64,000 bases of DNA from Gymnogyps californianus. Its lineage: Eukaryota; Chordata; Aves; Accipitriformes; Cathartidae. The translations under genes and the position numbers were made by a program. This document shows positions 1 to 64,000 of the stretch, piece after piece. How positions within the stretch are numbered: position 1 is the stretch's first letter; each line of letters starts with the position of its first letter. The DNA is taken from contig NW_026114235.1 of assembly GCF_018139145.2 (NCBI RefSeq), positions 124,001 to 188,000 of the forward strand, in the 5' to 3' direction. Below the pieces are notes generated by a model. That model made no database searches. It saw only the letters and a program-made list of their open reading frames with translations, and was not told the DNA's origin.

Positions 1-669
1 ACTCTTCCAGCCTGTCCAGGTCTCTCTGTAAGATGGCTCTCCCTTCTGACATGTCTACCTCACCATCGAGTTTGGTGGTCAACAGCAAACATGGTGAGGG
101 TGCTTTCAATCCCATTGTCCAGATCATTTATGAAGATGTTGAACAACATGGAGCCCAGTATCGATCCCTGGGGGACCCCACTTGTGACAGGCTGCCAGCC
201 TGAGTAAAAACCAGTGGTCACCACCCTCTGAGTGCGGCCTGTTAGCCAATTTCCTACCCATCTTGCACACCACCCATCCAATCTGTATCTTGCCAGATTG
301 TCCAGGAGACGGCTGTGGGGAAACGGTGTCGAACACTTTGCTGAAGTCCAGGTAAACAACATCCACTGCTCTCCCCATGTTGACAGAAGAAGGTATTTTG
401 TTGTAGAAGGTGATCAGGTTAGTCTGGCATGATTTGCCCCTGGTAAATCCATGCTGGCTTTTCCCAATTACCTGCTTCATTTCCTTTGTAATAGTTTCTA
501 TGAGGACTCGTTCCATTACATTCCCAGGGACTGAAGTAAGACTAAAGGGCCTGTAGTTTCCTGGGTTCTCTTTTGGGCCCTTCTTGTAGATGGATATGAC
601 ATTTGCCCTCGTTGTCAGGGATATCCCCTGATCTCCACGACTTTCCAAAGATTATAGACAGTGGCCTTC
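1..669 (-). mobile_element. CR1 LINE fragment, ORF2 reverse transcriptase (broken)
   Basis: This is the reverse transcriptase part of a CR1 non-LTR retrotransposon, the enzyme that copies element RNA into the genome at a nicked target. On the minus strand the reading is split between two frames (648 down to about 300, then 362 down to 60), so at least one frameshift is present. Visible RT blocks in order are [33 protein letters not shown], the catalytic-Asp block [12 protein letters not shown], and [21 protein letters not shown]. The second catalytic block, normally FADD, reads FAVD here, so a key Asp is lost. The endonuclease half expected upstream is missing: the sequence passes at 670 into an LTR mosaic and then straight to ORF1. 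The element is dead. The family call rests on the RT blocks and on the CR1-type ORF1 that follows in the same orientation. Confidence 0.9.
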
Positions 670-789
670 TGTGGTGGGTTTTCCTGGGCTGGCTGCCAGG
701 TGCCCACCAAGCTGCTCTATCACTCCCCCTCCTCAGCAGGACAGGGGGGAGAAAATAAGATGAAACACTCATGGGTTGAGATAAAGGCA
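670..789 (-). mobile_element. LTR family B, U5-end fragment, reverse
   Basis: It begins with TGTGGTGGG, the reverse complement of the family-B 3' terminus, and matches the last 120 bp of B copies such as 4230-4349. It is cut off at 789 by a family-A fragment. It faces a forward B end at 912-1013, so the two B pieces form short inverted arms. Confidence 0.75.
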
Positions 790-911
790 TGTCCTGGTTT
801 CAGCTGGGACAGAGTTAACTCTCTTCTTAGTAGCTGGTATAGTGCTGTGTTTTGGATTTAGTGTGAGAATAATGCTGATAACATGCTGATGTTTTAGTTG
901 TTGCTAAGTAG
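790..911 (+). mobile_element. LTR family A, 5' (U3) fragment
   Basis: It starts with TGTCCTGGTTTCAGCTGGGA, the family-A 5' terminus, and follows A to TTGTTGCTAAGTAG. It then switches abruptly to family B at 912. Only the first 122 bp of the LTR are present. Confidence 0.8.
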
Positions 912-1013
912 CCTTTCATTTTATTTTTTTTTCTCCCCTGTCCAGTTGAGGAGGGGGAGTGATAGAGCAGCTTTGGTGGGCACCTGGCATCTAGCCAGGG
1001 TCAACCCACCACA
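912..1013 (+). mobile_element. LTR family B, 3' (U5) fragment
   Basis: It matches the last 102 bp of family B and ends in CAACCCACCACA. Flanks (665-669 CCTTC, 1014-1018 AGGTT) do not match, so the block arose by rearrangement or deletion and not as one clean insertion. Confidence 0.75.
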
Positions 1014-1685
1014 AGGTTTCACAGCTGTGGACCCTACCCCCCCCAAGTTCATTAGTTTAAAGCACGATTCACTAAATCAGCCAATCTGATAGAAAAGATT
1101 CTCCTGCCTCTTCTAGATAGGTAGATATCATGTCTTCCCAATAGGGTTTATTCGTCAAAGAACATCCCATTATCATAGAAACCAAAGCCCTGGTAATGAC
1201 ACCAGCCATGAAGCCAGATGTTGATCTGTGTGATGCGTCAACTGCTGCCCACACCCCTATCTCTGACTGGCAAGACAGAGGAGAAGATCACTTGGGCACC
1301 TGTCCCCTTCACTTGTGCCCCCGGGGCTCTGAAGTCCTGCTTGATCTTGCCCAGGTTTTGCTTTACCGTGTCATTGGTGCCCACATGGAAAAGAAGTAGA
1401 GGACAGTAGTCTCTGCTTTTTACCAGTTGTGGAAGTCTCTCTGTGACATCCCAGATCTTGGCTCCTGGCAAGCAGCAAACTTCCCTTGACTGTATATCAG
1501 GCTGGCAGATGGGTGCCTCAGTGCCTCTTAGCAAAGAGTCACCCACTACTAGCACTCGCTGCTTCCTTTTGCAGCTTTTAGTATGTGCTGCTGGTGCAGT
1601 TTCTCCCTGTGAGTCTTGCTCATTGGTTTTGTCCGCTGCCAAGACTTCATATCTGTTGCTGGTTGATACATACGAGGAAGGGGAC
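1014..1685 (-). mobile_element. CR1 ORF1 segment with SGNH/GDSL esterase-like domain
   Basis: This is the middle of the CR1 first open reading frame, which in many CR1-clade elements carries an esterase-like SGNH-hydrolase domain of uncertain role in retrotransposition. On the minus strand a frame of about 134 codons runs from 1642 to 1238. It shows RVLVVGDSLLRG (block I with the nucleophile Ser) and LLFHVGTNDT (the GTND block). A stop follows the VGSS at 1238, but recognisable CR1 sequence goes on to about 1080 with further stops. The final catalytic Asp-x-x-His region is degraded, reading DMISTYLEEAGE where family members have an Asp/His motif. A solo LTR at 1686-2284 separates this segment from the N-terminal part at 2285-2431. 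Confidence 0.88.
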
Positions 1686-2284
1686 TGTCCCGGTTTTGGC
1701 TGAGATGATAGAGTTAATTTTCTTCCTAGTAGCTGGTATAGTGCAGTGTTTTGGATTTAGTAGGAAAAGAATGTTGATAACACACTGATGTTTTTAGTTG
1801 TTGCTAAGTAGTGTTTATACTAAGTCAAGGATTTCTCAGCTTCTCGTGCCCAGCCAGCAAGAAGGCTGGAGGGGCACAAGAAGCTGGGAGGGGACACAGC
1901 CAGGACAGCTGACCCAAACTGGCCAAAGGAATATTCCATACCATATGATGTCATGCCCAGTATATAAACTGGGGGGAGCTGGCCGGGAGGGGCCGATCGC
2001 TGCTTGGGGACTGGCTGAGCATCAGTCAGCGGGTGGTGAGCAATTGCATTGTGCATCACTTGTCTTTTTTGGGTTATATTTCACTCTCTTTTTGTTATCT
2101 TCCTTTTCATTACTATTATTATTATTACTATATTATATTTTTATTTCAATTATTAAACTGTTCTTATCTCAACCCACGAGTTTTACTTGTTTTCGATTCT
2201 CCTCCCCATCCCACCAGGGGGAGGGGGAGGAGTGAGTGAGCGGCTGCGTGATGCTTAGTTGCTGGCTGGGGTTAAACCACGACA
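1686..2284 (+). mobile_element. Complete solo LTR, family A
   Basis: A 599-bp LTR with TG...CA ends (TGTCCCGGTTTTGGCTGAGA to GGTTAAACCACGACA). It is flanked by a perfect 5-bp target duplication GGGAC (1681-1685 and 2285-2289). A TATA box TATATAAA lies at 1961-1968, and an ATTAAA-type polyadenylation signal near 2150 precedes the conserved TTATCTCAACCCACGAG block. No internal retroviral sequence is attached, so it is a solo LTR left by LTR-LTR recombination. It sits inside CR1 ORF1, and the CR1 reading resumes after it. Confidence 0.93.
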
Positions 2285-2431
2285 GGGACTGAAGTGATAT
2301 CCTGTTCCCACCATAGCGCCTCCTTCACCAAGGTGCTGTCTGTTTGCTGTTGAAGCTCTTTGTCTGGTAGTCCTTGGAGGTCAGTGCCACAGGGCCCTAG
2401 TATTTCTTCTTGCAAAGTCTCAAATAATACT
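2285..2431 (-). mobile_element. CR1 ORF1, upstream segment between two LTR insertions
   Basis: The minus-strand translation (about 2431 down to 2290) is glutamine- and glutamate-rich (LFETLQEEILGPCGTDLQGL, then KELQQQTDSTLV). It leads into the esterase-bearing segment on the far side of the 1686-2284 LTR. It is bounded on both sides by LTRs with intact target duplications, so the pre-insertion CR1 order is clear. Confidence 0.75.
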
Positions 2432-3020
2432 TGTGGTTTAACCCAAGCCGGCAACTAAGCACCACACAGTTGCTCACTCACTCCCCCCCTGCCCAGTGGG
2501 ATGAGGGAGAGAATCGGAAGTGTAAAAGTGAGAAAACTTGTGGGTTGAGATAAAAACAGTTTAATAATTGGGAAAAAAAAAAAAAACCAAATTGTAAGGA
2601 AAAGGAAAATAACAAAGAGAGAGAAATAAAACCCAAGAAAGAGAAGTGATGCAAATGAAAAAATTGCTCACCACCAACCTACTGATGCCCAGCCAGTCCC
2701 TGAGCAGCACCCCACCCCCCACCAACCTCCTCCCGAGTTTTATTGCTGAGCATGATGTCACATGGTATGGAATATCCCTTTGGTCAGTTGGGGTCAGCTG
2801 TCCCAGCTGTGTCCCCTCCCAACTTCTTGTGCACCCCCAGCCTACTCGCTGGCGGGGTGGTGTGAGAAGCAGAAAAGGCCTTGACTCTGTGTAAGCACTG
2901 CTCAGCAATAACTAAAACATCCCTTGTATTATCAACACTGTTTCCAGCACAAATCCAAAACATAGCCCCATACTAGCTACTATGAAGAAAGTTAACTCTA
3001 TCCCAGCCAAAACCAGCACA
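2432..3020 (-). mobile_element. Complete solo LTR, family A variant, reverse
   Basis: A 589-bp LTR in reverse orientation, starting TGTGGTTTAACCCAAGCCGG and ending CAGCCAAAACCAGCACA. It is flanked by a perfect 5-bp target duplication ATACT (2427-2431 and 3021-3025). Read on the minus strand it has the family-A layout. The U3/R differs from the 1686 copy and resembles the truncated copy at 37350-37803. Confidence 0.92.
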
Positions 3021-3274
3021 ATACTCTATTTCTTGTTCACCCTCCCTAATACAGAGAAGCTTGCTAACTTTCTCCTGCAGATTCTCCACCTGCTGCCTGA
3101 ATGACTCCACCAGAGCACACCTCCCACAGGTGGAGCTTCCATAAAATAAAATAAAATAAAATAAAATAAAATAAAATAAAATAAAATAAAATAAAAGACT
3201 GGGTCGGAGTCCCTCACGCTACAAGGCTGCAGAACAAGCCCTAAAATGTCTGGGGTGAGGGGAACTTTAGAGGG
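3021..3274 (-). mobile_element. CR1 5' region
   Basis: CR1 ORF1/5' sequence resumes after the ATACT duplication. The minus strand contains ESFRQQVENLQEKVSKL, the coiled-coil-like start typical of CR1 ORF1. It includes an (AAAAT)n tract at 3141-3197 and then GC-rich sequence up to the LTR at 3275. Confidence 0.7.
3141..3197. repeat. (AAAAT)n microsatellite
   Basis: About eleven tandem 5-bp ATAAA units, uninterrupted, inside the CR1 5' region. Confidence 0.97.
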
Positions 3275-4349
3275 TGTATTGGGTTTACATGGCAAGGTTT
3301 GGGGGGTGGGGGGGAGCTGCAGTGGTGGCTTCTGTGAGAAGATGCCAGAAGCTGCCCTCATGTCGGACAGAGCCAGTTCCAGCCAGCTCCAAGATGGACC
3401 TGCTGCTGGCCAAAGCTGAGCCAATCAGCAACGGTGGTAGTGCCTCTGTGATAACATATTTAAGAAGGGATAAAAAACACTGCGCAACAGCATCTAGGAG
3501 AGAGGAGTGAGAAGATGTGAGAGAAACAACTCTGCAGACACCAAGGTTAGTGAAGAAGGAGGGGGAGGAGGTGCTCCAGGCACAGTATCAGAGATTCCCC
3601 TGCAGCCCGTGGTGAAGACCATGGTGATGCAGGTTGTCCCCCTGCAGCCCATGGAGGTGCACGGTGGAGCAGATATCCACTCTGCAGCCCATGGAGGACT
3701 CCACACCGGAGCAGGTGGATGTGCCCTGAAGGAGGCTGTGACCCCGTGGAGAGCCCGCACTGGAGCAGGCTCCTGGCAGGACCTGCGGCCCCATGGAGAG
3801 GAGCCCACGCTGGAGCAGGTTTTCTGGCAGGATCTGTGGCCCCACGGGGGACCCACGCTGGAGGAGTTTGTGAAGAACTGCAGCCCGTAGGAAGGTTCCA
3901 TGCTGGAGAAGATTGTGAAGGACTATCTCCTGTGGGAGGGTTCCCATATTGGAGCAGGGGAACAGTGTGAGGAGGAAGGAGTGGCAGAGATGAAGCGTTA
4001 TGAACTGACTGCAACCTCCATTCCGCATCTGCTGCACTGCTCGTGGGGAGGAGATAGAGAAGTCGGGAATGAAGTTGAGCCCAGGAGGAAGGGAGGGGTG
4101 GGGGGTAGGTGTTTTTAGTTTTGTTCTTGTTTCGCATTATCCTACTCTGATTTGATTGGCAATAAATTAAATTAATTTCCCCAAGTCAAGTCTGTTTTGC
4201 CAGTGATGGTAATTGGTAATTGATCTCCCTGTCCTTATCTCAACCCATGAGCTTTTTGTCATAATTTCTCCACCTTGTCCCATTGAGGTGGGGGAGTGAT
4301 AGAGCAGCTTGGTGGGCACCTGGCAGCTAGCCAAGGTCAACCCACCACA
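3275..4349 (+). mobile_element. Complete solo LTR, family B (about 1.1 kb)
   Basis: The LTR runs from TGTATTGGGTTTACATGGCA to GGTCAACCCACCACA, 1075 bp. The flanks GAGGG (3270-3274) and GAAGG (4350-4354) are a 5-bp target duplication with one mismatch. Order: U3 with a TATA-like TAACATATTTAAGAAGGG near 3460, then a long repetitive block (about 3600-3960) of imperfect units built on CTGGAGCAG / TGGAGAAG, then AATAAATTAAA and the R/U5 end. The repetitive block is open in several frames on both strands. I treat those frames as by-products of the repeat and not as genes. Confidence 0.9.
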
Positions 4350-4785
4350 GAAGGTGAAAGGGAGCCAAAAGGGCGGTGGTGGGGTTAGGAAAAAGTTGGA
4401 AAATGCCCAAGGGTGATGAACCCCTCCAATAAGGCCCACCAAGGGGCCCCCGTTTTAAATCCTGTCACATACTGACAAGAGACCAATCCTGTGAGCTGGA
4501 ATGAGAGGTCCCTGCATCCAGGCACAGCTCAACAGGATGACCTTACAGTGTTACTGGGGCAGATTTTGGGCTTTGCAAGGTACTGCAGGACACAGGCAAC
4601 ACTGTCCACAAAAATGGAAAACCAGAACAAAATAACTACTTCAGAAGAACATATGTGTGGGGACAATAAGGAAAAGACTTGAAGGGGATCCCATAAAATG
4701 CCACATGAAATAGAAGAACAAGCTAATGGGCCCATGAACTACAAACTGGATTTCGAAGTCAGTGTCACTTGGACATGTTTCCAAG
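4350..4785. other. Unassigned stretch between LTR B and the virus-like gene block
   Basis: No clear gene. A plus-strand frame of about 63 codons (4491-4682) matches nothing I know. The stretch could be the degraded upstream part of the Polinton-like fragment, or the CR1 flank into which the LTR inserted. Confidence 0.4.
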
Positions 4786-5061
4786 ATTGTCATGGACAAG
4801 TTGGAGACACTGGCAAATCAGGAGGGCTCCAGACTTTCTTATATTCACAGAAAAAGCCTTAAAAGAAAGAGACCCATGTCACACCCCTGGAGGGAAGGCC
4901 CGCCCCAGCCCTTCAAAAGAGAAAGGAAGTGAGGTGCCAAACAGCCATCTGGCCAGGACAAGAAGAGAAAGAATCACAAGCCAGGCCAAACAATGCAAAA
5001 GAAACAGAAAACTCAGAGAAAGAGGGCCCGTTCTACCACTAGAAAAGGAAATCTATTTTAA
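4786..5061 (+). pseudogene. Basic-tailed protein, 3' part, directly upstream of capsid-like gene (decayed)
   Basis: A plus-strand frame is open from at least 4738 to 4932, broken by one TGA (4930-4932), and open again to a TAA at 5059-5061, five bases before the ATG of the capsid-like gene. The first part includes the helix-like stretch IVMDKLETLANQEGSRLSY. The last 42 codons are extremely basic (15 Lys/Arg, for example KKRKNHK and QKKQKTQRKRARSTTRK), as expected of a nucleic-acid-binding or nuclear-targeted virion protein. The tight head-to-tail spacing to the next gene is what makes it a credible gene remnant. I do not recognise a family. It could be a core or minor virion protein of the same Polinton-like element. 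The start is not identifiable. Confidence 0.5.
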
Positions 5062-5066
5062 AAGGG

Positions 5067-6377
5067 ATGGCTTTTGTTCATGGCTGCTCAGAGGAATGTA
5101 CTAAATCCGAGTTGGATTTGTTTAAAGTATCTCTGACACAGACCAGCATTGAGAAAAGCCTGTTTGAGGTGCCTCCACTTTCTGCTATTGTAGAGTCTGC
5201 ATCTCTGGACTTTTTCTTAGCTGGGAATGGGGAAGACTACATAGATCTGAACAACACCCTGCTGTACCTTTGCTGCAAGATTGTAAAAGCTGACAGATCC
5301 AACCTTGGTGACAGCGAGGACGTGGGTCTCGTGAATTACCCACTGACCTTTCTTTTCAGCCAGCTGAACTTTATGCTGGGGATGGACTGATAAGCCAGAG
5401 CAACAACTGTTACCCCTATCACACCTTCATTGATTTGCTTCTCAATTACAGCCATGACATGCTGTCCACGCATTTCTCCATGGGGCTGTTCTACAAAGAC
5501 ACAGTCAGGCAAGCAGGAAGCAGTCATGCTGGATGACATCGGTAATCGGGGTTTAGTAAACGCTCAGCTCTGATGGCCCAGAGTTAGGAGCACTGAACTA
5601 TTGGGACCCCTCCACCATAATCTATTCTTTCAAGACAAGCTTTTGTCGAATGGTGTGGATGTAAAAGTTAAGCTTAGGTACAGCTGAAACAGCTTTTGTT
5701 TAATGAGCTCCCTGGCAGCAGGAGCCTGCAAGCTGGTTATTACCTATGCCTCACTGTTTGTGAAGAAGGTGTGGGTGGCACCTGGAGTGCATATGGGACA
5801 CTCTGAGGCATTACTTATGGCTAACACTAAATACCCGGTAGACCAGATGGGCATGAAAGCGTTCAGCATACTGGCCGGCAGTCATGTCAGCAACCAGGAA
5901 AATTTGCTTCTGGGCCAGCTACCCTAGCTTGTTGTTATTGGGTTCATAGATAACAACGCTTCTAGTGGTGATTATGCTAAGAACCTTTTCAACCTTAAAC
6001 ATTATGATAGAAATTTTGTGGCCCTGCATGTGGATGGTGAACAAATGCCAGCAAAACCTCTGCAGCCTGATTTTGAGAATGGCTGCTCTGTGAGAGAATA
6101 CATACAGCTTGTTCAGACGATCGGCAGCCATATGAAAGACCATTCCCTGCTAGTTGACAGGGAAGAGTTTGCCCGTGGCTATACCCTGTTCACCTTTGAC
6201 CTGTCTCCAGATGAAGAATGTGCTGATCACTATTCCCTGATCAAAACAGGAAACTTGAGAGAAGAAGGACACTTTGCAGGGGCCTTGACCACCACTGTTA
6301 ATATGATTGTGTACAGCGTGTTTGACAATGTGATAGAAACAAACCGGCAGACACACGTGCTCTTCAACTACATGTGA
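5067..6377 (+). pseudogene. Polinton/Maverick (adintovirus-like) major capsid protein, pseudogene
   Basis: Virion shell protein of the double jelly-roll type used by Polinton/Maverick elements and adintoviruses. In animal genomes relatives are often auto-annotated as 'F54H12.2-like'. That identification is from memory and the family look of the whole chain. The gene starts at ATG 5067 and ends at TGA 6375-6377, about 437 codons, a plausible full length. Recognisable blocks in order: CTKSELDLFKV near the N-terminus, AGNGEDYIDLNNTLLYL, VGLVNYPLTFLFSQ, then YASLFVKKVWVAPG, NQENLLLGQLP, AKPLQPDFENGC, GYTLFTFDLSPDEECADHYS and the C-terminal LFNYM. Breaks: frame slips at about 5380 and again between about 5510 and 5540 that cancel each other, and in-frame stops at 5571, 5685 and 5925. 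There is no poly(A) tail. It sits between a basic-tailed remnant and a protease remnant, all in one direction, so it is a piece of viral or transposon DNA and not a retrocopy. Confidence 0.78.
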
Positions 6378-6379
6378 GG

Positions 6380-6751
6380 ATGGACACCAAACAACTCTCT
6401 TGGGTTTTTTCAGCAGACTCCTACACCAGAAAAACATTCCTAGGCATTTACCCAAGTGACTGGCTCCCTAGGGCCCATGTTTCTCCAAGACCAGCAAGCT
6501 TGCCTGTGAATATGCATCCATAGAACCAGCCTGGAGAGCACAGTCTAGAAATTTTCCTAGCAGATCAGAACCACACAGAGCTTTTTGACTCATATGGCTA
6601 TCCTCCAAACAGTGCTCTCTTTCCTGAAATTGTCATGTCCTTTTTAAAACTGGAAAAAATGGAATACAATTTAGATCAGGTCAAAAGAAAAACATTTATT
6701 ACTATAGGTATAGGAGAGAACACAGACCAACAGAGAAATGGACTCTGCTGA
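6380..6751 (+). pseudogene. Adenain-like cysteine protease (Polinton PRO), truncated pseudogene
   Basis: Maturation protease of the adenovirus/Polinton type, which cleaves virion proteins during assembly. The ATG at 6380 lies two bases after the capsid stop. The frame begins MDTKQLSW, followed by YTRKTFLGIYPSDWLP, the kind of N-terminal block seen in these proteases. After one in-frame TAG (6521-6523) comes a His block (QPGEHSLEIFLAD) and then the hallmark ELFDSYGYPPNS, matching the catalytic His and Asp regions. The expected downstream Cys block is not recognisable: similarity fades after about 6680 and the frame stops at 6749-6751. So the gene is truncated or its 3' part is decayed. The position right behind a capsid gene supports the call. 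Confidence 0.75.
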
Positions 6752-7217
6752 TGTGAACTCACGTGAACTGTGCTAATGTAAAAGACAAGGTGAAAAGGTG
6801 AAGGCTTATCCCTGTATAGATCCATCAATGCAAAAGGGAAAGGACGGCTGCTGGTGAAGCAGTGTGGATGGCCCTAAAAATTTAACAAATAGAAGCCTCC
6901 CAAGTCAAGGAAATCTAGTGATTGGAAGTAGAGTAGGGGGAAAAAGGATGTCAGATGGTGGTTTTCTACATCACGCAACCCAGCATTGCTAGAACCAGAA
7001 TCATCCCATAAAACACCAGCTCAAATTTTACCATACAGCTGGTGAGGCCCTTGGAGCACTTAGGCAGGAGGGAAGTGGGGTTGGCACATTTTCTTCAACT
7101 GGGCATGTAGCACATATTCTGGGGGCTTCTCTGGGGGTTGCTGCTAAAAAAATTCCCTTTGTGGTGTAGATTGCTGAACTTGCTCTACCTCTACATGGAT
7201 CTTGTAGAGCACCAACT
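6752..7217. other. Unassigned sequence 3' of the protease remnant
   Basis: No open frame or repeat recognised. It may hold further decayed Polinton sequence. Confidence 0.4.
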
Positions 7218-8216
7218 TGTCAGGGACTTTTATCTATGGAAATGTAACCAGTAGATAACAAAGTATAACTAAAACTTTAACTATAGGATATTCTGTAACA
7301 AAAGATAAGGAAATTTCTCAAGGCACAGACAAAAAGGGTGCCTGGAAGCTGTGAGAGCAAATCAGAAGAAGAGAAGACCCCAGACTCCACAAACAGGATT
7401 GGATGAGCAGAAGTGCCATCAGGAAATCAGGCAACCTATAGATGTTGCAAATTAATGGCTTTTTGTTTTGGTTTGAAACAATTAACTATAGAAACTTCAC
7501 TAGAAATTAATGGCTTTTTTGTTTTGTTTTAAGAAACCACAGTGAATGATAGTCTGCTTTGTTAACGGTCCATGAAGGACCGCTTAGTGTTGCCAAGTTT
7601 AAGTGAAACTAGGGGAAAGGTAATTTCGGCAGGGGGAGATCACGACCACTGACTCATAGACCACCGACTCAAGAAACCCACCGACCCAAAAAGGTTAAGG
7701 AAGTAAAGGTCTCAAAAATCATAGTGGGCATGCGTAGTAATTTACATGGTAGGCGAAGAAATTTTAACCAATCATTTAATAGAATAACAATGAATATGTA
7801 TTGAATGATTAAATATGTTAACATCTCATGTATAAAAAGTGATGGATTTTGATGTGAAGGTGAACACGGTTTGGCGGAGCTATCCCCTGTGTTCCCAGCG
7901 CTGAATTAAAGGAGTGCCTGCTTATCTGCATCTCATTGGTGTTGATAAGTTCTTTCCGTCTCATTTGGTAACATAGAGACTATAAAATCCGGTAACAATC
8001 GGCAGGCGGGGTCCCTCTTTGGAGGCACCCAGCTCAAGCTGGTGCTGGTGCAAGTGTATATAAGGAATCGGATGGTGATGCATCTTTGCAGACTCCCTGT
8101 AGAACCACTTTTGGCCATAGGACTCTGTCCAACACATTGTTCATTAAATCTTTTTATATTTAAGCACAAACGTGAGTTTAATTTGCCTCAAGGGGTACAA
8201 TAAAAATTCCCTAACA
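7218..8216 (+). mobile_element. LTR family C, split by an inserted LTR D
   Basis: The first part (7218-7442) matches 30229-30450. The second part (7974-8216) begins with a block matching 30445-30500 (GACTATAAAATC..., GGCAGG.GGGTCCCTCTT). It ends with a TTAAATC/AATAAA-containing region and CCCTAACA. The 5' limit is approximate. The centre is occupied by LTR D with a clear target duplication, so C was there first. Confidence 0.7.
7443..7973 (+). mobile_element. Complete solo LTR, family D, nested in LTR C
   Basis: A 531-bp LTR with ends TGTTGCAAATTAATGG...CATTTGGTAACA. The 4-bp target duplication TAGA flanks it exactly (7439-7442 and 7974-7977). Removing it and one TAGA restores the C sequence seen at 30445. 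It has a TATA-like TGTATAAAAAG near 7830 and AATTAAA near 7905. A 4-bp duplication suggests a gammaretrovirus-like (ERV1) integrase. Confidence 0.88.
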
Positions 8217-8667
8217 CTGTAAGTTGATTGGGATATCTATTTTCACACACCTTTTAGGAGATTGGTTTAAAAAAGGAAAATATCAGAGTACTTTGAGATT
8301 TAAAAGTATGTGATGAAATTATATAAATCCAGTGATTTCCCCAAATTCATCAGTCTGTCATTTACACTGATGCTTTCAGTAACAGTTTCTTTTTCCAGGT
8401 TAGCTGCAATTATACAATGTAATATCTATCTGTGATTCTAAAAAGAAATGTTCATTTGCACTGATTTGAATGCTATACTGAAATAACTCCCACATATCTT
8501 GCAGTTATTAATTGCTCCCTCTTTTACCTTTTCATGATGACAATCCACAAAATTATTATCTAAGCCTCTAGTCTAACCCACACCCGGTTTCCTTCAGCCA
8601 TGAATCAAGCCTGTGGCTTTGGCTTGTTTATCCAATACTGATGCTAGTTATCCCAAACAAGCCATTT
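8217..8667. other. AT-rich non-coding sequence
   Basis: Nothing recognised. Confidence 0.6.
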
Positions 8668-9241
8668 TGTAATAAGTAAGCTGTCACACACATAAAGTAA
8701 TCTTATCTTGTATATATAGAGAGGATTACAAAAGGACGGCTGATCACTTCAGGATGTTCTGAAGGCCAGTATATCTGGTGCATCTTGAAGGAGGACGCAA
8801 ACAGACAGTAGTTAATCAACATTACTTAGATAACTTTGAAACAGACTCAGCAGTATTGTGGAGTTAAGTTACCCTTTAACGAACTGTCTCATTAGAATAC
8901 TTAGAATCACACCCACAAACCTAGAAACCCCTTCCTCACAGAAGCCCCTTCCTCTCTGAGAATGCCTGGTAGAAAAAGGAAACTCTGTACCTTTAAATGA
9001 AACCGAAGACTACCGGGACCAATAAGAATCTTGAAAGATTACATGTAAACAGTATTGTCCTGGTAACGAATGGTCAAACAGTATAAAAATGTCCACCGTG
9101 TGTTAACTGGGTGTGCTAGCTTTGTGGAATTACCACCTAGCACCCATCTTTGTGCAAACATGAAATAAATATCTCGGCTCTGTGTGTGAGATGATTGGAT
9201 TATTGCACACCAGGTAAAAGAACCCCGATTTTGGGACAACA
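8668..9241 (+). mobile_element. LTR family E, copy 1
   Basis: Near-identical to 27413-27977 across its whole length (a few substitutions plus small indels). Ends TGTAAT...GGGACAACA. It has CAGTATAAAAATG as a TATA-like element near 9080 and GAAATAAATATCTCGGCTC as a polyadenylation/R region near 9162. Flanks (ATTT and ATAC) do not match. The right side is joined to a truncated LTR B, suggesting later rearrangement. Confidence 0.85.
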
Positions 9242-9264
9242 ATACCAGATTCAGATACTAAATA

Positions 9265-9629
9265 CCTGCTCCACCGTGGTCTTTTCCACAAGCTGCAAGG
9301 GAACCTCCGCTCTGGCGCTTGGAGCACCTCCTCCCCTTCCTTCTTCTCTGACCTTGGTGATTGCAGGATTATTTCTCACTTTTCTTCCTCACTTCTCATA
9401 CTGCTGTGCAGCGTTGTTTACCCTTTCTTAAAAATGTTTTCACAGAGGCGCCACCAGCTTCCCTGATTGGCTCAGCTTTGGCCTGCAGTGGGTGTGTTGT
9501 GGAGCTGGCTGGAGCTGGCTGGAACTGGCTGTGTTCAGCACGGGGCAGTCCCTGGCCTCTTCTCACAGAGGCCACCCCTGCAGCCCCCCCCACCCCCGCT
9601 ACCAAAACCTTGCACGTAAACCCAGTACA
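9265..9629 (-). mobile_element. LTR family B, U3 fragment, reverse
   Basis: It ends TTGCACGTAAACCCAGTACA, the reverse complement of the B 5' terminus, and runs back through the TATA-proximal region into the start of the repeat block. The U3 repeats, R and U5 are missing. Confidence 0.8.
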
Positions 9630-10161
9630 GACAGCATGCCTGTCTTCATTTGACAACAAATTTGAAAGATCAGCATAAAATATATAAAATCAATAGAAGT
9701 ATAGAATCAGTGATGCTCACTTTTTTCAAATGGCTGATAATTCAAATAAAAATAAATCATTCCATTTGAGGAGCTCTCCCCTCAACACTTCTGATCCATG
9801 TAGCCAGCATCTTACTGTATGCCCTTCCTTCACATGATATATTGTAAGCAGTTTGAGAGTCCAGTAGCTTTTTCCTCATTCTCAAAGATGTGTCTATGAA
9901 CTTCTCTGTGGGAAAATATCTAATGACTAAGAAGCATATTAGCTAATACAGACTGAAGCAGTATCTCCATTACTACTAAAATAATAACTTCTGAAGATAC
10001 AGGGTGATCAGGTGTAACAACCCAGCCTCTGTACACAGGTGGGAGCACATTATGTAAATTAGCAGTAACTGTTGCCTCTACTGCAATTAACTTTAAAACA
10101 TCCTGATACCAGGTTAGCCTGCATGTATGTATGTATTTATATATTTTATATACACACACAC
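9630..10161. other. AT-rich non-coding sequence
   Basis: Nothing recognised except a short TATG/TA/CA simple tract (about 10121-10161) just before LTR F. Confidence 0.6.
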
Positions 10162-10746
10162 TGTATTGGGTCTAGCTGAGATGGAGCTAATTTTCCCCAT
10201 AGCAGCCCTCATAGTGCTGTGCTCTGTATTGGTAGCTAGAAAGGTGTGGAAAACACACCAGGGTTTTGGCTACTGCTGAGCAGTGATCCCACAGCATCAA
10301 GGCTGTCTCTCCAACATTGCCCCCCCCTCACCAGTAGGCTGGGGGGTGGGCAAGATCTTGGGAGGGGACATAGCCAGGACAGCTGACCCAAACTGACCAA
10401 AGGGATATTCCATACCATATGTCGTCTGCTCAGCAATAAAAGCTAGGAGGAGGAGGAAGGGGGGGCATTTGTTATTTACGTTTGTCTTCCAGTGCAACCG
10501 CTATGCGTACTGAAGCCCTGCTTCCCGGGAAGTGGCCAGACATCGCCTACTGATGAGAAGTAGAGAATAAAATCTTTTGTTTTTCTTTGCTTTTGCATGT
10601 GACCTTTGTTTTTGCTTTATTAAACTGTCCTTATCTCGACCCACGAGCCTTTCGTTATATTTTCTCTCCCCTGTCCAATTGAGGAGGGGGAGTGATAGAG
10701 CAGCTTTGGTGGGCACCTGGCATCCAGCCAGGGTCAACCCACCGCA
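10162..10746 (+). mobile_element. Complete solo LTR, family F
   Basis: A 585-bp LTR from TGTATTGGGTCTAGCTGAGA to GGTCAACCCACCGCA. The 5-bp flanks CACAC (10157-10161 and 10747-10751) match, although within a CA-rich tract. U3 differs from B, while the last ~120 bp (TTATCTCGACCCACGAG to the end) are clearly those of family B, so F looks like a U3/U5 recombinant of related lineages. Confidence 0.88.
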
Positions 10747-10784
10747 CACACCCATACACATACCCACATACATTTATATGCATA

Positions 10785-11898
10785 TGTATTGGGTTTGCGT
10801 GGCAAGGTTTTGGTAGCAGGGGGGCTACAGGGGTGGCGTCTGTGAGAAGCTGCTAGAAGCTTCCCCCATGTCCGATAGAGCCAATGCCAGCTGGCTCCAA
10901 GACAGACCCGCCGCTGGCCAAGGCCGAGCCAATCAGCAACAGTGGTAGCGCCTCTGGGATAACATATTTAAGAAGGGGGGAAAAAGTCCAAACCTGCACA
11001 ACAGCAATTGCAGCCGGAGAGAGGAGTGAGAAGATGAGAGAGAAACAACTCTGCAGACACCAAGGTCAGGGAAGAAGGAGGGGGAGGAGGTGCTCCAGAC
11101 GCCGGAGCAGAGATTCCTCTGCAGCCTGTGGTGAAGACCATGGTGAGGCAGGCTGTCCCCCTGCAGCCCATGGAGGTTAATGGTGGAGTAGATATCCACC
11201 TGCAGCCTGTGGAGGACCCCACGCCGGAGCAGGTGGATGCCCGAAGGACGCTGTGACCCCGTGGGAAGCCTGCACTGGAGCAGGGTCCTGGCAGGACCTG
11301 TGGACTTGTGGCCCCATGGAGAGAGGAGCCCACGCTGGAGCAGGTTTGCTGGCAGGACCTGCAGCCCGGTGGGGGACCCACGCTGGAGCAGTTCATGAAG
11401 AACTGTAGCCTGTGGGAAGGACTCACCTTGGAGAAGTTTGTGGAGGATTGTTTCCCGTGGGAGGGACCCCATGCTGGAGCAGGGGAAGAGTGTGAGGAGT
11501 CCTCCCCCTGAGGAGGAAGGAGTGGCAGAGACAATATGTGATGAACTGACCCAAACCCCCATTCCCCGTCCCCCTGTGCTGCTCAGGGGGGAGGAGGTAG
11601 AGAATTTGGGAGTAAAGTTGAGCCTGGGAAGAAGGGAGGGGTGAGGGGAAGGTGTTTTTAAGATTTGGTTTTATTTCTCATTATCGTACTCTGACTTTTG
11701 ACTGGTAATAAATTAAACTAATTTCCCCAAGTCGAGTCTGTTTTGCCCGTGACGGTAATTGGTGAATGATCTCTCCCTGTCCTTATCTTGACCCACGAGC
11801 CTTTCATTTTATTTTCTCTCCCCTGTCCAGCTGAGGAGGGGGAGTGATAGAGCGGCTTTGGTGGGCACCTGGCATCCAGCCAGGGTCAACCCACCATA
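10785..11898 (+). mobile_element. Complete solo LTR, family B
   Basis: 1114 bp, TGTATTGGGTTTGCGTGGCA to CAACCCACCATA (final CA mutated to TA). Flanks GCATA (10780-10784) and ACATA (11899-11903) are a 5-bp duplication with one mismatch. The U3 repeat block (about 11080-11510) gives plus-strand repeats such as GPTLEQFMKNCSLWEG / LTLEKFVEDCFPWEGP and a 209-codon open frame on the minus strand. A TATA-like TAACATATTTAAGAAGGG lies near 10960. Confidence 0.9.
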
Positions 11899-12970
11899 AC
11901 ATATATACATTTTTATATAAATAAATAAAGGAAAGAATAAATAAATAAATGGTGTCTACATTATTTATTAGACTTTTCACATGCTTTGGAGTTCACATAC
12001 TATGAATTCTGTAATGTCATGCAATACTTATTACATTGCTCAGCCACAACCACATTGCTCAGAACATCGTCCTTGCCCTGAAGGTTGAGAGAAAGCAAAG
12101 ATTTAACAAGGCAGAGCACAAGTGTTCTGATCTCAGGCCAGTGGTGCCCCTTGGATAGATCTCTCAATTAATATCAAAGTACATGACAAAATGTATCACT
12201 CTGCTCCCTGATGTCTCAGTGCTTCCTTTTTCTGCTTGTATATTCCTATAAACCACTGGAAGGTTTAAAACCAGACAGAATATTTCTACTGCTAGCAAGA
12301 CTATCTACAGTTAGTGCAAAAGTTTTGAAAGAAAAATAAACTATGCATTATATAATTTAGAAAAGTAAATTGGAAACCACAAGACAGTAAATATGCAGAT
12401 TGTCTCACATCTAAATATGGATTTTTTCACCTTCCTCCCAAGAGCATCTAGTATTGGCATCTGTTTGGAACAGAACACTGAACCAGATGGAACACAGATG
12501 TGATGCTGCATGGCTAGGCACGTATTACTTGGTGAGGGAGGAGAAAAACACAAATTTGTTTCTAAAATTAGATGATGAGTTCATCAGTGAACCAAGTTAA
12601 GGAATTCTGTCTTTAAAATGGGAATTGGAATAAGTATGCTCTTTTAAAATTGAAATCTAGTGCAAAGTATTAGGTTTTATTTTATTTTATTTTTTATTAT
12701 ATTATTATAGGATTCAGAACCCCTGGCATACTGTTGAGTTCTCTATTTTGCATACATATGTATACCCATGCTAACCTAGACAACCTGTATTACCTTAGGC
12801 TGTTTAGCTTAATGCTGTTTGTCTCCATGTCAATACATTTTTCCACTAGCAACATGTTTCAAGACTTACACCTCATAGTCCAAGGTGAAGTGAAAAGCAA
12901 ACTTTAAAGATGTGTTTTTGAGGCAGATTTTTATTCTCTCACATTTCCTAACAATTTGTATCCTCCTGTA
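11899..12970. other. AT-rich non-coding sequence
   Basis: Starts with an AAATAAAT tract (about 11918-11952). Otherwise nothing recognised. Confidence 0.6.
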
Positions 12971-13758
12971 TGTATTGGGCATAATTGGCAGGGTTTTGGT
13001 AGCAGGTGGGGCTGCAGGGGTGACCTCTGTAGGAGGTCAGGGACTGCTCTGTGCCAGTCACAGCCAGCTCCAGCCAGCTTGGCAAGGGACAAAACGGACC
13101 CACTGTGCACCAAAACTGAACCAATCAGACAAGTTTGTGGCACCTCTGCGAAAACATATTTAAGAAAGGGTGGTAAACGCCAAGACAAAGAGACAACAAT
13201 GTCAGATCAGGAGGAGGAAAAAGAGAAAACAATGCCAGAGCAGAAGGAGACACAAGAGAATGCCAGAGCAGGAGGGACAGTAGAGAAGGAGAAATGCCGA
13301 AGCAAAACTAGCCGCTCTGAGCAAGGGCTGGAGCTGAATAGCAGTCCAAGCAAGGGCTGGAGCCAAATAACTGCCTGGGCAGGGACTGAGAGGAGACTGA
13401 GGAGGAGGTACAACTCTAAAGGGACTGTGGCCAGTGGAGGAACCCATGGCAGAGTAATTGAGCAAGAAACAAGGAGCAGCAAAAGGAACCACAATGCACT
13501 GACCCCAATCTCCTGCACCACCTGCCTCTTCACCTAAGGGACTGAGTGTAAAGTGCAGTGAGGGGATTGGAAACCAGGAAGGTGGAAGAAGAGGTGTCCA
13601 GAGGGAAGCTGAGGTGTTTCTCTCTAAGTGTGTGTTTATTTGTTTTATTATTATTATTATTTTTCAAGACCATAATCAGCAATTAAATTTTGTTAATTGG
13701 CTATAAATTAAATTGATTGAAATTCCTCTACTCGAAACTGTTTTTCTTTCCCACAACA
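12971..13758 (+). mobile_element. LTR family G (B-related), probable solo LTR
   Basis: It starts TGTATTGGGCATAATTGGCA and shares the B 5' organisation (GGTTTTGGTAGCAGG, GCCAGCTCCAGCCAGCT, AAAACATATTTAAGAAAGG). The repeat block is replaced by GAG/CAG-rich sequence. It has TTAAATTGATTG and CTCGAAACTG near the end and closes with CCACAACA. Flanks CTGTA and CCCTA do not match, so the 3' limit is less certain. A 193-codon plus-strand frame (12956-13537) lies inside it. It is Glu/Lys/Gln-rich and probably fortuitous. Confidence 0.75.
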
Positions 13759-16700
13759 CCCTATTATCCAGAAAATAACAACAATCACCTCCTAGTTCAT
13801 TTATAGCCAGTGGCAGTCCTCTATGGAGCCAAGAGAAATGAGTTATTTTTAATATTTTAGGAAAAGTATTTCAGAACACAAGAAAATCACTTATGATTAG
13901 ACTGGTACTTGGAAAGCTTATGGAGAAATCTTTTCTGACATCTGTTTCATTAGAAACTTAAGCAACTTATTAAAACAACCCACATCTTTGTATAAAAGCT
14001 TGTTTGTGCAGCAAGGTTTCTTGTGAATCATGATTAAAATTCCTCTTTGTTCTCTACATCATACACACAATTTTGTAGCATGCACCCACATACAACATTT
14101 CTTTGGAAGAAGAGCCCGTGGAGAAAACAGTTACCATAGCAACATTTTTGTATTCTCAAATGTTATCATACTACATTTTTTTTCATTTTAGGCTTTTGTA
14201 GACTGCAAATGCCATCTTTCCTCATTCAAGCTGTCAGTTAATTTCTCAAACTTTGTTCAGGATTACTTTCATTTTGTGATGGAAACCCTTGGCATTAAAT
14301 TATGGGCTGCTCTACCACTATTTTAACTCAGACAATGGTTGCAAGATTCAGGTGCTCAGAAGTTGGCTTTCAAATTTATTATAAAGTCATTTGCCTTCAA
14401 AAACTGATATTTTTCCTTGCTACTGATGAGGGTTCAGAAACCTCTTTCCTGATTCTGAAACAGACTTACAAATAAGCTTGAGTAGATCTCAGAAGTTGTC
14501 TATGTCTGCACCTTTATAAGGTATGAATCGGGGGGGGGGGGGGAGTACTGAGAGATTTTAAAGTATTTTAGGAGGCTGCAATTTTAATCTTAATTTACTG
14601 ATCTGATTTACTAATATTACTAACTTAGGCACATACATAAGCCTATTGAGTTGCTAAATTGATTGATGAAAGAGTTATCAAAGCTTTGATTCTGTGATAA
14701 ATTACCTTTCTGTGTTCTATATTTAGCAGTAATAGTGAAGCCTCAGGTACAGTTCCATGGACTGTAGTAACACTCACCATATCCAAATCATAAGACATTA
14801 GGAGAGCAGAAATGAAGAGAAAGAAAAGGAATAGTTGGGTAAAAGAATACATTAACAGAATGATTAAATAGCAATGTGGATTTCATGACTGTTCTGTCCA
14901 AGGTCCAACAACTGGAAAATATCTTCTGCTTCATGACCTTTTCTGCCAGGACTTCATGTTCTCCTGGCTCTGTCTTCTTCACCCACCAGAGACCCACAGC
15001 TAGTAATTATCAGAGGAAGACCAACAATGATCTTGGACTCAATATGCCGGGGGGGGAGGTATGACATACTAGCCAGGACTATACGCATGGAATTATCTCT
15101 CTGAGATCACTGAACACAGGAGCTCACATTTTCTTCCAGTCTTTTGCAGAATGACCTTATGATCCCAGAGAGGCTGAGCTCAGACTGATATCCCAGGATC
15201 AGACTGCCCAGTCACCAGAACAGCTCAGAATATTTCCAGTTGTCTAGCAGGAAAAGCATATAGGGCAGATTCTTGGAAATCATGCATGAATCTGTACCTT
15301 CTACTCATCTAAGGCCACATGGGATACAGTCCCTGGCTGTAGTTTCAAATAGTGGTATACACAATGTATTTTAGTCAGCTCAAAGTTTGTACAGAGTTCA
15401 AGCTTGCAAGGCTTAAAGGTCACTGTTTTATGTACTTGTATGTGTGCACACTCAAATTATTGTAACTGCAGAGAAATCACATGTAGGTCCAATTCTGGCC
15501 CATACCAATTTGTCCCTATTCATACTACCCGACATATCCTGCAGGCACAAGCAGCATTTCCTCAGGAGTAAAAAGCCAGGCATTTATAAGATTTGCTTGG
15601 GGGTTTTTTTGTTTGTTCATTTCTTGGTTGACAGCTAGTCAGTCAATTCAATATTTCTTCCTTTATCTAGCCAAAGTCCAGCTGCACCATTCCAGAATGA
15701 GATTTCATTGGAGTTTAACCATTGCTACCCACAGACATCCTAAATTTGAAGTGCTCATATAATCTCCTCCTCTGATAAGGAAGTCTGCATTTTTGGGGGA
15801 ATTTCCAAAGCCTGAATTTTACTTGGAAGTCTTATAGGTCTAATAGAAGTCATCACTGGCTTCCTCGACACTTAGCATCATCTAGCATTGTGTTCAGCTG
15901 CTGTAGTATAACCAGTGTCACGTGACTAGGTTATTCCCTACCCCCAGATAGCAGTTTAGCAAATCTATACTCCATTTTACCACCCGACATTCTTTCTCAA
16001 TCAATGAATGTACTTTCCTTGGGAATAGCTTTCTGTGTTTGAACAAGATGCGATGTTCCTTGCACACAAAACTGAATTTACTCAGTTATTATCACAAGCA
16101 CATTATATTGAAGTGTAGGTGATCATCATTATTTTTTCGGCAAATAACTGCAAGTAAAACAACACTATTTCTGTTGTCTGGGGCCAATTTTTTCTTTGCC
16201 TATACTGCAGAACTGCTGTTTGAACACTAACAAGATAAAAGATGAAAGTCTTATTGATATAGTATTTAAAATTAGAAGGGTTAAAAATCATTGATCTTCT
16301 AAACTCAGTGCTATACAGTTCAGTCAGTATATACATAAAATATACAGAGCTCCATCAAAGGCATTTAATTTTCACATGCTAGTGACTTGCTGAAAGCTTA
16401 GCAGTTCTCCTGAACAGCTATCCATTTGAGATCTTTAAATTTCTCTCCCACAGAACATATTCACTATTAATTTGGACTACACTTGTCATATTCCTAGACT
16501 TTATACCATCTACCCAGGCTTTAAATATAGAATCTTTCCATTAGTAATACTGCTCTGAGAATCTAGGTCATAATACCTAAAATAACCAAAAAAAAGTATA
16601 TTACATTCTTTATAAATAACATGAAGACTTAAACATAGATTTTTAGTCTTCAAAGATCATTAAGAAAAAGTAGATATTACTAGATAAATTACATATGCAA

Positions 16701-18445
16701 TATTAGGCATTAGATTTATAATAAATAGTAGAAAAAACATTTCCTCTAATTCTTTCTTCCTAAAATTTTGAGATATTCCCCAAGAAAAAAAGCTTGATCC
16801 ATTAGAAGTCATTATTTCCAAGATCTGTCTCTTGCATGCACCAACATGTCAAAGGGCCAAAAGGGTCCAGAAATGCACTCTCAAATTCCAGTCCCTCTAG
16901 CAATTGAAGCCCTTTGCCTAAGGCTTTGGGAATATTCATTTTTTTAGGACCAATTACAGAAGTGTAGAAGAGACCCTACATTTGAGGAGGTGAGGTGGGG
17001 GAAAGAAGGAAGGAGTTGGGAAAGCTGGAGTGAAGTCTTCAGTACCCTCAAACCACTGATTTCTCTTGATAATTATTTCACTTGCTGAGATGAAAAGCAA
17101 TGAAAGTTATTTTTACTTATGCACTTTTTTTGATCATTAGCCAATTTTAAAACACTAATAGCATCTTATGTCAGTACTAATGCAACTGGAAGGACTTGCA
17201 ACAACAGGGTCACATTTTACCATTCATGTTTCTGTCTCATATATACTTCAGCAGAAATTAACCATGTCACTGCTATAGTAATTAGAGCAGTGATCATCAA
17301 GTCTGAAAAAACCCCTACTATTATTTTACAAGCAATTTAATCTGGTCAGCTATCTATTTACATTAGGTCTTAATGTTTTTTTTCATGGTCCTCTTTTGTC
17401 AGCTCCTGCTGACTTTAGAGAATCAACATTGAAGACTGCAGTTCAGTTTATGGATACAAGCCAATTCTAAACAACTTAGTGTTAAACAGCAGTTTATCCA
17501 TATGCAGACATGATCAACCAAACCCCTTCAGAATCATGTATTTATTTGGAATATTCTCTTATAGAATGTTACAGCCATTTTCCTGACATCAAGCAGAACA
17601 GAAACTGAAAGCATTTCTGATTGGAAAGAGAGAAATAGTCAAAGATACCATTGGTTGTACACCTTAAGAAATCACACAAATTTTTGCAAACATCTGAAGG
17701 GATTTAACTGAGGAATTCCAGATTATTTATTGTGTATCAAAAAGTGAGCATCTGTTCTTTTTCAAAAAGTAAGCAAACATGAGGTCTTCCCCCCATTATT
17801 TTACTATCCATATTGAGAAATTATAAATACATTAACGAATATAAAATTATCTCCAGTAAGATATTATGATTAATGCATTTCACTTTCCTAATGCAGCAAA
17901 ACTAGGAAAATGTAAACATCTCTACATTTTGAAAGCTACCAAATGTTAGAGCAACAATTTTCAGTTATGAATGAGTCTTTAACACATTCCCTGGTTTTCA
18001 TCATACAAAAGGACCATGAGGATATTGCTCAACTATGATGATGATTATAAACATGAAAGCTTTTTTCCCTTTTTTTAGAAAAGGAAAAATCTTTTAAGAC
18101 TGTGATACTTACTTAAACTCATCTGACATTCTAATGAATCCTGCACAGAAATACAAATCAAAGGTAATAAGAACAATTTGGAAAATCTTCAAAATAGTTC
18201 ACATATTTTTTTCCCAGTTTATTGATTTAGCTGAGGAATGCTCCATTAATACATCCCATACCTCCAAAAGACAATGACATTAACTACAATACAATTCTGA
18301 TTTACAGAACAGCATCTGAAGGATCTGTGTCTTTCAATAAAAAAAAGGAAACTGAACAAGTCCATGAAAAATGCCATGTCTTATTACAACAAGTAATAAT
18401 GCAAGTCTATGTCAGCAAAGCATGAAAAGTTATAGTTTATACAAC
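13759..18445. other. AT-rich non-coding sequence (4.7 kb)
   Basis: No frame longer than about 80 codons, no LTR and no LINE recognised. A poly-G run stands at 14530-14543. It is consistent with intron or intergenic DNA. Confidence 0.6.
14530..14543. repeat. Poly-G run
   Basis: Fourteen consecutive G in an AT-rich context. Confidence 0.95.
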
Positions 18446-18696
18446 TGTATTGGGTTTACGTGACAAGGTTTTGGTAATGGGGGGCTGCAGGGGTGGCTTC
18501 TGTGAGAAGATGCCAGAAGCTGCCCCCATGTCGGACAGAGCCAGTTCCAGCCAGCTCCAAGATGGACCTGCCGCTGGCCAAAGCTGAGCCAATCAGCGAT
18601 GTTGGTAGCACCTCTGTGATAACAAATTTGAGAAAGGGTAAAAAACACTGCGCAACAGCAGCTGGGAGAGAGGAGTGACAAAAATGGGAGAAACGT
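18446..18696 (+). mobile_element. LTR family B, 5' U3 fragment
   Basis: It matches the first ~250 bp of the 3275 copy more closely than the 10785 copy (GATGCCAGAAGCTGCCCCCA). It stops after GGAGTGACAAAAATGGGAGA, before the repeat block. Confidence 0.85.
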
Positions 18697-19549
18697 ATAT
18701 TATTTAAAAAGAATATTCATTTAGTGTTTCCAGGAGCCTCTCCTGCACACAATCTCTACTGCATAATCAAACTTTGAAGTTACAACAGTGAAAATAACTG
18801 TTAGGTTGCTGTCGATTGTTTGTGTATGAGCAACAGCTGAGATTAAACAGCTTGTGCTGTTTATATTCCTTGATCTGTTGTTTATTATTTCAATGTATGT
18901 GATTCCTTCATTCTGTCCTAAGGAATTACAGTTTGAAATAGGACATTTTTTTTTAATTTTTTTTCATGTTGTATGTCCTCATGGAACTCAAAGGCCAGGC
19001 TAAGTACAGAATGAAGTTTTAAGCAAAATTTTAACAAGCATTCAAACTGTAGGCCCTTATCAAAAGTGCTAGCTAAGCTTTCAGATGCTCATAGGTGAAT
19101 TGAGGGAATTGTTCTCCAGAGCATCATTGGAAATGTTGCTGTTTCTCATAGCTTCATAACAAGTCTTGCACAATATAATGCATCTTCTTAAAGTGAAAGC
19201 TTTATTTTGTGATAGCCAGAATATCAGCTGTCATTTAAAAATTTAAGTTCTGGACATTAATGGGTGCCAGAAAAGCTTGAAAATATGAACTAAGCTCACT
19301 AACCAGAGGAGAGTTTAGAAGAATTTAAAATTAAAAACCAATAAAAATACATATCATCCTGTGTGAATACAGAAAATTCACCTTATTCTTTCCTCCTCTA
19401 CCTTGCTTTTGCATTGCCTATTTTAATTATAAGTCCAATGGTTCTTTACTAATGGGTTTGCCCAGCAGAGCATGTCTGTGTTACTACAATACAATTATAT
19501 CCTGTAGCTTTTGTACGCATATCTCTGATCAATCTATTGTGAATATTGC
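18697..19549. other. AT-rich non-coding sequence
   Basis: Nothing recognised. Confidence 0.6.
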
Positions 19550-20200
19550 TGTGGTGGGTTGACCTTGGCTGGCTGCCAGACACCCACCCAGCCACTCTCT
19601 CACTCCCACTCCTCAACAGGACAGGGGGAGAAAATGAGATGAAAAAGCTTGTGGGTTGAGATAAAGACAGGGAGATCACTTGTCAATTACCATCATGGAA
19701 AAAACAGACTCAACTTGGGGAAAATTCATTTAATTTATTGTCAATTAAAACACATTTGGAAAGTGAGAAACAATCATTAAAACAACACCTTCCCCACCAC
19801 CCCCTTTTCCCAGGTTCAACTTCCCTCCTTCATTCCCAACTCCTCTCCCCTGCTGAGTGGTGCAGGGGAGATGGGGGGGTTGTGGTCAGTTCAGAACAGT
19901 CCCTCTCTGACACTCCTTCCTCTTCACACTTTTCCCCTGCTCCAGCATGGGTCCTTCTCCATGTGCCACAGTCCTTCAGGAAAAAATTCTGCTGCAGTGT
20001 AGGTTCTCCAGGGGCCACAATTCCTTCAGGAAATATCTAACTGCTCCAGCTTAGGGTCCTCCATGAGGAAGGGGGAGGAGGTGCTCCAGGAGCCGGAGTA
20101 GATATTCCTCAGCAACCCATGGGAGAGACCACGGCAGAACAGACCATGGCTACAGAATACTGCAGCCCATGGAGGTCACCCCTGCATCCCTCCCCCACTA
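19550..20200 (-). mobile_element. Mosaic of LTR family B pieces
   Basis: From 19550 (TGTGGTGGGTTGACCTTGGC) to about 20062 the sequence is a divergent B 3' half in reverse. At about 20066 it flips to forward B U3 sequence (GGAAGGGGGAGGAGGTGCTC, the same block as 20692) and runs to about 20200. The inversion point lies within the repeat block. This is a second, more decayed case of opposed B arms in the window. Confidence 0.65.
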
Positions 20201-20406
20201 TGAAAACTGTTAAGGGATGTTAAGAGCAGCAGCGGCTTCCAGCAGCTCTGGCCCAGGACTCCCTCCTGCCCAGCTGCTGGAGCCCAGCTCAGTGCCCCCA
20301 GGGTCTCTGCCCAGGCTGAGGGACACAGCTGCTGCTTTCCCGTTTGCAGGTTCAACCAGTAGAGAAGCTGAGCACATATCCCAGAGACACAAACACATGC
20401 GCATAC

Positions 20407-21538
20407 TGTATTGGGTTTGCGTGGCAAGGTTTTGGTAGCAGGGGGGCTACAGGGGTGGCTTCTGTGAGAAGCTGCTAGAAGCTTCCCCTATGTCCGATAA
20501 AGTTAATGCCAGCGGGTTCCAAGACAGACCCGCCGCTGGCCAAGGCCGAGTCAATCAGCAACAGTGGTAGCGCCTCTGGGATAACATATTTAAGAAAGGG
20601 AAAAGAAGTTACAGGGGAGTAGCAGTTGCAGCCAGAGAGAGCGGAGTGAGAAGATGTGAGAGAAACAACTCTGCAGACACCAAGGTCAGGGAAGAAGGAG
20701 GGGGAGGAGGTGCTCCAGGCGCCGGAGCAGAGACATTCCCCTGCAGCCCGTGGTGAAGACCATGGTGAGGCAGGCTGTCCCCCTGCAGCCCATGGAGGTC
20801 CACGGTGGAGCAGATATCCACCTGCAGCCCGTGGAGGACCCCACGCTGGAGCAGGTGGATGCCCGAAGGATGCTGTGACCCCGTGGGAAGCCCGCGCTGG
20901 AGCAGGCTCCTGGCAGGACCTGTGGACCCATGGCCCCGTGGAGAGAGGAGCCCATGCTGAAGCAGGTTTGCTGGCAGGACTTGTGACCCTGTGGGGGACC
21001 TACGCTGGAGCAGTCTGTTCCTGAAGGACTGCACCCCGTGGATGGGACCCATGCTGGAGCAGTTCATGAAGAACTGCAGCCCATGGGAAGGACTCATGTT
21101 GGAGAAGTTCGTGAAGGACTGTCTCCTGTGGGAGGGACCCCACACTGGAGCAGGGGAAGAGTGTGAGGAGTCCTCCCCCTGAGGAGGAAGGAGCGGCAGA
21201 AACAACATGTGATGAACTGACCGCAACCCCCATTCCCCATCCCCCTGCGCCGCTCAGGGGAGAGGAGGTAGAGAAAATAAGGAGTAAAGTTAAGCCTGGA
21301 AAGAAGGGAGGGGTGGGGGGAAGGTGTTTTAAGATTTGGTTTTATTTCTCATTATCCTGCTCTAATTTGACTAGTAATAAATTAAACATTTCCCCAAGTC
21401 GAGTCTGGTTTGCCCGTGATGGTAATTGGCGAGTGATCTCCCTGTCCTTATCTCTACCCATGAGCCTTTCGTTTTATTTTCTCCCCCTGTCCAGTTGAGG
21501 AGGGGGAGTGATAGAGCGGCTTTGGTGGGCACCTGGCA
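20407..21538 (+). mobile_element. Left arm: family-B LTR, forward, 3'-truncated
   Basis: Complete U3, repeat block and R, but it breaks off at GGTGGGCACCTGGCA, about 25 bp short of the normal LTR end, and passes into the spacer. Confidence 0.9.
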
Positions 21539-21718
21539 AATACAGTCCAATTTACGCACAATCCACCCCTCGTCCCTTCACCACAATTACAACAATCAAA
21601 ATTCCCCACGATCATTCTGCTTTCTAACATTATTCAGTCCATGTTTTGCCCGTTACCTCTCCCAATTACTATCCTCATCTCGAATTCCTCATGCCCCACG
21701 TTGGGCACCATAAAGGAC
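21539..21718 (-). other. Spacer with retroviral leader sequence
   Basis: On the minus strand it starts right after the 3' end of the right-arm LTR with the spacer GTCCTTTA and a primer-binding site. Some 150 bp of 5' untranslated leader follow. There is no coding sequence. Confidence 0.75.
21693..21710 (-). promoter_or_regulatory. Primer-binding site (tRNA-Lys type)
   Basis: The minus strand reads TGGTGCCCAACGTGGGGC, nine bases after the LTR terminus. It differs by one base from the site at 62962-62979. Confidence 0.8.
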
Positions 21719-22879
21719 TGTAGTGGGTTGACCCTGGCTGGATGCCAGGTGCCCACCAAAGCCGCTCTATCACTCCCCCTCCTCAACTGGACAGGGGGAG
21801 AAAATAAAACGAAAGGCTCGTGGGTTGAGATAAGGACAGGGAGATCACTCACCAATTACCGTCACGGGCAAAACAGACTCAACTTGGGGAAAAATTAGTT
21901 TAATTTATTGCTAGTCAAATCAGAGCAGGATAATGAGAAATAAAACCAAATCTCAAAAACACCTTCCCCCCACCCCTCCCTTCTTCCCAGGCTTAACTTT
22001 ACTCCTTATTTCCTCTACCTCCTCTCCCCTGAGCGGCACAGGGGGATGGGGAATGGGGGTTTGGGTCAGTTCATCACATGTTGTTTCTGCCACTCCTTCC
22101 TCCTCAGGGGGAGGACTCCTCACACTCTTCCCCTGCTCCAGTGTGGGGTCCCTCCCACGGGAGACAGTCCTCCACAAACTTCTCCAATGTGAGTCCTTCC
22201 CATGGGCTGCAGTTCTTCACGAACTGCTCCAGCATGGGTCCCATCCACGGGGTGCAGTCCTTCAGGAACAGACTGCTCCAGCATGGGTCCCCCGCGGGGT
22301 CACAAGTCCTGCCAGCAAACCTGCTTCAGCGTGGGCTCCTCTCTCCACGGGGCCACGGGGCCACAGGTCCTGCCAGGAGCCTGCTCCAGCACGGGCTTCC
22401 CATGGGGTCACAGCGTCCTTCGGGCATCCGCCTGCTCCGGCGTGGGGTCCTCCACAGGCTGCAGGTGGATATCTGCTCCACCATTAACCTCCATGGGCTG
22501 CAGGGGGACAGCCTGCCTCACCATGGTCTTCACCACGGGCTGCAGGGGAATGTCTCTGCTCCGGCGCCTGGAGCACCTCCTCCCCCTCCTTCTTCCCTGA
22601 CCTTGGTGTCTGCAGAGTTGTTTCTCTCACATCTTCTCACTCCGCTCTCTCTGACTGCAACTGCAACTCCCCTGTAACTTCTTTTCCCTTTCTTAAATAT
22701 GTTATCCCAGAGGCGCTACCACTGTTGCTGATTGGCTCGGCCTTGGCTAGCGGCGGGTCTGTCTTGGAACCCGCTGGCATTAACTTTATTGGACATAGGG
22801 GAAGCTTCTAGCAGCTTCTCACAGAAGCCACCCCTGTAGCCCCCCTGCTACCAAAACCTTGCCACGCAAACCCAATACA
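21719..22879 (-). mobile_element. Right arm: complete family-B LTR, reverse
   Basis: 1161 bp, from TGTAGTGGGTTGACCCTGGC to GCAAACCCAATACA. The minus-strand reading is a complete LTR followed by the primer-binding site. A 199-codon frame on the plus strand (22078-22677) is the same antisense frame seen in other B copies. Confidence 0.92.
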
Positions 22880-24502
22880 CATACACACACACACACAGAG
22901 GACACTGACATGGACGGTCACACAGACTGCCACAGGCAAGGCGCTGCCTTCAACAGCACCTATGTATAAGACCCACAGAAAACATTAATATAGACAGCCA
23001 AGCTGCCTTCCTCCTCTTCGACTGGTAGAGATAGAAGGTCACTAGTGAAGGCACACACACAACACTCTCTAGATTCACAAGCACACGCGCATATGCGGAG
23101 CCTCCGAGTACCAGCACAGACCCCTCTGTGCATCCAGTACCACTGCCTGGATCCCAGGCCCTCTTACCTGCTTCATAGGTCCCCTACTCGCCGGCTAGTC
23201 CAGCTTGATGCTCACTAGCAAACACACATGCATTCACACACTCATCTCACAAACACTCCACATTTGCAAGTCCCCCCAGATTACCAGCATGGACCTGTGC
23301 CCACCTGATACCCCTGCCTGGACCCAAGGCCTCCTACTCACCTGCTAGTCCAGCTTGAAGTTTGCTAGCAAATTACACACACACACCCCTCCACACACAC
23401 CAGGTTTGGGTGTGTTCAGCCCCCCCTCCCAGCAGCCAGCACCAGGCACACAGGCTGTGACCTGCAGTTCCACTCCTGCTGCCAGCGCTGAGCCCCTCAC
23501 TCACACCAGTCTCTCCCAGTAGCTGGTTTTCAGGACACACAACTGTTCTTGCCCCAGTGGCTGGTAGCTGAGACCCCCACTCACTCCAGTAGCTGTCACT
23601 GAGACCCCACTTGCTCCAGTAGCTGACACCAAAGGCCAGGGGTGCCCACGCCCCTGATATGACTCCAGTAGCTGGCACCCAATCCACTCACACCAGTCCC
23701 CCCAGTAGCACAAAGTCTGTAGGACCCTCCCTAGATCCAGAAGGCTATGGCCCCTCCAACTACTGATGCTAGGACCCTCACTTGCTCCAGTAGCTGGTGC
23801 CACAGGGTGCCTACACCCCAGGTATGACTCCAGTAGCTGGCACCACATCCATTCACACAGGTCTCACTGGCAGCACACATACACACAGGATAGAGATTAA
23901 GCAGAGAGATAGTTAAGAAAAGATTTAATAAGAAGATAGGACAGACTGCAAGGATCAGGCACAGGACTCAGTCAGACAAGCATACTGACCAGCCCCATTT
24001 TACACATGACCAGCCCCTTTTATATCCTTTTCTGTCTACCCCCCTCTTTTTTCCTCCTTGCTCCCCCTTCCCCTGCACATTGTCCCATCAGCTAGCATAG
24101 TTCCACTGACCCCCCTCCAACATCCTGGACCCTCAGGTTTGCATCCTTATCAGTTGCAAAATCCTGGTTTGCCTGCAGTTTCTTGATAGCCCATCGATTA
24201 GTATGACTGACCAGGTTTGTTTCTGGTTATTGTCTTTGTTAACACTAATTGGTCAGGTTTTATGACTCCATGTGTCCTTAGCCTCAGAACTGAAAAAAAT
24301 AAACATTCTCACACTCCACATATATCCTTACCAATTAGTGCAACTGACCAGATTTGTTCAAATCACTACCTCCCTTAGGATTTGTCGATCAGATTTGTGT
24401 GTCTCTGTATGTTCTTGTTTATGGCTCCTTTGAACAGACCCTTAAAGGAGCACTCTCCTCCCACATACCCTTACAAAAATCTTGCCACATACACCCAATA
24501 CA

Positions 24503-25038
24503 TTTCCATACTCCTTCAGAAATACATATTAGATAAATGCACATGAAAGATATTCAGGAGATATATTCAATAGACTTCTGACAGTAGAGAATGGACATTT
24601 CATTTATCAATGGCCAGTAATCATCACCTAGTCTATCCAAAATGCTAAAAAGCTCTAACTTGCAACTGAGGGCAGAGCATAATACAAAACACCTCACAAA
24701 GGAGGAAAGATCAGACCCCAGCTTGCACACTATACACTCTGTTTTATGTCAAGCAAATAACTTAAGAACCTCCTGCTAGTTCATAAAAATGTTACACTCC
24801 ATTGCAGACCAGAGTCTTTCATTTAAATAAAAGGACTTTCTAGGTTAATCTTAAATATGCTCTCCATATAGCTTGTTTAGTTGTTCCTACATAGTCTATA
24901 ATCAGGAAAGGCTGCTCAAGGATAATCCTCTAGTAAGGTTTGAACTTTACCAGTGTGTAAGACCCCAGCCTCCCAAGAACAAGGACGTGGTCACATATCT
25001 ATCCACGCACACACCATATTTTTCTTTTTATACCTGCG
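24503..25038. other. AT-rich non-coding sequence
   Basis: Nothing recognised. Confidence 0.6.
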
Positions 25039-26167
25039 TGTGGTGGGTTGACCCCAGCTGGCAGCTAAGCCCCTACCCATTCACTCACACACTCCCCCTA
25101 GAGGGATGGGGGAGAGAATCAGAAGGGCAAAAGTGAGAAAACTTGTGGGTTGAGATAAAGACAGTTTAATAAGGGGGGAGGGGGATAAAAAAGAAAAACA
25201 AGTGATGCTGTCCTGGTTTCAGCTAGGATAGAGTTAATTTTCTTCCTAGTAGCTGGTATAGTGCTGTGTTTTGGATTTAGTAGGAAAATAATGTTGATAA
25301 CACACTGATGTTTTTAGTTGTTGCTAAGTAATGTTTATACTAAGTCAAGGATTTTTCAGCTTCTCGTGCCCAGCCAGCAAGAAGGCTGGAGGGGCACAAG
25401 AAGCTGGGAGGGGACACAGCCAGGACAGCTGACCCAAACTGGCCAAAGGGATATTCCATACCATATGACATCATGCCCAGTATATAAAGTGGGGGGGAGC
25501 TGGCTGGGAGGGGCGGATCGCGGCTCGGGAACTAACTGGGCATCGGTCAACAAGTGGTGAGCAATTGCATTGTGCATCACTTGCTTTGTATATTCTAATT
25601 CTTTTGGTATTATTATTGTAATATTATTATTATCATTATCATTGTTTTTCATTCCTTTCTGTCCTATTAAACTGTCTTTATCTCAGCCCACAAGGTTTTT
25701 TTTTTCCTGATTCTCTCCCCCATCCCAGGGGTGGGGGGGCAGTGAGCGAGCGGCTGTGTGGTGCTTAGTTGCCAGCTGGGGTTAAACCACGAGAGATGCA
25801 AAAGCAATCATTCACCACCTCCCACCAGCAGACTTACAGCCAATCTCTGAGCAACGGCTACTATGGAGAAACTCCCCCGTAGTTTTATTGCTAAGCATGA
25901 TGTTGTATGGTATGGAATATCTCTTTGGTCAATTCAGGTCAGCTGTCCCGGCTGTGTCCCCTCCTAATTTCTTGCCCACCCCTGGCCTACCTCCTGGCCA
26001 GGGGACAGAGTGAGAAACAGAGAAGGCCTTGACACTATGCAAGCACTGTTCAGCAACAGCTAAAATATCGGTGTGTTATCAACACTGTTTTGGTCACAAA
26101 TCTAAAACACAGCACCTTATGAGCTGCCTTGAAGAAAATTAACTCCGTCCCAGAAAGACCCAGCACA
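25039..26167 (-). mobile_element. Solo LTR, family A variant, reverse, split by another LTR
   Basis: It starts TGTGGTGGGTTGACCCCAGC and ends AGAAAGACCCAGCACA. Its two halves (25039-25208 and 25795-26167) join into one LTR similar to 2432-3020. The outer flanks CTGCG and CTGAC match at only three of five positions. Confidence 0.82.
25209..25794 (+). mobile_element. Complete solo LTR, family A, nested in the opposite-strand LTR
   Basis: 586 bp, from TGTCCTGGTTTCAGCTAGGA to GGTTAAACCACGAGA (terminal ACA mutated to AGA). It has a perfect 5-bp target duplication GATGC (25204-25208 and 25795-25799). A TATA box (AGTATATAAAG) lies near 25480. It is close in sequence to the 1686 copy. Confidence 0.92.
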
Positions 26168-26788
26168 CTGACTACAATTGGTAACCTCCACAAATCCTAA
26201 TTAAGTTGCCACTACCTCAGGCTGACAGAAATCTTACAAGGGGAGTCAGAGTTTAAGGAGGAGACCAAAGATGATGACAATATGGTATAAATATCTCAGC
26301 AGAAAGACGGATTCCTCCTGAAATTTCTCTCTCCAAATTCCTCCCTTCCTGGGGATATCCAATAAGAATTAAAACATTTTTAAATGGTTTTGCATATTTT
26401 TGTCTACTGAAAGTACAGTACTGTTAGCCTTTTGTTGATTACTTTATTTTTATTTAAAAAATAAAATGCATCTTTATGCATCTGTGTGGATATACAGTGG
26501 TTCTATATCAGGGAACTAAATCCCCCAAAGTCAGTGGGTCTCACCCCTGAAATTAGAGGTAATATCATACTAGCAGTGAGTGAATTTAGGTAATCAAGAG
26601 CTACATGCCTATCTATAAGCCCCAAAAATTAGTTAAGAATTTCTATTTTATACTGAGTATCTACTATAGCATTACCAAAAAAATAAACAAACCAACTCAC
26701 ATGCTACATTTGCAGAAGGAAAAAATAGACTGAAATTCCACAAAGGGAAAAATCTTCAAGCATTCCATCACAATCAACTTTTAGTAGT
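26168..26788. other. Non-coding sequence
   Basis: Nothing recognised. Confidence 0.55.
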
Positions 26789-27089
26789 CGGTCAGCGGGT
26801 GGTGAGCAATTGCATTGTGCATCACTGGGTTGGGTTTTTTTTTCTTCCTTTTTTTTTTTCCCCTCTTTTTTTTTGTTATATTCCTTTTCATTACTATTAT
26901 TATTATTTAATTATTATTATTGTTAGTATTACGTTTTACTTTAGTTATTAAACTGTTCTTATCTCAACCCACGAGTTCTACCTCCTTTCCCGATTCTCCT
27001 CCCCATCCCACTGGGAGCGGGGGGGGGGGGCAGGGAGTGAGGGAGCAGCTGCGTGGTGCTTGGCTGCTGACTGGAGTTAAACCACGACA
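26789..27089 (+). mobile_element. LTR family A, 3' half (5'-truncated)
   Basis: It runs from CGGTCAGCGGGTGGTGAGCA through T-rich and ATT-repeat R sequence and TTATTAAACTGTTCTTATC to TTAAACCACGACA. U3 is missing. Confidence 0.88.
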
Positions 27090-27412
27090 GAAGACTATTT
27101 AATTATTTTTCCAAGCTTTATTTTGTACTAGTTTCTTTTATATCAAATGTACGGTTGCTCTGAACACTGAAAAGACAAGCAAAAGTCAAAATATGGAAGT
27201 GGAGTCCTCCAGAAGGGGAATACAGAAAAACGGCTGGACAAAAAAAAACACCGCCCCAACCCCCCCAACAAAACCCCCACTGTTATAAAAGGCAAAGACT
27301 CAAAAGTACACATATTGTATACCAACATAATATAAAAAAGAAGGAAACCATAAGCATAACATATATAGTACAAACTAAGAACTGCATACTGAATAATCCT
27401 TTTTGCCCATAT
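27090..27412. other. Non-coding sequence
   Basis: Nothing recognised. An A-run followed by a C-rich stretch at 27240-27280. Confidence 0.55.
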
Positions 27413-27977
27413 TGTAATGTGTAAGCTGTCACACACATAAAGTAATCTTATCTTGTATATATAGAGAGGATTACAAAAGGACGGCTGATCACTTCAGGAT
27501 GTTCCGAAGGCCGGTATATCTGGTGCATCTTGAAGGAGGACGCAAACAGACAGTAGTTAATCAGCTTAGATAACTTTGAAACAGACTCAGCAGTATTGTG
27601 GAGTTAAGTTACCCTTTAACGAACTGTCTCATTAGAATACTTAGAATCACACCCACAAACCTAGAAACCCCTTCCTCACAGAAGCCCCTTCCTCTCTGAG
27701 CATGCCTAGTAGAAAAAGGAAACTCTGTACCTTTAAATGAAACCAAAGACTACCGGGACCAATAAGAATCTTGAAAGATTACATGTAAACAGTATTGTCC
27801 TGGTAACGAATGGTCAAACAGTATAAAATGTCCACCGTGTGTTAACTGGGTGTGCTAGCTTTGTGGAATTACCACCTAGCACCCATCTTTGTGCAAACAT
27901 GAAATAAATATCTCGGCTCTGTGTGTGAGATTGGATTATTGCACACCCGGTAAAAGAACCCCGATTTTGGGACAACA
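27413..27977 (+). mobile_element. Complete solo LTR, family E, copy 2
   Basis: 565 bp, TGTAATGTGTAAGCTGTCAC to TTTTGGGACAACA, with a 4-bp target duplication ATAT (27409-27412 and 27978-27981). Same promoter and polyadenylation layout as copy 1 at 8668. The very high identity of the two copies suggests recent activity or a later duplication. Confidence 0.9.
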
Positions 27978-27981
27978 ATAT

Positions 27982-28693
27982 GGTGTACTTGCAGTCACCA
28001 GTTGAAATCCTAGTCAATATCTCTCATAGCTTATTGCAGAACAGGAAATGATTCATTGATGGAAACCAAGAAAGATTAAGCAGAGATTTCCAGGCTTAAC
28101 CCATTTCCCATCCACTCAGATTTGTTGCAATTTCAAATGCTTTCTTTGCAGATCTACAGCAGATGATAGCTATGGCTAAACTTTAAATATGGTAAGGGAT
28201 TAGGCGAAGCAGTATCCTGTTGCTGTTGCTATATCCAGGTCTTTGCCTGAAGTACTTTTGTACTTTCATTGAAATTGCACAATCAAGAACTGATTTTTTG
28301 TACACCTGAGCCAGTAGGTGAGTAAAATCAATTTAAAAGGAGATTTTTGTCAGATCTAATCCATTAACATTTAACTTCAGAGCTAGCAATTTATATGAAA
28401 TATCCTTTGTTCTAAGGATAATTATATTTAAATGGAAAATTTTGCAAGAGGTTAAATATGAATGTTTTCTTGTTTCGGGTACTAAAATATATGGAAAAAC
28501 AGTTAAATATATCAAAGAAAAATTCACATGTATATAAACATGGAGTAGCAGGCACTGATATAATCTGTGCAAAGGTGATATCTGTTCTTGCATGTAAAGC
28601 TGGGCAAAACTGACTTTTAGTGAGCCATTCAGTCTAAAAAAACCCAAGTATCAAAGCAACTAAAACTAACCGCAAGTTTTGTTGAATAGATTC
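27982..28693. other. Non-coding sequence
   Basis: Nothing recognised. Confidence 0.55.
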
Positions 28694-29180
28694 TGTCTGG
28701 GGACTCCAAGTGCGTAATAATGCAAGCACAATTTAGGACAGGTCAGGCAGAAGCTTTATTAACTGTGATAATAGTGAGAGAACATACAGACAGCATGTTC
28801 CCCTCTGCTCCCCTGTTCTCTGCCAAGTGATTGCAGAGAACCAACCTATATACTGTTTCAGAGAAAAAAAAGAAAGAAGTGAGGAAAAACAATCATTTCA
28901 ATGTTAACAAAGCCAGGTATTCATCCCTGGCAGGGATGGACTCCTTAAGTAGCTTGCCAACTGCCACAATTCAAAGAAGGAATCAAACAGTAAATAACAT
29001 GACAATATGGAGAGATGGCTTTTGGTGGAGCCTATAGGAGTGGCACACCTAGTATTATCTTAGCTCAGAAGTGGGGAGTTGGAAACAATCGCAGACTTAG
29101 CTTTTAGTCGAAAGGAATGTTCTTTTAGTAAAGATAACTTCTTAGCCAGACCTCTCAATATTAATAATTTTACCACCACA
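28694..29180 (-). mobile_element. Possible LTR (family I), reverse
   Basis: The minus strand reads TGTGGTGGTAAAATTATTAA ... GGAGTCCCCAGACA, with TG...CA ends and a TTAATAAAGC polyadenylation-type signal (plus strand AGCTTTATTAAC near 28751). Flanks ATTC and CTTC match at three of four positions. There is only one copy, so the call is tentative. Confidence 0.45.
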
Positions 29181-30228
29181 CTTCAGATGTAAAAAAAGCT
29201 ACAAAAGCTCTTTGTAAATATTGAAGCTATTAATTTCAGGATTTTTGTTCTTGTGAATGATTCACATAAAAAGGACAGTACTGGGGGTAAAATAGCCTTA
29301 AAATATATATATATGAAATGCCACAAAATTATTAAATACTGTAAATGTCATATGCATATATAGTTAGAACTCTAACCTTTAAAACCTGTTATTTAGCCTT
29401 TCAAAATGCATTCACTGGCTTATTATCCCAGTTCTGTGTTTACTTACAAGATAGTAATAAAGTATCTGTTCTCCCACATGCACTACACACTTCAACTCCA
29501 AGGTATGAGAAATGAGCATTTCAGCCTCTATAGAGTGTGCAAATTCTGGCCTTTGCTATATCTGTCAGATGATGCAAGATGTGCCAGTCATGGGAATTCG
29601 GACCAAGTCTGAAGTCACTTACAATTATTCTATTAGAATGGAAAAAAAATTAAATCCTGGGCTGGACTAAATTCAGACAAGTACCTTAAAGGCAAAAGTA
29701 TTCAAAGCTTATTAGCTATGTTTTAGGATTTTGTCTCCTGAGATATGCTAACTTTATACTTGGCTTTCTGGAAAGAGTACTTGAAATTATGACTGATAAG
29801 GATGGGCCCTCCACTCTCTGACACTCCACCCAATCAACATACTCTTCAGAGTCTCCTTCCAAATATTAAGTGAAGAGCTTTCATTAACCAAATGTGCACT
29901 ACAAATGCAAAATACTAAGCAATCTCAAGGGAATTTCAACTAATTCCTCACACCAATTTAACCAGAGCAGTTTGCACACACACATTGGAAAGGACTGAAA
30001 TGGGCCAGTATAACACTTCAGATGTGTAATACTGGCACTTACTGTAGAAAGGGAACAACGCTGTTAGAAGGCAATTCTAAGTTTCCATTTTACAAATATG
30101 CGTGCATACATATAGATAAATAATTTTGGGGAAAGCTTTTGTAGTGAGAGACTAATTTGTGCTAGAGCTTAGCACTAGTGACTAAAGTAAATGAAGCCTT
30201 AGGCCGTATGAATTGTATTTTAACCTTG
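29181..30228. other. AT-rich non-coding sequence
   Basis: Nothing recognised. Confidence 0.6.
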
Positions 30229-30620
30229 GTTTTTATCTATGGAAATGTAACCAGTAGATAACAAAGTATAATTAAAACTTTAACTACAGGATATTCTGTA
30301 ACAAAAGATAAGGAAATGTCTCAAGACATAGACAAAAAGGGTGCCTGGAGGCTGCGAGAGCAAATCAGAAGAAGAGAAGACCCCAGACTCCACAAACAGG
30401 ATTGGATGAGCAGAAGTGCCATCAGGAAATCAAGTGACCTATAGAGACTATAAAATCTGGTAACAATTGACAGGCAGGGTCCCTCTTCGGAGGCACCCAA
30501 CTGCTATTGCATATTAAACATAGTAGAAGAAGGAACTCTGATTCTTTTATTAAAGCGGAACCTAGGGATGAGCCCTGTTAAGGTGGCGTCTGTATAATTC
30601 CTACCATGGTCTAGGTGGTG
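30229..30620 (+). mobile_element. LTR family C-related copy
   Basis: It matches the 7228 copy up to GGAGGCACCCAACTG at about 30502. It then diverges into a different R/U5-like end with TTATTAAAGCGG and repeats of TAATTCCTAC. It shows the empty target site for LTR D (CCTATAGAGACTATAAAATC). Both boundaries are approximate. Confidence 0.65.
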
Positions 30621-30742
30621 GCAGCATAATTCCTACAATGCTTTTTATGTATAGCATTATATCTTCTTCACGTCATTTGAACAAAAATCTTCAAAATGCA
30701 TACTTTTAATTTCAGCTACAAGAGCAATTTGCAGTAAAAGGC

Positions 30743-30980
30743 TGTGATGGGTTGACCTTGACTGGATGCCAGATGCCCACCAAAGCCGCTCTATCACTCC
30801 CCCTCCTCAGCTGGACAAGGGGGGAGAAAATATAATGAAAGGCTTGTGGGCCGAGATAAAGACAGGGAGAGATCACTCACCAATTACCGTCACTGGCAAA
30901 ACAGACTCGACTTCTCCAATGTGGGTCCTTCCCACAGGCTGCAGTTCTTCATGAACTGCTCCAGCATGAGTCTTTTCCAC
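30743..30980 (-). mobile_element. LTR family B fragment, reverse, internally deleted
   Basis: It starts TGTGATGGGTTGACCTTGAC. At about 30911 it jumps from the CAAAACAGACTCGACTT block straight to the U3 repeat motifs (CTCCAATGTGGGTCCTTCCC). The R/polyadenylation region is deleted. Confidence 0.82.
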
Positions 30981-31040
30981 TGGAACAGGTTTCCCAGAGA
31001 GGTGGTGGAGTCTCCCTCCTTGGAGATATTCAGTGCCTTT
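30976..31040 (+). mobile_element. CR1 3'-region scrap
   Basis: TGGAACAGGTTTCCCAGAGA and the following GGTGGTGGAGTCTCCCTCCT are characteristic of the CR1 3' part on the plus strand. It abuts the B fragment. Confidence 0.65.
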
Positions 31041-31090
31041 TTATGGCATGCATTTCTCTATCTGGGACCTAAGGAGAGAGCTTATTGAAA

Positions 31091-31539
31091 ATTTTTCTTT
31101 CTCTTAAATTGTTTGTATTTTGCTCTTCACACATTCAGTGCTGTTTACATAGAATTTCTTGCAGTAATCCACTATGTATGTGAGCTATTTGACAGAAATA
31201 ATTTTTGTAGATGCCTTCATTTGCATTACTTCTTTTTTCCAAAGGTTGAAAATGTCAGTTTTCAGGTTCAGTCCTTAAAGGTTATTTTTAAAAGAGATCT
31301 CAAATTCTATAATACCCCCACACTTTCCCATGGAAGTTATATTCAAGATGGTGATGTTTTCAATACAATGTTAATGATGCTTAACTTCAAAACCAAAAAG
31401 TAGGCGTGCATTTTTTTACCCCTTACTTGCCTTATACTGGGGACTTGAATCTATCCTCTAATTATTTCATTTTATAGATGTGTATGACTACCACATTCAC
31501 AAAAGTATCCATATAGATAAGTCTCTTATACACAGAAGA
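31091..31539. other. AT-rich non-coding sequence
   Basis: Nothing recognised. Confidence 0.55.
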
Positions 31540-31810
31540 AAAATGTGTGTCCTGCCAATGGGCACCACTGAAAAGAGCCTGGCTCCATCTTCTTTGCACC
31601 CTCCCTTTGGGTATTTATATACATTGATAAGGTCTCCCTGAGTCTTCTCTTCTCTAAGCTAAACAGTCCCAGCTCTATCAGCCTTTCCTCATAGGAGAGA
31701 TGCTCCAGTCCCTTCATCATCTTTGTGGCCCTTCATTGGACCCCCTCCAGTATGTCCATGTCTCTCATACTGAGGAGCCCAGAACTGAGCTTTGCTTTGC
31801 CTTATGTCCA
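31540..31810 (-). mobile_element. CR1 3' fragment
   Basis: GTCTTCTCTTCTCTAAGCTA, CTCATAGGAGAGATGCTCCA and CATCATCTTTGTGGCCCTTC are standard CR1 3'-part blocks in reverse orientation. Diverged and without an open frame. Confidence 0.85.
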
Positions 31811-32544
31811 TCTTCCAAAACTCCTGTTTGCTCTCACAAGTATTTTTGCTCTGTGGAGCACATCTAGCTTTTATTGGTATCATCAATATTTATGGGACCA
31901 AATATGCTCAAGTTTACATCAGAGAGGAGGAAACAGGCAAGAGGAGCTAGTTTAAAGCAAGTTTGCACTGATGAGCCAACAATTTCTATTTTCTGACATG
32001 TTGAAGTCAATACAATCATCTGTCCTGTCCTTCAACTATCTATTTTAAGTTATTCAAGACACAAACATGCATGTTGAATCAGAGAGCTTAGTTAAAGGCA
32101 AAGAAACCTCATACATGACAGCTAAAATGGCAAGCAGTTACTTACTTCTGAGACAGGTAAATAAAGTAATATCCTGTCTAATAGGAGATTACCCACTTGG
32201 TTAAACTGGTAATCCTTTTTAGCTTGTTGCTTGTAAGTTTTGTTTTAAAAACATTATTGATATTTCTTCAGTTATCTGTCATTGATAGTGGCATTTTCTG
32301 TCACAATCCTCAGGCTTGCTGTCATCCTGAGCAACTCTGTTTTTATCAAATATCTCACTGAATTTTACTTTTCCTTAAAAAAAAAATGTTTATTTTACTC
32401 TTTCCTATCAGTCTATTCTTCATTTTCTTCTCAACTTTTCATATTTTTCCAGTTTATCAAAAATGCTCCTCCTGTCCTGATGTTTTGACCTTAAATATTT
32501 TCCCTCCCCATGTCTTCTTTCATTCAAATCCTTTGCTTTCAGGT
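31811..32544. other. Non-coding sequence
   Basis: Nothing recognised. Confidence 0.5.
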
Positions 32545-33052
32545 TGTGGTGGGTTGACCTTGGCTGGACGCCAGGTGCCCACCAAGCCACTCTATCACTC
32601 CCCCTCCTCAACTGGACAGGGGAGAGAAAAAATAAAAAAATGCTAATGGGTCAAGATAAGGACAAGGCGATGACACACCAATTACTATCATGGGCAAAAC
32701 AGACTCGATTTGGGGTAATTAATTTATTGCCAATGAAAAGTCAGAGTAGGATAATGAGAAATAAGAACAAATCTTAAAACACCTTCCCCCACCCCTCCCT
32801 TCTTCCCGGGCTCAACTTCACTCCTGAATTCTCTACCTCCTCCCCCTGAGCGGCACAGGGGGACAGAGAATGGGGGTTGTGGTCAGTTCATCACACGTCT
32901 TTGCCGCTCCTTCCTCCTCACACTCTTCCCCTGCTCCAGTGTGGGGTCCCTCCCATGGGAGACAGTCCTTCACAAACTTCTCCAACGTGGGTCCTTTCCA
33001 CAGGCTGCAGTTCTTCACGAACTGCTCCAGCATGGGTCCCTTCCACGGGGTG
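32545..33052 (-). mobile_element. LTR family B, 3' half, reverse
   Basis: It runs from TGTGGTGGGTTGACCTTGGC through R into the U3 repeat block and stops at CCACGGGGTGT. The minus-strand frame (33033-32833) shows the cleanest repeat units in the window: LEQFVKNCSLWKGP then TLEKFVKDCLPWEGP. Confidence 0.85.
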
Positions 33053-33652
33053 TTTTCTAATTTCTTATAAGAACTCGCCTGATCAGATTCAATTATGTAT
33101 TCTTCACAAAAGCTTTAATCGCTTAACCAAAAATATTCTTGCAGATGTGATTCTCTGGGCTTATCTCAATAAAAATACTTCATGTCAAGTAGTATAAGAG
33201 TGCCAGTTTTGAAGGTCCAAGATCAATGTTACTCCAATATAGAATGTTTTCTTATTTTGAATCCCTCAAATCTGTGCTATTCCTTCCTCCCAAGTTTTTT
33301 AATAAGCCCAGATGAGCAATGCTAGTCCTCATCATTACAGAACCAGCATTTTGTGGAACCCTTTTTTTGTGCTTTTCAAATGCACTTATTTTGGAAATAG
33401 CCTTTGCTAATGTCTCTCTCAGAGTGACCCCAGATGTATTCTCACATTTAATTCAGGTCTCTAAGTACTCTAGCTTTACAGTGAGTATAGATAATCTACT
33501 AGGTCCTAAGAGACTGTGAGACCTTTTAATCTAACACCTGGCAAATGATGAGGTATATACTAAGTGATTTGATTCAGTCCAAAGTGCAGAACACACCAAA
33601 TTAGAAGGTTACAAGGCAAACATTTTACACACATTTCCCCTTCCTTTCCACC
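33053..33652. other. Non-coding sequence
   Basis: Nothing recognised. Confidence 0.5.
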
Positions 33653-34243
33653 TGTATTGGGTCTGGCTGGGATGGAGTTAACTTTCCCCATAGCAGCCCT
33701 CATAGTGCTGTGCTCTGTATTGGTAGCTAGAAAGGTGTTGATAACACACCAGGGTTTTGGCTACTGCTGAGCAGTGATCCCACAGCATCAAGGCTGTCTC
33801 TCCAACATTGCCCCCCCTCACCAGTAGGCTGGGGGTGGGCAAGATCTTGGGAGGGGACATAGCCAGGACAGCTGACCCAAACTGACCAAAGGGATATTCC
33901 ATACCATATGACATCTGCTCAGCAATAAAAGCTAAGAGAAAGGAGGAGGAGGGGAGGGGGCATTCGTTATTAAGACGTTTGCCTTCTGAAGCAACTGCTA
34001 CACGTACTGAGGCCCTACTTCCCAGGATGTGGCCGGACATCACCTGCTGATGGGAAGTAGAGAATAATATTTTTTTTGTTTCCTTTGCTTCCATGCATGG
34101 CCTTTGCTTTTCTTTCATTAAACTTCCTTTATCTCGACCCGTGAGTTTTTCATCTTATTTTCTCCCCCCTGACCTGCTGAGGAGGGGGAGTGATAGAGCA
34201 GCTTGGTGGGCACCTGGTGGCCAGCCAAGGATAACCCACCACA
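33653..34243 (+). mobile_element. 5' LTR (family F) of a deleted provirus
   Basis: 591 bp, TGTATTGGGTCTGGCTGGGA to GGATAACCCACCACA, close to the solo copy at 10162-10746. It is followed directly by a primer-binding site and internal sequence, so it is a 5' LTR. No matching 3' LTR was found downstream. The promoter-proximal block ATTCCATACCATATGACATC lies near 33896. Confidence 0.92.
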
Positions 34244-34251
34244 GTCCTTTT

Positions 34252-34269
34252 TGGCACCCAACATGGGGC
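34252..34269 (+). promoter_or_regulatory. Primer-binding site (tRNA-Lys type)
   Basis: TGGCACCCAACATGGGGC starts nine bases after the LTR end. It differs from the 62962 site at two positions, consistent with decay of a tRNA-Lys(1,2)-type site. Confidence 0.8.
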
Positions 34270-34397
34270 TCAAGACAATGGCAGTTTTGAATTGAGCGTG
34301 CTATAGCTATAGTAGTTATTAAGTGGCAAGCTCCTGTGTGGGTCATGGAGTTTGCTGCCTGCACTGCTTATCTCTTTATTTTGCTGAGCTTGGGAAC

Positions 34398-34751
34398 ATG
34401 TTAATACAAATAATGGCTCTGTGCTTTGCCCTGGCATTGATGCCTTTTCTCTGCTGGGGGAGCAATCTTGTGGAGAGGATGAGGGAATACACCTCCCTCT
34501 TCCCATCTGGGATGGATGTGGGTGGTTTTATTACGCAGGCTCCCGAGGTCCTTGTTCACCCTTACGTGAGCTGTTTAATACTACTAGCTAACACTGCTGG
34601 CTTATTGTCGGGTTTGTGGAATCTGGTCTCGTCCTGGCGTAAGAGGAGGCAACTTTTGGATGAGGTGATACTGACACATGCCCTGAGGTGGCCGGTCCCT
34701 GGGTGGCAGGGTGTATGGAAGGATTTGGGCAGGTGCCTAGGGCAGTTATAA
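34398..34751 (+). CDS. Proviral leader ORF with hydrophobic segments, unknown function
   Basis: The first gene position after the primer-binding site. ATG at 34398, stop at 34749-34751, 117 codons; the frame is open upstream to about 34323 without another ATG. The N-terminus carries a hydrophobic stretch (MALCFALALMPFLCWG). A second one, VSCLILLANTAGLLSGLWNL, is followed by the basic SSWRKRRQL. The layout (membrane-type segment, then basic cytoplasmic-type tail) resembles a membrane-anchored or signal-bearing leader. The better-preserved provirus at 62363 has a longer hydrophobic ORF in the same place, although I see no clear sequence identity. I do not recognise a family. It may be the start of a gag-type polyprotein cut short by a stop. 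Downstream sequence (34752-35020) is a shortened, stop-laden remnant. Confidence 0.55.
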   Translation: MLIQIMALCFALALMPFLCWGSNLVERMREYTSLFPSGMDVGGFITQAPEVLVHPYVSCLILLANTAGLLSGLWNLVSSWRKRRQLLDEVILTHALRWPVPGWQGVWKDLGRCLGQL

Positions 34752-35019
34752 CCTCCCATAGCCTGGGATTTTATGCCTGAACAGGCAAGTAACCCTAGTA
34801 AACTGACACACAACCTAATAGAAGGGTGCCTTGCCTACACCAATGAAAACCAGCAGCTTCTAGCACTGTACTGGGACTTGGCCTGTGCCTATTGAGCCAC
34901 AGTTCAGTACTATATCAGAGGACTATGGTTAAGACAGGGACCCAAATCATATCTGAGAATGCCATGATTGAGACCAGGATACAAACTGCATCTAAGAACA
35001 CGATAGTTGAGAGGGAGGG

Positions 35020-35700
35020 GTGTCCAATACACCTGGAATCGACTGCCCCAGGGGTGGAAGCACAGCCCCACCATTTGCCATGGACTAATCCAAACTGCAC
35101 TGGAACAGGGTGATGCCCCTGAACATCTACAATACATCGATGACATCATAGTGTGGGGCAACAAGGCAGAAGAAGTGTTTGAGAAGGGAAAAAGAGTGAT
35201 TCAGATTCTTCTGAAAGCTGGTTTTGCCATAAAGAAAAGCAAGGTCAAGGGACCTGCACAGGAGATCCAGTTCTTGGGAATAAAATGGCAGGATGGACGC
35301 CGTCATGTGCCTATGGATGTGGTCAACAAGATAGCAACTATGTCTCCACCAGCTAACAAGAAGGAAACACAAGCTTTCCTAGGCCTCGTGGGGGGTTCTG
35401 GAGAATGCATATTCCAGGTTATAGTCAGCTTGTGGGCCCTCTCTGTTGAGTGACCTGAAAGAAGAACTATTTTGAGTGGGGCCTTGAGCAACAACAAGCC
35501 TTTGAGCAGATCAAACAGGAGATAGCTTGTGCGGTAGCTCTTGGGCCTGTCCGGACAGGACCAGCTGTGCAAAATATGCTCTACACTGCAGCTGGGGAGC
35601 ATGGTCTCACCTGGAGGGAGCCTCTGGCAGAAAACACCAGGAGAAACCTGAGGTCGACCATTAGGGTTTTGGAGCTGGGGGTATCAAGGATCAGAAGCCC
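35020..35700 (+). pseudogene. pol: ERV pol: reverse transcriptase, C-terminal part (broken)
   Basis: The reverse transcriptase of this provirus copies the retroviral RNA genome into DNA. The first visible block is YTWNRLPQGWKHSPTICH (RT block B, 'LPQGW'). The catalytic YIDD box follows (EHLQYIDDIIVWG, near 35130) and then LKAGFAIKKSKVKGPAQEIQ and FLGIKWQDGRRHVPMD. The frame holds to about 35393 (KKETQAFLGLVG) and is then shifted. Thumb and connection sequence can be followed across several frames to about 35700. The fingers half of RT and all of gag and protease are missing, so an internal deletion joins the leader region almost directly to mid-RT. It is non-functional. The family lineage (spuma/class-III-like or betaretrovirus-like) I leave open. 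Confidence 0.88.
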
Positions 35701-35876
35701 ACTACACCCCAACAGAAAAAAGAGATACTAGCAGCATATGAGGGGGTTCGAGCCGCTTCAGAAGTTGTTGGTACAGAAGCATATCTCCTCTTGGCACCAC
35801 GATTGCCCATGCTACACTGGATGTTCAAAAGAAACAGCCCCTCTACACATCACGCAACCAGCACTACATGGAGTAA

Positions 35877-36479
35877 GTGGGTAGCGTTGATCACGCAATG
35901 GGCTTGAACAGGGAAACCCAACTGCCCAGGAATCCTGTGGAAGAGATCATGGACTGGCCAGAAGGCAGAGATTTTGGAGCATTGCCTGAGGAGGTGGCTT
36001 GTGCCCAAGAGGCACCACCATATAATGAGTTATCAGAAGATGAAAGGCATTATGCTTTGTTTACTGATGGATCCTGTCGTGTGGTAGGAAACCATCGGAA
36101 GTGGAAAGCTGCTGTGTGGAGTCCCACACGACAAGTCGTTGAGGCCACTGAAGGAGAAGGTGAGTCAAGTCAGTTTGCAGAAGTGAAAGCCATCCAACTA
36201 GCCCTAGAGATTGCTGAACGAGAAAAGTGGCCAGTACTCTATCTCTCTACTGACTCCTGGATGGTGGCTAATGCCCTATGGGGGTGGCTACAGCAGTGGA
36301 AGAAGACCACTTGGCAGCACAGGGGTAAACCCATCTGGGCTGCTGCATTGTGGCAAGACGTCGCTGCCTGGGTAGAAAACATCTTTTCATGCACACATGC
36401 AGATCCATCATTGCAGATGGATCATGCAGATCCATCTTTTATGCACACAGCCCTCATTAGAAATCTGATGAAACATTAG
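35877..36479 (+). pseudogene. pol: ERV pol: RNase H domain, 3'-truncated
   Basis: The RNase H domain degrades the RNA strand of the RNA-DNA hybrid during reverse transcription. The open frame runs 200 codons. It shows HYALFTDGSCRV (first catalytic Asp), SSQFAEVKAIQLALE (catalytic Glu) and LYLSTDSWMVANALWGW (second catalytic Asp). The three visible acidic positions are intact. The last catalytic Asp lies beyond the break: after QDVAAWVENIFSCTHADPSL the retroviral reading ends. A short duplication of CATGCAGATCCATC(A/T)TT follows (36397-36437), and the flank is unrelated. No integrase, env or 3' LTR is present. The region between the RT and RNase H pieces carries frameshifts. Confidence 0.9.
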
Positions 36480-36499
36480 CAGAAAAAATGTTGCTGAGT

Positions 36500-36785
36500 C
36501 CAGTGCAACTCCCTGCCAAAGGATGCTGTTGTTAGTAAAAATCTACATAGATTCAAGAGGAAACTCGAAAATTTAATGGAAGAGAAATTCATTGAAGATT
36601 ACTAAATGTATAGAAACCATTTCTAGCTCATGAAGAGCTGAAAATACTTGAAGGCTGGAAGGTTTTAGGGAGAGACAATGTATATCCTTGTCCTGTTCTT
36701 ACTCGTACTTAGGCATCTGTCTGTGATCCTTACTGGAGACCAGGCTCTGGGCTTGACGGACTTTTGCTGTTATCCAGGATGGCTT
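36500..36785 (+). mobile_element. Old CR1 3' end
   Basis: AACTCCCTGCCAAAGGATGC, the RFKRKL-type ATTCAAGAGGAAACTCGAAA, and GGAGACCAGGCTCTGGGCTTGACGGACT follow the order of an ancient CR1 3' tail on the plus strand. Strongly diverged. Confidence 0.65.
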
Positions 36786-37349
36786 TCTAATGTTCCTATA
36801 TTTTACAAAACAAACTTTAATATTTACTGAATATAGTAAATAATTTTCATTTACCATACATTATATATAAAATATAAATATATAAAATATTCCTTACCTG
36901 AAAAAGAAATATATACCACAAATATGTGTAGTCCCCCATTTTCTTCTTATGTAATATTCCATGAAAGAATAGTGATCTCATTGTATCACTGTCTGTCTCC
37001 CTATGAACCATAGTTTAATTAGCATGAAAGCTTAGACTGAAGGTGCTTAGAAGTAAGATTTTCATATGGGAATTTGAATACTTAGCTTTGTAGTGGCTTC
37101 GTTTGCCCAGAGTGGGTAATCAGAGTTCTTTGAATACCAGGTGTCTTCATTGGGGCATTTAAAATAGAAGCATTAGAGAATTTTGGTGACATGATACATG
37201 CTTTTTCTAAAAGAAAACATTTCTCCAGTCTAAAATGAAATACACATGGACAAATCCCAAGTGCCTTATAGTGAAAATCAGTGTAGGCAGAAGGGTCCAC
37301 TCATACAGATTAAATTGTGGGACTGGATTCTAAACATGTAACCCCCCAG
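36786..37349. other. AT-rich non-coding sequence
   Basis: Nothing recognised. A TATAAATATATAAAATA-type tract near 36865. Confidence 0.55.
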
Positions 37350-37803
37350 CTGCTTCTGCTTCTCACACCACCCCGCCAGCGAGGAGGCTGGGGGTGCACA
37401 AGAAGTTGGGAGGGGACACAGCTGGGACAGCTGACCCCAACTGACCAAAGGGGTATTCCATACCATATGACATCATGCTCAGCATATAAAGCTGGGGGAA
37501 GAAGAAGGAAGGGGGGGACATTTGGAGTGATGGCGTTTGTCTTCCCAAGTAACCGTTATGCGTGACAGAGCCCTGCTTTCCTGGAGATGGCTGAACACCT
37601 GCCTGCCCATGGGAGGTAGTGAATGAATTCCTTATTTTGCTTTTCTTGTGTGCATGGCTTTTGCTTTCCCTATTAAACTGTCTTTATCTCAACCCACGAG
37701 TTTTTTCACTTTTACCCTTCCGATTCTCTCCCCCATCCCACTGTGGGGGAGTGAGTGAGCGGCTGTGTGGTGCTTAGTTGCTGGCTGGGGTTAAACCATG
37801 ACA
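37350..37803 (+). mobile_element. LTR family A variant, 5'-truncated
   Basis: It matches the 2432-3020 copy (read on its own strand) from CTGCTTCTCACACCACCCCG onward. It has the ATTCCATACCATATGACATC block, a CATATAAAGC TATA element near 37480, TATTAAACTGTCTTTATC and the end GGTTAAACCATGACA. The first ~130 bp of U3 are missing. Confidence 0.88.
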
Positions 37804-39919
37804 CCTGCTTATGTGTAGAAACATTTGTAGAAGACTGAAGTTATTTCACTGTAGTATTTTTGCTTGAAGAATTATGTGGCAGAAAAGTAAATTGGGAGTG
37901 GAAGGAGGTCATGTTTTTACTCTTTTCCTCTTTAAAGCAGGATCCAGTGGGTGTGATTAGCAGCAGCTTTTAGTTCAGCATCTACATTTAATCAGAAGTT
38001 ATTTCCACATTTCCTAGACTGCTTAGTGTAACACTTTACTATTTCATCTCTCTTCCTTCCCAACCAGGCAATAAAAGAAGGGTTTCTAACTTTCTCCTCT
38101 TTTTTTTGGCCAACCTTGATACAACTTAAATATCTGATTTTCTGTAAAGAAGTGATAACATAAGTAAAATAAATGACTAGACAAAACTTTTCAACTTTTT
38201 CTGAAGTTTTTGTACAGCACTGTGCAGGAGTGACTGAGCAACACAGAATGGGATGAAAATGTTTAAATAATTACCTACATTTAATTTTAACTTCAAGTAT
38301 TAATTTCAGCTTACTATAGTTAGAGGTGCAAAAGAGCAGTGTTTTCCTGGTTTCTGGCACATCAGTGACACTTTGCTGTGTATCAAGATTCATAAGTTTG
38401 CATTAAGGAATCCTCAGCCTTGTATCTCTCCCCCGCCCCAAGTGCTTAATCTGCTCTTCCATGTAAGCAGTGGATCAAAAGCAATTCATATATTCAAGGC
38501 AAAGCACATGAAGAAACAACAATTTAACTACATAAAGCCGAAAGAAATTTTTGGCTTTTTTAAGAAAAGAAGCCTCCCTTTTCCTGTATGAGGTTTATAG
38601 CCACAAAAACATTGACATTCACAGTCAAATGTTGATAATTCTTTAAAAGGTGGAAATGTCTTTTTTTTTTGTAATCAAACACCAGACATGAGATTGGTTA
38701 TATTGAAAGCAAAGATGGATAAAATATCTTTTAAAATGATCTCTTGCATGAAAACCTGCCAGCAGGTTTAATTAGTATTAGGCAATTAATAAATAAAAAA
38801 ATTAATTCTCTATTACTTTTCTTTGAGCTAATCTCACATGAGATTTGTAATTACATTGTTGCCCTTGTTTTGCTTCCCATGTCTTTGCTTGCCATCATGC
38901 CCAAATACTATGCAAAGATTTTTATGCTATATAAAAATATCATCACCACAAGGATCAGTTTGGATGGGCCCATCTGGTTATGCCCAGAAGATGCAGATAA
39001 GAAATAATCAGTAAAAAAAGCTCAGCAATTCTTACTTCCTGTAGGTAAAAGGAGTTCATGTAACCCTGTGCAGATTGATACCAGACTGAAACTAATTGCC
39101 TGTTCACTTGCAGATCATGGGAACTGGGGAAGTAAAATATGGAAAAAAATGTTTAATAAGTTTACAAGTTAAAAGTTCACAATCTTGTATCAAATGTTAA
39201 GATTTTAATAGCTCTGTTGCAGAACTGTCCTCTGTCCATGAAAGTGAAGGATTTTAAAGTGTTCTCTGTGGCAGCTAAAATCAGTCTCTAAATACTTATA
39301 GAAGGTGATTCCTCTCTTCTAAGATCTGAATTGCCTCAGAGCTTAAACCCTTTAGGAAACCTACCCTTGAAGTGCAATGGTTACATGAGGTAAAGTACAA
39401 ACTAAAACAGAGAAAATATATGTCAACTTAAATAGAATTATTTTTCACTCTGCAGTATATTGCACAAGTGCAGACAGCAAGGCAGCTAGTATTCCTTAGA
39501 AGTCTAGAACAGAATTGATTGATAATGATATTCAGCTCCCAAATTTTTGTTTCCCTTTTAACAGTTTAAAGAGAGGAAAAGAACTGTAGTTCATGGGTTG
39601 TATAATATAAATTTTAAGTCTTTGTCTTTAATGAGATTGTGTTACACATTACCCAGATTTTCCCATCGTTTAATTTCCAGGCTCAGCTGAATGTTACCAT
39701 TTATGTCATTAAGGAATGTCTGGGGGCTGTTTTTTAACGCTATTTGTGGTGGTTTCTTTTTTTAATATATGCTTTTCTTATCTGTTTGGACATCCATTAC
39801 ATCATATAAGTGGCTCAAATTAAAATTATTCTGCTACCTTGTGGCTGTAACTTGAAATACCGTATCCTCAGTGGTTTAATTTGTAAAATTCTCCATTATA
39901 TTGATACTCATTCCACTTG
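37804..39919. other. AT-rich non-coding sequence
   Basis: Nothing recognised. Confidence 0.55.
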
Positions 39920-40180
39920 GCACTTGTGAAGCTGTATCCAGAATACTGTATTCAGTTTTAGACCCCTCTCCAGTAGAAGAGAGAACTCTCTTGTACTAGA
40001 GGCTGAGTGGCAGAGATGATAAATTCTCCTTTTTTCCTCACCCTTCTTCTGTCTCACCTTTGAAGCATAGAAACGGAACATGGAGGGGAAATCTGCACTG
40101 CTGCTGTTCTTGTGCCTGAACATATGGCAGACTTTGATGAGAGCAGTCCAGGGATGATGGAGAATGTCACACAGAATCCT
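39920..40180 (+). mobile_element. Possible old CR1 fragment
   Basis: GCACTTGTGAAGCTGTATCC, AGAATACTGTATTCAGTTTT and AGACCCCTC resemble the CR1 3'-half block on the plus strand, with heavy divergence. Confidence 0.45.
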
Positions 40181-41799
40181 GGAGAACTGAAAAAATTGAC
40201 ATCTTTAATGTTTAGATGACACAGAAACTGTATGTCTTCAGGATCAGAATTTTATGTGCCTTAATGTTGCATAGATCCCACCTTAGATGATATCCTTTTT
40301 TTTGATCTCTTCTTACATATTCTCCTTTTGAATATTTTTGGACTTTTCTTGAAATGAAAGGCATTTAGTTCAGAGGAATCATCTATTATTAGGCACTTGC
40401 AGTGACCATGTGTGTCATACTTCTGTCAGTGGTGGGCAATGTACAGCGTAAATAATTTGTCCAGTCTATGTGAATAATGGACACATAGCTCTCTTCTAGA
40501 CACTTCTAGAAAGGTCTTTCTGTGGACCTTTAGATATGAGAAAGATGTGATTTTTGGAAAGCTGAACTCTTCCATTAGCCTGTTCTCTCTTGTCCTGAGG
40601 GCTTTGTAGTCTGATGTCCATCATGTGCCCAGATATATGTTTGTCTAGTAGTAAAAAGAGACTGTATAGCCCATTTTAACGGAAACTTTTCCTATCCTGA
40701 CTTAATTAAAATGAGTATAAATGGCTTATCATAAGAATTACTATGCTGAGACTTTGAACCTCTAGGCCTTTCTAATTACCTAATTTTGAACAGATTATGC
40801 AAATGTTATTTAAATTCCTTATTGTTCAGAATTCTTGATGTGTGGTGTCCGATTGTAGATATGTTGACATTAAAGCATCACTGACTTAATACTTCAATAG
40901 CATAGAAATAGTGAGATAGTCTCTAGCCTCAGTCTAATCATAATAATAATAGTAAGATAATTCAAATATCCAGGATCCCATTCTGTTGCAGGTATTTTGA
41001 GAAATTATATAGCTCTATTTGCTAGTCCATCTTCAGATGACCTCAAAAGACCTTTTCTCATTGAAACCAGCTTTAGATCTCCTGGTATTTGTAGCTATTC
41101 TTAGCAGGGAGAGTTTGAATAACTCAATTAGCTTTTAAAATAGTATAAAACAGTGACAGAATAGCTTCTTAATAACATTAACTTTCAGGGCATATTCTAG
41201 AGCAATAATTTCTTAGTGCTAATATTGACAATAATCATAAATAACTGCAATGAATCATTATTGTTTATCATATTCCAAATATGCAGAGAAGCCATTCCTT
41301 TATAATTTCCAAACTGTGTTGCACTGAATCAGATTTGCTGGATGAACTGTCTTCGTCTTGTATTTTATATAAAAACACATTAACTAAACTTCTCAACAGT
41401 GTTTTTCTGCAAATGTTTTTTATTATATTAACAGATATCAAGGGTCATGCTGGATAAAGAGAGAGCTTTAGAAGTTCTCTGTTTAACATAAGAGAAGAAA
41501 AAAGCCTTTACTTATGAGTTATCAATTCAAAATTCCATTGGAGGACCAAAATACTCGTTTCAGTACTATTTTGTACTTTAAGCCTTGAACAAATTTTTGC
41601 TTTTGAAACTGAAGGACAAAGTCCCACTCTCTGTTGACAGAAGCACATCTAACACAGAAGTAAGTACAGATCAACATCAGACACTGAGAAATTAAGGAAA
41701 CATTATGCAGCAGAAGTTGTTTCAGGAAGTGGCTGTGTCTGGGGAAGCTGCTGATAGAAAAAGAAGAAAATCTTCCATTCATGTTACAACTAAGGCATT
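40181..41799. other. AT-rich non-coding sequence
   Basis: Nothing recognised. Confidence 0.55.
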
Positions 41800-41996
41800 T
41801 AGGTATTATTATTATTGTCATTTTATTATTATTATAATTATCATTATTTTCCTTCCTTTTCTGTCCTATTAAACTGTCTTTATCTCAACCCACAAGTTTT
41901 AATTTTTTTTTGATCCTCTCCCCCATCCCACTGGGTGGGGGGAGTGAGCGAGCAGCTGCATGGTGCTTAGTTGCCGGCTGGGGTTAAACCACGACA
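41800..41996 (+). mobile_element. LTR family A, 3' end fragment
   Basis: ATT-repeat tract, CCTATTAAACTGTCTTTATC, and the end GGTTAAACCACGACA. Only R/U5 remains. Confidence 0.88.
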
Positions 41997-43390
41997 GCCC
42001 ATTTGCTTATCTGAGACAGGATATTTTGGGTGCTGAGAGTGTGGACCAGTATGCCATACCTGTCTCTTTCATAATCACACTAGGCCAGTGTTCACTAGGT
42101 CAAGAAGTTTCAGTCCATCAGAGGTTAAGTATCCAGCAACTCATTTTTAAGTATGCCACTCACAATGTCAGAGTGTCAAAACCAAAACTGGAAGCAGCTT
42201 TCCAGTATGCAAAGCTTATAGTCTACTAATTAAGATATTTCTTGGAAAGTGGGAAGCCTTCAGGCAATGGACATAACTGAAATAATTACCCTAAGTGGGT
42301 GGCATCCTAACAACAGACTGTTGGGTATTTTAGCTTTGTTTTCTTACCGAGTCATGACTGTAGCTTCTCTTTCACCTTTTGTTTTTTGACAGATATATAA
42401 ATCTAGCTTTTCATCTTCATGGGTTTATGTTTGTTAACAATAATGAAAATGGAAACAAGATCTTTCAAGTGCGACTCATTTCACCTAACTTCAGATTTCT
42501 ATAACGTAGATTTTACATCTGAGCAAATCCTTGTAGGCTCTCTATATAGTCAGTGGAGAGAAACAGACACTTTTAAGACATGATTCATCTGACCAATTGT
42601 AGACACCTATTTTAGGATGACATTAACCACTGCATTCCTCTGGAGTTATTTCACAGAGCTTAGAGTAGCTTAGATGCAAATATCTACCTGTACCCAGATG
42701 AACCTTTCATGCTAAGGAAACTTTGGCTGATAATTTCCATTATCCACGTGAACATAATTTTATTCTTGGACTGAGTAATTTTACATTATTCAATGTAGTA
42801 ATTGGACTATTATTATACACTAAATGTTTGTTTTTTATTACTGCCTCATTGAGCCTTTGAATTTTGAATTGAAAAAATGACAGTTTGCACTGTCCTACCC
42901 TTATGCCATATGTGGGTGATCACACTGTGCAATTTCTGCATCATTATTAATTGTATTTACAGCAGTGCCTAAGTAGGAACAAGAACAGGATCATCCATAG
43001 TGAACACGACACTCTACAAACACCACCTTCACACAAGCAAGACAAGTGAAAAGCTGGAGAAAAACAAATAAATAAATACAAGCAATATATACTGTAACAC
43101 TGTTTAGATAACCTAAACAAAGACAAGTGAAGGTGGACTAAACAGATGAGAAGAAAGAAAGGTATGAAGGGACTGGATCACCTAGCTGATCTGCTCAGGG
43201 CAAAAAGCAAGTAGTCAGAACTCTAGAAAACACTACTAGGATCTGTTCTGCTCTGTTTAACCTATGTTAACAGTTGCTTTGCCAGCTTCAGTCTCTGCTT
43301 GGCTCCTCCTTGATGTTTCTTTCCCATATCTTATCTGTCAGTCTGAGAGCATTGTCTGGGACCTGATTTCCCAAGGGTGTCCAAGACTAC
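41997..43390. other. AT-rich non-coding sequence
   Basis: Nothing recognised. Confidence 0.55.
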
Positions 43391-43974
43391 CATCGTGGTT
43401 TAACCCCAGCCAGCAACTAAGCACCACGCAGCCACTCGCTCACTCCCCCCACCCAGTGGGATGGGGGAGAGAATGGAAAAAACCAAACCTTGTGGGTTGA
43501 GATAAAGACAGTTTAATAGGGCAGAAAGGAAGGAAAAATAATGATAATGATAATAATAATAATAATATGACAATAGTAATACTAAAAGAATTAGAATATA
43601 CAAAACAAGTGATGCACAATGCAATTGCTCACCACTCGCTGACCGATGCCCAGTTAGTTCCCGAGCAGCGGCCCCCGGCCAGCCTTCCCCCCAGTTTATA
43701 TACTGGGCATGAGGTCATATGGTATGGAATAGCTCTTTGGCCAGTTTGGGTCAGCTGTCCTGGTGGTGTCCCCTCCCAGCTTCTTGTGCCCCTCCAGCCT
43801 TCTTGCTGGCTGGGCACAAGAAGCTGAGAAATCCTTGACTTAGTATAAACACTACTTAGCAACAACTAAAAACATCAGTGTGTTATCAACATTATTTTCC
43901 TACTAAATCCAAAACACAGCACTATACCAGCTACTAGGAAGAAAATTAACTCTATCCCAGCTGAAACTAGGACA
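43391..43974 (-). mobile_element. Solo LTR, family A, reverse
   Basis: 584 bp. The left end reads CATCGTGGTTTAACCCCAGC (expected TGTCGTGG..., so the terminal TG is mutated) and the right end CAGCTGAAACTAGGACA. Flanks ACTAC and TGGGC do not match. The minus-strand TATA box near 43695 is present. Confidence 0.88.
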
Positions 43975-45837
43975 TGGGCATACAGCTATTTTTTCTGTAA
44001 TGTCAGGCCAGACAGTAAACAAGTCTGAAAATCCCCAGTAGCATGGTGGGGAGGAGCAAACATTGCTGCTTGTCAGTTCAAGTTCTACCAAATACACTTG
44101 TTTCCTCCCTCTGTGGAAAAAAACAAAACAAAGCAAAACAAACACAGAAGGAGAACAGAGACATGAAGATTTCACCAAAACCAAAACTTTTTCTTTTGAA
44201 TTATTAAGACCCTGATTTCATAAGCAAAAGGCAGCTCATCTAGTAATTGAATCAGATTTGCTTCCGTGTTTTGCATAGAAGCACAATCTGGCTCTATATG
44301 ATCAATGTAACCTTTTGTAATACAGTTATTTTAACACTACGTATAAGTATCAACACTCCTGTTTAGTAATGTAGACTTCATTTTGCACTCAAAGATCTGA
44401 AACCTTATGGTTTTACTTAGCAATTAAATTCAATTTCTATTCTTAGCATAAGAAGTTAGTAACATAATTCAACAAGCAGGAAGCCTTTTGGAGTTCTGTA
44501 CTTGTAGGAAGCAGTTGTGTGCTAATTTGGTGATTATGTATATCCCCTCCCTTGGTATCTATATTTCAACAATAGCTGGAGTAGAAAGTCATGCACATAA
44601 ATTTTGAAGATATAACCTCAGGAGCTGCCTCAGGCTGAAGACCATTATATCTATTGCACTGTTACAGATATAGCACGCTTACTACATCTAACAGCAACAG
44701 TTATGTCCTAAAAGATCTATTTATCTGCAGCACATTACAGCTGGACAATATTTTTCTGATGTAAAGTTTTTCTATGGGAAGAACTTTTCATGAAAAACCA
44801 ATGTTTTCTATAGGAATATATTAATCAGACAAAAACTTTGTAAAATTTGCTTGAAGAGAGTTAAAGCATTCTGACTTTTTCTGGTCTTTCAATATTTCCT
44901 AGCAATATGAAAATGAAACGTAGTCTTCTTCAGTTCAAATTACTTGTCATTTGAAAAAAAAGACAGGCTATAAATACAGCTTGCCTGACCCAAAATAACA
45001 TTTTGAAAAATTCTGTTTCATGGTAGAATTGGTTTTTGTTCTGATTTCTAATGGAAAAAAATTTCATGGTCAGAATTTCTTCTCAGCTGTCTTTTACCTG
45101 CCTCTATTGCATGAATGCTATGATTAAAATCAATATAAATATTTGTGTTGAGCCTAGAAAACAAAGCTTATGTCATCAACAGTTTGCTAGTACACCCTAG
45201 GATTTGAAATTACTAGCTAATTTCAACTACATTTAGAGGAGGGAAGAAGTCTCAACAGTAAGTGTGTTACTATAAATTTTACAAATACAGCAGCTGGATA
45301 GAGGAGTGGAACCCAGATCATTGTGTCCCCAGAACAAAGTTGAGACAGAACTCGACTGTTACACATTTTATTTGGCAGCAGATGGCTGCCAGCTAGCGTT
45401 TCAGCCACAGTACTGCTGATTCTTTCCCTGGTGAGGATATGAAAGGTGTGTGTTGAATGATATGAGGGAGCAAAGAACACAAATTCTTCTGAAACAAGGC
45501 TTCACTAGTTCTGCTGACCACAAAAAAAGTTTTTAATTGTTAAGATATCATTCTTAGCCTATAGTCAGCAAGTAAATGATTAGCCTCAGTTGCCTCTTTG
45601 GCATCTATCACATTGGACTAAGGTTATCACATTGGATTGGGATACGGTTGATGTGATTTCTGATGATCTTACGTGAGACTAGACCAGACTGGCAGAGAAG
45701 CTGTCCAAATTGCCTTTGTGGATGCTATATCTAGACAAATCAATGACTCCTACTTACAATGTTCCCTGATATGACTTAAGCTCTATTCTATTTACAATAT
45801 TTTTTATATCATTATGCCTAAGCTCTTAAAATATGCA
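43975..45837. other. AT-rich non-coding sequence
   Basis: Nothing recognised. Confidence 0.55.
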
Positions 45838-46510
45838 GTCATAGAAAAATTTAGGTGAAAGGGACCTCTGCAGGTCTTCTACTTTGGCCTCTTACTCAGC
45901 GCAGGACTCATGCCAGGCCTCAACACAGGACTTAATGCAGGACTAATGTCAAGGTTAGATCAGGTTGCTCAGGGCCTTGTCCAGTTGAGTTTAGCAACCT
46001 CCAAGAATGGATGTTCCACACCCTCTCTGAGCAACCTCTTCCAGTGCTTCAGCACTATCATGGGGAAGAATTTTTTCTACATGTCCAATTACAATTTCCC
46101 TTGTTGTATCTTCTGACCGTTACCTCTTCTTATGCATCTCTCAGAAGAGAAGGCTAGAATACACCTTCCAGTAGTGGAATCAGCAATTAGGTCCTCTTCT
46201 TCAGGCTAGCAAACCCAGTTCCCTCAGCTTCTCTAACAGCATGTTCCCCAGTCCCTGATAATCTTAATGGCTGGCTGTCTTTTAGATTCTCTCAAGCCTA
46301 TCAGTATCTCTTTTGTAAGGTGTGTGTATCTAAAACTAATCCCAGTATTCCAGATGCAGCTTCACAAGTGCCTAGTACAGCAGCATAGTCACTTCCATCA
46401 GTTTGTTGGCTACACTGTTGTTAATACAGCCCAGCATATGTTTCGTCTTCATACTGCAAGGGTACACTCCTCACTCATGTTTAAATATGGTGAACATCTC
46501 TCATGCCAAG
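45838..46510 (-). mobile_element. CR1 3' fragment (about 670 bp)
   Basis: In reverse orientation: GTGAAAGGGACCTCTGCAGG, TTAGATCAGGTTGCTCAGGG, GAGCAACCTCTTCCAGTGCT, TCTCAGAAGAGAAGGCTAGA, then CCAGATGCAGCTTCACAAGT. The left limit is the CR1 3' end. Diverged, no intact frame. Confidence 0.88.
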
Positions 46511-46610
46511 TTTAGTTGTTAGCAGACCCAGTTTTCAATAAGCACTGAACAGCTTCTGTCTCAAAGTCAGACTCCTTTTTGTCTACTCAAACTAAAACAT
46601 ACCAACAAAC

Positions 46611-47189
46611 TGGCTGGGATAGAGTTAATTTTCTTCTTAGTAGCTGGTACAGTGCTGTGTTTTGGATTTAGTGTGAGAATAATGTTGATAACACTCTGAT
46701 GTTTTAGTTGTTGCTGAGTAGCACTTATCTTAAGCCAAGGATTTTTCAGTTTCCCATGCTCTGCCAGCAAGCAGGTGTACAAGAAGCTGGGAGGGAGCAT
46801 AGCCGGGGCAGCTGACCCGAACTAGCCAAAGGGGTATTCCATACCATGGAATGTCATGCCCAGTATATAAACAGGGGGGAGTTGACTGGGAGGGGCAGAT
46901 TGCTGCTGGGGCATCAGTCAGCAGGTGGTGAGCAATTGCATTGTGCATCACTTGTCTTTTCTTGGGTGTTCTTTCTTTTTTTTTTTTTTTGTTGCTGTAT
47001 TCCTTTTCATTACAATTATTATTATTCTTAGTTAGTAGTGTATTTTATTTTTACTTTAGTTATTAAACTGTTCTTGTCTCAACCCACGAGTTTTACTTTT
47101 TTTCCTTTCCTCCTCCTCACCCCACTGGGATGGGGGAGGGGGAAGCGGCTGCATGGTGCTTAGTTGCTGGCTGGGGTTAAACCACGACA
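46611..47189 (+). mobile_element. Solo LTR, family A, slightly 5'-truncated
   Basis: It starts inside the family-A 5' end at TGGCTGGGATAGAGTTAATT, lacking about 11 bp, and ends TTAAACCACGACA. TATA box AGTATATAAAC near 46862. It is closest to the 62363 LTR (both have ATTCCATACCATGGAA). Confidence 0.88.
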
Positions 47190-50100
47190 ACCCCTTACTA
47201 CATGCAGGGTTCACATATTTCCAAGTAGTCCCATTTCTAAGTCAGTAGATTGGGCCTTGGTTTCATTTCAATCACATGGGGAGATAGATGAGAACAAAAC
47301 ATAGTGTATATGAGCTTGAGCCTTAATCTTCCCTAAATCTTCCCATTCTATATGTTTAGTTGTATGATGTGACCCAGCATATTTAAATGATGTTCAAGCT
47401 TCCTTTAGAAGGCTTTCTCTTTCCATATTTGATTCTTCTCATTAAGATGATACTATCTGACTCATCATCTCTATAATTGTCATCCATTCCATCCTTACAA
47501 CCATGCTTCCAGCTGTGTTTCCACTGAGAGCATTATCTTCTGAAACTGTATGCTTGGCATTTCCTAGGAAATGGCTATGTCCAAACATTAAAGAAAATAG
47601 CTCTGTTACTGAAACCATTCCAAATGGTTTCAGTGTCAGTGTCTTCCAAACAAGTTTTAATCTAGAGGAGCAGAAACACTCTCACATTGGTATTGGCATT
47701 AGCACACATTATTAATTATCACTGTTTTTACTTTGAGATGCTAATCTAGGATAAGGATACATACTATCTTAGGACCTGTATGGACACAGTGAAATAATAA
47801 AGGAAACAAGTTTATTCAGCAATAACTTGTGTAAGTAGGTAGGATATATGGGTACCTTACAAGATAGGACCTTTAATGAGGCATATCCTGCCTTCATTCA
47901 GCACCCATTGAATTCAAAGTATGGCAAATAAGGATTTCATCCTCCCAGCTTCCTGCAATTAGGAATTTGCTACAGAAACTCCATGTCTTGTGGCTAAGTG
48001 TGGATGAAAAAAAATCCACATCCTTCCTTCTCTGAAACATTGACAGTTCTAAGATCCAAATTTAATTATGACATGGAAGAAAAATTCTATTCAACTAAAT
48101 TTTAATTTATAATTTATCTGCATGAAACGGATTTTTTTCATTTTTATTTAGACATGCATTTTCTTAATCAGCCACAAGATGGGAGTATTGACCTTTAAGG
48201 CTGTATTTTAGGGTTTTTTTGTTTTTGTTTTTTTTTGTTTTTTTCCCTTGTGCTGTGTCAGGCAAGGACTTTGAGAAAATGTTTTGTTCCCTCCTGAACA
48301 AGTTCTCTGCAATGAATTAAACTGGAGAGAGTTTCTGGATTTTTTTAGAAAATGTTAGTCAGCCCTATTCCCGATATGAATCCAGGAGGCAAATATCATG
48401 TGCACATTAAAAGAATTTCTTGTGACTAAGCATCACATTTCTCTGATAGAGCGGTTCTTTTTCAGTTCTGCACTGACCTGACACCTTTTCAGATGATTTC
48501 CCCTTAGCGCTCTCACTAGGCTGTAAGGATAAGTGGAGTAACAGATCAAAACACTTCATGCTGTATTTACAGGTCATCATCTGCAAGTCTGATAGAGCGC
48601 AGTTTACTTGCTAAAATGACCATCTCTGAGTAATTTTGGGAATGAGAACTCATGTTAAGAAGGCATTAAGAAATAGAAAATCCCACAGTTAAATTTTACT
48701 ACATGGGTAATTGGAGGACTATTTGTTCTGCCTTTAGGGTTATTTCTGAAAGGTGTGAGCATGCAGTGATGTCCTATTTGTCATGTGATACATAGAGAAA
48801 TGGTGCCTACGAAGGCACTAAAAGAAAATAGACCAATCCCAAACTATTGATTCTAAAATTTCTGAGCATTGAGGAAGTTCAGATATGAACCTCCTTGGCC
48901 TGTATTCAAAGCTTTCATAACTTTTGGGAAACTTTTATCTGCACATAAACTATGTGACCCATAACCCTCTTACATCTGAAACACAGCATCACACAAGCTG
49001 CCTTTTTTTTGTTTGTTCAGTTTTTTTAAGGAGTATGTAGGAGGTATTTGCATACAATGTTAGCTGTTAATGGAGTTTGTATATGTATACAGATGTCTGT
49101 GAATAGCTTTGAAAAATTGTGAAGCGTAAGCATATGCTTATTTCAAACCAGCTGATGCAAAGAAGAGAGGGAATGACTTAACCATTATATGCTGTGTGCA
49201 GGTATTAAAGCAAGAGTATTCAGACAAAATATCATTTCTAGTTTGGTTCATTAGATGAATGTTATAAACAAGAGCTGATTAATGCTTTCGAAAGGTAATA
49301 TCCTAATACATTTTCCAAAGCATTTGGCTCCTATTCAAATACTGAAGAGAAAAAGCAGATTTTTTCAGAAGCCCAGTACTTGCCATTGAGAAATTTTAAG
49401 TCAGACTATATTGTGCACTGTTATTGGTTTTTTAAAAGTAAAATGCTAAAGTTTCATTCTGTTTTGTTCTTTTCCATTAAAAACTCTTAAAACTGATGCT
49501 GGATTTAAATTAGTTTATTGAAGGTAGATGTAGTAGGAAAGAAGAACCCCTTATTTGGTATAGCCGATACTAGCAAAAAAAAATGGATTAGCCATTACAT
49601 TTTGCATTGGTAAAACCCATCTTTTCAGGGTTTGTCAACTGTACCTAGCTGTAAAATATTAGCCAACTTTTGGCTGCATTTGAACAAACTGAAAACTTGA
49701 ATCTTCTTGCTCCTGTATTGCAGGCACATTGAAAACTTTTGGGCTTCTGTTCCTTCCATGCCTACAATAAGGAACAGAAAGGCTGAGCTGACTTGTGACA
49801 AGCAGTAACAAAACTGCGGTAGATATATTCATGCTCTCCCCATATGCCTGGGCCTCCTATTAAACCTAAAACCTTGTCTTCCCTCACTGCAATCCTGCTA
49901 GGAACTTGATATTATGGCCTCTCCCCAAGGATAAAAGAGACTAGTCATAGACATATAAAAATAGCTGAGGAAATATGGCCTTAGACATAGTGCTGCATTT
50001 AAAGAAATAAATAAAAGTCTCACTAAGAAAGCAGAAAAGGAAATACAGCATTTTCATGGCAAATAGCATGCTGTCCCTTTGGCAGAAGTGAGCTTGGAAG

Positions 50101-53100
50101 AAGATGCTTTCTGCCTCTGTTCCATAGTTGTCTGTTTTCTCCGAGTGCAGTTGTACTATGAAAAATGGCTGATGCCTTTTTGGACCACATCTTTACTCCT
50201 TCTATATATTCAGAATCATACCTGTTTGCCTTCAGGTCAGTAAAACATTTATTTTTGTTTTCCATTTCTGTTAATAGTGTAACTATATAGCTATGTGAGA
50301 ATCTTTCCCTTAAAGTCCATTCACAACATAGTTTATTGACTTGCAGTCAATTTAATCCTTTCCAGTCTCCCGCACAGCATTAAGGTCATTTCTGGAGGAA
50401 GAGCCCAGAGACAGTAGGTTTCACAAAAGAATACTCAGTGCCTCCTGAATGTGACACTACGGCTCTTCTGTAGTGTACCCTTTCAGGCCTTCCTAAGGCC
50501 CTCCTAAGCCACCTGGTGCATATTTATGGGGGAGAAGAAGGATTGATTCCCAGGTGGGAGGCAGATCTAGCTCAAGGAGTACAGACAATTTAAAACTAAT
50601 TGTTTGCTGGGTTACTCCCTTTTAGCAGGGAACTCGAAGAAAAGTAGAGCTGTTTTTCTTTCCTTTCCCACTATATTTTACCAGGGATTTGGAGTTCCTG
50701 GATGTTAAACTGCCTGGTAGGAAGGCAGCCAAAGACCTTTGCCAGCTTTGAATTGTTTTGATTAAATTAGAACTCCTTTGATGTAGATGTAGAAAGAATG
50801 AATCAGACAATATAATATTGGAGATGTCACTTTATTTAAAAATGTTACCTGCATGAAAGAACCACCTTACAGTACCAGACCATGCTACTTCTGTAACGGT
50901 TTCATTAGGATCAATGATCTCTACATACAGTAAAATTGAAGGTAATCATGAAAATCATGCTCCTATGTGCCCACAGGCCTGAAAGGCTGAATTCAAGTCT
51001 ATTTCCACCCTCTGTGATAAGATGGGAGCAAAAGGAAAATCACAAGCTGGGTGAGACGGGAGTCCCAAGTCTCTAGGCAATGCTATGTCTGGATCAATAA
51101 ATGGCCATTAGAGGCTTCAGTGCACATCTCATTCATTTGGGGATTTATTAAAGTGTTTCTCATTGCCTCATATAGGAGACTTTCCACTGGATAAGTTGAC
51201 TTTTGTGGATTGTATTATAAGGAAAACAATTCCACACAAGTATTTTATAGACGTCCCTCAGCACCTACCTCAGAGCTCATAAGACAATTCAATCTCATGG
51301 CTAGTGGCATTAAAGTCAGGTATTAAAAGACTTCCATCTTTTTGCCCTGTCTCATTTACAAGTCTGTTAATTTTAAATGCACTGGCAGTCCCAAGGAAGC
51401 CAATGATCCTTGTCACATGTGCTTATAGTTAGTGTCTAAAAGGGCTTGCTTTCTGTATTCCTGAGATGTTACCCAAATGTAAGATATCACGTTATTGCAA
51501 GGACAACATTGATGAGATATGACTCCTTACTGCAGTTGAATTCACCTATTTTTGTTTTGTTATCTCACCACAGCAAACTTTTTTTGTCAGTAGAAGTATT
51601 TGTTCATGGATTTTCTTTTCAGAATGGTGACAGAGTATGTTAACAAAGCAGCATCACAGAGGTGTGAGAGAAGGCATAATAGCATGAAGAGCTCTAGAGG
51701 CATTTCAGTTTTTCATCTGCAATAGTGATTTAAAAGTGGCAAAAAAGAATTTTCTTTAGAGTCCTAACAGGAACTGGGGTAAAATGCTAGTAACATTTTT
51801 AATTCACTGAAGGCTGTGGACAAACAAAAATATTTCCCATACCTTGTGCAAGCTCAGAAAGTATTGTGAAACAAATCTTGTGCAAACCTTGTAGAGGTGG
51901 AACAGAAACATAAGGCATTTCTGGTCTTAGTATCTCCTTTACAATGCTGTTTTGGCTTTGTTCTGTCCTCAGGTTGCAATCTGGGTGTAGCTGCACTGCC
52001 TAAGAAGCCTGTCTGTATGCACAGAGATCACGTGTCATGTGCAGCATAGCCTGTTGTCTCTGCACACTCCCTGGAACAGTCAAGGCAGAGCAGGGAAAGG
52101 ACAGGGAGAATTGGGGCTGGAGTGGCACTGGAATTCAATTACACATCTGCTGTAGACCCAATCTCATCATAAAAACCAGCCTGACAATTTTAGCTTTAAT
52201 CATCCCTATCTGAACTCTCTTTGATGTCAAAGATGGGTTACTCTTATCCCCCTTTCTTGTCATATTGTGGGCAAGTATCACTAAATCAGGTAGCAAGATG
52301 CAGACTTTTCAGGAAACCCAGACATGAATTGAACAGTTTTCTCCAGCCCTTGAAAGTACATGGGATTGATCTGTTTGCTGTACAATCCCAAAGCCCCAGG
52401 CTAGGGATAAAATTTCTTAGAAGAGAGGAAAACTAAATCAATTCTCTTCTGTTGCTGGGGTAAAGTTGGTCAATAGCTGATATTTTAAAGCACCTCCATC
52501 AACAATTTATGAGATTTATTCAGTTTATGCGAAAGAGCACTCCATAATCATCACTACACAGTGATGACCCAACAGGGCATTGCTAACTGGATATCATTTA
52601 ATAAAAGTTTTTCAAGTGCTTAGCATGCTTTCATCAGAGGGTGATTTTTGGTTTTATCCTTGTTTTGTATGAAAATTAGGAGGTAATCAAGAAGTTATAA
52701 AAGTTGATTTATGAAGCTTTTGAAGTGGTGGGTGAAATTGTAGGCTAGATATAATGCTCATATTGATCACACTGTTGGTAAAAGCATAAGACTGTTGGCT
52801 AAAAGTACTATTAAAATGAATTTTATGACAGGCTGTTAAATAGAGATTTAGTATTATTTTCATAACTTCATCTTGGTTAATAGTGGCCTTGGTCAACACT
52901 GGGCTGTATAATGTTGATGGGGGCACAAACCTCACAAATATTACCAAAACTGGTGGATTGTCCTGGTGTGTTTTCAGAATTGGGAATGTAGTTACATAAT
53001 TATCAAATCACTCCTACACCAGCTCTTCAATTTCTTAGGTTGCCAGCAGTATTCTTGTCTCTTACACTAATCTTTTGAAATTTTTGTTCCATACTCATGG

Positions 53101-56100
53101 GTTCATCCCAGTCTGCTCCTTTGATACCTCAGTCTCCTCTTGCTTTGTTGATTATTTTTATACTATTCTTCTACTTTTTCTTCCTTTTCCTTTTCTCATA
53201 TCCTGAGACTACTTTGATTATTACCTTTCTTGTTCCAGTTTTGAAAGCACAAGGGAAAACAAAGTCATGATTTATCTTTTTGCATATGTAATCCCATACC
53301 CATTAGTTCCTATCACACATTATCTACCATTTACAAAGAATTCTGAGAACTTTTTAAAGTTTCATAAGTATTTCAAATTCAGTCCTTCTTCTTAGTTCTT
53401 TTCTCTCTCACTACTATGTTTTTTCATTTCTAGCTACTTTCATTCTGGAGAGAGTCTCAACACTTATATTCCTCTTTCTGATAAATCACCACCAAAAAAA
53501 ATAGAAGGAAATTTTTGCCAAATCTTTGTTTCTCATTTTGATACATTTTATCTTTACATCTCCTTCCTCTGCTTTATTTACATTCTGTGTCACTGCATCC
53601 AGTTGAAGAGCTGGTATCTTCATATCAATGCCCTTTCAATCTGCTAGTTGTTGGTTAGGTGAATAGATGAACGCAACACCTAAGTTTGGAAAACAATCTA
53701 GTGCTAGCCTTTAGGACTGTGCAGCTTCACTCTCCATCTTTTTTGTGTGCAGATTTTTGTTTCTTTGGTTTTCTGATATTGGTACTGACCATCTCTTTAG
53801 TGCTATATTTATCTCCAACAATGTTTATATAATATACAGTATTTTTCAGATAAAAATATTGATTCACATACTTTTGGAATGAGATCTGGTTCCTTTGGCT
53901 CATTTAGTTTATCACACATCTGATGTGTAATCTAGCCATGATATGAGAATGTCCAATGCTATTATGAGAAAACTGCAAAATCCATATATATATATGTACT
54001 AATACAGAACCATGTTTTCAATGGTGGGTATGTCATGAAAAACACTTGTCAAGTACCTCATCTGAGAACACAGCTGCCATGGTCTGCATTTGTGGGTGAT
54101 CACCTGAGGCTTCACAGTACAGATCTCTGCAGGATGTGCTGTGTTCCTCTTGAAGAATTACTCCCCTTCAATCTAATCCACACAAGCTACTTGTGTTCAT
54201 AGACGTTGCCACCTTTCCTCTTTCACATATAAGTAAATCACCAGAATAAGATTATCACTATCATAAAACCAATCTGAAAAGGACTCATTTACTCATTTAA
54301 AGTCAGACTGGATATTTTGTTATTCTTCTACAGTCTTCTTCTGACATAGAATAAAACTTACTTTTAGTTTTGTTTATCTTCAGAAGCATTTCAGAAGCAG
54401 AGGTTCACTGAAGTTAGTAATTGTGTTCCTGTTCATTACAGTAGCTAAGTGAATGCTTTAAGAGCAAAATCACTCAAGAGACACAGCACAGTTGCTGGAA
54501 GTTTTTTCAAATTAATTTAGAAAACATTGCCAACAGTAGAGGTCTTATTGTTTGTTGCAATAAACCAAGATATCTATGACAAAATCTTAGCAAACCTAGA
54601 AATGCTGTCAAATCTGGCTCTAGTTTTCATTTCTCCTGAAAGTATGGCGAGGTACCTCTAGAGTATCTCTGAAGCTGGGACAGATGTTGGTATGTCTCTC
54701 TTCAAAGGTTTGGTTCCAAAAACCACAGAAAACCAGATTGGAAGAACTCTCTGTGAGCCTGTTATATATACAGAAATTATATCAAATATTAAAACTAGAC
54801 TAAATTTGTGACTAAAGAGTAAGAATAGCATTTATGTCTGTTGCTGTTACACTTAAAATATATTATATAGTCTTTCCTGAAGCATGTAAAATAGTACAGA
54901 AGATAAAAACGTAAGTTGTATCAATAATGTGGGACTAGATCTTCCACAAAATAAAAATTAATAAACATTATTCCTATGGTTAAAAATATAAATAACTTGT
55001 TCAATAATTAATGCTCTTTTAAAATGTTTAATTTGCCTATCTGCTGAAATTTGAGATTGTAATAAACTTGGATTTGTTTATATTTAACATGAACTCATTC
55101 CTCTTTTGATAATGAAGAAATAATAGTGAAGAGGAATTTAACTTGTAAAGACAGTAGACATTCTGGGGTTTGTTAGGCACATGCATGTAATGTCAGTTTG
55201 AGAGCAAGAGAGTTGTGAATTAAAAAAAGAATGTTTCAGTCCTTGGGTTTTCTGTGGGATGTACGGTGAAAGGCTAACAACACAGAGAAAAAATTGTAGA
55301 CATTAGAAGAAAATTGTGAACTAGAGAAAAGAAAAAGAAGACAAAGAATTGGGGAAAAACTGGCTTAAGAATGACCTCACGTAGTATTCACATATGTGAA
55401 CTTTAAATGGCTGGCTGTATTTATGGACATTAGACAAGTATGCAATTCTTTGGAAACTTATCAAAGCAACATGGGAGTTCTCATGTTTTCATTCATGATG
55501 ATGTAAATGATAACAACATTGATAAGCCTAAATATTGAAAACTAGGAGAGAAGATGATATCATTGTTAGATATTTGTTTTTTCATAACAATTAACTCAAC
55601 CATCCTGTGTAAATCAACTAACCCTTGCCTGCTGAATCATTGGTTTGGCTTGAATCTTTACAGGTAGAATACCCTGTCAGAGAGTTGCACCATGTTCTCC
55701 TCCTGAAGGTCTTTATTTTCACTTGAATAGATGTGTGAAAAATCTTTTGTGGTGTGTTAGAAAATTGGCAAAAACTTTTCTATGTTTATGTGCTGGACAC
55801 TGATCTTTTTTAGCATGGACTCCCACATGATACAAATCAGAACAGCTCTGTTGAAGTCAGTGGAGCAAATCAATCAATACTGGCTAAGGGTTTTGTCCCC
55901 AGTGTTTTGATGGGAAGACAGAAAAGGGACACTTTTCACTGTCACGTACTGAAAAACATCATGTGTCTTACTGGGTCAGGGTAAAGACTGCCCTTTGGAA
56001 AAAAAAATAAAAATCACTGCCTCTTGGCTAAGCAAAAGAATTGTGCAGTTTTGAGTACAAACAATAGAGCCTTTGAACTAAAGATGTGCAGGCATGAAAC

Positions 56101-59100
56101 TGTTTATTTATAGGGAAAAATGACCCACTTCTCTTAGGAACATGACCCAATTTAATCTGCTAGAAAAAAATTGAAAAGGTATTTGACCTAAATTTTCTGA
56201 AGCAAAAGGTGTGTGGCAAACAGGGAACTGTCCATAGAGTTCACGAGGCAGCATCATTTACAGGTCACTTATTCCATGAGTCAGATAGGATTTTGTTTCT
56301 TTTAATAGTCTATTAGAAACATTACCTGAAGAACTTCCACAGAGCTTTGATCTGTCGTGTCACTCCTTTGCAGCTGTCTTAGGGATACAACTACACTGTA
56401 AACACCAGTATCACTTAAATACATTCAGTGTCTCAGGACAGGCTAAGATAATATTTGGTGATAATAAAGTACCTTCCTCAGACAGATGTGCAGAGACAGG
56501 AAGACCTGATCATTGAATTGTCAGATCTGAGATAATTTGGTTAAAGGATTAATCTCAGTATGGTTGTCCCAAGCACTCAGCCCACAATGCCACTGCTTTT
56601 AGAAATGGGCACAAAAAATATAATTTGATTAGTTCAGGTGATTAGTATGGTGGAAATCTCATATGCTCATTTGGTCTGAAGAAATTCACGCTCCCTTGTC
56701 CATGTAGGAATCTTTCTTGGGAACAGACCTGCTTTGACTTTGACCTATTTCTTGTTCTCTACATGTCCATCAATGTATTGAATCATCAGAGAATGTAAAA
56801 CCTGAGTCACTGCAGAAGTATTTATTTGCAATATTTCAATGACAAGTCTTTCCTCACTCTCCTCAATGTGAATACCAATGCTGCAATTTTAGAGAATTGT
56901 ATGAGTGGCATGTAGTATTCAAATCATGTTGGCGTTTTTGTTAAAAGCCCAGATATTTCTGTTCCTCTTCTCAAGTAACTCAAAATCTGGATAGAGAATG
57001 CTTAATGGACATTTCTTTCTGTCTACAAAACTGCAAATGCAAAATGACTCATAGCTGCTTCCTACTCTTTTGCTTGCAGAATTATGAAGGGACAACCAAT
57101 TTGGAACAAAGAACAATATGAGCACACTATCATCCAAGTTTTTGATAAAACTAAATATGTGAGATAGCAGTAGCAAAAAAAAGGTAGTTTGAGACTGTGA
57201 CCTTCAGTCACACTGAGATCAGTAAAATTACTTGAGGTGTGAGATACTCTTCATCATGGGGATTTCAGCATTTACTCCATTGTCATTTCTTCTTGTATGT
57301 GTATAGACAATGTGTGACAAATAGGAGAATGGATTTTTTAATGTTTTTGTTCATTCGTTTTGTTATCTTGTAGATACTTTGTATTACCTCTGTTTGATAC
57401 TTTGTACTGCCTCTGGATGGGCAGCAAAAAGTCCCATGTGAACTTGGGAAGCAACTGAAAGGTGCAGGAAAGTAACATAAGATGGGAGAATACCCTCAAA
57501 GGATATGGTGGCCAGAGGTAGGTTGACATTAAAGCTTTTTATTAGGTCCCAGTAATACTGCCTTTCTCAGTGATTTACCTTGCTACAGGTAATTCTTGTG
57601 GTATCATAAAACTTCAGCTTTAACAGCTTGATTCAGTGGGTATTACTGTTAGGATTTTCACTGCTGTCATGATATACAAAATCATAACATCTTTTGTAGA
57701 AGGCATGTAATAAAATATAGCAGCATGCTGGAGAAAAACAAGTTTTCACTGCACAAGTCTCAGTTTTCTCTACTTTCTTTAACAGAGGATGCACTGTGTG
57801 GTTCATTCAGCCACTGAACATGAATTCACATAAATGTATAAATGCGGTTATGTGGCATGTACAGGGCCTGAACTGGCCTTTCCAGTTACCCCTACTCAGC
57901 TCTATTGATATTGCAGAAACTCTAATAAAAGTCACACCAGTCTGTTGAGCAATCTGGGAATAAGTATCAATATCTTTAAAAACTAGCAGGATTGGCAGAA
58001 GAAGATAGCAGTTATCTCAAGCACAAAAATGGAGCAAACAGCAAAATTCTTCCAGCCCAGGTGTGCACATGTCATAAATAAAAAGGACTCATGAATATTA
58101 TCATATCAAATTCACTCCTTCCATGTGCAAAGATTTTCAGATACAAAATACCTTTCAGTATCTGTCCAACTGAAATGCTTGCTCATTCTGATGAGATAAT
58201 TATCTAGCAGTATCAATTTTGACAGTGATTCTCAACAGACAAATGGTTTATCACAGAATGAGGTTTTTTTCAGTATCTGTAGTGAATCCAAGTTGGTAAT
58301 CTTCAGATGCAGGGTTTAACTCCCCTAAACTAACCAGAGCTCTCCAATTAGCGTTTGGCATTATTTGCTTGTTTTCTTCACAGTACTCATCTTCAAGTTT
58401 TCCACTTTCATATTTACCCTTGCACTAAGTGTGGTGCTAAGCACTACTTGTATGTCACAGTGACAGATTTACAGCCTTGATTACCTGTAGCTTTCCTAGT
58501 CATCAACAGTGTGCATTTGAATATGAACCTTTCACAACAGACTCATCTTATTTACAGACAGCATGTGGCTTACCATGGCCTTTTAGATCTAATTCAGGAA
58601 TTTAACATTAGAAATCAAAGCTAATTAAGTAAAGAGCACTGTTGGTTGTTATACAATTGGAAATAAATAACTGAGATGATTGGTGACTGAAATTAGTGGA
58701 GTATTGGATTGTTGGGACTAAGAAAGTTTTTAATTTTTAAAGTAATACTTTAAAATGATTAATTTAGCCAATGTAACTGCTAAAAACATGTGTTCAGAAT
58801 TTCCTCTGACAAACACTATAGAAAAAGAGCCTTGTGTTTTTATAGAAGTTTCATATCAAAGAAGGATTGTCAGAAGTGCTTGGCTGACAAAAACCTCCAT
58901 CTTCAAGGTCGCCTGCAGGTCCATCCTACTCTCCTCTTCCATCTCCCTGCCAGCAGTTCTGCTCTGAGTGCTGCCGCCACTGGGGTACAACTACCAGAAA
59001 TTATGAGCGAGGAAAACTTCTTATGAACATTTTTAATATCAGGAATAATGGTACAGCTATTTATTTCCTTGAATATTAAGTTTATTTTAAATCAGAGTTA

Positions 59101-62100
59101 TTTCTTTACAGTTAATAGATTTTTTCCTACTAACACACTTCTAGTATCTACATTTCAAAAATCAGAATTCTGGCAGTTATTTAAGGTATGGTTATTTAAA
59201 AATTATTATTAAAAAATGATCTGCTTTTTTCTTCAAAGAATACCTATGGTCTATGCAGTATTAGCCAATAAAATGCACTTTGCATTATTTTTTATTTTAA
59301 AATATTTCTTGTGTTTATTAGCAGCTGATTGATTTATGCATGTACTAAGTGCTTCTGGAATAGAGTTTGCAGATTTGATCTTACAGTGCTGCACAATGTG
59401 TTACAGAGCTGTGATTCAGCCCTTGGCTTGGCAGTAAGGAATGAAATAAAAAATATGAAAAAAAGGAGACCCAACTCCCCATATATACAAAAGATATAAA
59501 ATAAATTAACATTTACCATGTTTTCTAAATTGCTTTCTAGAATCTAATAACTTCTTTAATAGACATAACAGCATGACTGCTTAATAGCATTTATTTTCCA
59601 TTGTTGCTTTAGTGTCTTATTTCTGGCCAAATCCTGGTTCCAGGCCAGACCCCAAATAACACTGCCTAGAGTGGAAGTGCAGTACCTTCCCAGTTTGCCA
59701 TTTGGGAAGAGAAGTGCTGTAGAAGTTGCAGTAGTCTTATGGCCTGCATCTTGCTCAATTTGTTTCAGGCACTTAGCCCTTCCTCCTGCTGAATGAAGCC
59801 ATTGCCTCCATTCGTCTACTGAAAATAATCACCTATCTTATGGTGAATTCAGTTATGCAGATTTTGTTCTGCCTGTCTTTGGAGCTACAGCCTCCCTGAG
59901 CATTTAATCATCAACATCCATTCCTCACAAGCTCCTTCTTTTCCATGCAGAGGTTTACCGCTTCTAACATGGGGTGTGTATTCAGAGCACTGCACCTCCA
60001 TGCAGCAGTCAAGAGGTCTGTCCATCACACATCCCATCCCAGAATCTTCATCAGCATGATCAGTTATGATGCAGCCATTCACCCCAAATTCATCTTGTTC
60101 CAGTTAATTTTCCTGAAGTACTCCTTCCAACACCTGGCTATCTTTATTACAGACCCTTATCCCAAGCTTTTAATCTCCAAAATTATTTTTTGCCAAATCC
60201 TGGTTCCAGGACAGAGCCCAGAAAATCAACAATTCTGGCCATTGTTTAGTGGAGAGGAAATGGGATCCTTTCCCCAGTTTCCATTTGGGAGGAGAGGTGC
60301 TATTGGCCCAAGAAATTTCCTTCATGATTTGATGATCGTACCAGCAGGTTCTGTGTTCTGCAGATTTCCCTCTCAGAGAAAATTCTTTTTATTTTAACTG
60401 TCTTCCTCCTTTCCAGTCAGCTTCACTATCATCCTATAGTTCTTTTTGCTTTTGGCAGCTCTCCCAGAATGCTGGGCTGAAAGCAGAATGAAACCACACT
60501 GATTCTGTGGTTTCCAGAAGAGACCAAGGCTCCTTATTACATATTTCATGCAGCTGTGCTTTCTTGGCCATCTCTCTCACTTCCCCAGCTAAATCCCAGT
60601 CTTTTTTATCCATTAGCACATATGGATTTCTAAGATGATCAGGTCAATGACTCATTGTACACACTTGTTAGAGGGGATCATTTTGGAGGTGCTTGGCAGT
60701 GAAGTGGTCTGGTTCAGTTTGGGTGTATTGGAATGCAGAATTACTTCTCTTGCCATTGGAAAGAATAGGTGTTTCTATTTTATGCCTTCTTGAATACTGG
60801 TAAGCAGCTTTTAATGCTAAAATACACTAATTTATCAATATCCAAATTGTATACATCACAAATCACCTTTAAATATGTTCACTTTTAGTAAACCTGTACT
60901 TTCTTCTGGGCTCTGTCATCTGTGTGACTGTGTATATGTGTGTGGGTATATATGTATATTTTGATACATACGTGTATACAGAGAAAATACTGATGCTTTC
61001 ATATATCATTTTTTCAAAATATAAAAGTAATTATGATGATTCACAACCAATCTTTGCAATATAAATTCCCAAAAGACCTTAAATCACTATTAGAATATGT
61101 ATCACCCTATTTGCACAAAGGAAATGCGTGGTTAGAACCCCTTACTCTACATTTCAAGGTGCACAGAGAGCAACAGAAATGTGTTAAAGGAGTCTGTAGC
61201 TCTGTGAATTCTCGGAGCTGGCTCCTGGTGCACCTCTGCAAATTCTATAGAAGTGAAGTGCTTTCTTTGTGATAATTATAAACATGTGCTTTAGAAATTA
61301 GAAGTCAGATCTCACCAAACTTTATGCATTGAGGAACTGTTAGTGTGACTTAGTGTCACAGGTTTTTATACAAAGAATGAAATAGCTCTCCCTGTCCAGA
61401 TGGCTGCCCCCATCTCATCCCTGCCTTCCAGTTCCTTTTGTGTGCAGGTGTTAGTCCAATTACATTTCCTGACACCTGATAGCTGTGTTTAGCTGTGGTT
61501 TCTAGATCACAGATTTTTCAGTGGATCCAGTGAAAATGGTAGGGAAGTGAACGCAGCAATTCCAATTATACCCAAAGTTTGCATTCTAGATGCAGGGAGA
61601 CCACTTTTGCTCTGAATATTACTGCATTAAGAGAAACAAGAAAACAAAGAATAACAAAACCAGAGTTTCTAACAGAGAACATGTGGCATAGGTTCCTTCT
61701 GTACCATAGAGAATGGACTCTCCCTCATTCAGCAGCAGCGGTTCCTACAGATCAGGGTACTTTAAGAAACCTCCATGCAGGAAGAAATAGGAACTGCTGC
61801 ACTGCAACTCTGATGTTTGGGGTTGTGCAATTTGAACAAGCTTGCCGGGTTCATACCTTTTTTAGTCCCTGGGGTTGAGACATGCTGACAGAATTAACTA
61901 AGGGCTTTGCACAGCTAATCGCTCATCCTGAATTTGTCTTGAAAGAATGGTAAAAGGATGCGGCTGGGTTGAAGATGTCGTGTCTAATTTGGCTGACCAC
62001 TTCTCTCCCTGTTTCATTGGCTAGTCTGGTAGTTCACCTCATACCTTTTCCAAGCCTCTTTTATGGGTATGAATCTCACTGTATCACTGCCAGGTTTGCA

Positions 62101-62289
62101 TTTTTGTAAATGCTAAAATTCACTTCAGTATGTGGCTCTTTTATACTTCATCTTGAGGGAGTGATATGGCAGCATTCCAACACCGGAGAAAAACATAGAG
62201 TGAAAATGAAAAAAAGCCTTGAGCACACAAATATTTACAGCAAAGCTGTGCATTCTTACTTGGTATAGGCTTTCCTGACACTGTGATAC
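47190..62289. other. 15 kb of AT-rich non-coding DNA
   Basis: No LTR, recent LINE or convincing exon recognised. Open frames are short and without family features. The longest, 59945-60397 (150 codons, plus), has biased, UTR-like composition and matches nothing I know. A diverged direct duplication lies at 59630-59740 and 60188-60305. A TG/TA-rich tract is at 60925-60980. The stretch could be an intron of a large gene or a gene desert. Confidence 0.55.
59630..60305. repeat. Diverged direct duplication (two units of about 110 bp)
   Basis: Both units begin CCAAATCCTGGTTCCAGG. Both later have CCCAGTTT..CCATTTGGGA.GAGA.GTGCT. Units are at about 59630-59740 and 60188-60305. It could be two copies of an old repeat or a local duplication. 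Confidence 0.6.
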
Positions 62290-62362
62290 TGTATTGGGTC
62301 TAGCTGAGACGGAGTTAATTTTCCCCATAGCAGCCCTCATAGTGCTGTGCTCTGTATCGGTA
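62290..62362 (+). mobile_element. LTR family F, 5' fragment, interrupted by provirus
   Basis: The first 73 bp of family F (TGTATTGGGTCTAGCTGAGA to GCTCTGTATCGGTA). It is cut by the family-A provirus; any remainder would lie beyond the window on the far side of the insertion. Confidence 0.85.
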
Positions 62363-62954
62363 TGTCCTGGTTTTGGCTGGGACAGAGTTAACTCTCTTCT
62401 TAGTAGCTGGTACAGTGCTGTGTTTTGGATTTAGTGTGAGAATGATGATGATAACACTCTGATGTTTTAGTTGTTGCTAAGTAGCGCTTATCCTAAGTTA
62501 AGGACTTTTCAGTTTCCCATGCTCTGCCAGCAAGCAGGTGTGCAAGAAGCTGGGAGGGAGCAGAGCCAGGGCAGCTGACCTGAACTAGCCAAAGGGGTAT
62601 TCCATACCATGGAACGTCATGCCCAGTATATAAACAGGGGGGAGTTGGCCGGGAGGCGCGGATCGCTGCTCTGGCATCGGTCAGTGGGTGGTGAGCAATT
62701 GCATTGTGCATCACTGGTTTTTTTTTCTTCCCCCCCCTTCCTTTTTTTTGTTATATACCTTTTCATTGCTATTATTATTATTATATTTCATTATTACTAT
62801 TGTTAGTATTATATTTTACTTTAGTTATTAAACTGTTCTTATCTCAACCCACGAGTTTTACTTTTTTTTCCCTTTCCTCCTCCTCACCCCACTGGGAGGG
62901 GGAGGGGAAGCGGCTGCGTGGTGCTGAGTTGCTGGCTGGGGTTAAACCACGACA
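62363..62954 (+). mobile_element. 5' LTR (family A) of a well-preserved provirus
   Basis: 592 bp, TGTCCTGGTTTTGGCTGGGA to GGTTAAACCACGACA. TATA box AGTATATAAAC near 62625; TTATTAAACTG near 62825. A primer-binding site and a long open internal frame follow. The left flank is CGGTA (62358-62362); the matching right copy should follow the 3' LTR outside the window. Confidence 0.95.
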
Positions 62955-62961
62955 GCCTTTT

Positions 62962-62979
62962 TGGCGCCCAACGTGGGGC
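62962..62979 (+). promoter_or_regulatory. Primer-binding site, tRNA-Lys(1,2) type
   Basis: TGGCGCCCAACGTGGGGC, seven bases after the LTR. It equals the site used by tRNA-Lys(1,2)-primed retroviruses (from memory of the sequence). It is intact, unlike the decayed sites at 21693 and 34252. Confidence 0.9.
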
Positions 62980-63074
62980 TCGAAGGGTTGAGATAACGAT
63001 GGATCTGATCAGAGTGTGTTAAAACAAACTTGTTATAAGTATTCATTGTATTGGTTTGACAGTTACTGGTTACA

Positions 63075-64000
63075 ATGTGGGTTCTTTTGCTCTCAAAGTT
63101 GGTGTTGTGGTTCTTGAAGTTGCATTATGTAATGCCCTACTTGCAGTATATGCTCCCTGTTGTGCTGTTTATCATCTGTGGGAACTGGGCCAGAGTTATC
63201 ATGTTGTTGTTGTTGTTTGTAACAGTGGTTTATGATATGATAGAAGTGCAAGCCGTGAAACTAATCGGGTGTTTGTACTCGGCACTGTTGTCACCTCTGT
63301 ACTTCGGGAGCCACCTATGGGAGACTATTAATAATTGTACCTTTTACCTTTTCTCCTCTGGGAGCCAATCTATGGAGGAGACATCTCCGTACTTCGGGTG
63401 CTATCATCTCCTAGAGAATATTAATAACTGCACTTTCTCCCTTTTCTCCTCGGGGAGCCAACCTATTGGGGAGACATCTTCCCACATCTTCCTTTTCTCT
63501 GCCAGGTTAATTGCAATAGCATTGAAGGAGTTTGTAAATTTTGAATATCCTTGGGATGTTGAACTTAGTATGGTCCTATTGCTGGGAATCAGCCTGTTCC
63601 TGAATGTGATTCAGATCTTGTCTAGGGTTAAACAACTATTTAAAAATACCACCCAGAGATCAACTCCCACAACTGCAGCTACTCCAACTCTGGTGACAGG
63701 CACTGCAGCTACTCAAACTCTGGCAACAGGTACTGCGGCTACTCAAACTCTGGCGACAGGCACTGCGGCTACTCAAACCCCAGTGACAAGCAGTGTGGCT
63801 ACTCAAACTCTGGCGACAGCTACTGCAGCTACTCTAATCCCTATGACAAGCACTGTGGCTACTCAAACCCCAGCAACAGGCACTGTGGCTACTCAGACCT
63901 TGGCAATGGATGATGCAGCTGAACTAGAGAACCAACCAGTGCCAATATCAGTCGCCCCTATACAGAAGAAGAAATACTCAAAAAAGACAGCTCGCTTAGC
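63075..64000 (+). CDS. Intact proviral leader/gag-type ORF with membrane segments and Thr/Ala repeats (runs off window)
   Basis: From ATG 63075 the frame is open without a stop to the window edge, 308 codons. Parts in order: a hydrophobic N-terminus (MWVLLLSKLVLWFLKL), further hydrophobic stretches at about residues 25-50 (YMLPVVLFIICGNW, VIMLLLLFVTVVY), a tandemly duplicated unit of 30-31 residues (about 76-136; each holds INNCTF, with the sequon N-C-T, and FSSGSQ), another membrane-type helix at about 167-182 (VLLLGISLFLNVIQIL), a linker, eight 10-residue Thr/Ala repeats (about 200-279), and a basic stretch PIQKKKYSKKTARL at the edge. I take it as the amino-terminal part of this provirus's first gene. 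The basic end is where I would expect gag-type sequence to begin. A lumenal or extracellular loop followed by a mucin-like repeat is unusual for gag and suggests a membrane-targeted leader. No known family assigned. This is the least decayed protein-coding segment in the window. Confidence 0.7.
   Translation, partial: MWVLLLSKLVLWFLKLHYVMPYLQYMLPVVLFIICGNWARVIMLLLLFVTVVYDMIEVQAVKLIGCLYSALLSPLYFGSHLWETINNCTFYLFSSGSQSMEETSPYFGCYHLLENINNCTFSLFSSGSQPIGETSSHIFLFSARLIAIALKEFVNFEYPWDVELSMVLLLGISLFLNVIQILSRVKQLFKNTTQRSTPTTAATPTLVTGTAATQTLATGTAATQTLATGTAATQTPVTSSVATQTLATATAATLIPMTSTVATQTPATGTVATQTLAMDDAAELENQPVPISVAPIQKKKYSKKTARL
63300..63482 (+). repeat. Tandem duplication of 90-93 bp within the leader ORF
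   Basis: Units 63300-63389 and 63390-63482 both begin TACTTCGGG, contain ATTAATAA(T/C)TG and end with GGGAGCCAA..GGAGACATCT. The second has one extra codon. The frame is kept. Confidence 0.9.
63672..63911 (+). repeat. Eight tandem 30-bp units within the leader ORF
   Basis: Eight in-frame units of 10 codons (type TAATQTLATG). Variants such as SVATQTLATA, TAATLIPMTS and TVATQTPATG are mostly Thr, Ala, Val and Gln. The length is a multiple of three throughout and no unit carries a stop. Confidence 0.93.

Follow-up and report, generated by a model that had tools for sequence, protein, structure and literature searches.

The window (the whole 64,000-nucleotide stretch of DNA analysed here) comes from a bird genome and holds what is very probably part of a decayed vertebrate Maverick (Polinton) element. 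Its major capsid gene is certain, and is likely preceded by a PW gene and followed by a protease gene. The three frames lie head to tail on the plus strand, between two dispersed LTR-like repeats:

3275..4350, plus strand: dispersed LTR-like repeat left of the remnant, with parts repeated near 10785 and 20407 (ends approximate)
4792..5061, plus strand: basic-tailed putative PW-gene frame containing a single in-frame stop (assigned by position)
5067..6377, plus strand: decayed Maverick major capsid gene (phmmer, tblastn, and tree)
6380..6751, plus strand: putative protease-gene frame containing FDSYG and a single in-frame stop (assigned by position and openness)
7228..8034, plus strand: dispersed LTR-like repeat right of the remnant (window self-blastn; right end approximate)

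Maverick fossils in birds have already been reported, and the window copy adds one more. The first-pass annotation of this DNA knew of no well-documented bird copies, but two papers (PMC8097293, PMC4992247) describe them from chicken, turkey, palaeognaths, penguins, owls, hummingbirds, and other birds. The bird copies known in print are all degraded, and the extinction of the lineage in birds and mammals has been called a mystery (PMC9683012).

The capsid gene and its relatives

Read through its stops and shifts of frame, the sequence at 5067–6377 (437 codons including the stop) certainly encodes, by homology, a vertebrate Maverick major capsid protein, as had been proposed for a Polinton/Maverick capsid-like protein of about 437 codons. 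A phmmer search using the last 267 codons (5574–6374, with two in-frame stops as X) returned 198 protein matches, the best of which had an E-value of 3e-121 and 73% identity, and a tblastn search with P0001, the best relative, as the query aligned this protein from residue 3 to its end with positions 4980–6374 of the window (E = 9e-178). Frame openness was assessed by comparing stop counts to 2000 dinucleotide shuffles; the base frame of the capsid gene contains five stops compared to a shuffle mean of 23.9, and none of the shuffles was as open (0/2000). Besides the two in-frame stops, the gene is interrupted at ~5381–5573, where the reading continues in another frame and part of the sequence is unalignable.

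Amongst the best 120 of the 198 matches, the names included turtles, a crocodilian (Gavialis), lizards, a snake, amphibians, the coelacanth, and ray-finned fishes, with no bird name. A tree based on 53 rows (the window copy and 52 of the 120 capsid proteins listed) paired the window capsid with P0011 from Gavialis gangeticus (99/82), and this pair joined P0001 and a second Gavialis gangeticus protein, P0035 (100/96), which makes these three the nearest to the window capsid in this tree. The sister group consisted of nine turtle copies at weaker support (92/79), with the remaining turtle copies placed elsewhere. Identity to the window capsid was 69%, 67%, and 73% for P0011, P0035, and P0001 (over 263, 257, and 265 columns, respectively); P0001 is uninterrupted over 467 residues, while the window copy is broken. 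The position beside Gavialis and turtle copies fits the published turtle-(crocodile, bird) grouping of Mavericks (PMC8097293).

Several other searches were negative. Sequence searches of the PDB matched no chain to a 49-row capsid profile and found nothing relevant for one capsid piece, single pieces had no match of weight in Pfam or PHROGs, and an Rfam search gave 0 matches. Scans of viral contigs, using a piece of the window and a capsid alignment built from 18 of the 120 relatives listed, likewise detected no relative.

The neighbouring frames and competing explanations

The first frame ends 5 bases before the capsid frame, which is followed after 2 bases by the third, and on either side of the capsid gene a start codon occurs where one would be expected; the frames, spacing, and FDSYG block are as first described. 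Vertebrate Mavericks carry a single module in the order integrase, minor capsid, PW, capsid, and protease (PMC8097293), and the frame order and spacing seen here fit the PW, capsid, and protease portion of intact elements, with PW and protease matched by place only. The first-pass annotation had spoken of three decayed genes with one common origin. Of the three, homology establishes the capsid gene, and we infer the other two genes from their position; an origin in one morphogenesis block is likely. Openness exceeds chance for the third frame, for which the search found no homologue, and does not exceed it for the first.

The first frame (4792–5061) has one stop compared to a shuffle mean of 2.8, and 391/2000 shuffles were as open. 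An alternative frame of the same stretch has no stops, and a Pfam search of the first frame found no match. A set of 29 codons starting at 4980, in the frame of the capsid, resembles the residues that precede the capsid start in P0001 (9/29 identical), a level of resemblance reached in 1/20000 shuffles. When those 29 residues were used alone in a tblastn search, the place at 4980 was not significant (E = 1.6) and four other places in the window scored as high or higher. In the ungapped comparison, position 53078 on the minus strand also scored higher (34, compared to 30 at 4980), a match taken as chance since stops are frequent there and no capsid frame lies nearby. The match at 4980 may thus be weak support for common DNA at this point and does not identify PW. 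From its position, the first frame is likely the PW gene of the element.

The third frame (6380–6751) has one stop in 123 codons compared to a shuffle mean of 6.2, a degree of openness reached in 20/2000 shuffles for that frame and in 45/2000 for the best of three frames. It contains FDSYG, which we take to resemble a block found in adenain-type proteases. The adenain-like protease first proposed for this frame keeps its position, open frame, and motif, but gains no significant match in protein, PDB, or Pfam searches. The protein search, a method that requires shared 5-residue words, yielded four candidates, none of which was scored; a PDB search by sequence found no match; and the best Pfam match was to an unrelated DUF (E = 0.22). 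The catalytic end of the frame is not recognisable. Position, open frame, and short motif together suggest that this is likely the protease gene of the element. Profile searches had been put forward in the first-pass annotation as a check on all three frames; those of the neighbouring frames (Pfam) and of the capsid (PDB) left each without a profile match of weight, and the capsid assignment comes from the protein searches and the tree.

The capsid could instead be the sole survivor of its element, with the neighbouring frames representing chance open stretches or other DNA and no three-gene block, an explanation that we consider unlikely. In its favour, no homology was found for either neighbour and the openness of the putative PW frame is within chance, but the 5- and 2-base spacing, the start codons at their expected places, the openness of the third frame, and the motif resemblance of its FDSYG block all argue for a block. 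That an exogenous adintovirus-like virus integrated here, and the remnant is no copy from the vertebrate Maverick lineage, draws on the overlapping use of the names Maverick and adintovirus in print (PMC11089739), and is made very improbable by a capsid that falls inside a reptile genomic set, beside Gavialis and turtle copies, and by the lack of a relative in the scans of the viral contig collection.

Amongst the matches listed, the capsid relatives are mostly annotated as ‘uncharacterized protein F54H12.2-like’, a gene-like name that would suit a pseudogene descended from some ordinary family of host genes. This has hardly any probability: the family is multi-copy and patchy, with a single gecko (Heteronotia binoei) supplying 14 of the 120 relatives listed and birds missing by name from the best 120 of 198, and capsids of this kind have been published as Maverick genes without introns (PMC8097293). 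A decayed vertebrate Maverick fragment is the explanation retained here.

For such a fragment, germ-line entry of the ancestor would have been by its own integrase, as Mavericks do, and it would have carried the full module from integrase to protease in the order given in PMC8097293. Once constraint was lost, conserved sites would have been replaced and stops and shifts of frame would have accumulated, and the LTR-like repeats likely trimmed the element to at most ~2.9 kb. The remnant is predicted to make no protein today.

Decay and age of the capsid

Conserved columns were defined as those kept in ≥90% of 52 full-length relatives (425–451 residues, excluding P0001, P0011, and P0035). The window copy is changed at 27/173 of these columns (binomial 95% range, 10.5–21.9%) compared to 1/173 for P0001, which suggests that the capsid has likely been free of constraint for tens of millions of years. 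In a leave-one-out comparison amongst the 52 relatives, the median was 6/177 columns changed, and one relative, P0019 (Pelodiscus), was more changed than the window copy (40/173). If all of the change was free of constraint, the window value corresponds to 0.076–0.083 changes per site (transition weights 1 to 6), an estimate that the background of the median relative would lower; the 40 strictest columns alone (3/40 changed) give 0.035–0.038. A value of 0.08 predicts 2.2 to 3.3 in-frame stops, and two are present in the aligned pieces. At a neutral rate near 2 × 10−9 per site per year, a weak estimate, for which both rate and baseline are uncertain, places the likely loss of constraint on the capsid tens of millions of years ago (roughly 20–60 million years).

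As only ~0.08 changes per site have occurred since the loss of constraint, it is conceivable, though doubtful, that Mavericks were alive in a neoavian lineage well into the Cenozoic, and that this copy derives from an element whose capsids still functioned when the crown-bird ancestor lay tens of millions of years in the past, and is not a relic broken since the Cretaceous. A capsid copy from the Neoaves that can be aligned over nearly its whole length offers a usable point for dating the loss of Mavericks by orthologous sites.

The broken state, the kind of capsid, and, by position, the place of the capsid in the gene order are shared with the defective bird Mavericks described by Barreat and Katzourakis 2021 (PMC8097293), while the copy here is a short fragment in which the capsid alone is confirmed. 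In chicken, interrupted Polinton frames, conserved in turkey, include an integrase and capsid on chromosome 2 and a polymerase on chromosomes 2 and Z (Guizard et al. 2016, PMC4992247). The capsid frame is interrupted there as here, but chromosome 2 retains integrase and polymerase pieces where none was detected in the 19.8 kb of flanks searched here, and chicken is a galliform whereas the host of the window copy is likely neoavian.

Flanking repeats and the remainder of the window

The LTR-like repeats on both sides limit the remnant to at most ~2.9 kb. Parts of the right repeat (7228–7442 and 7973–8034) recur at 30231–30502 in a blastn of the window against itself. No convincing target-site duplications were found for the flanking repeats, and none of 5–6 bases was found for the right repeat. 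Remnants of pPolB, integrase, and ATPase had been suggested as targets for a search of the flanks, and no polymerase, integrase, or ATPase domain was detected by Pfam in six frames of positions 1–4802 and 6700–21701 (19.8 kb), a scan that did detect a decayed reverse transcriptase and that decayed pieces may escape. Amongst the 25 of 100 inverted pairs listed for positions 1–26000, no terminal inverted repeat was recognised, and the inverted repeats, as far as recognised, are dispersed LTR-like repeats. Two inverted 924-base LTR-like copies (20407–21330 and 21956–22879) are 96% alike and 625 bases apart.

A broken endogenous retrovirus occurs at 35007–36479 (RVT_1, E = 6.6e-15; RNase H, E = 4.8e-14). 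Its reverse transcriptase (35007–35450) has 644 relatives, of which the best 120 carry 111 bird names, eight without a name, and one Klebsiella record, in agreement with the avian-type genome first proposed. All 111 bird-named relatives amongst the matches listed belong to the Neoaves, and the host is thus a bird, likely neoavian. The Klebsiella record (P0212, from Klebsiella pneumoniae) shares 80% identity with the bird retroviral reverse transcriptase and likely reflects host contamination of the record.

Other repeats are distributed across the window. To the right of the remnant, a 583-base repeat pair (8662–9244 and 27407–27980; 96.7% alike) represents a recent dispersed element. The left end of the window (60–1756, minus strand) contains reversed non-LTR pieces, broken up by other dispersed repeats and including a decayed reverse transcriptase, from an element that we take to be CR1-type. 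A perfect (ATAAA)n array of 11 copies is located at 3141–3196, and a tandem repeat with 30- and 90-base periods (~7.5 copies of 30) at 63672–63906.
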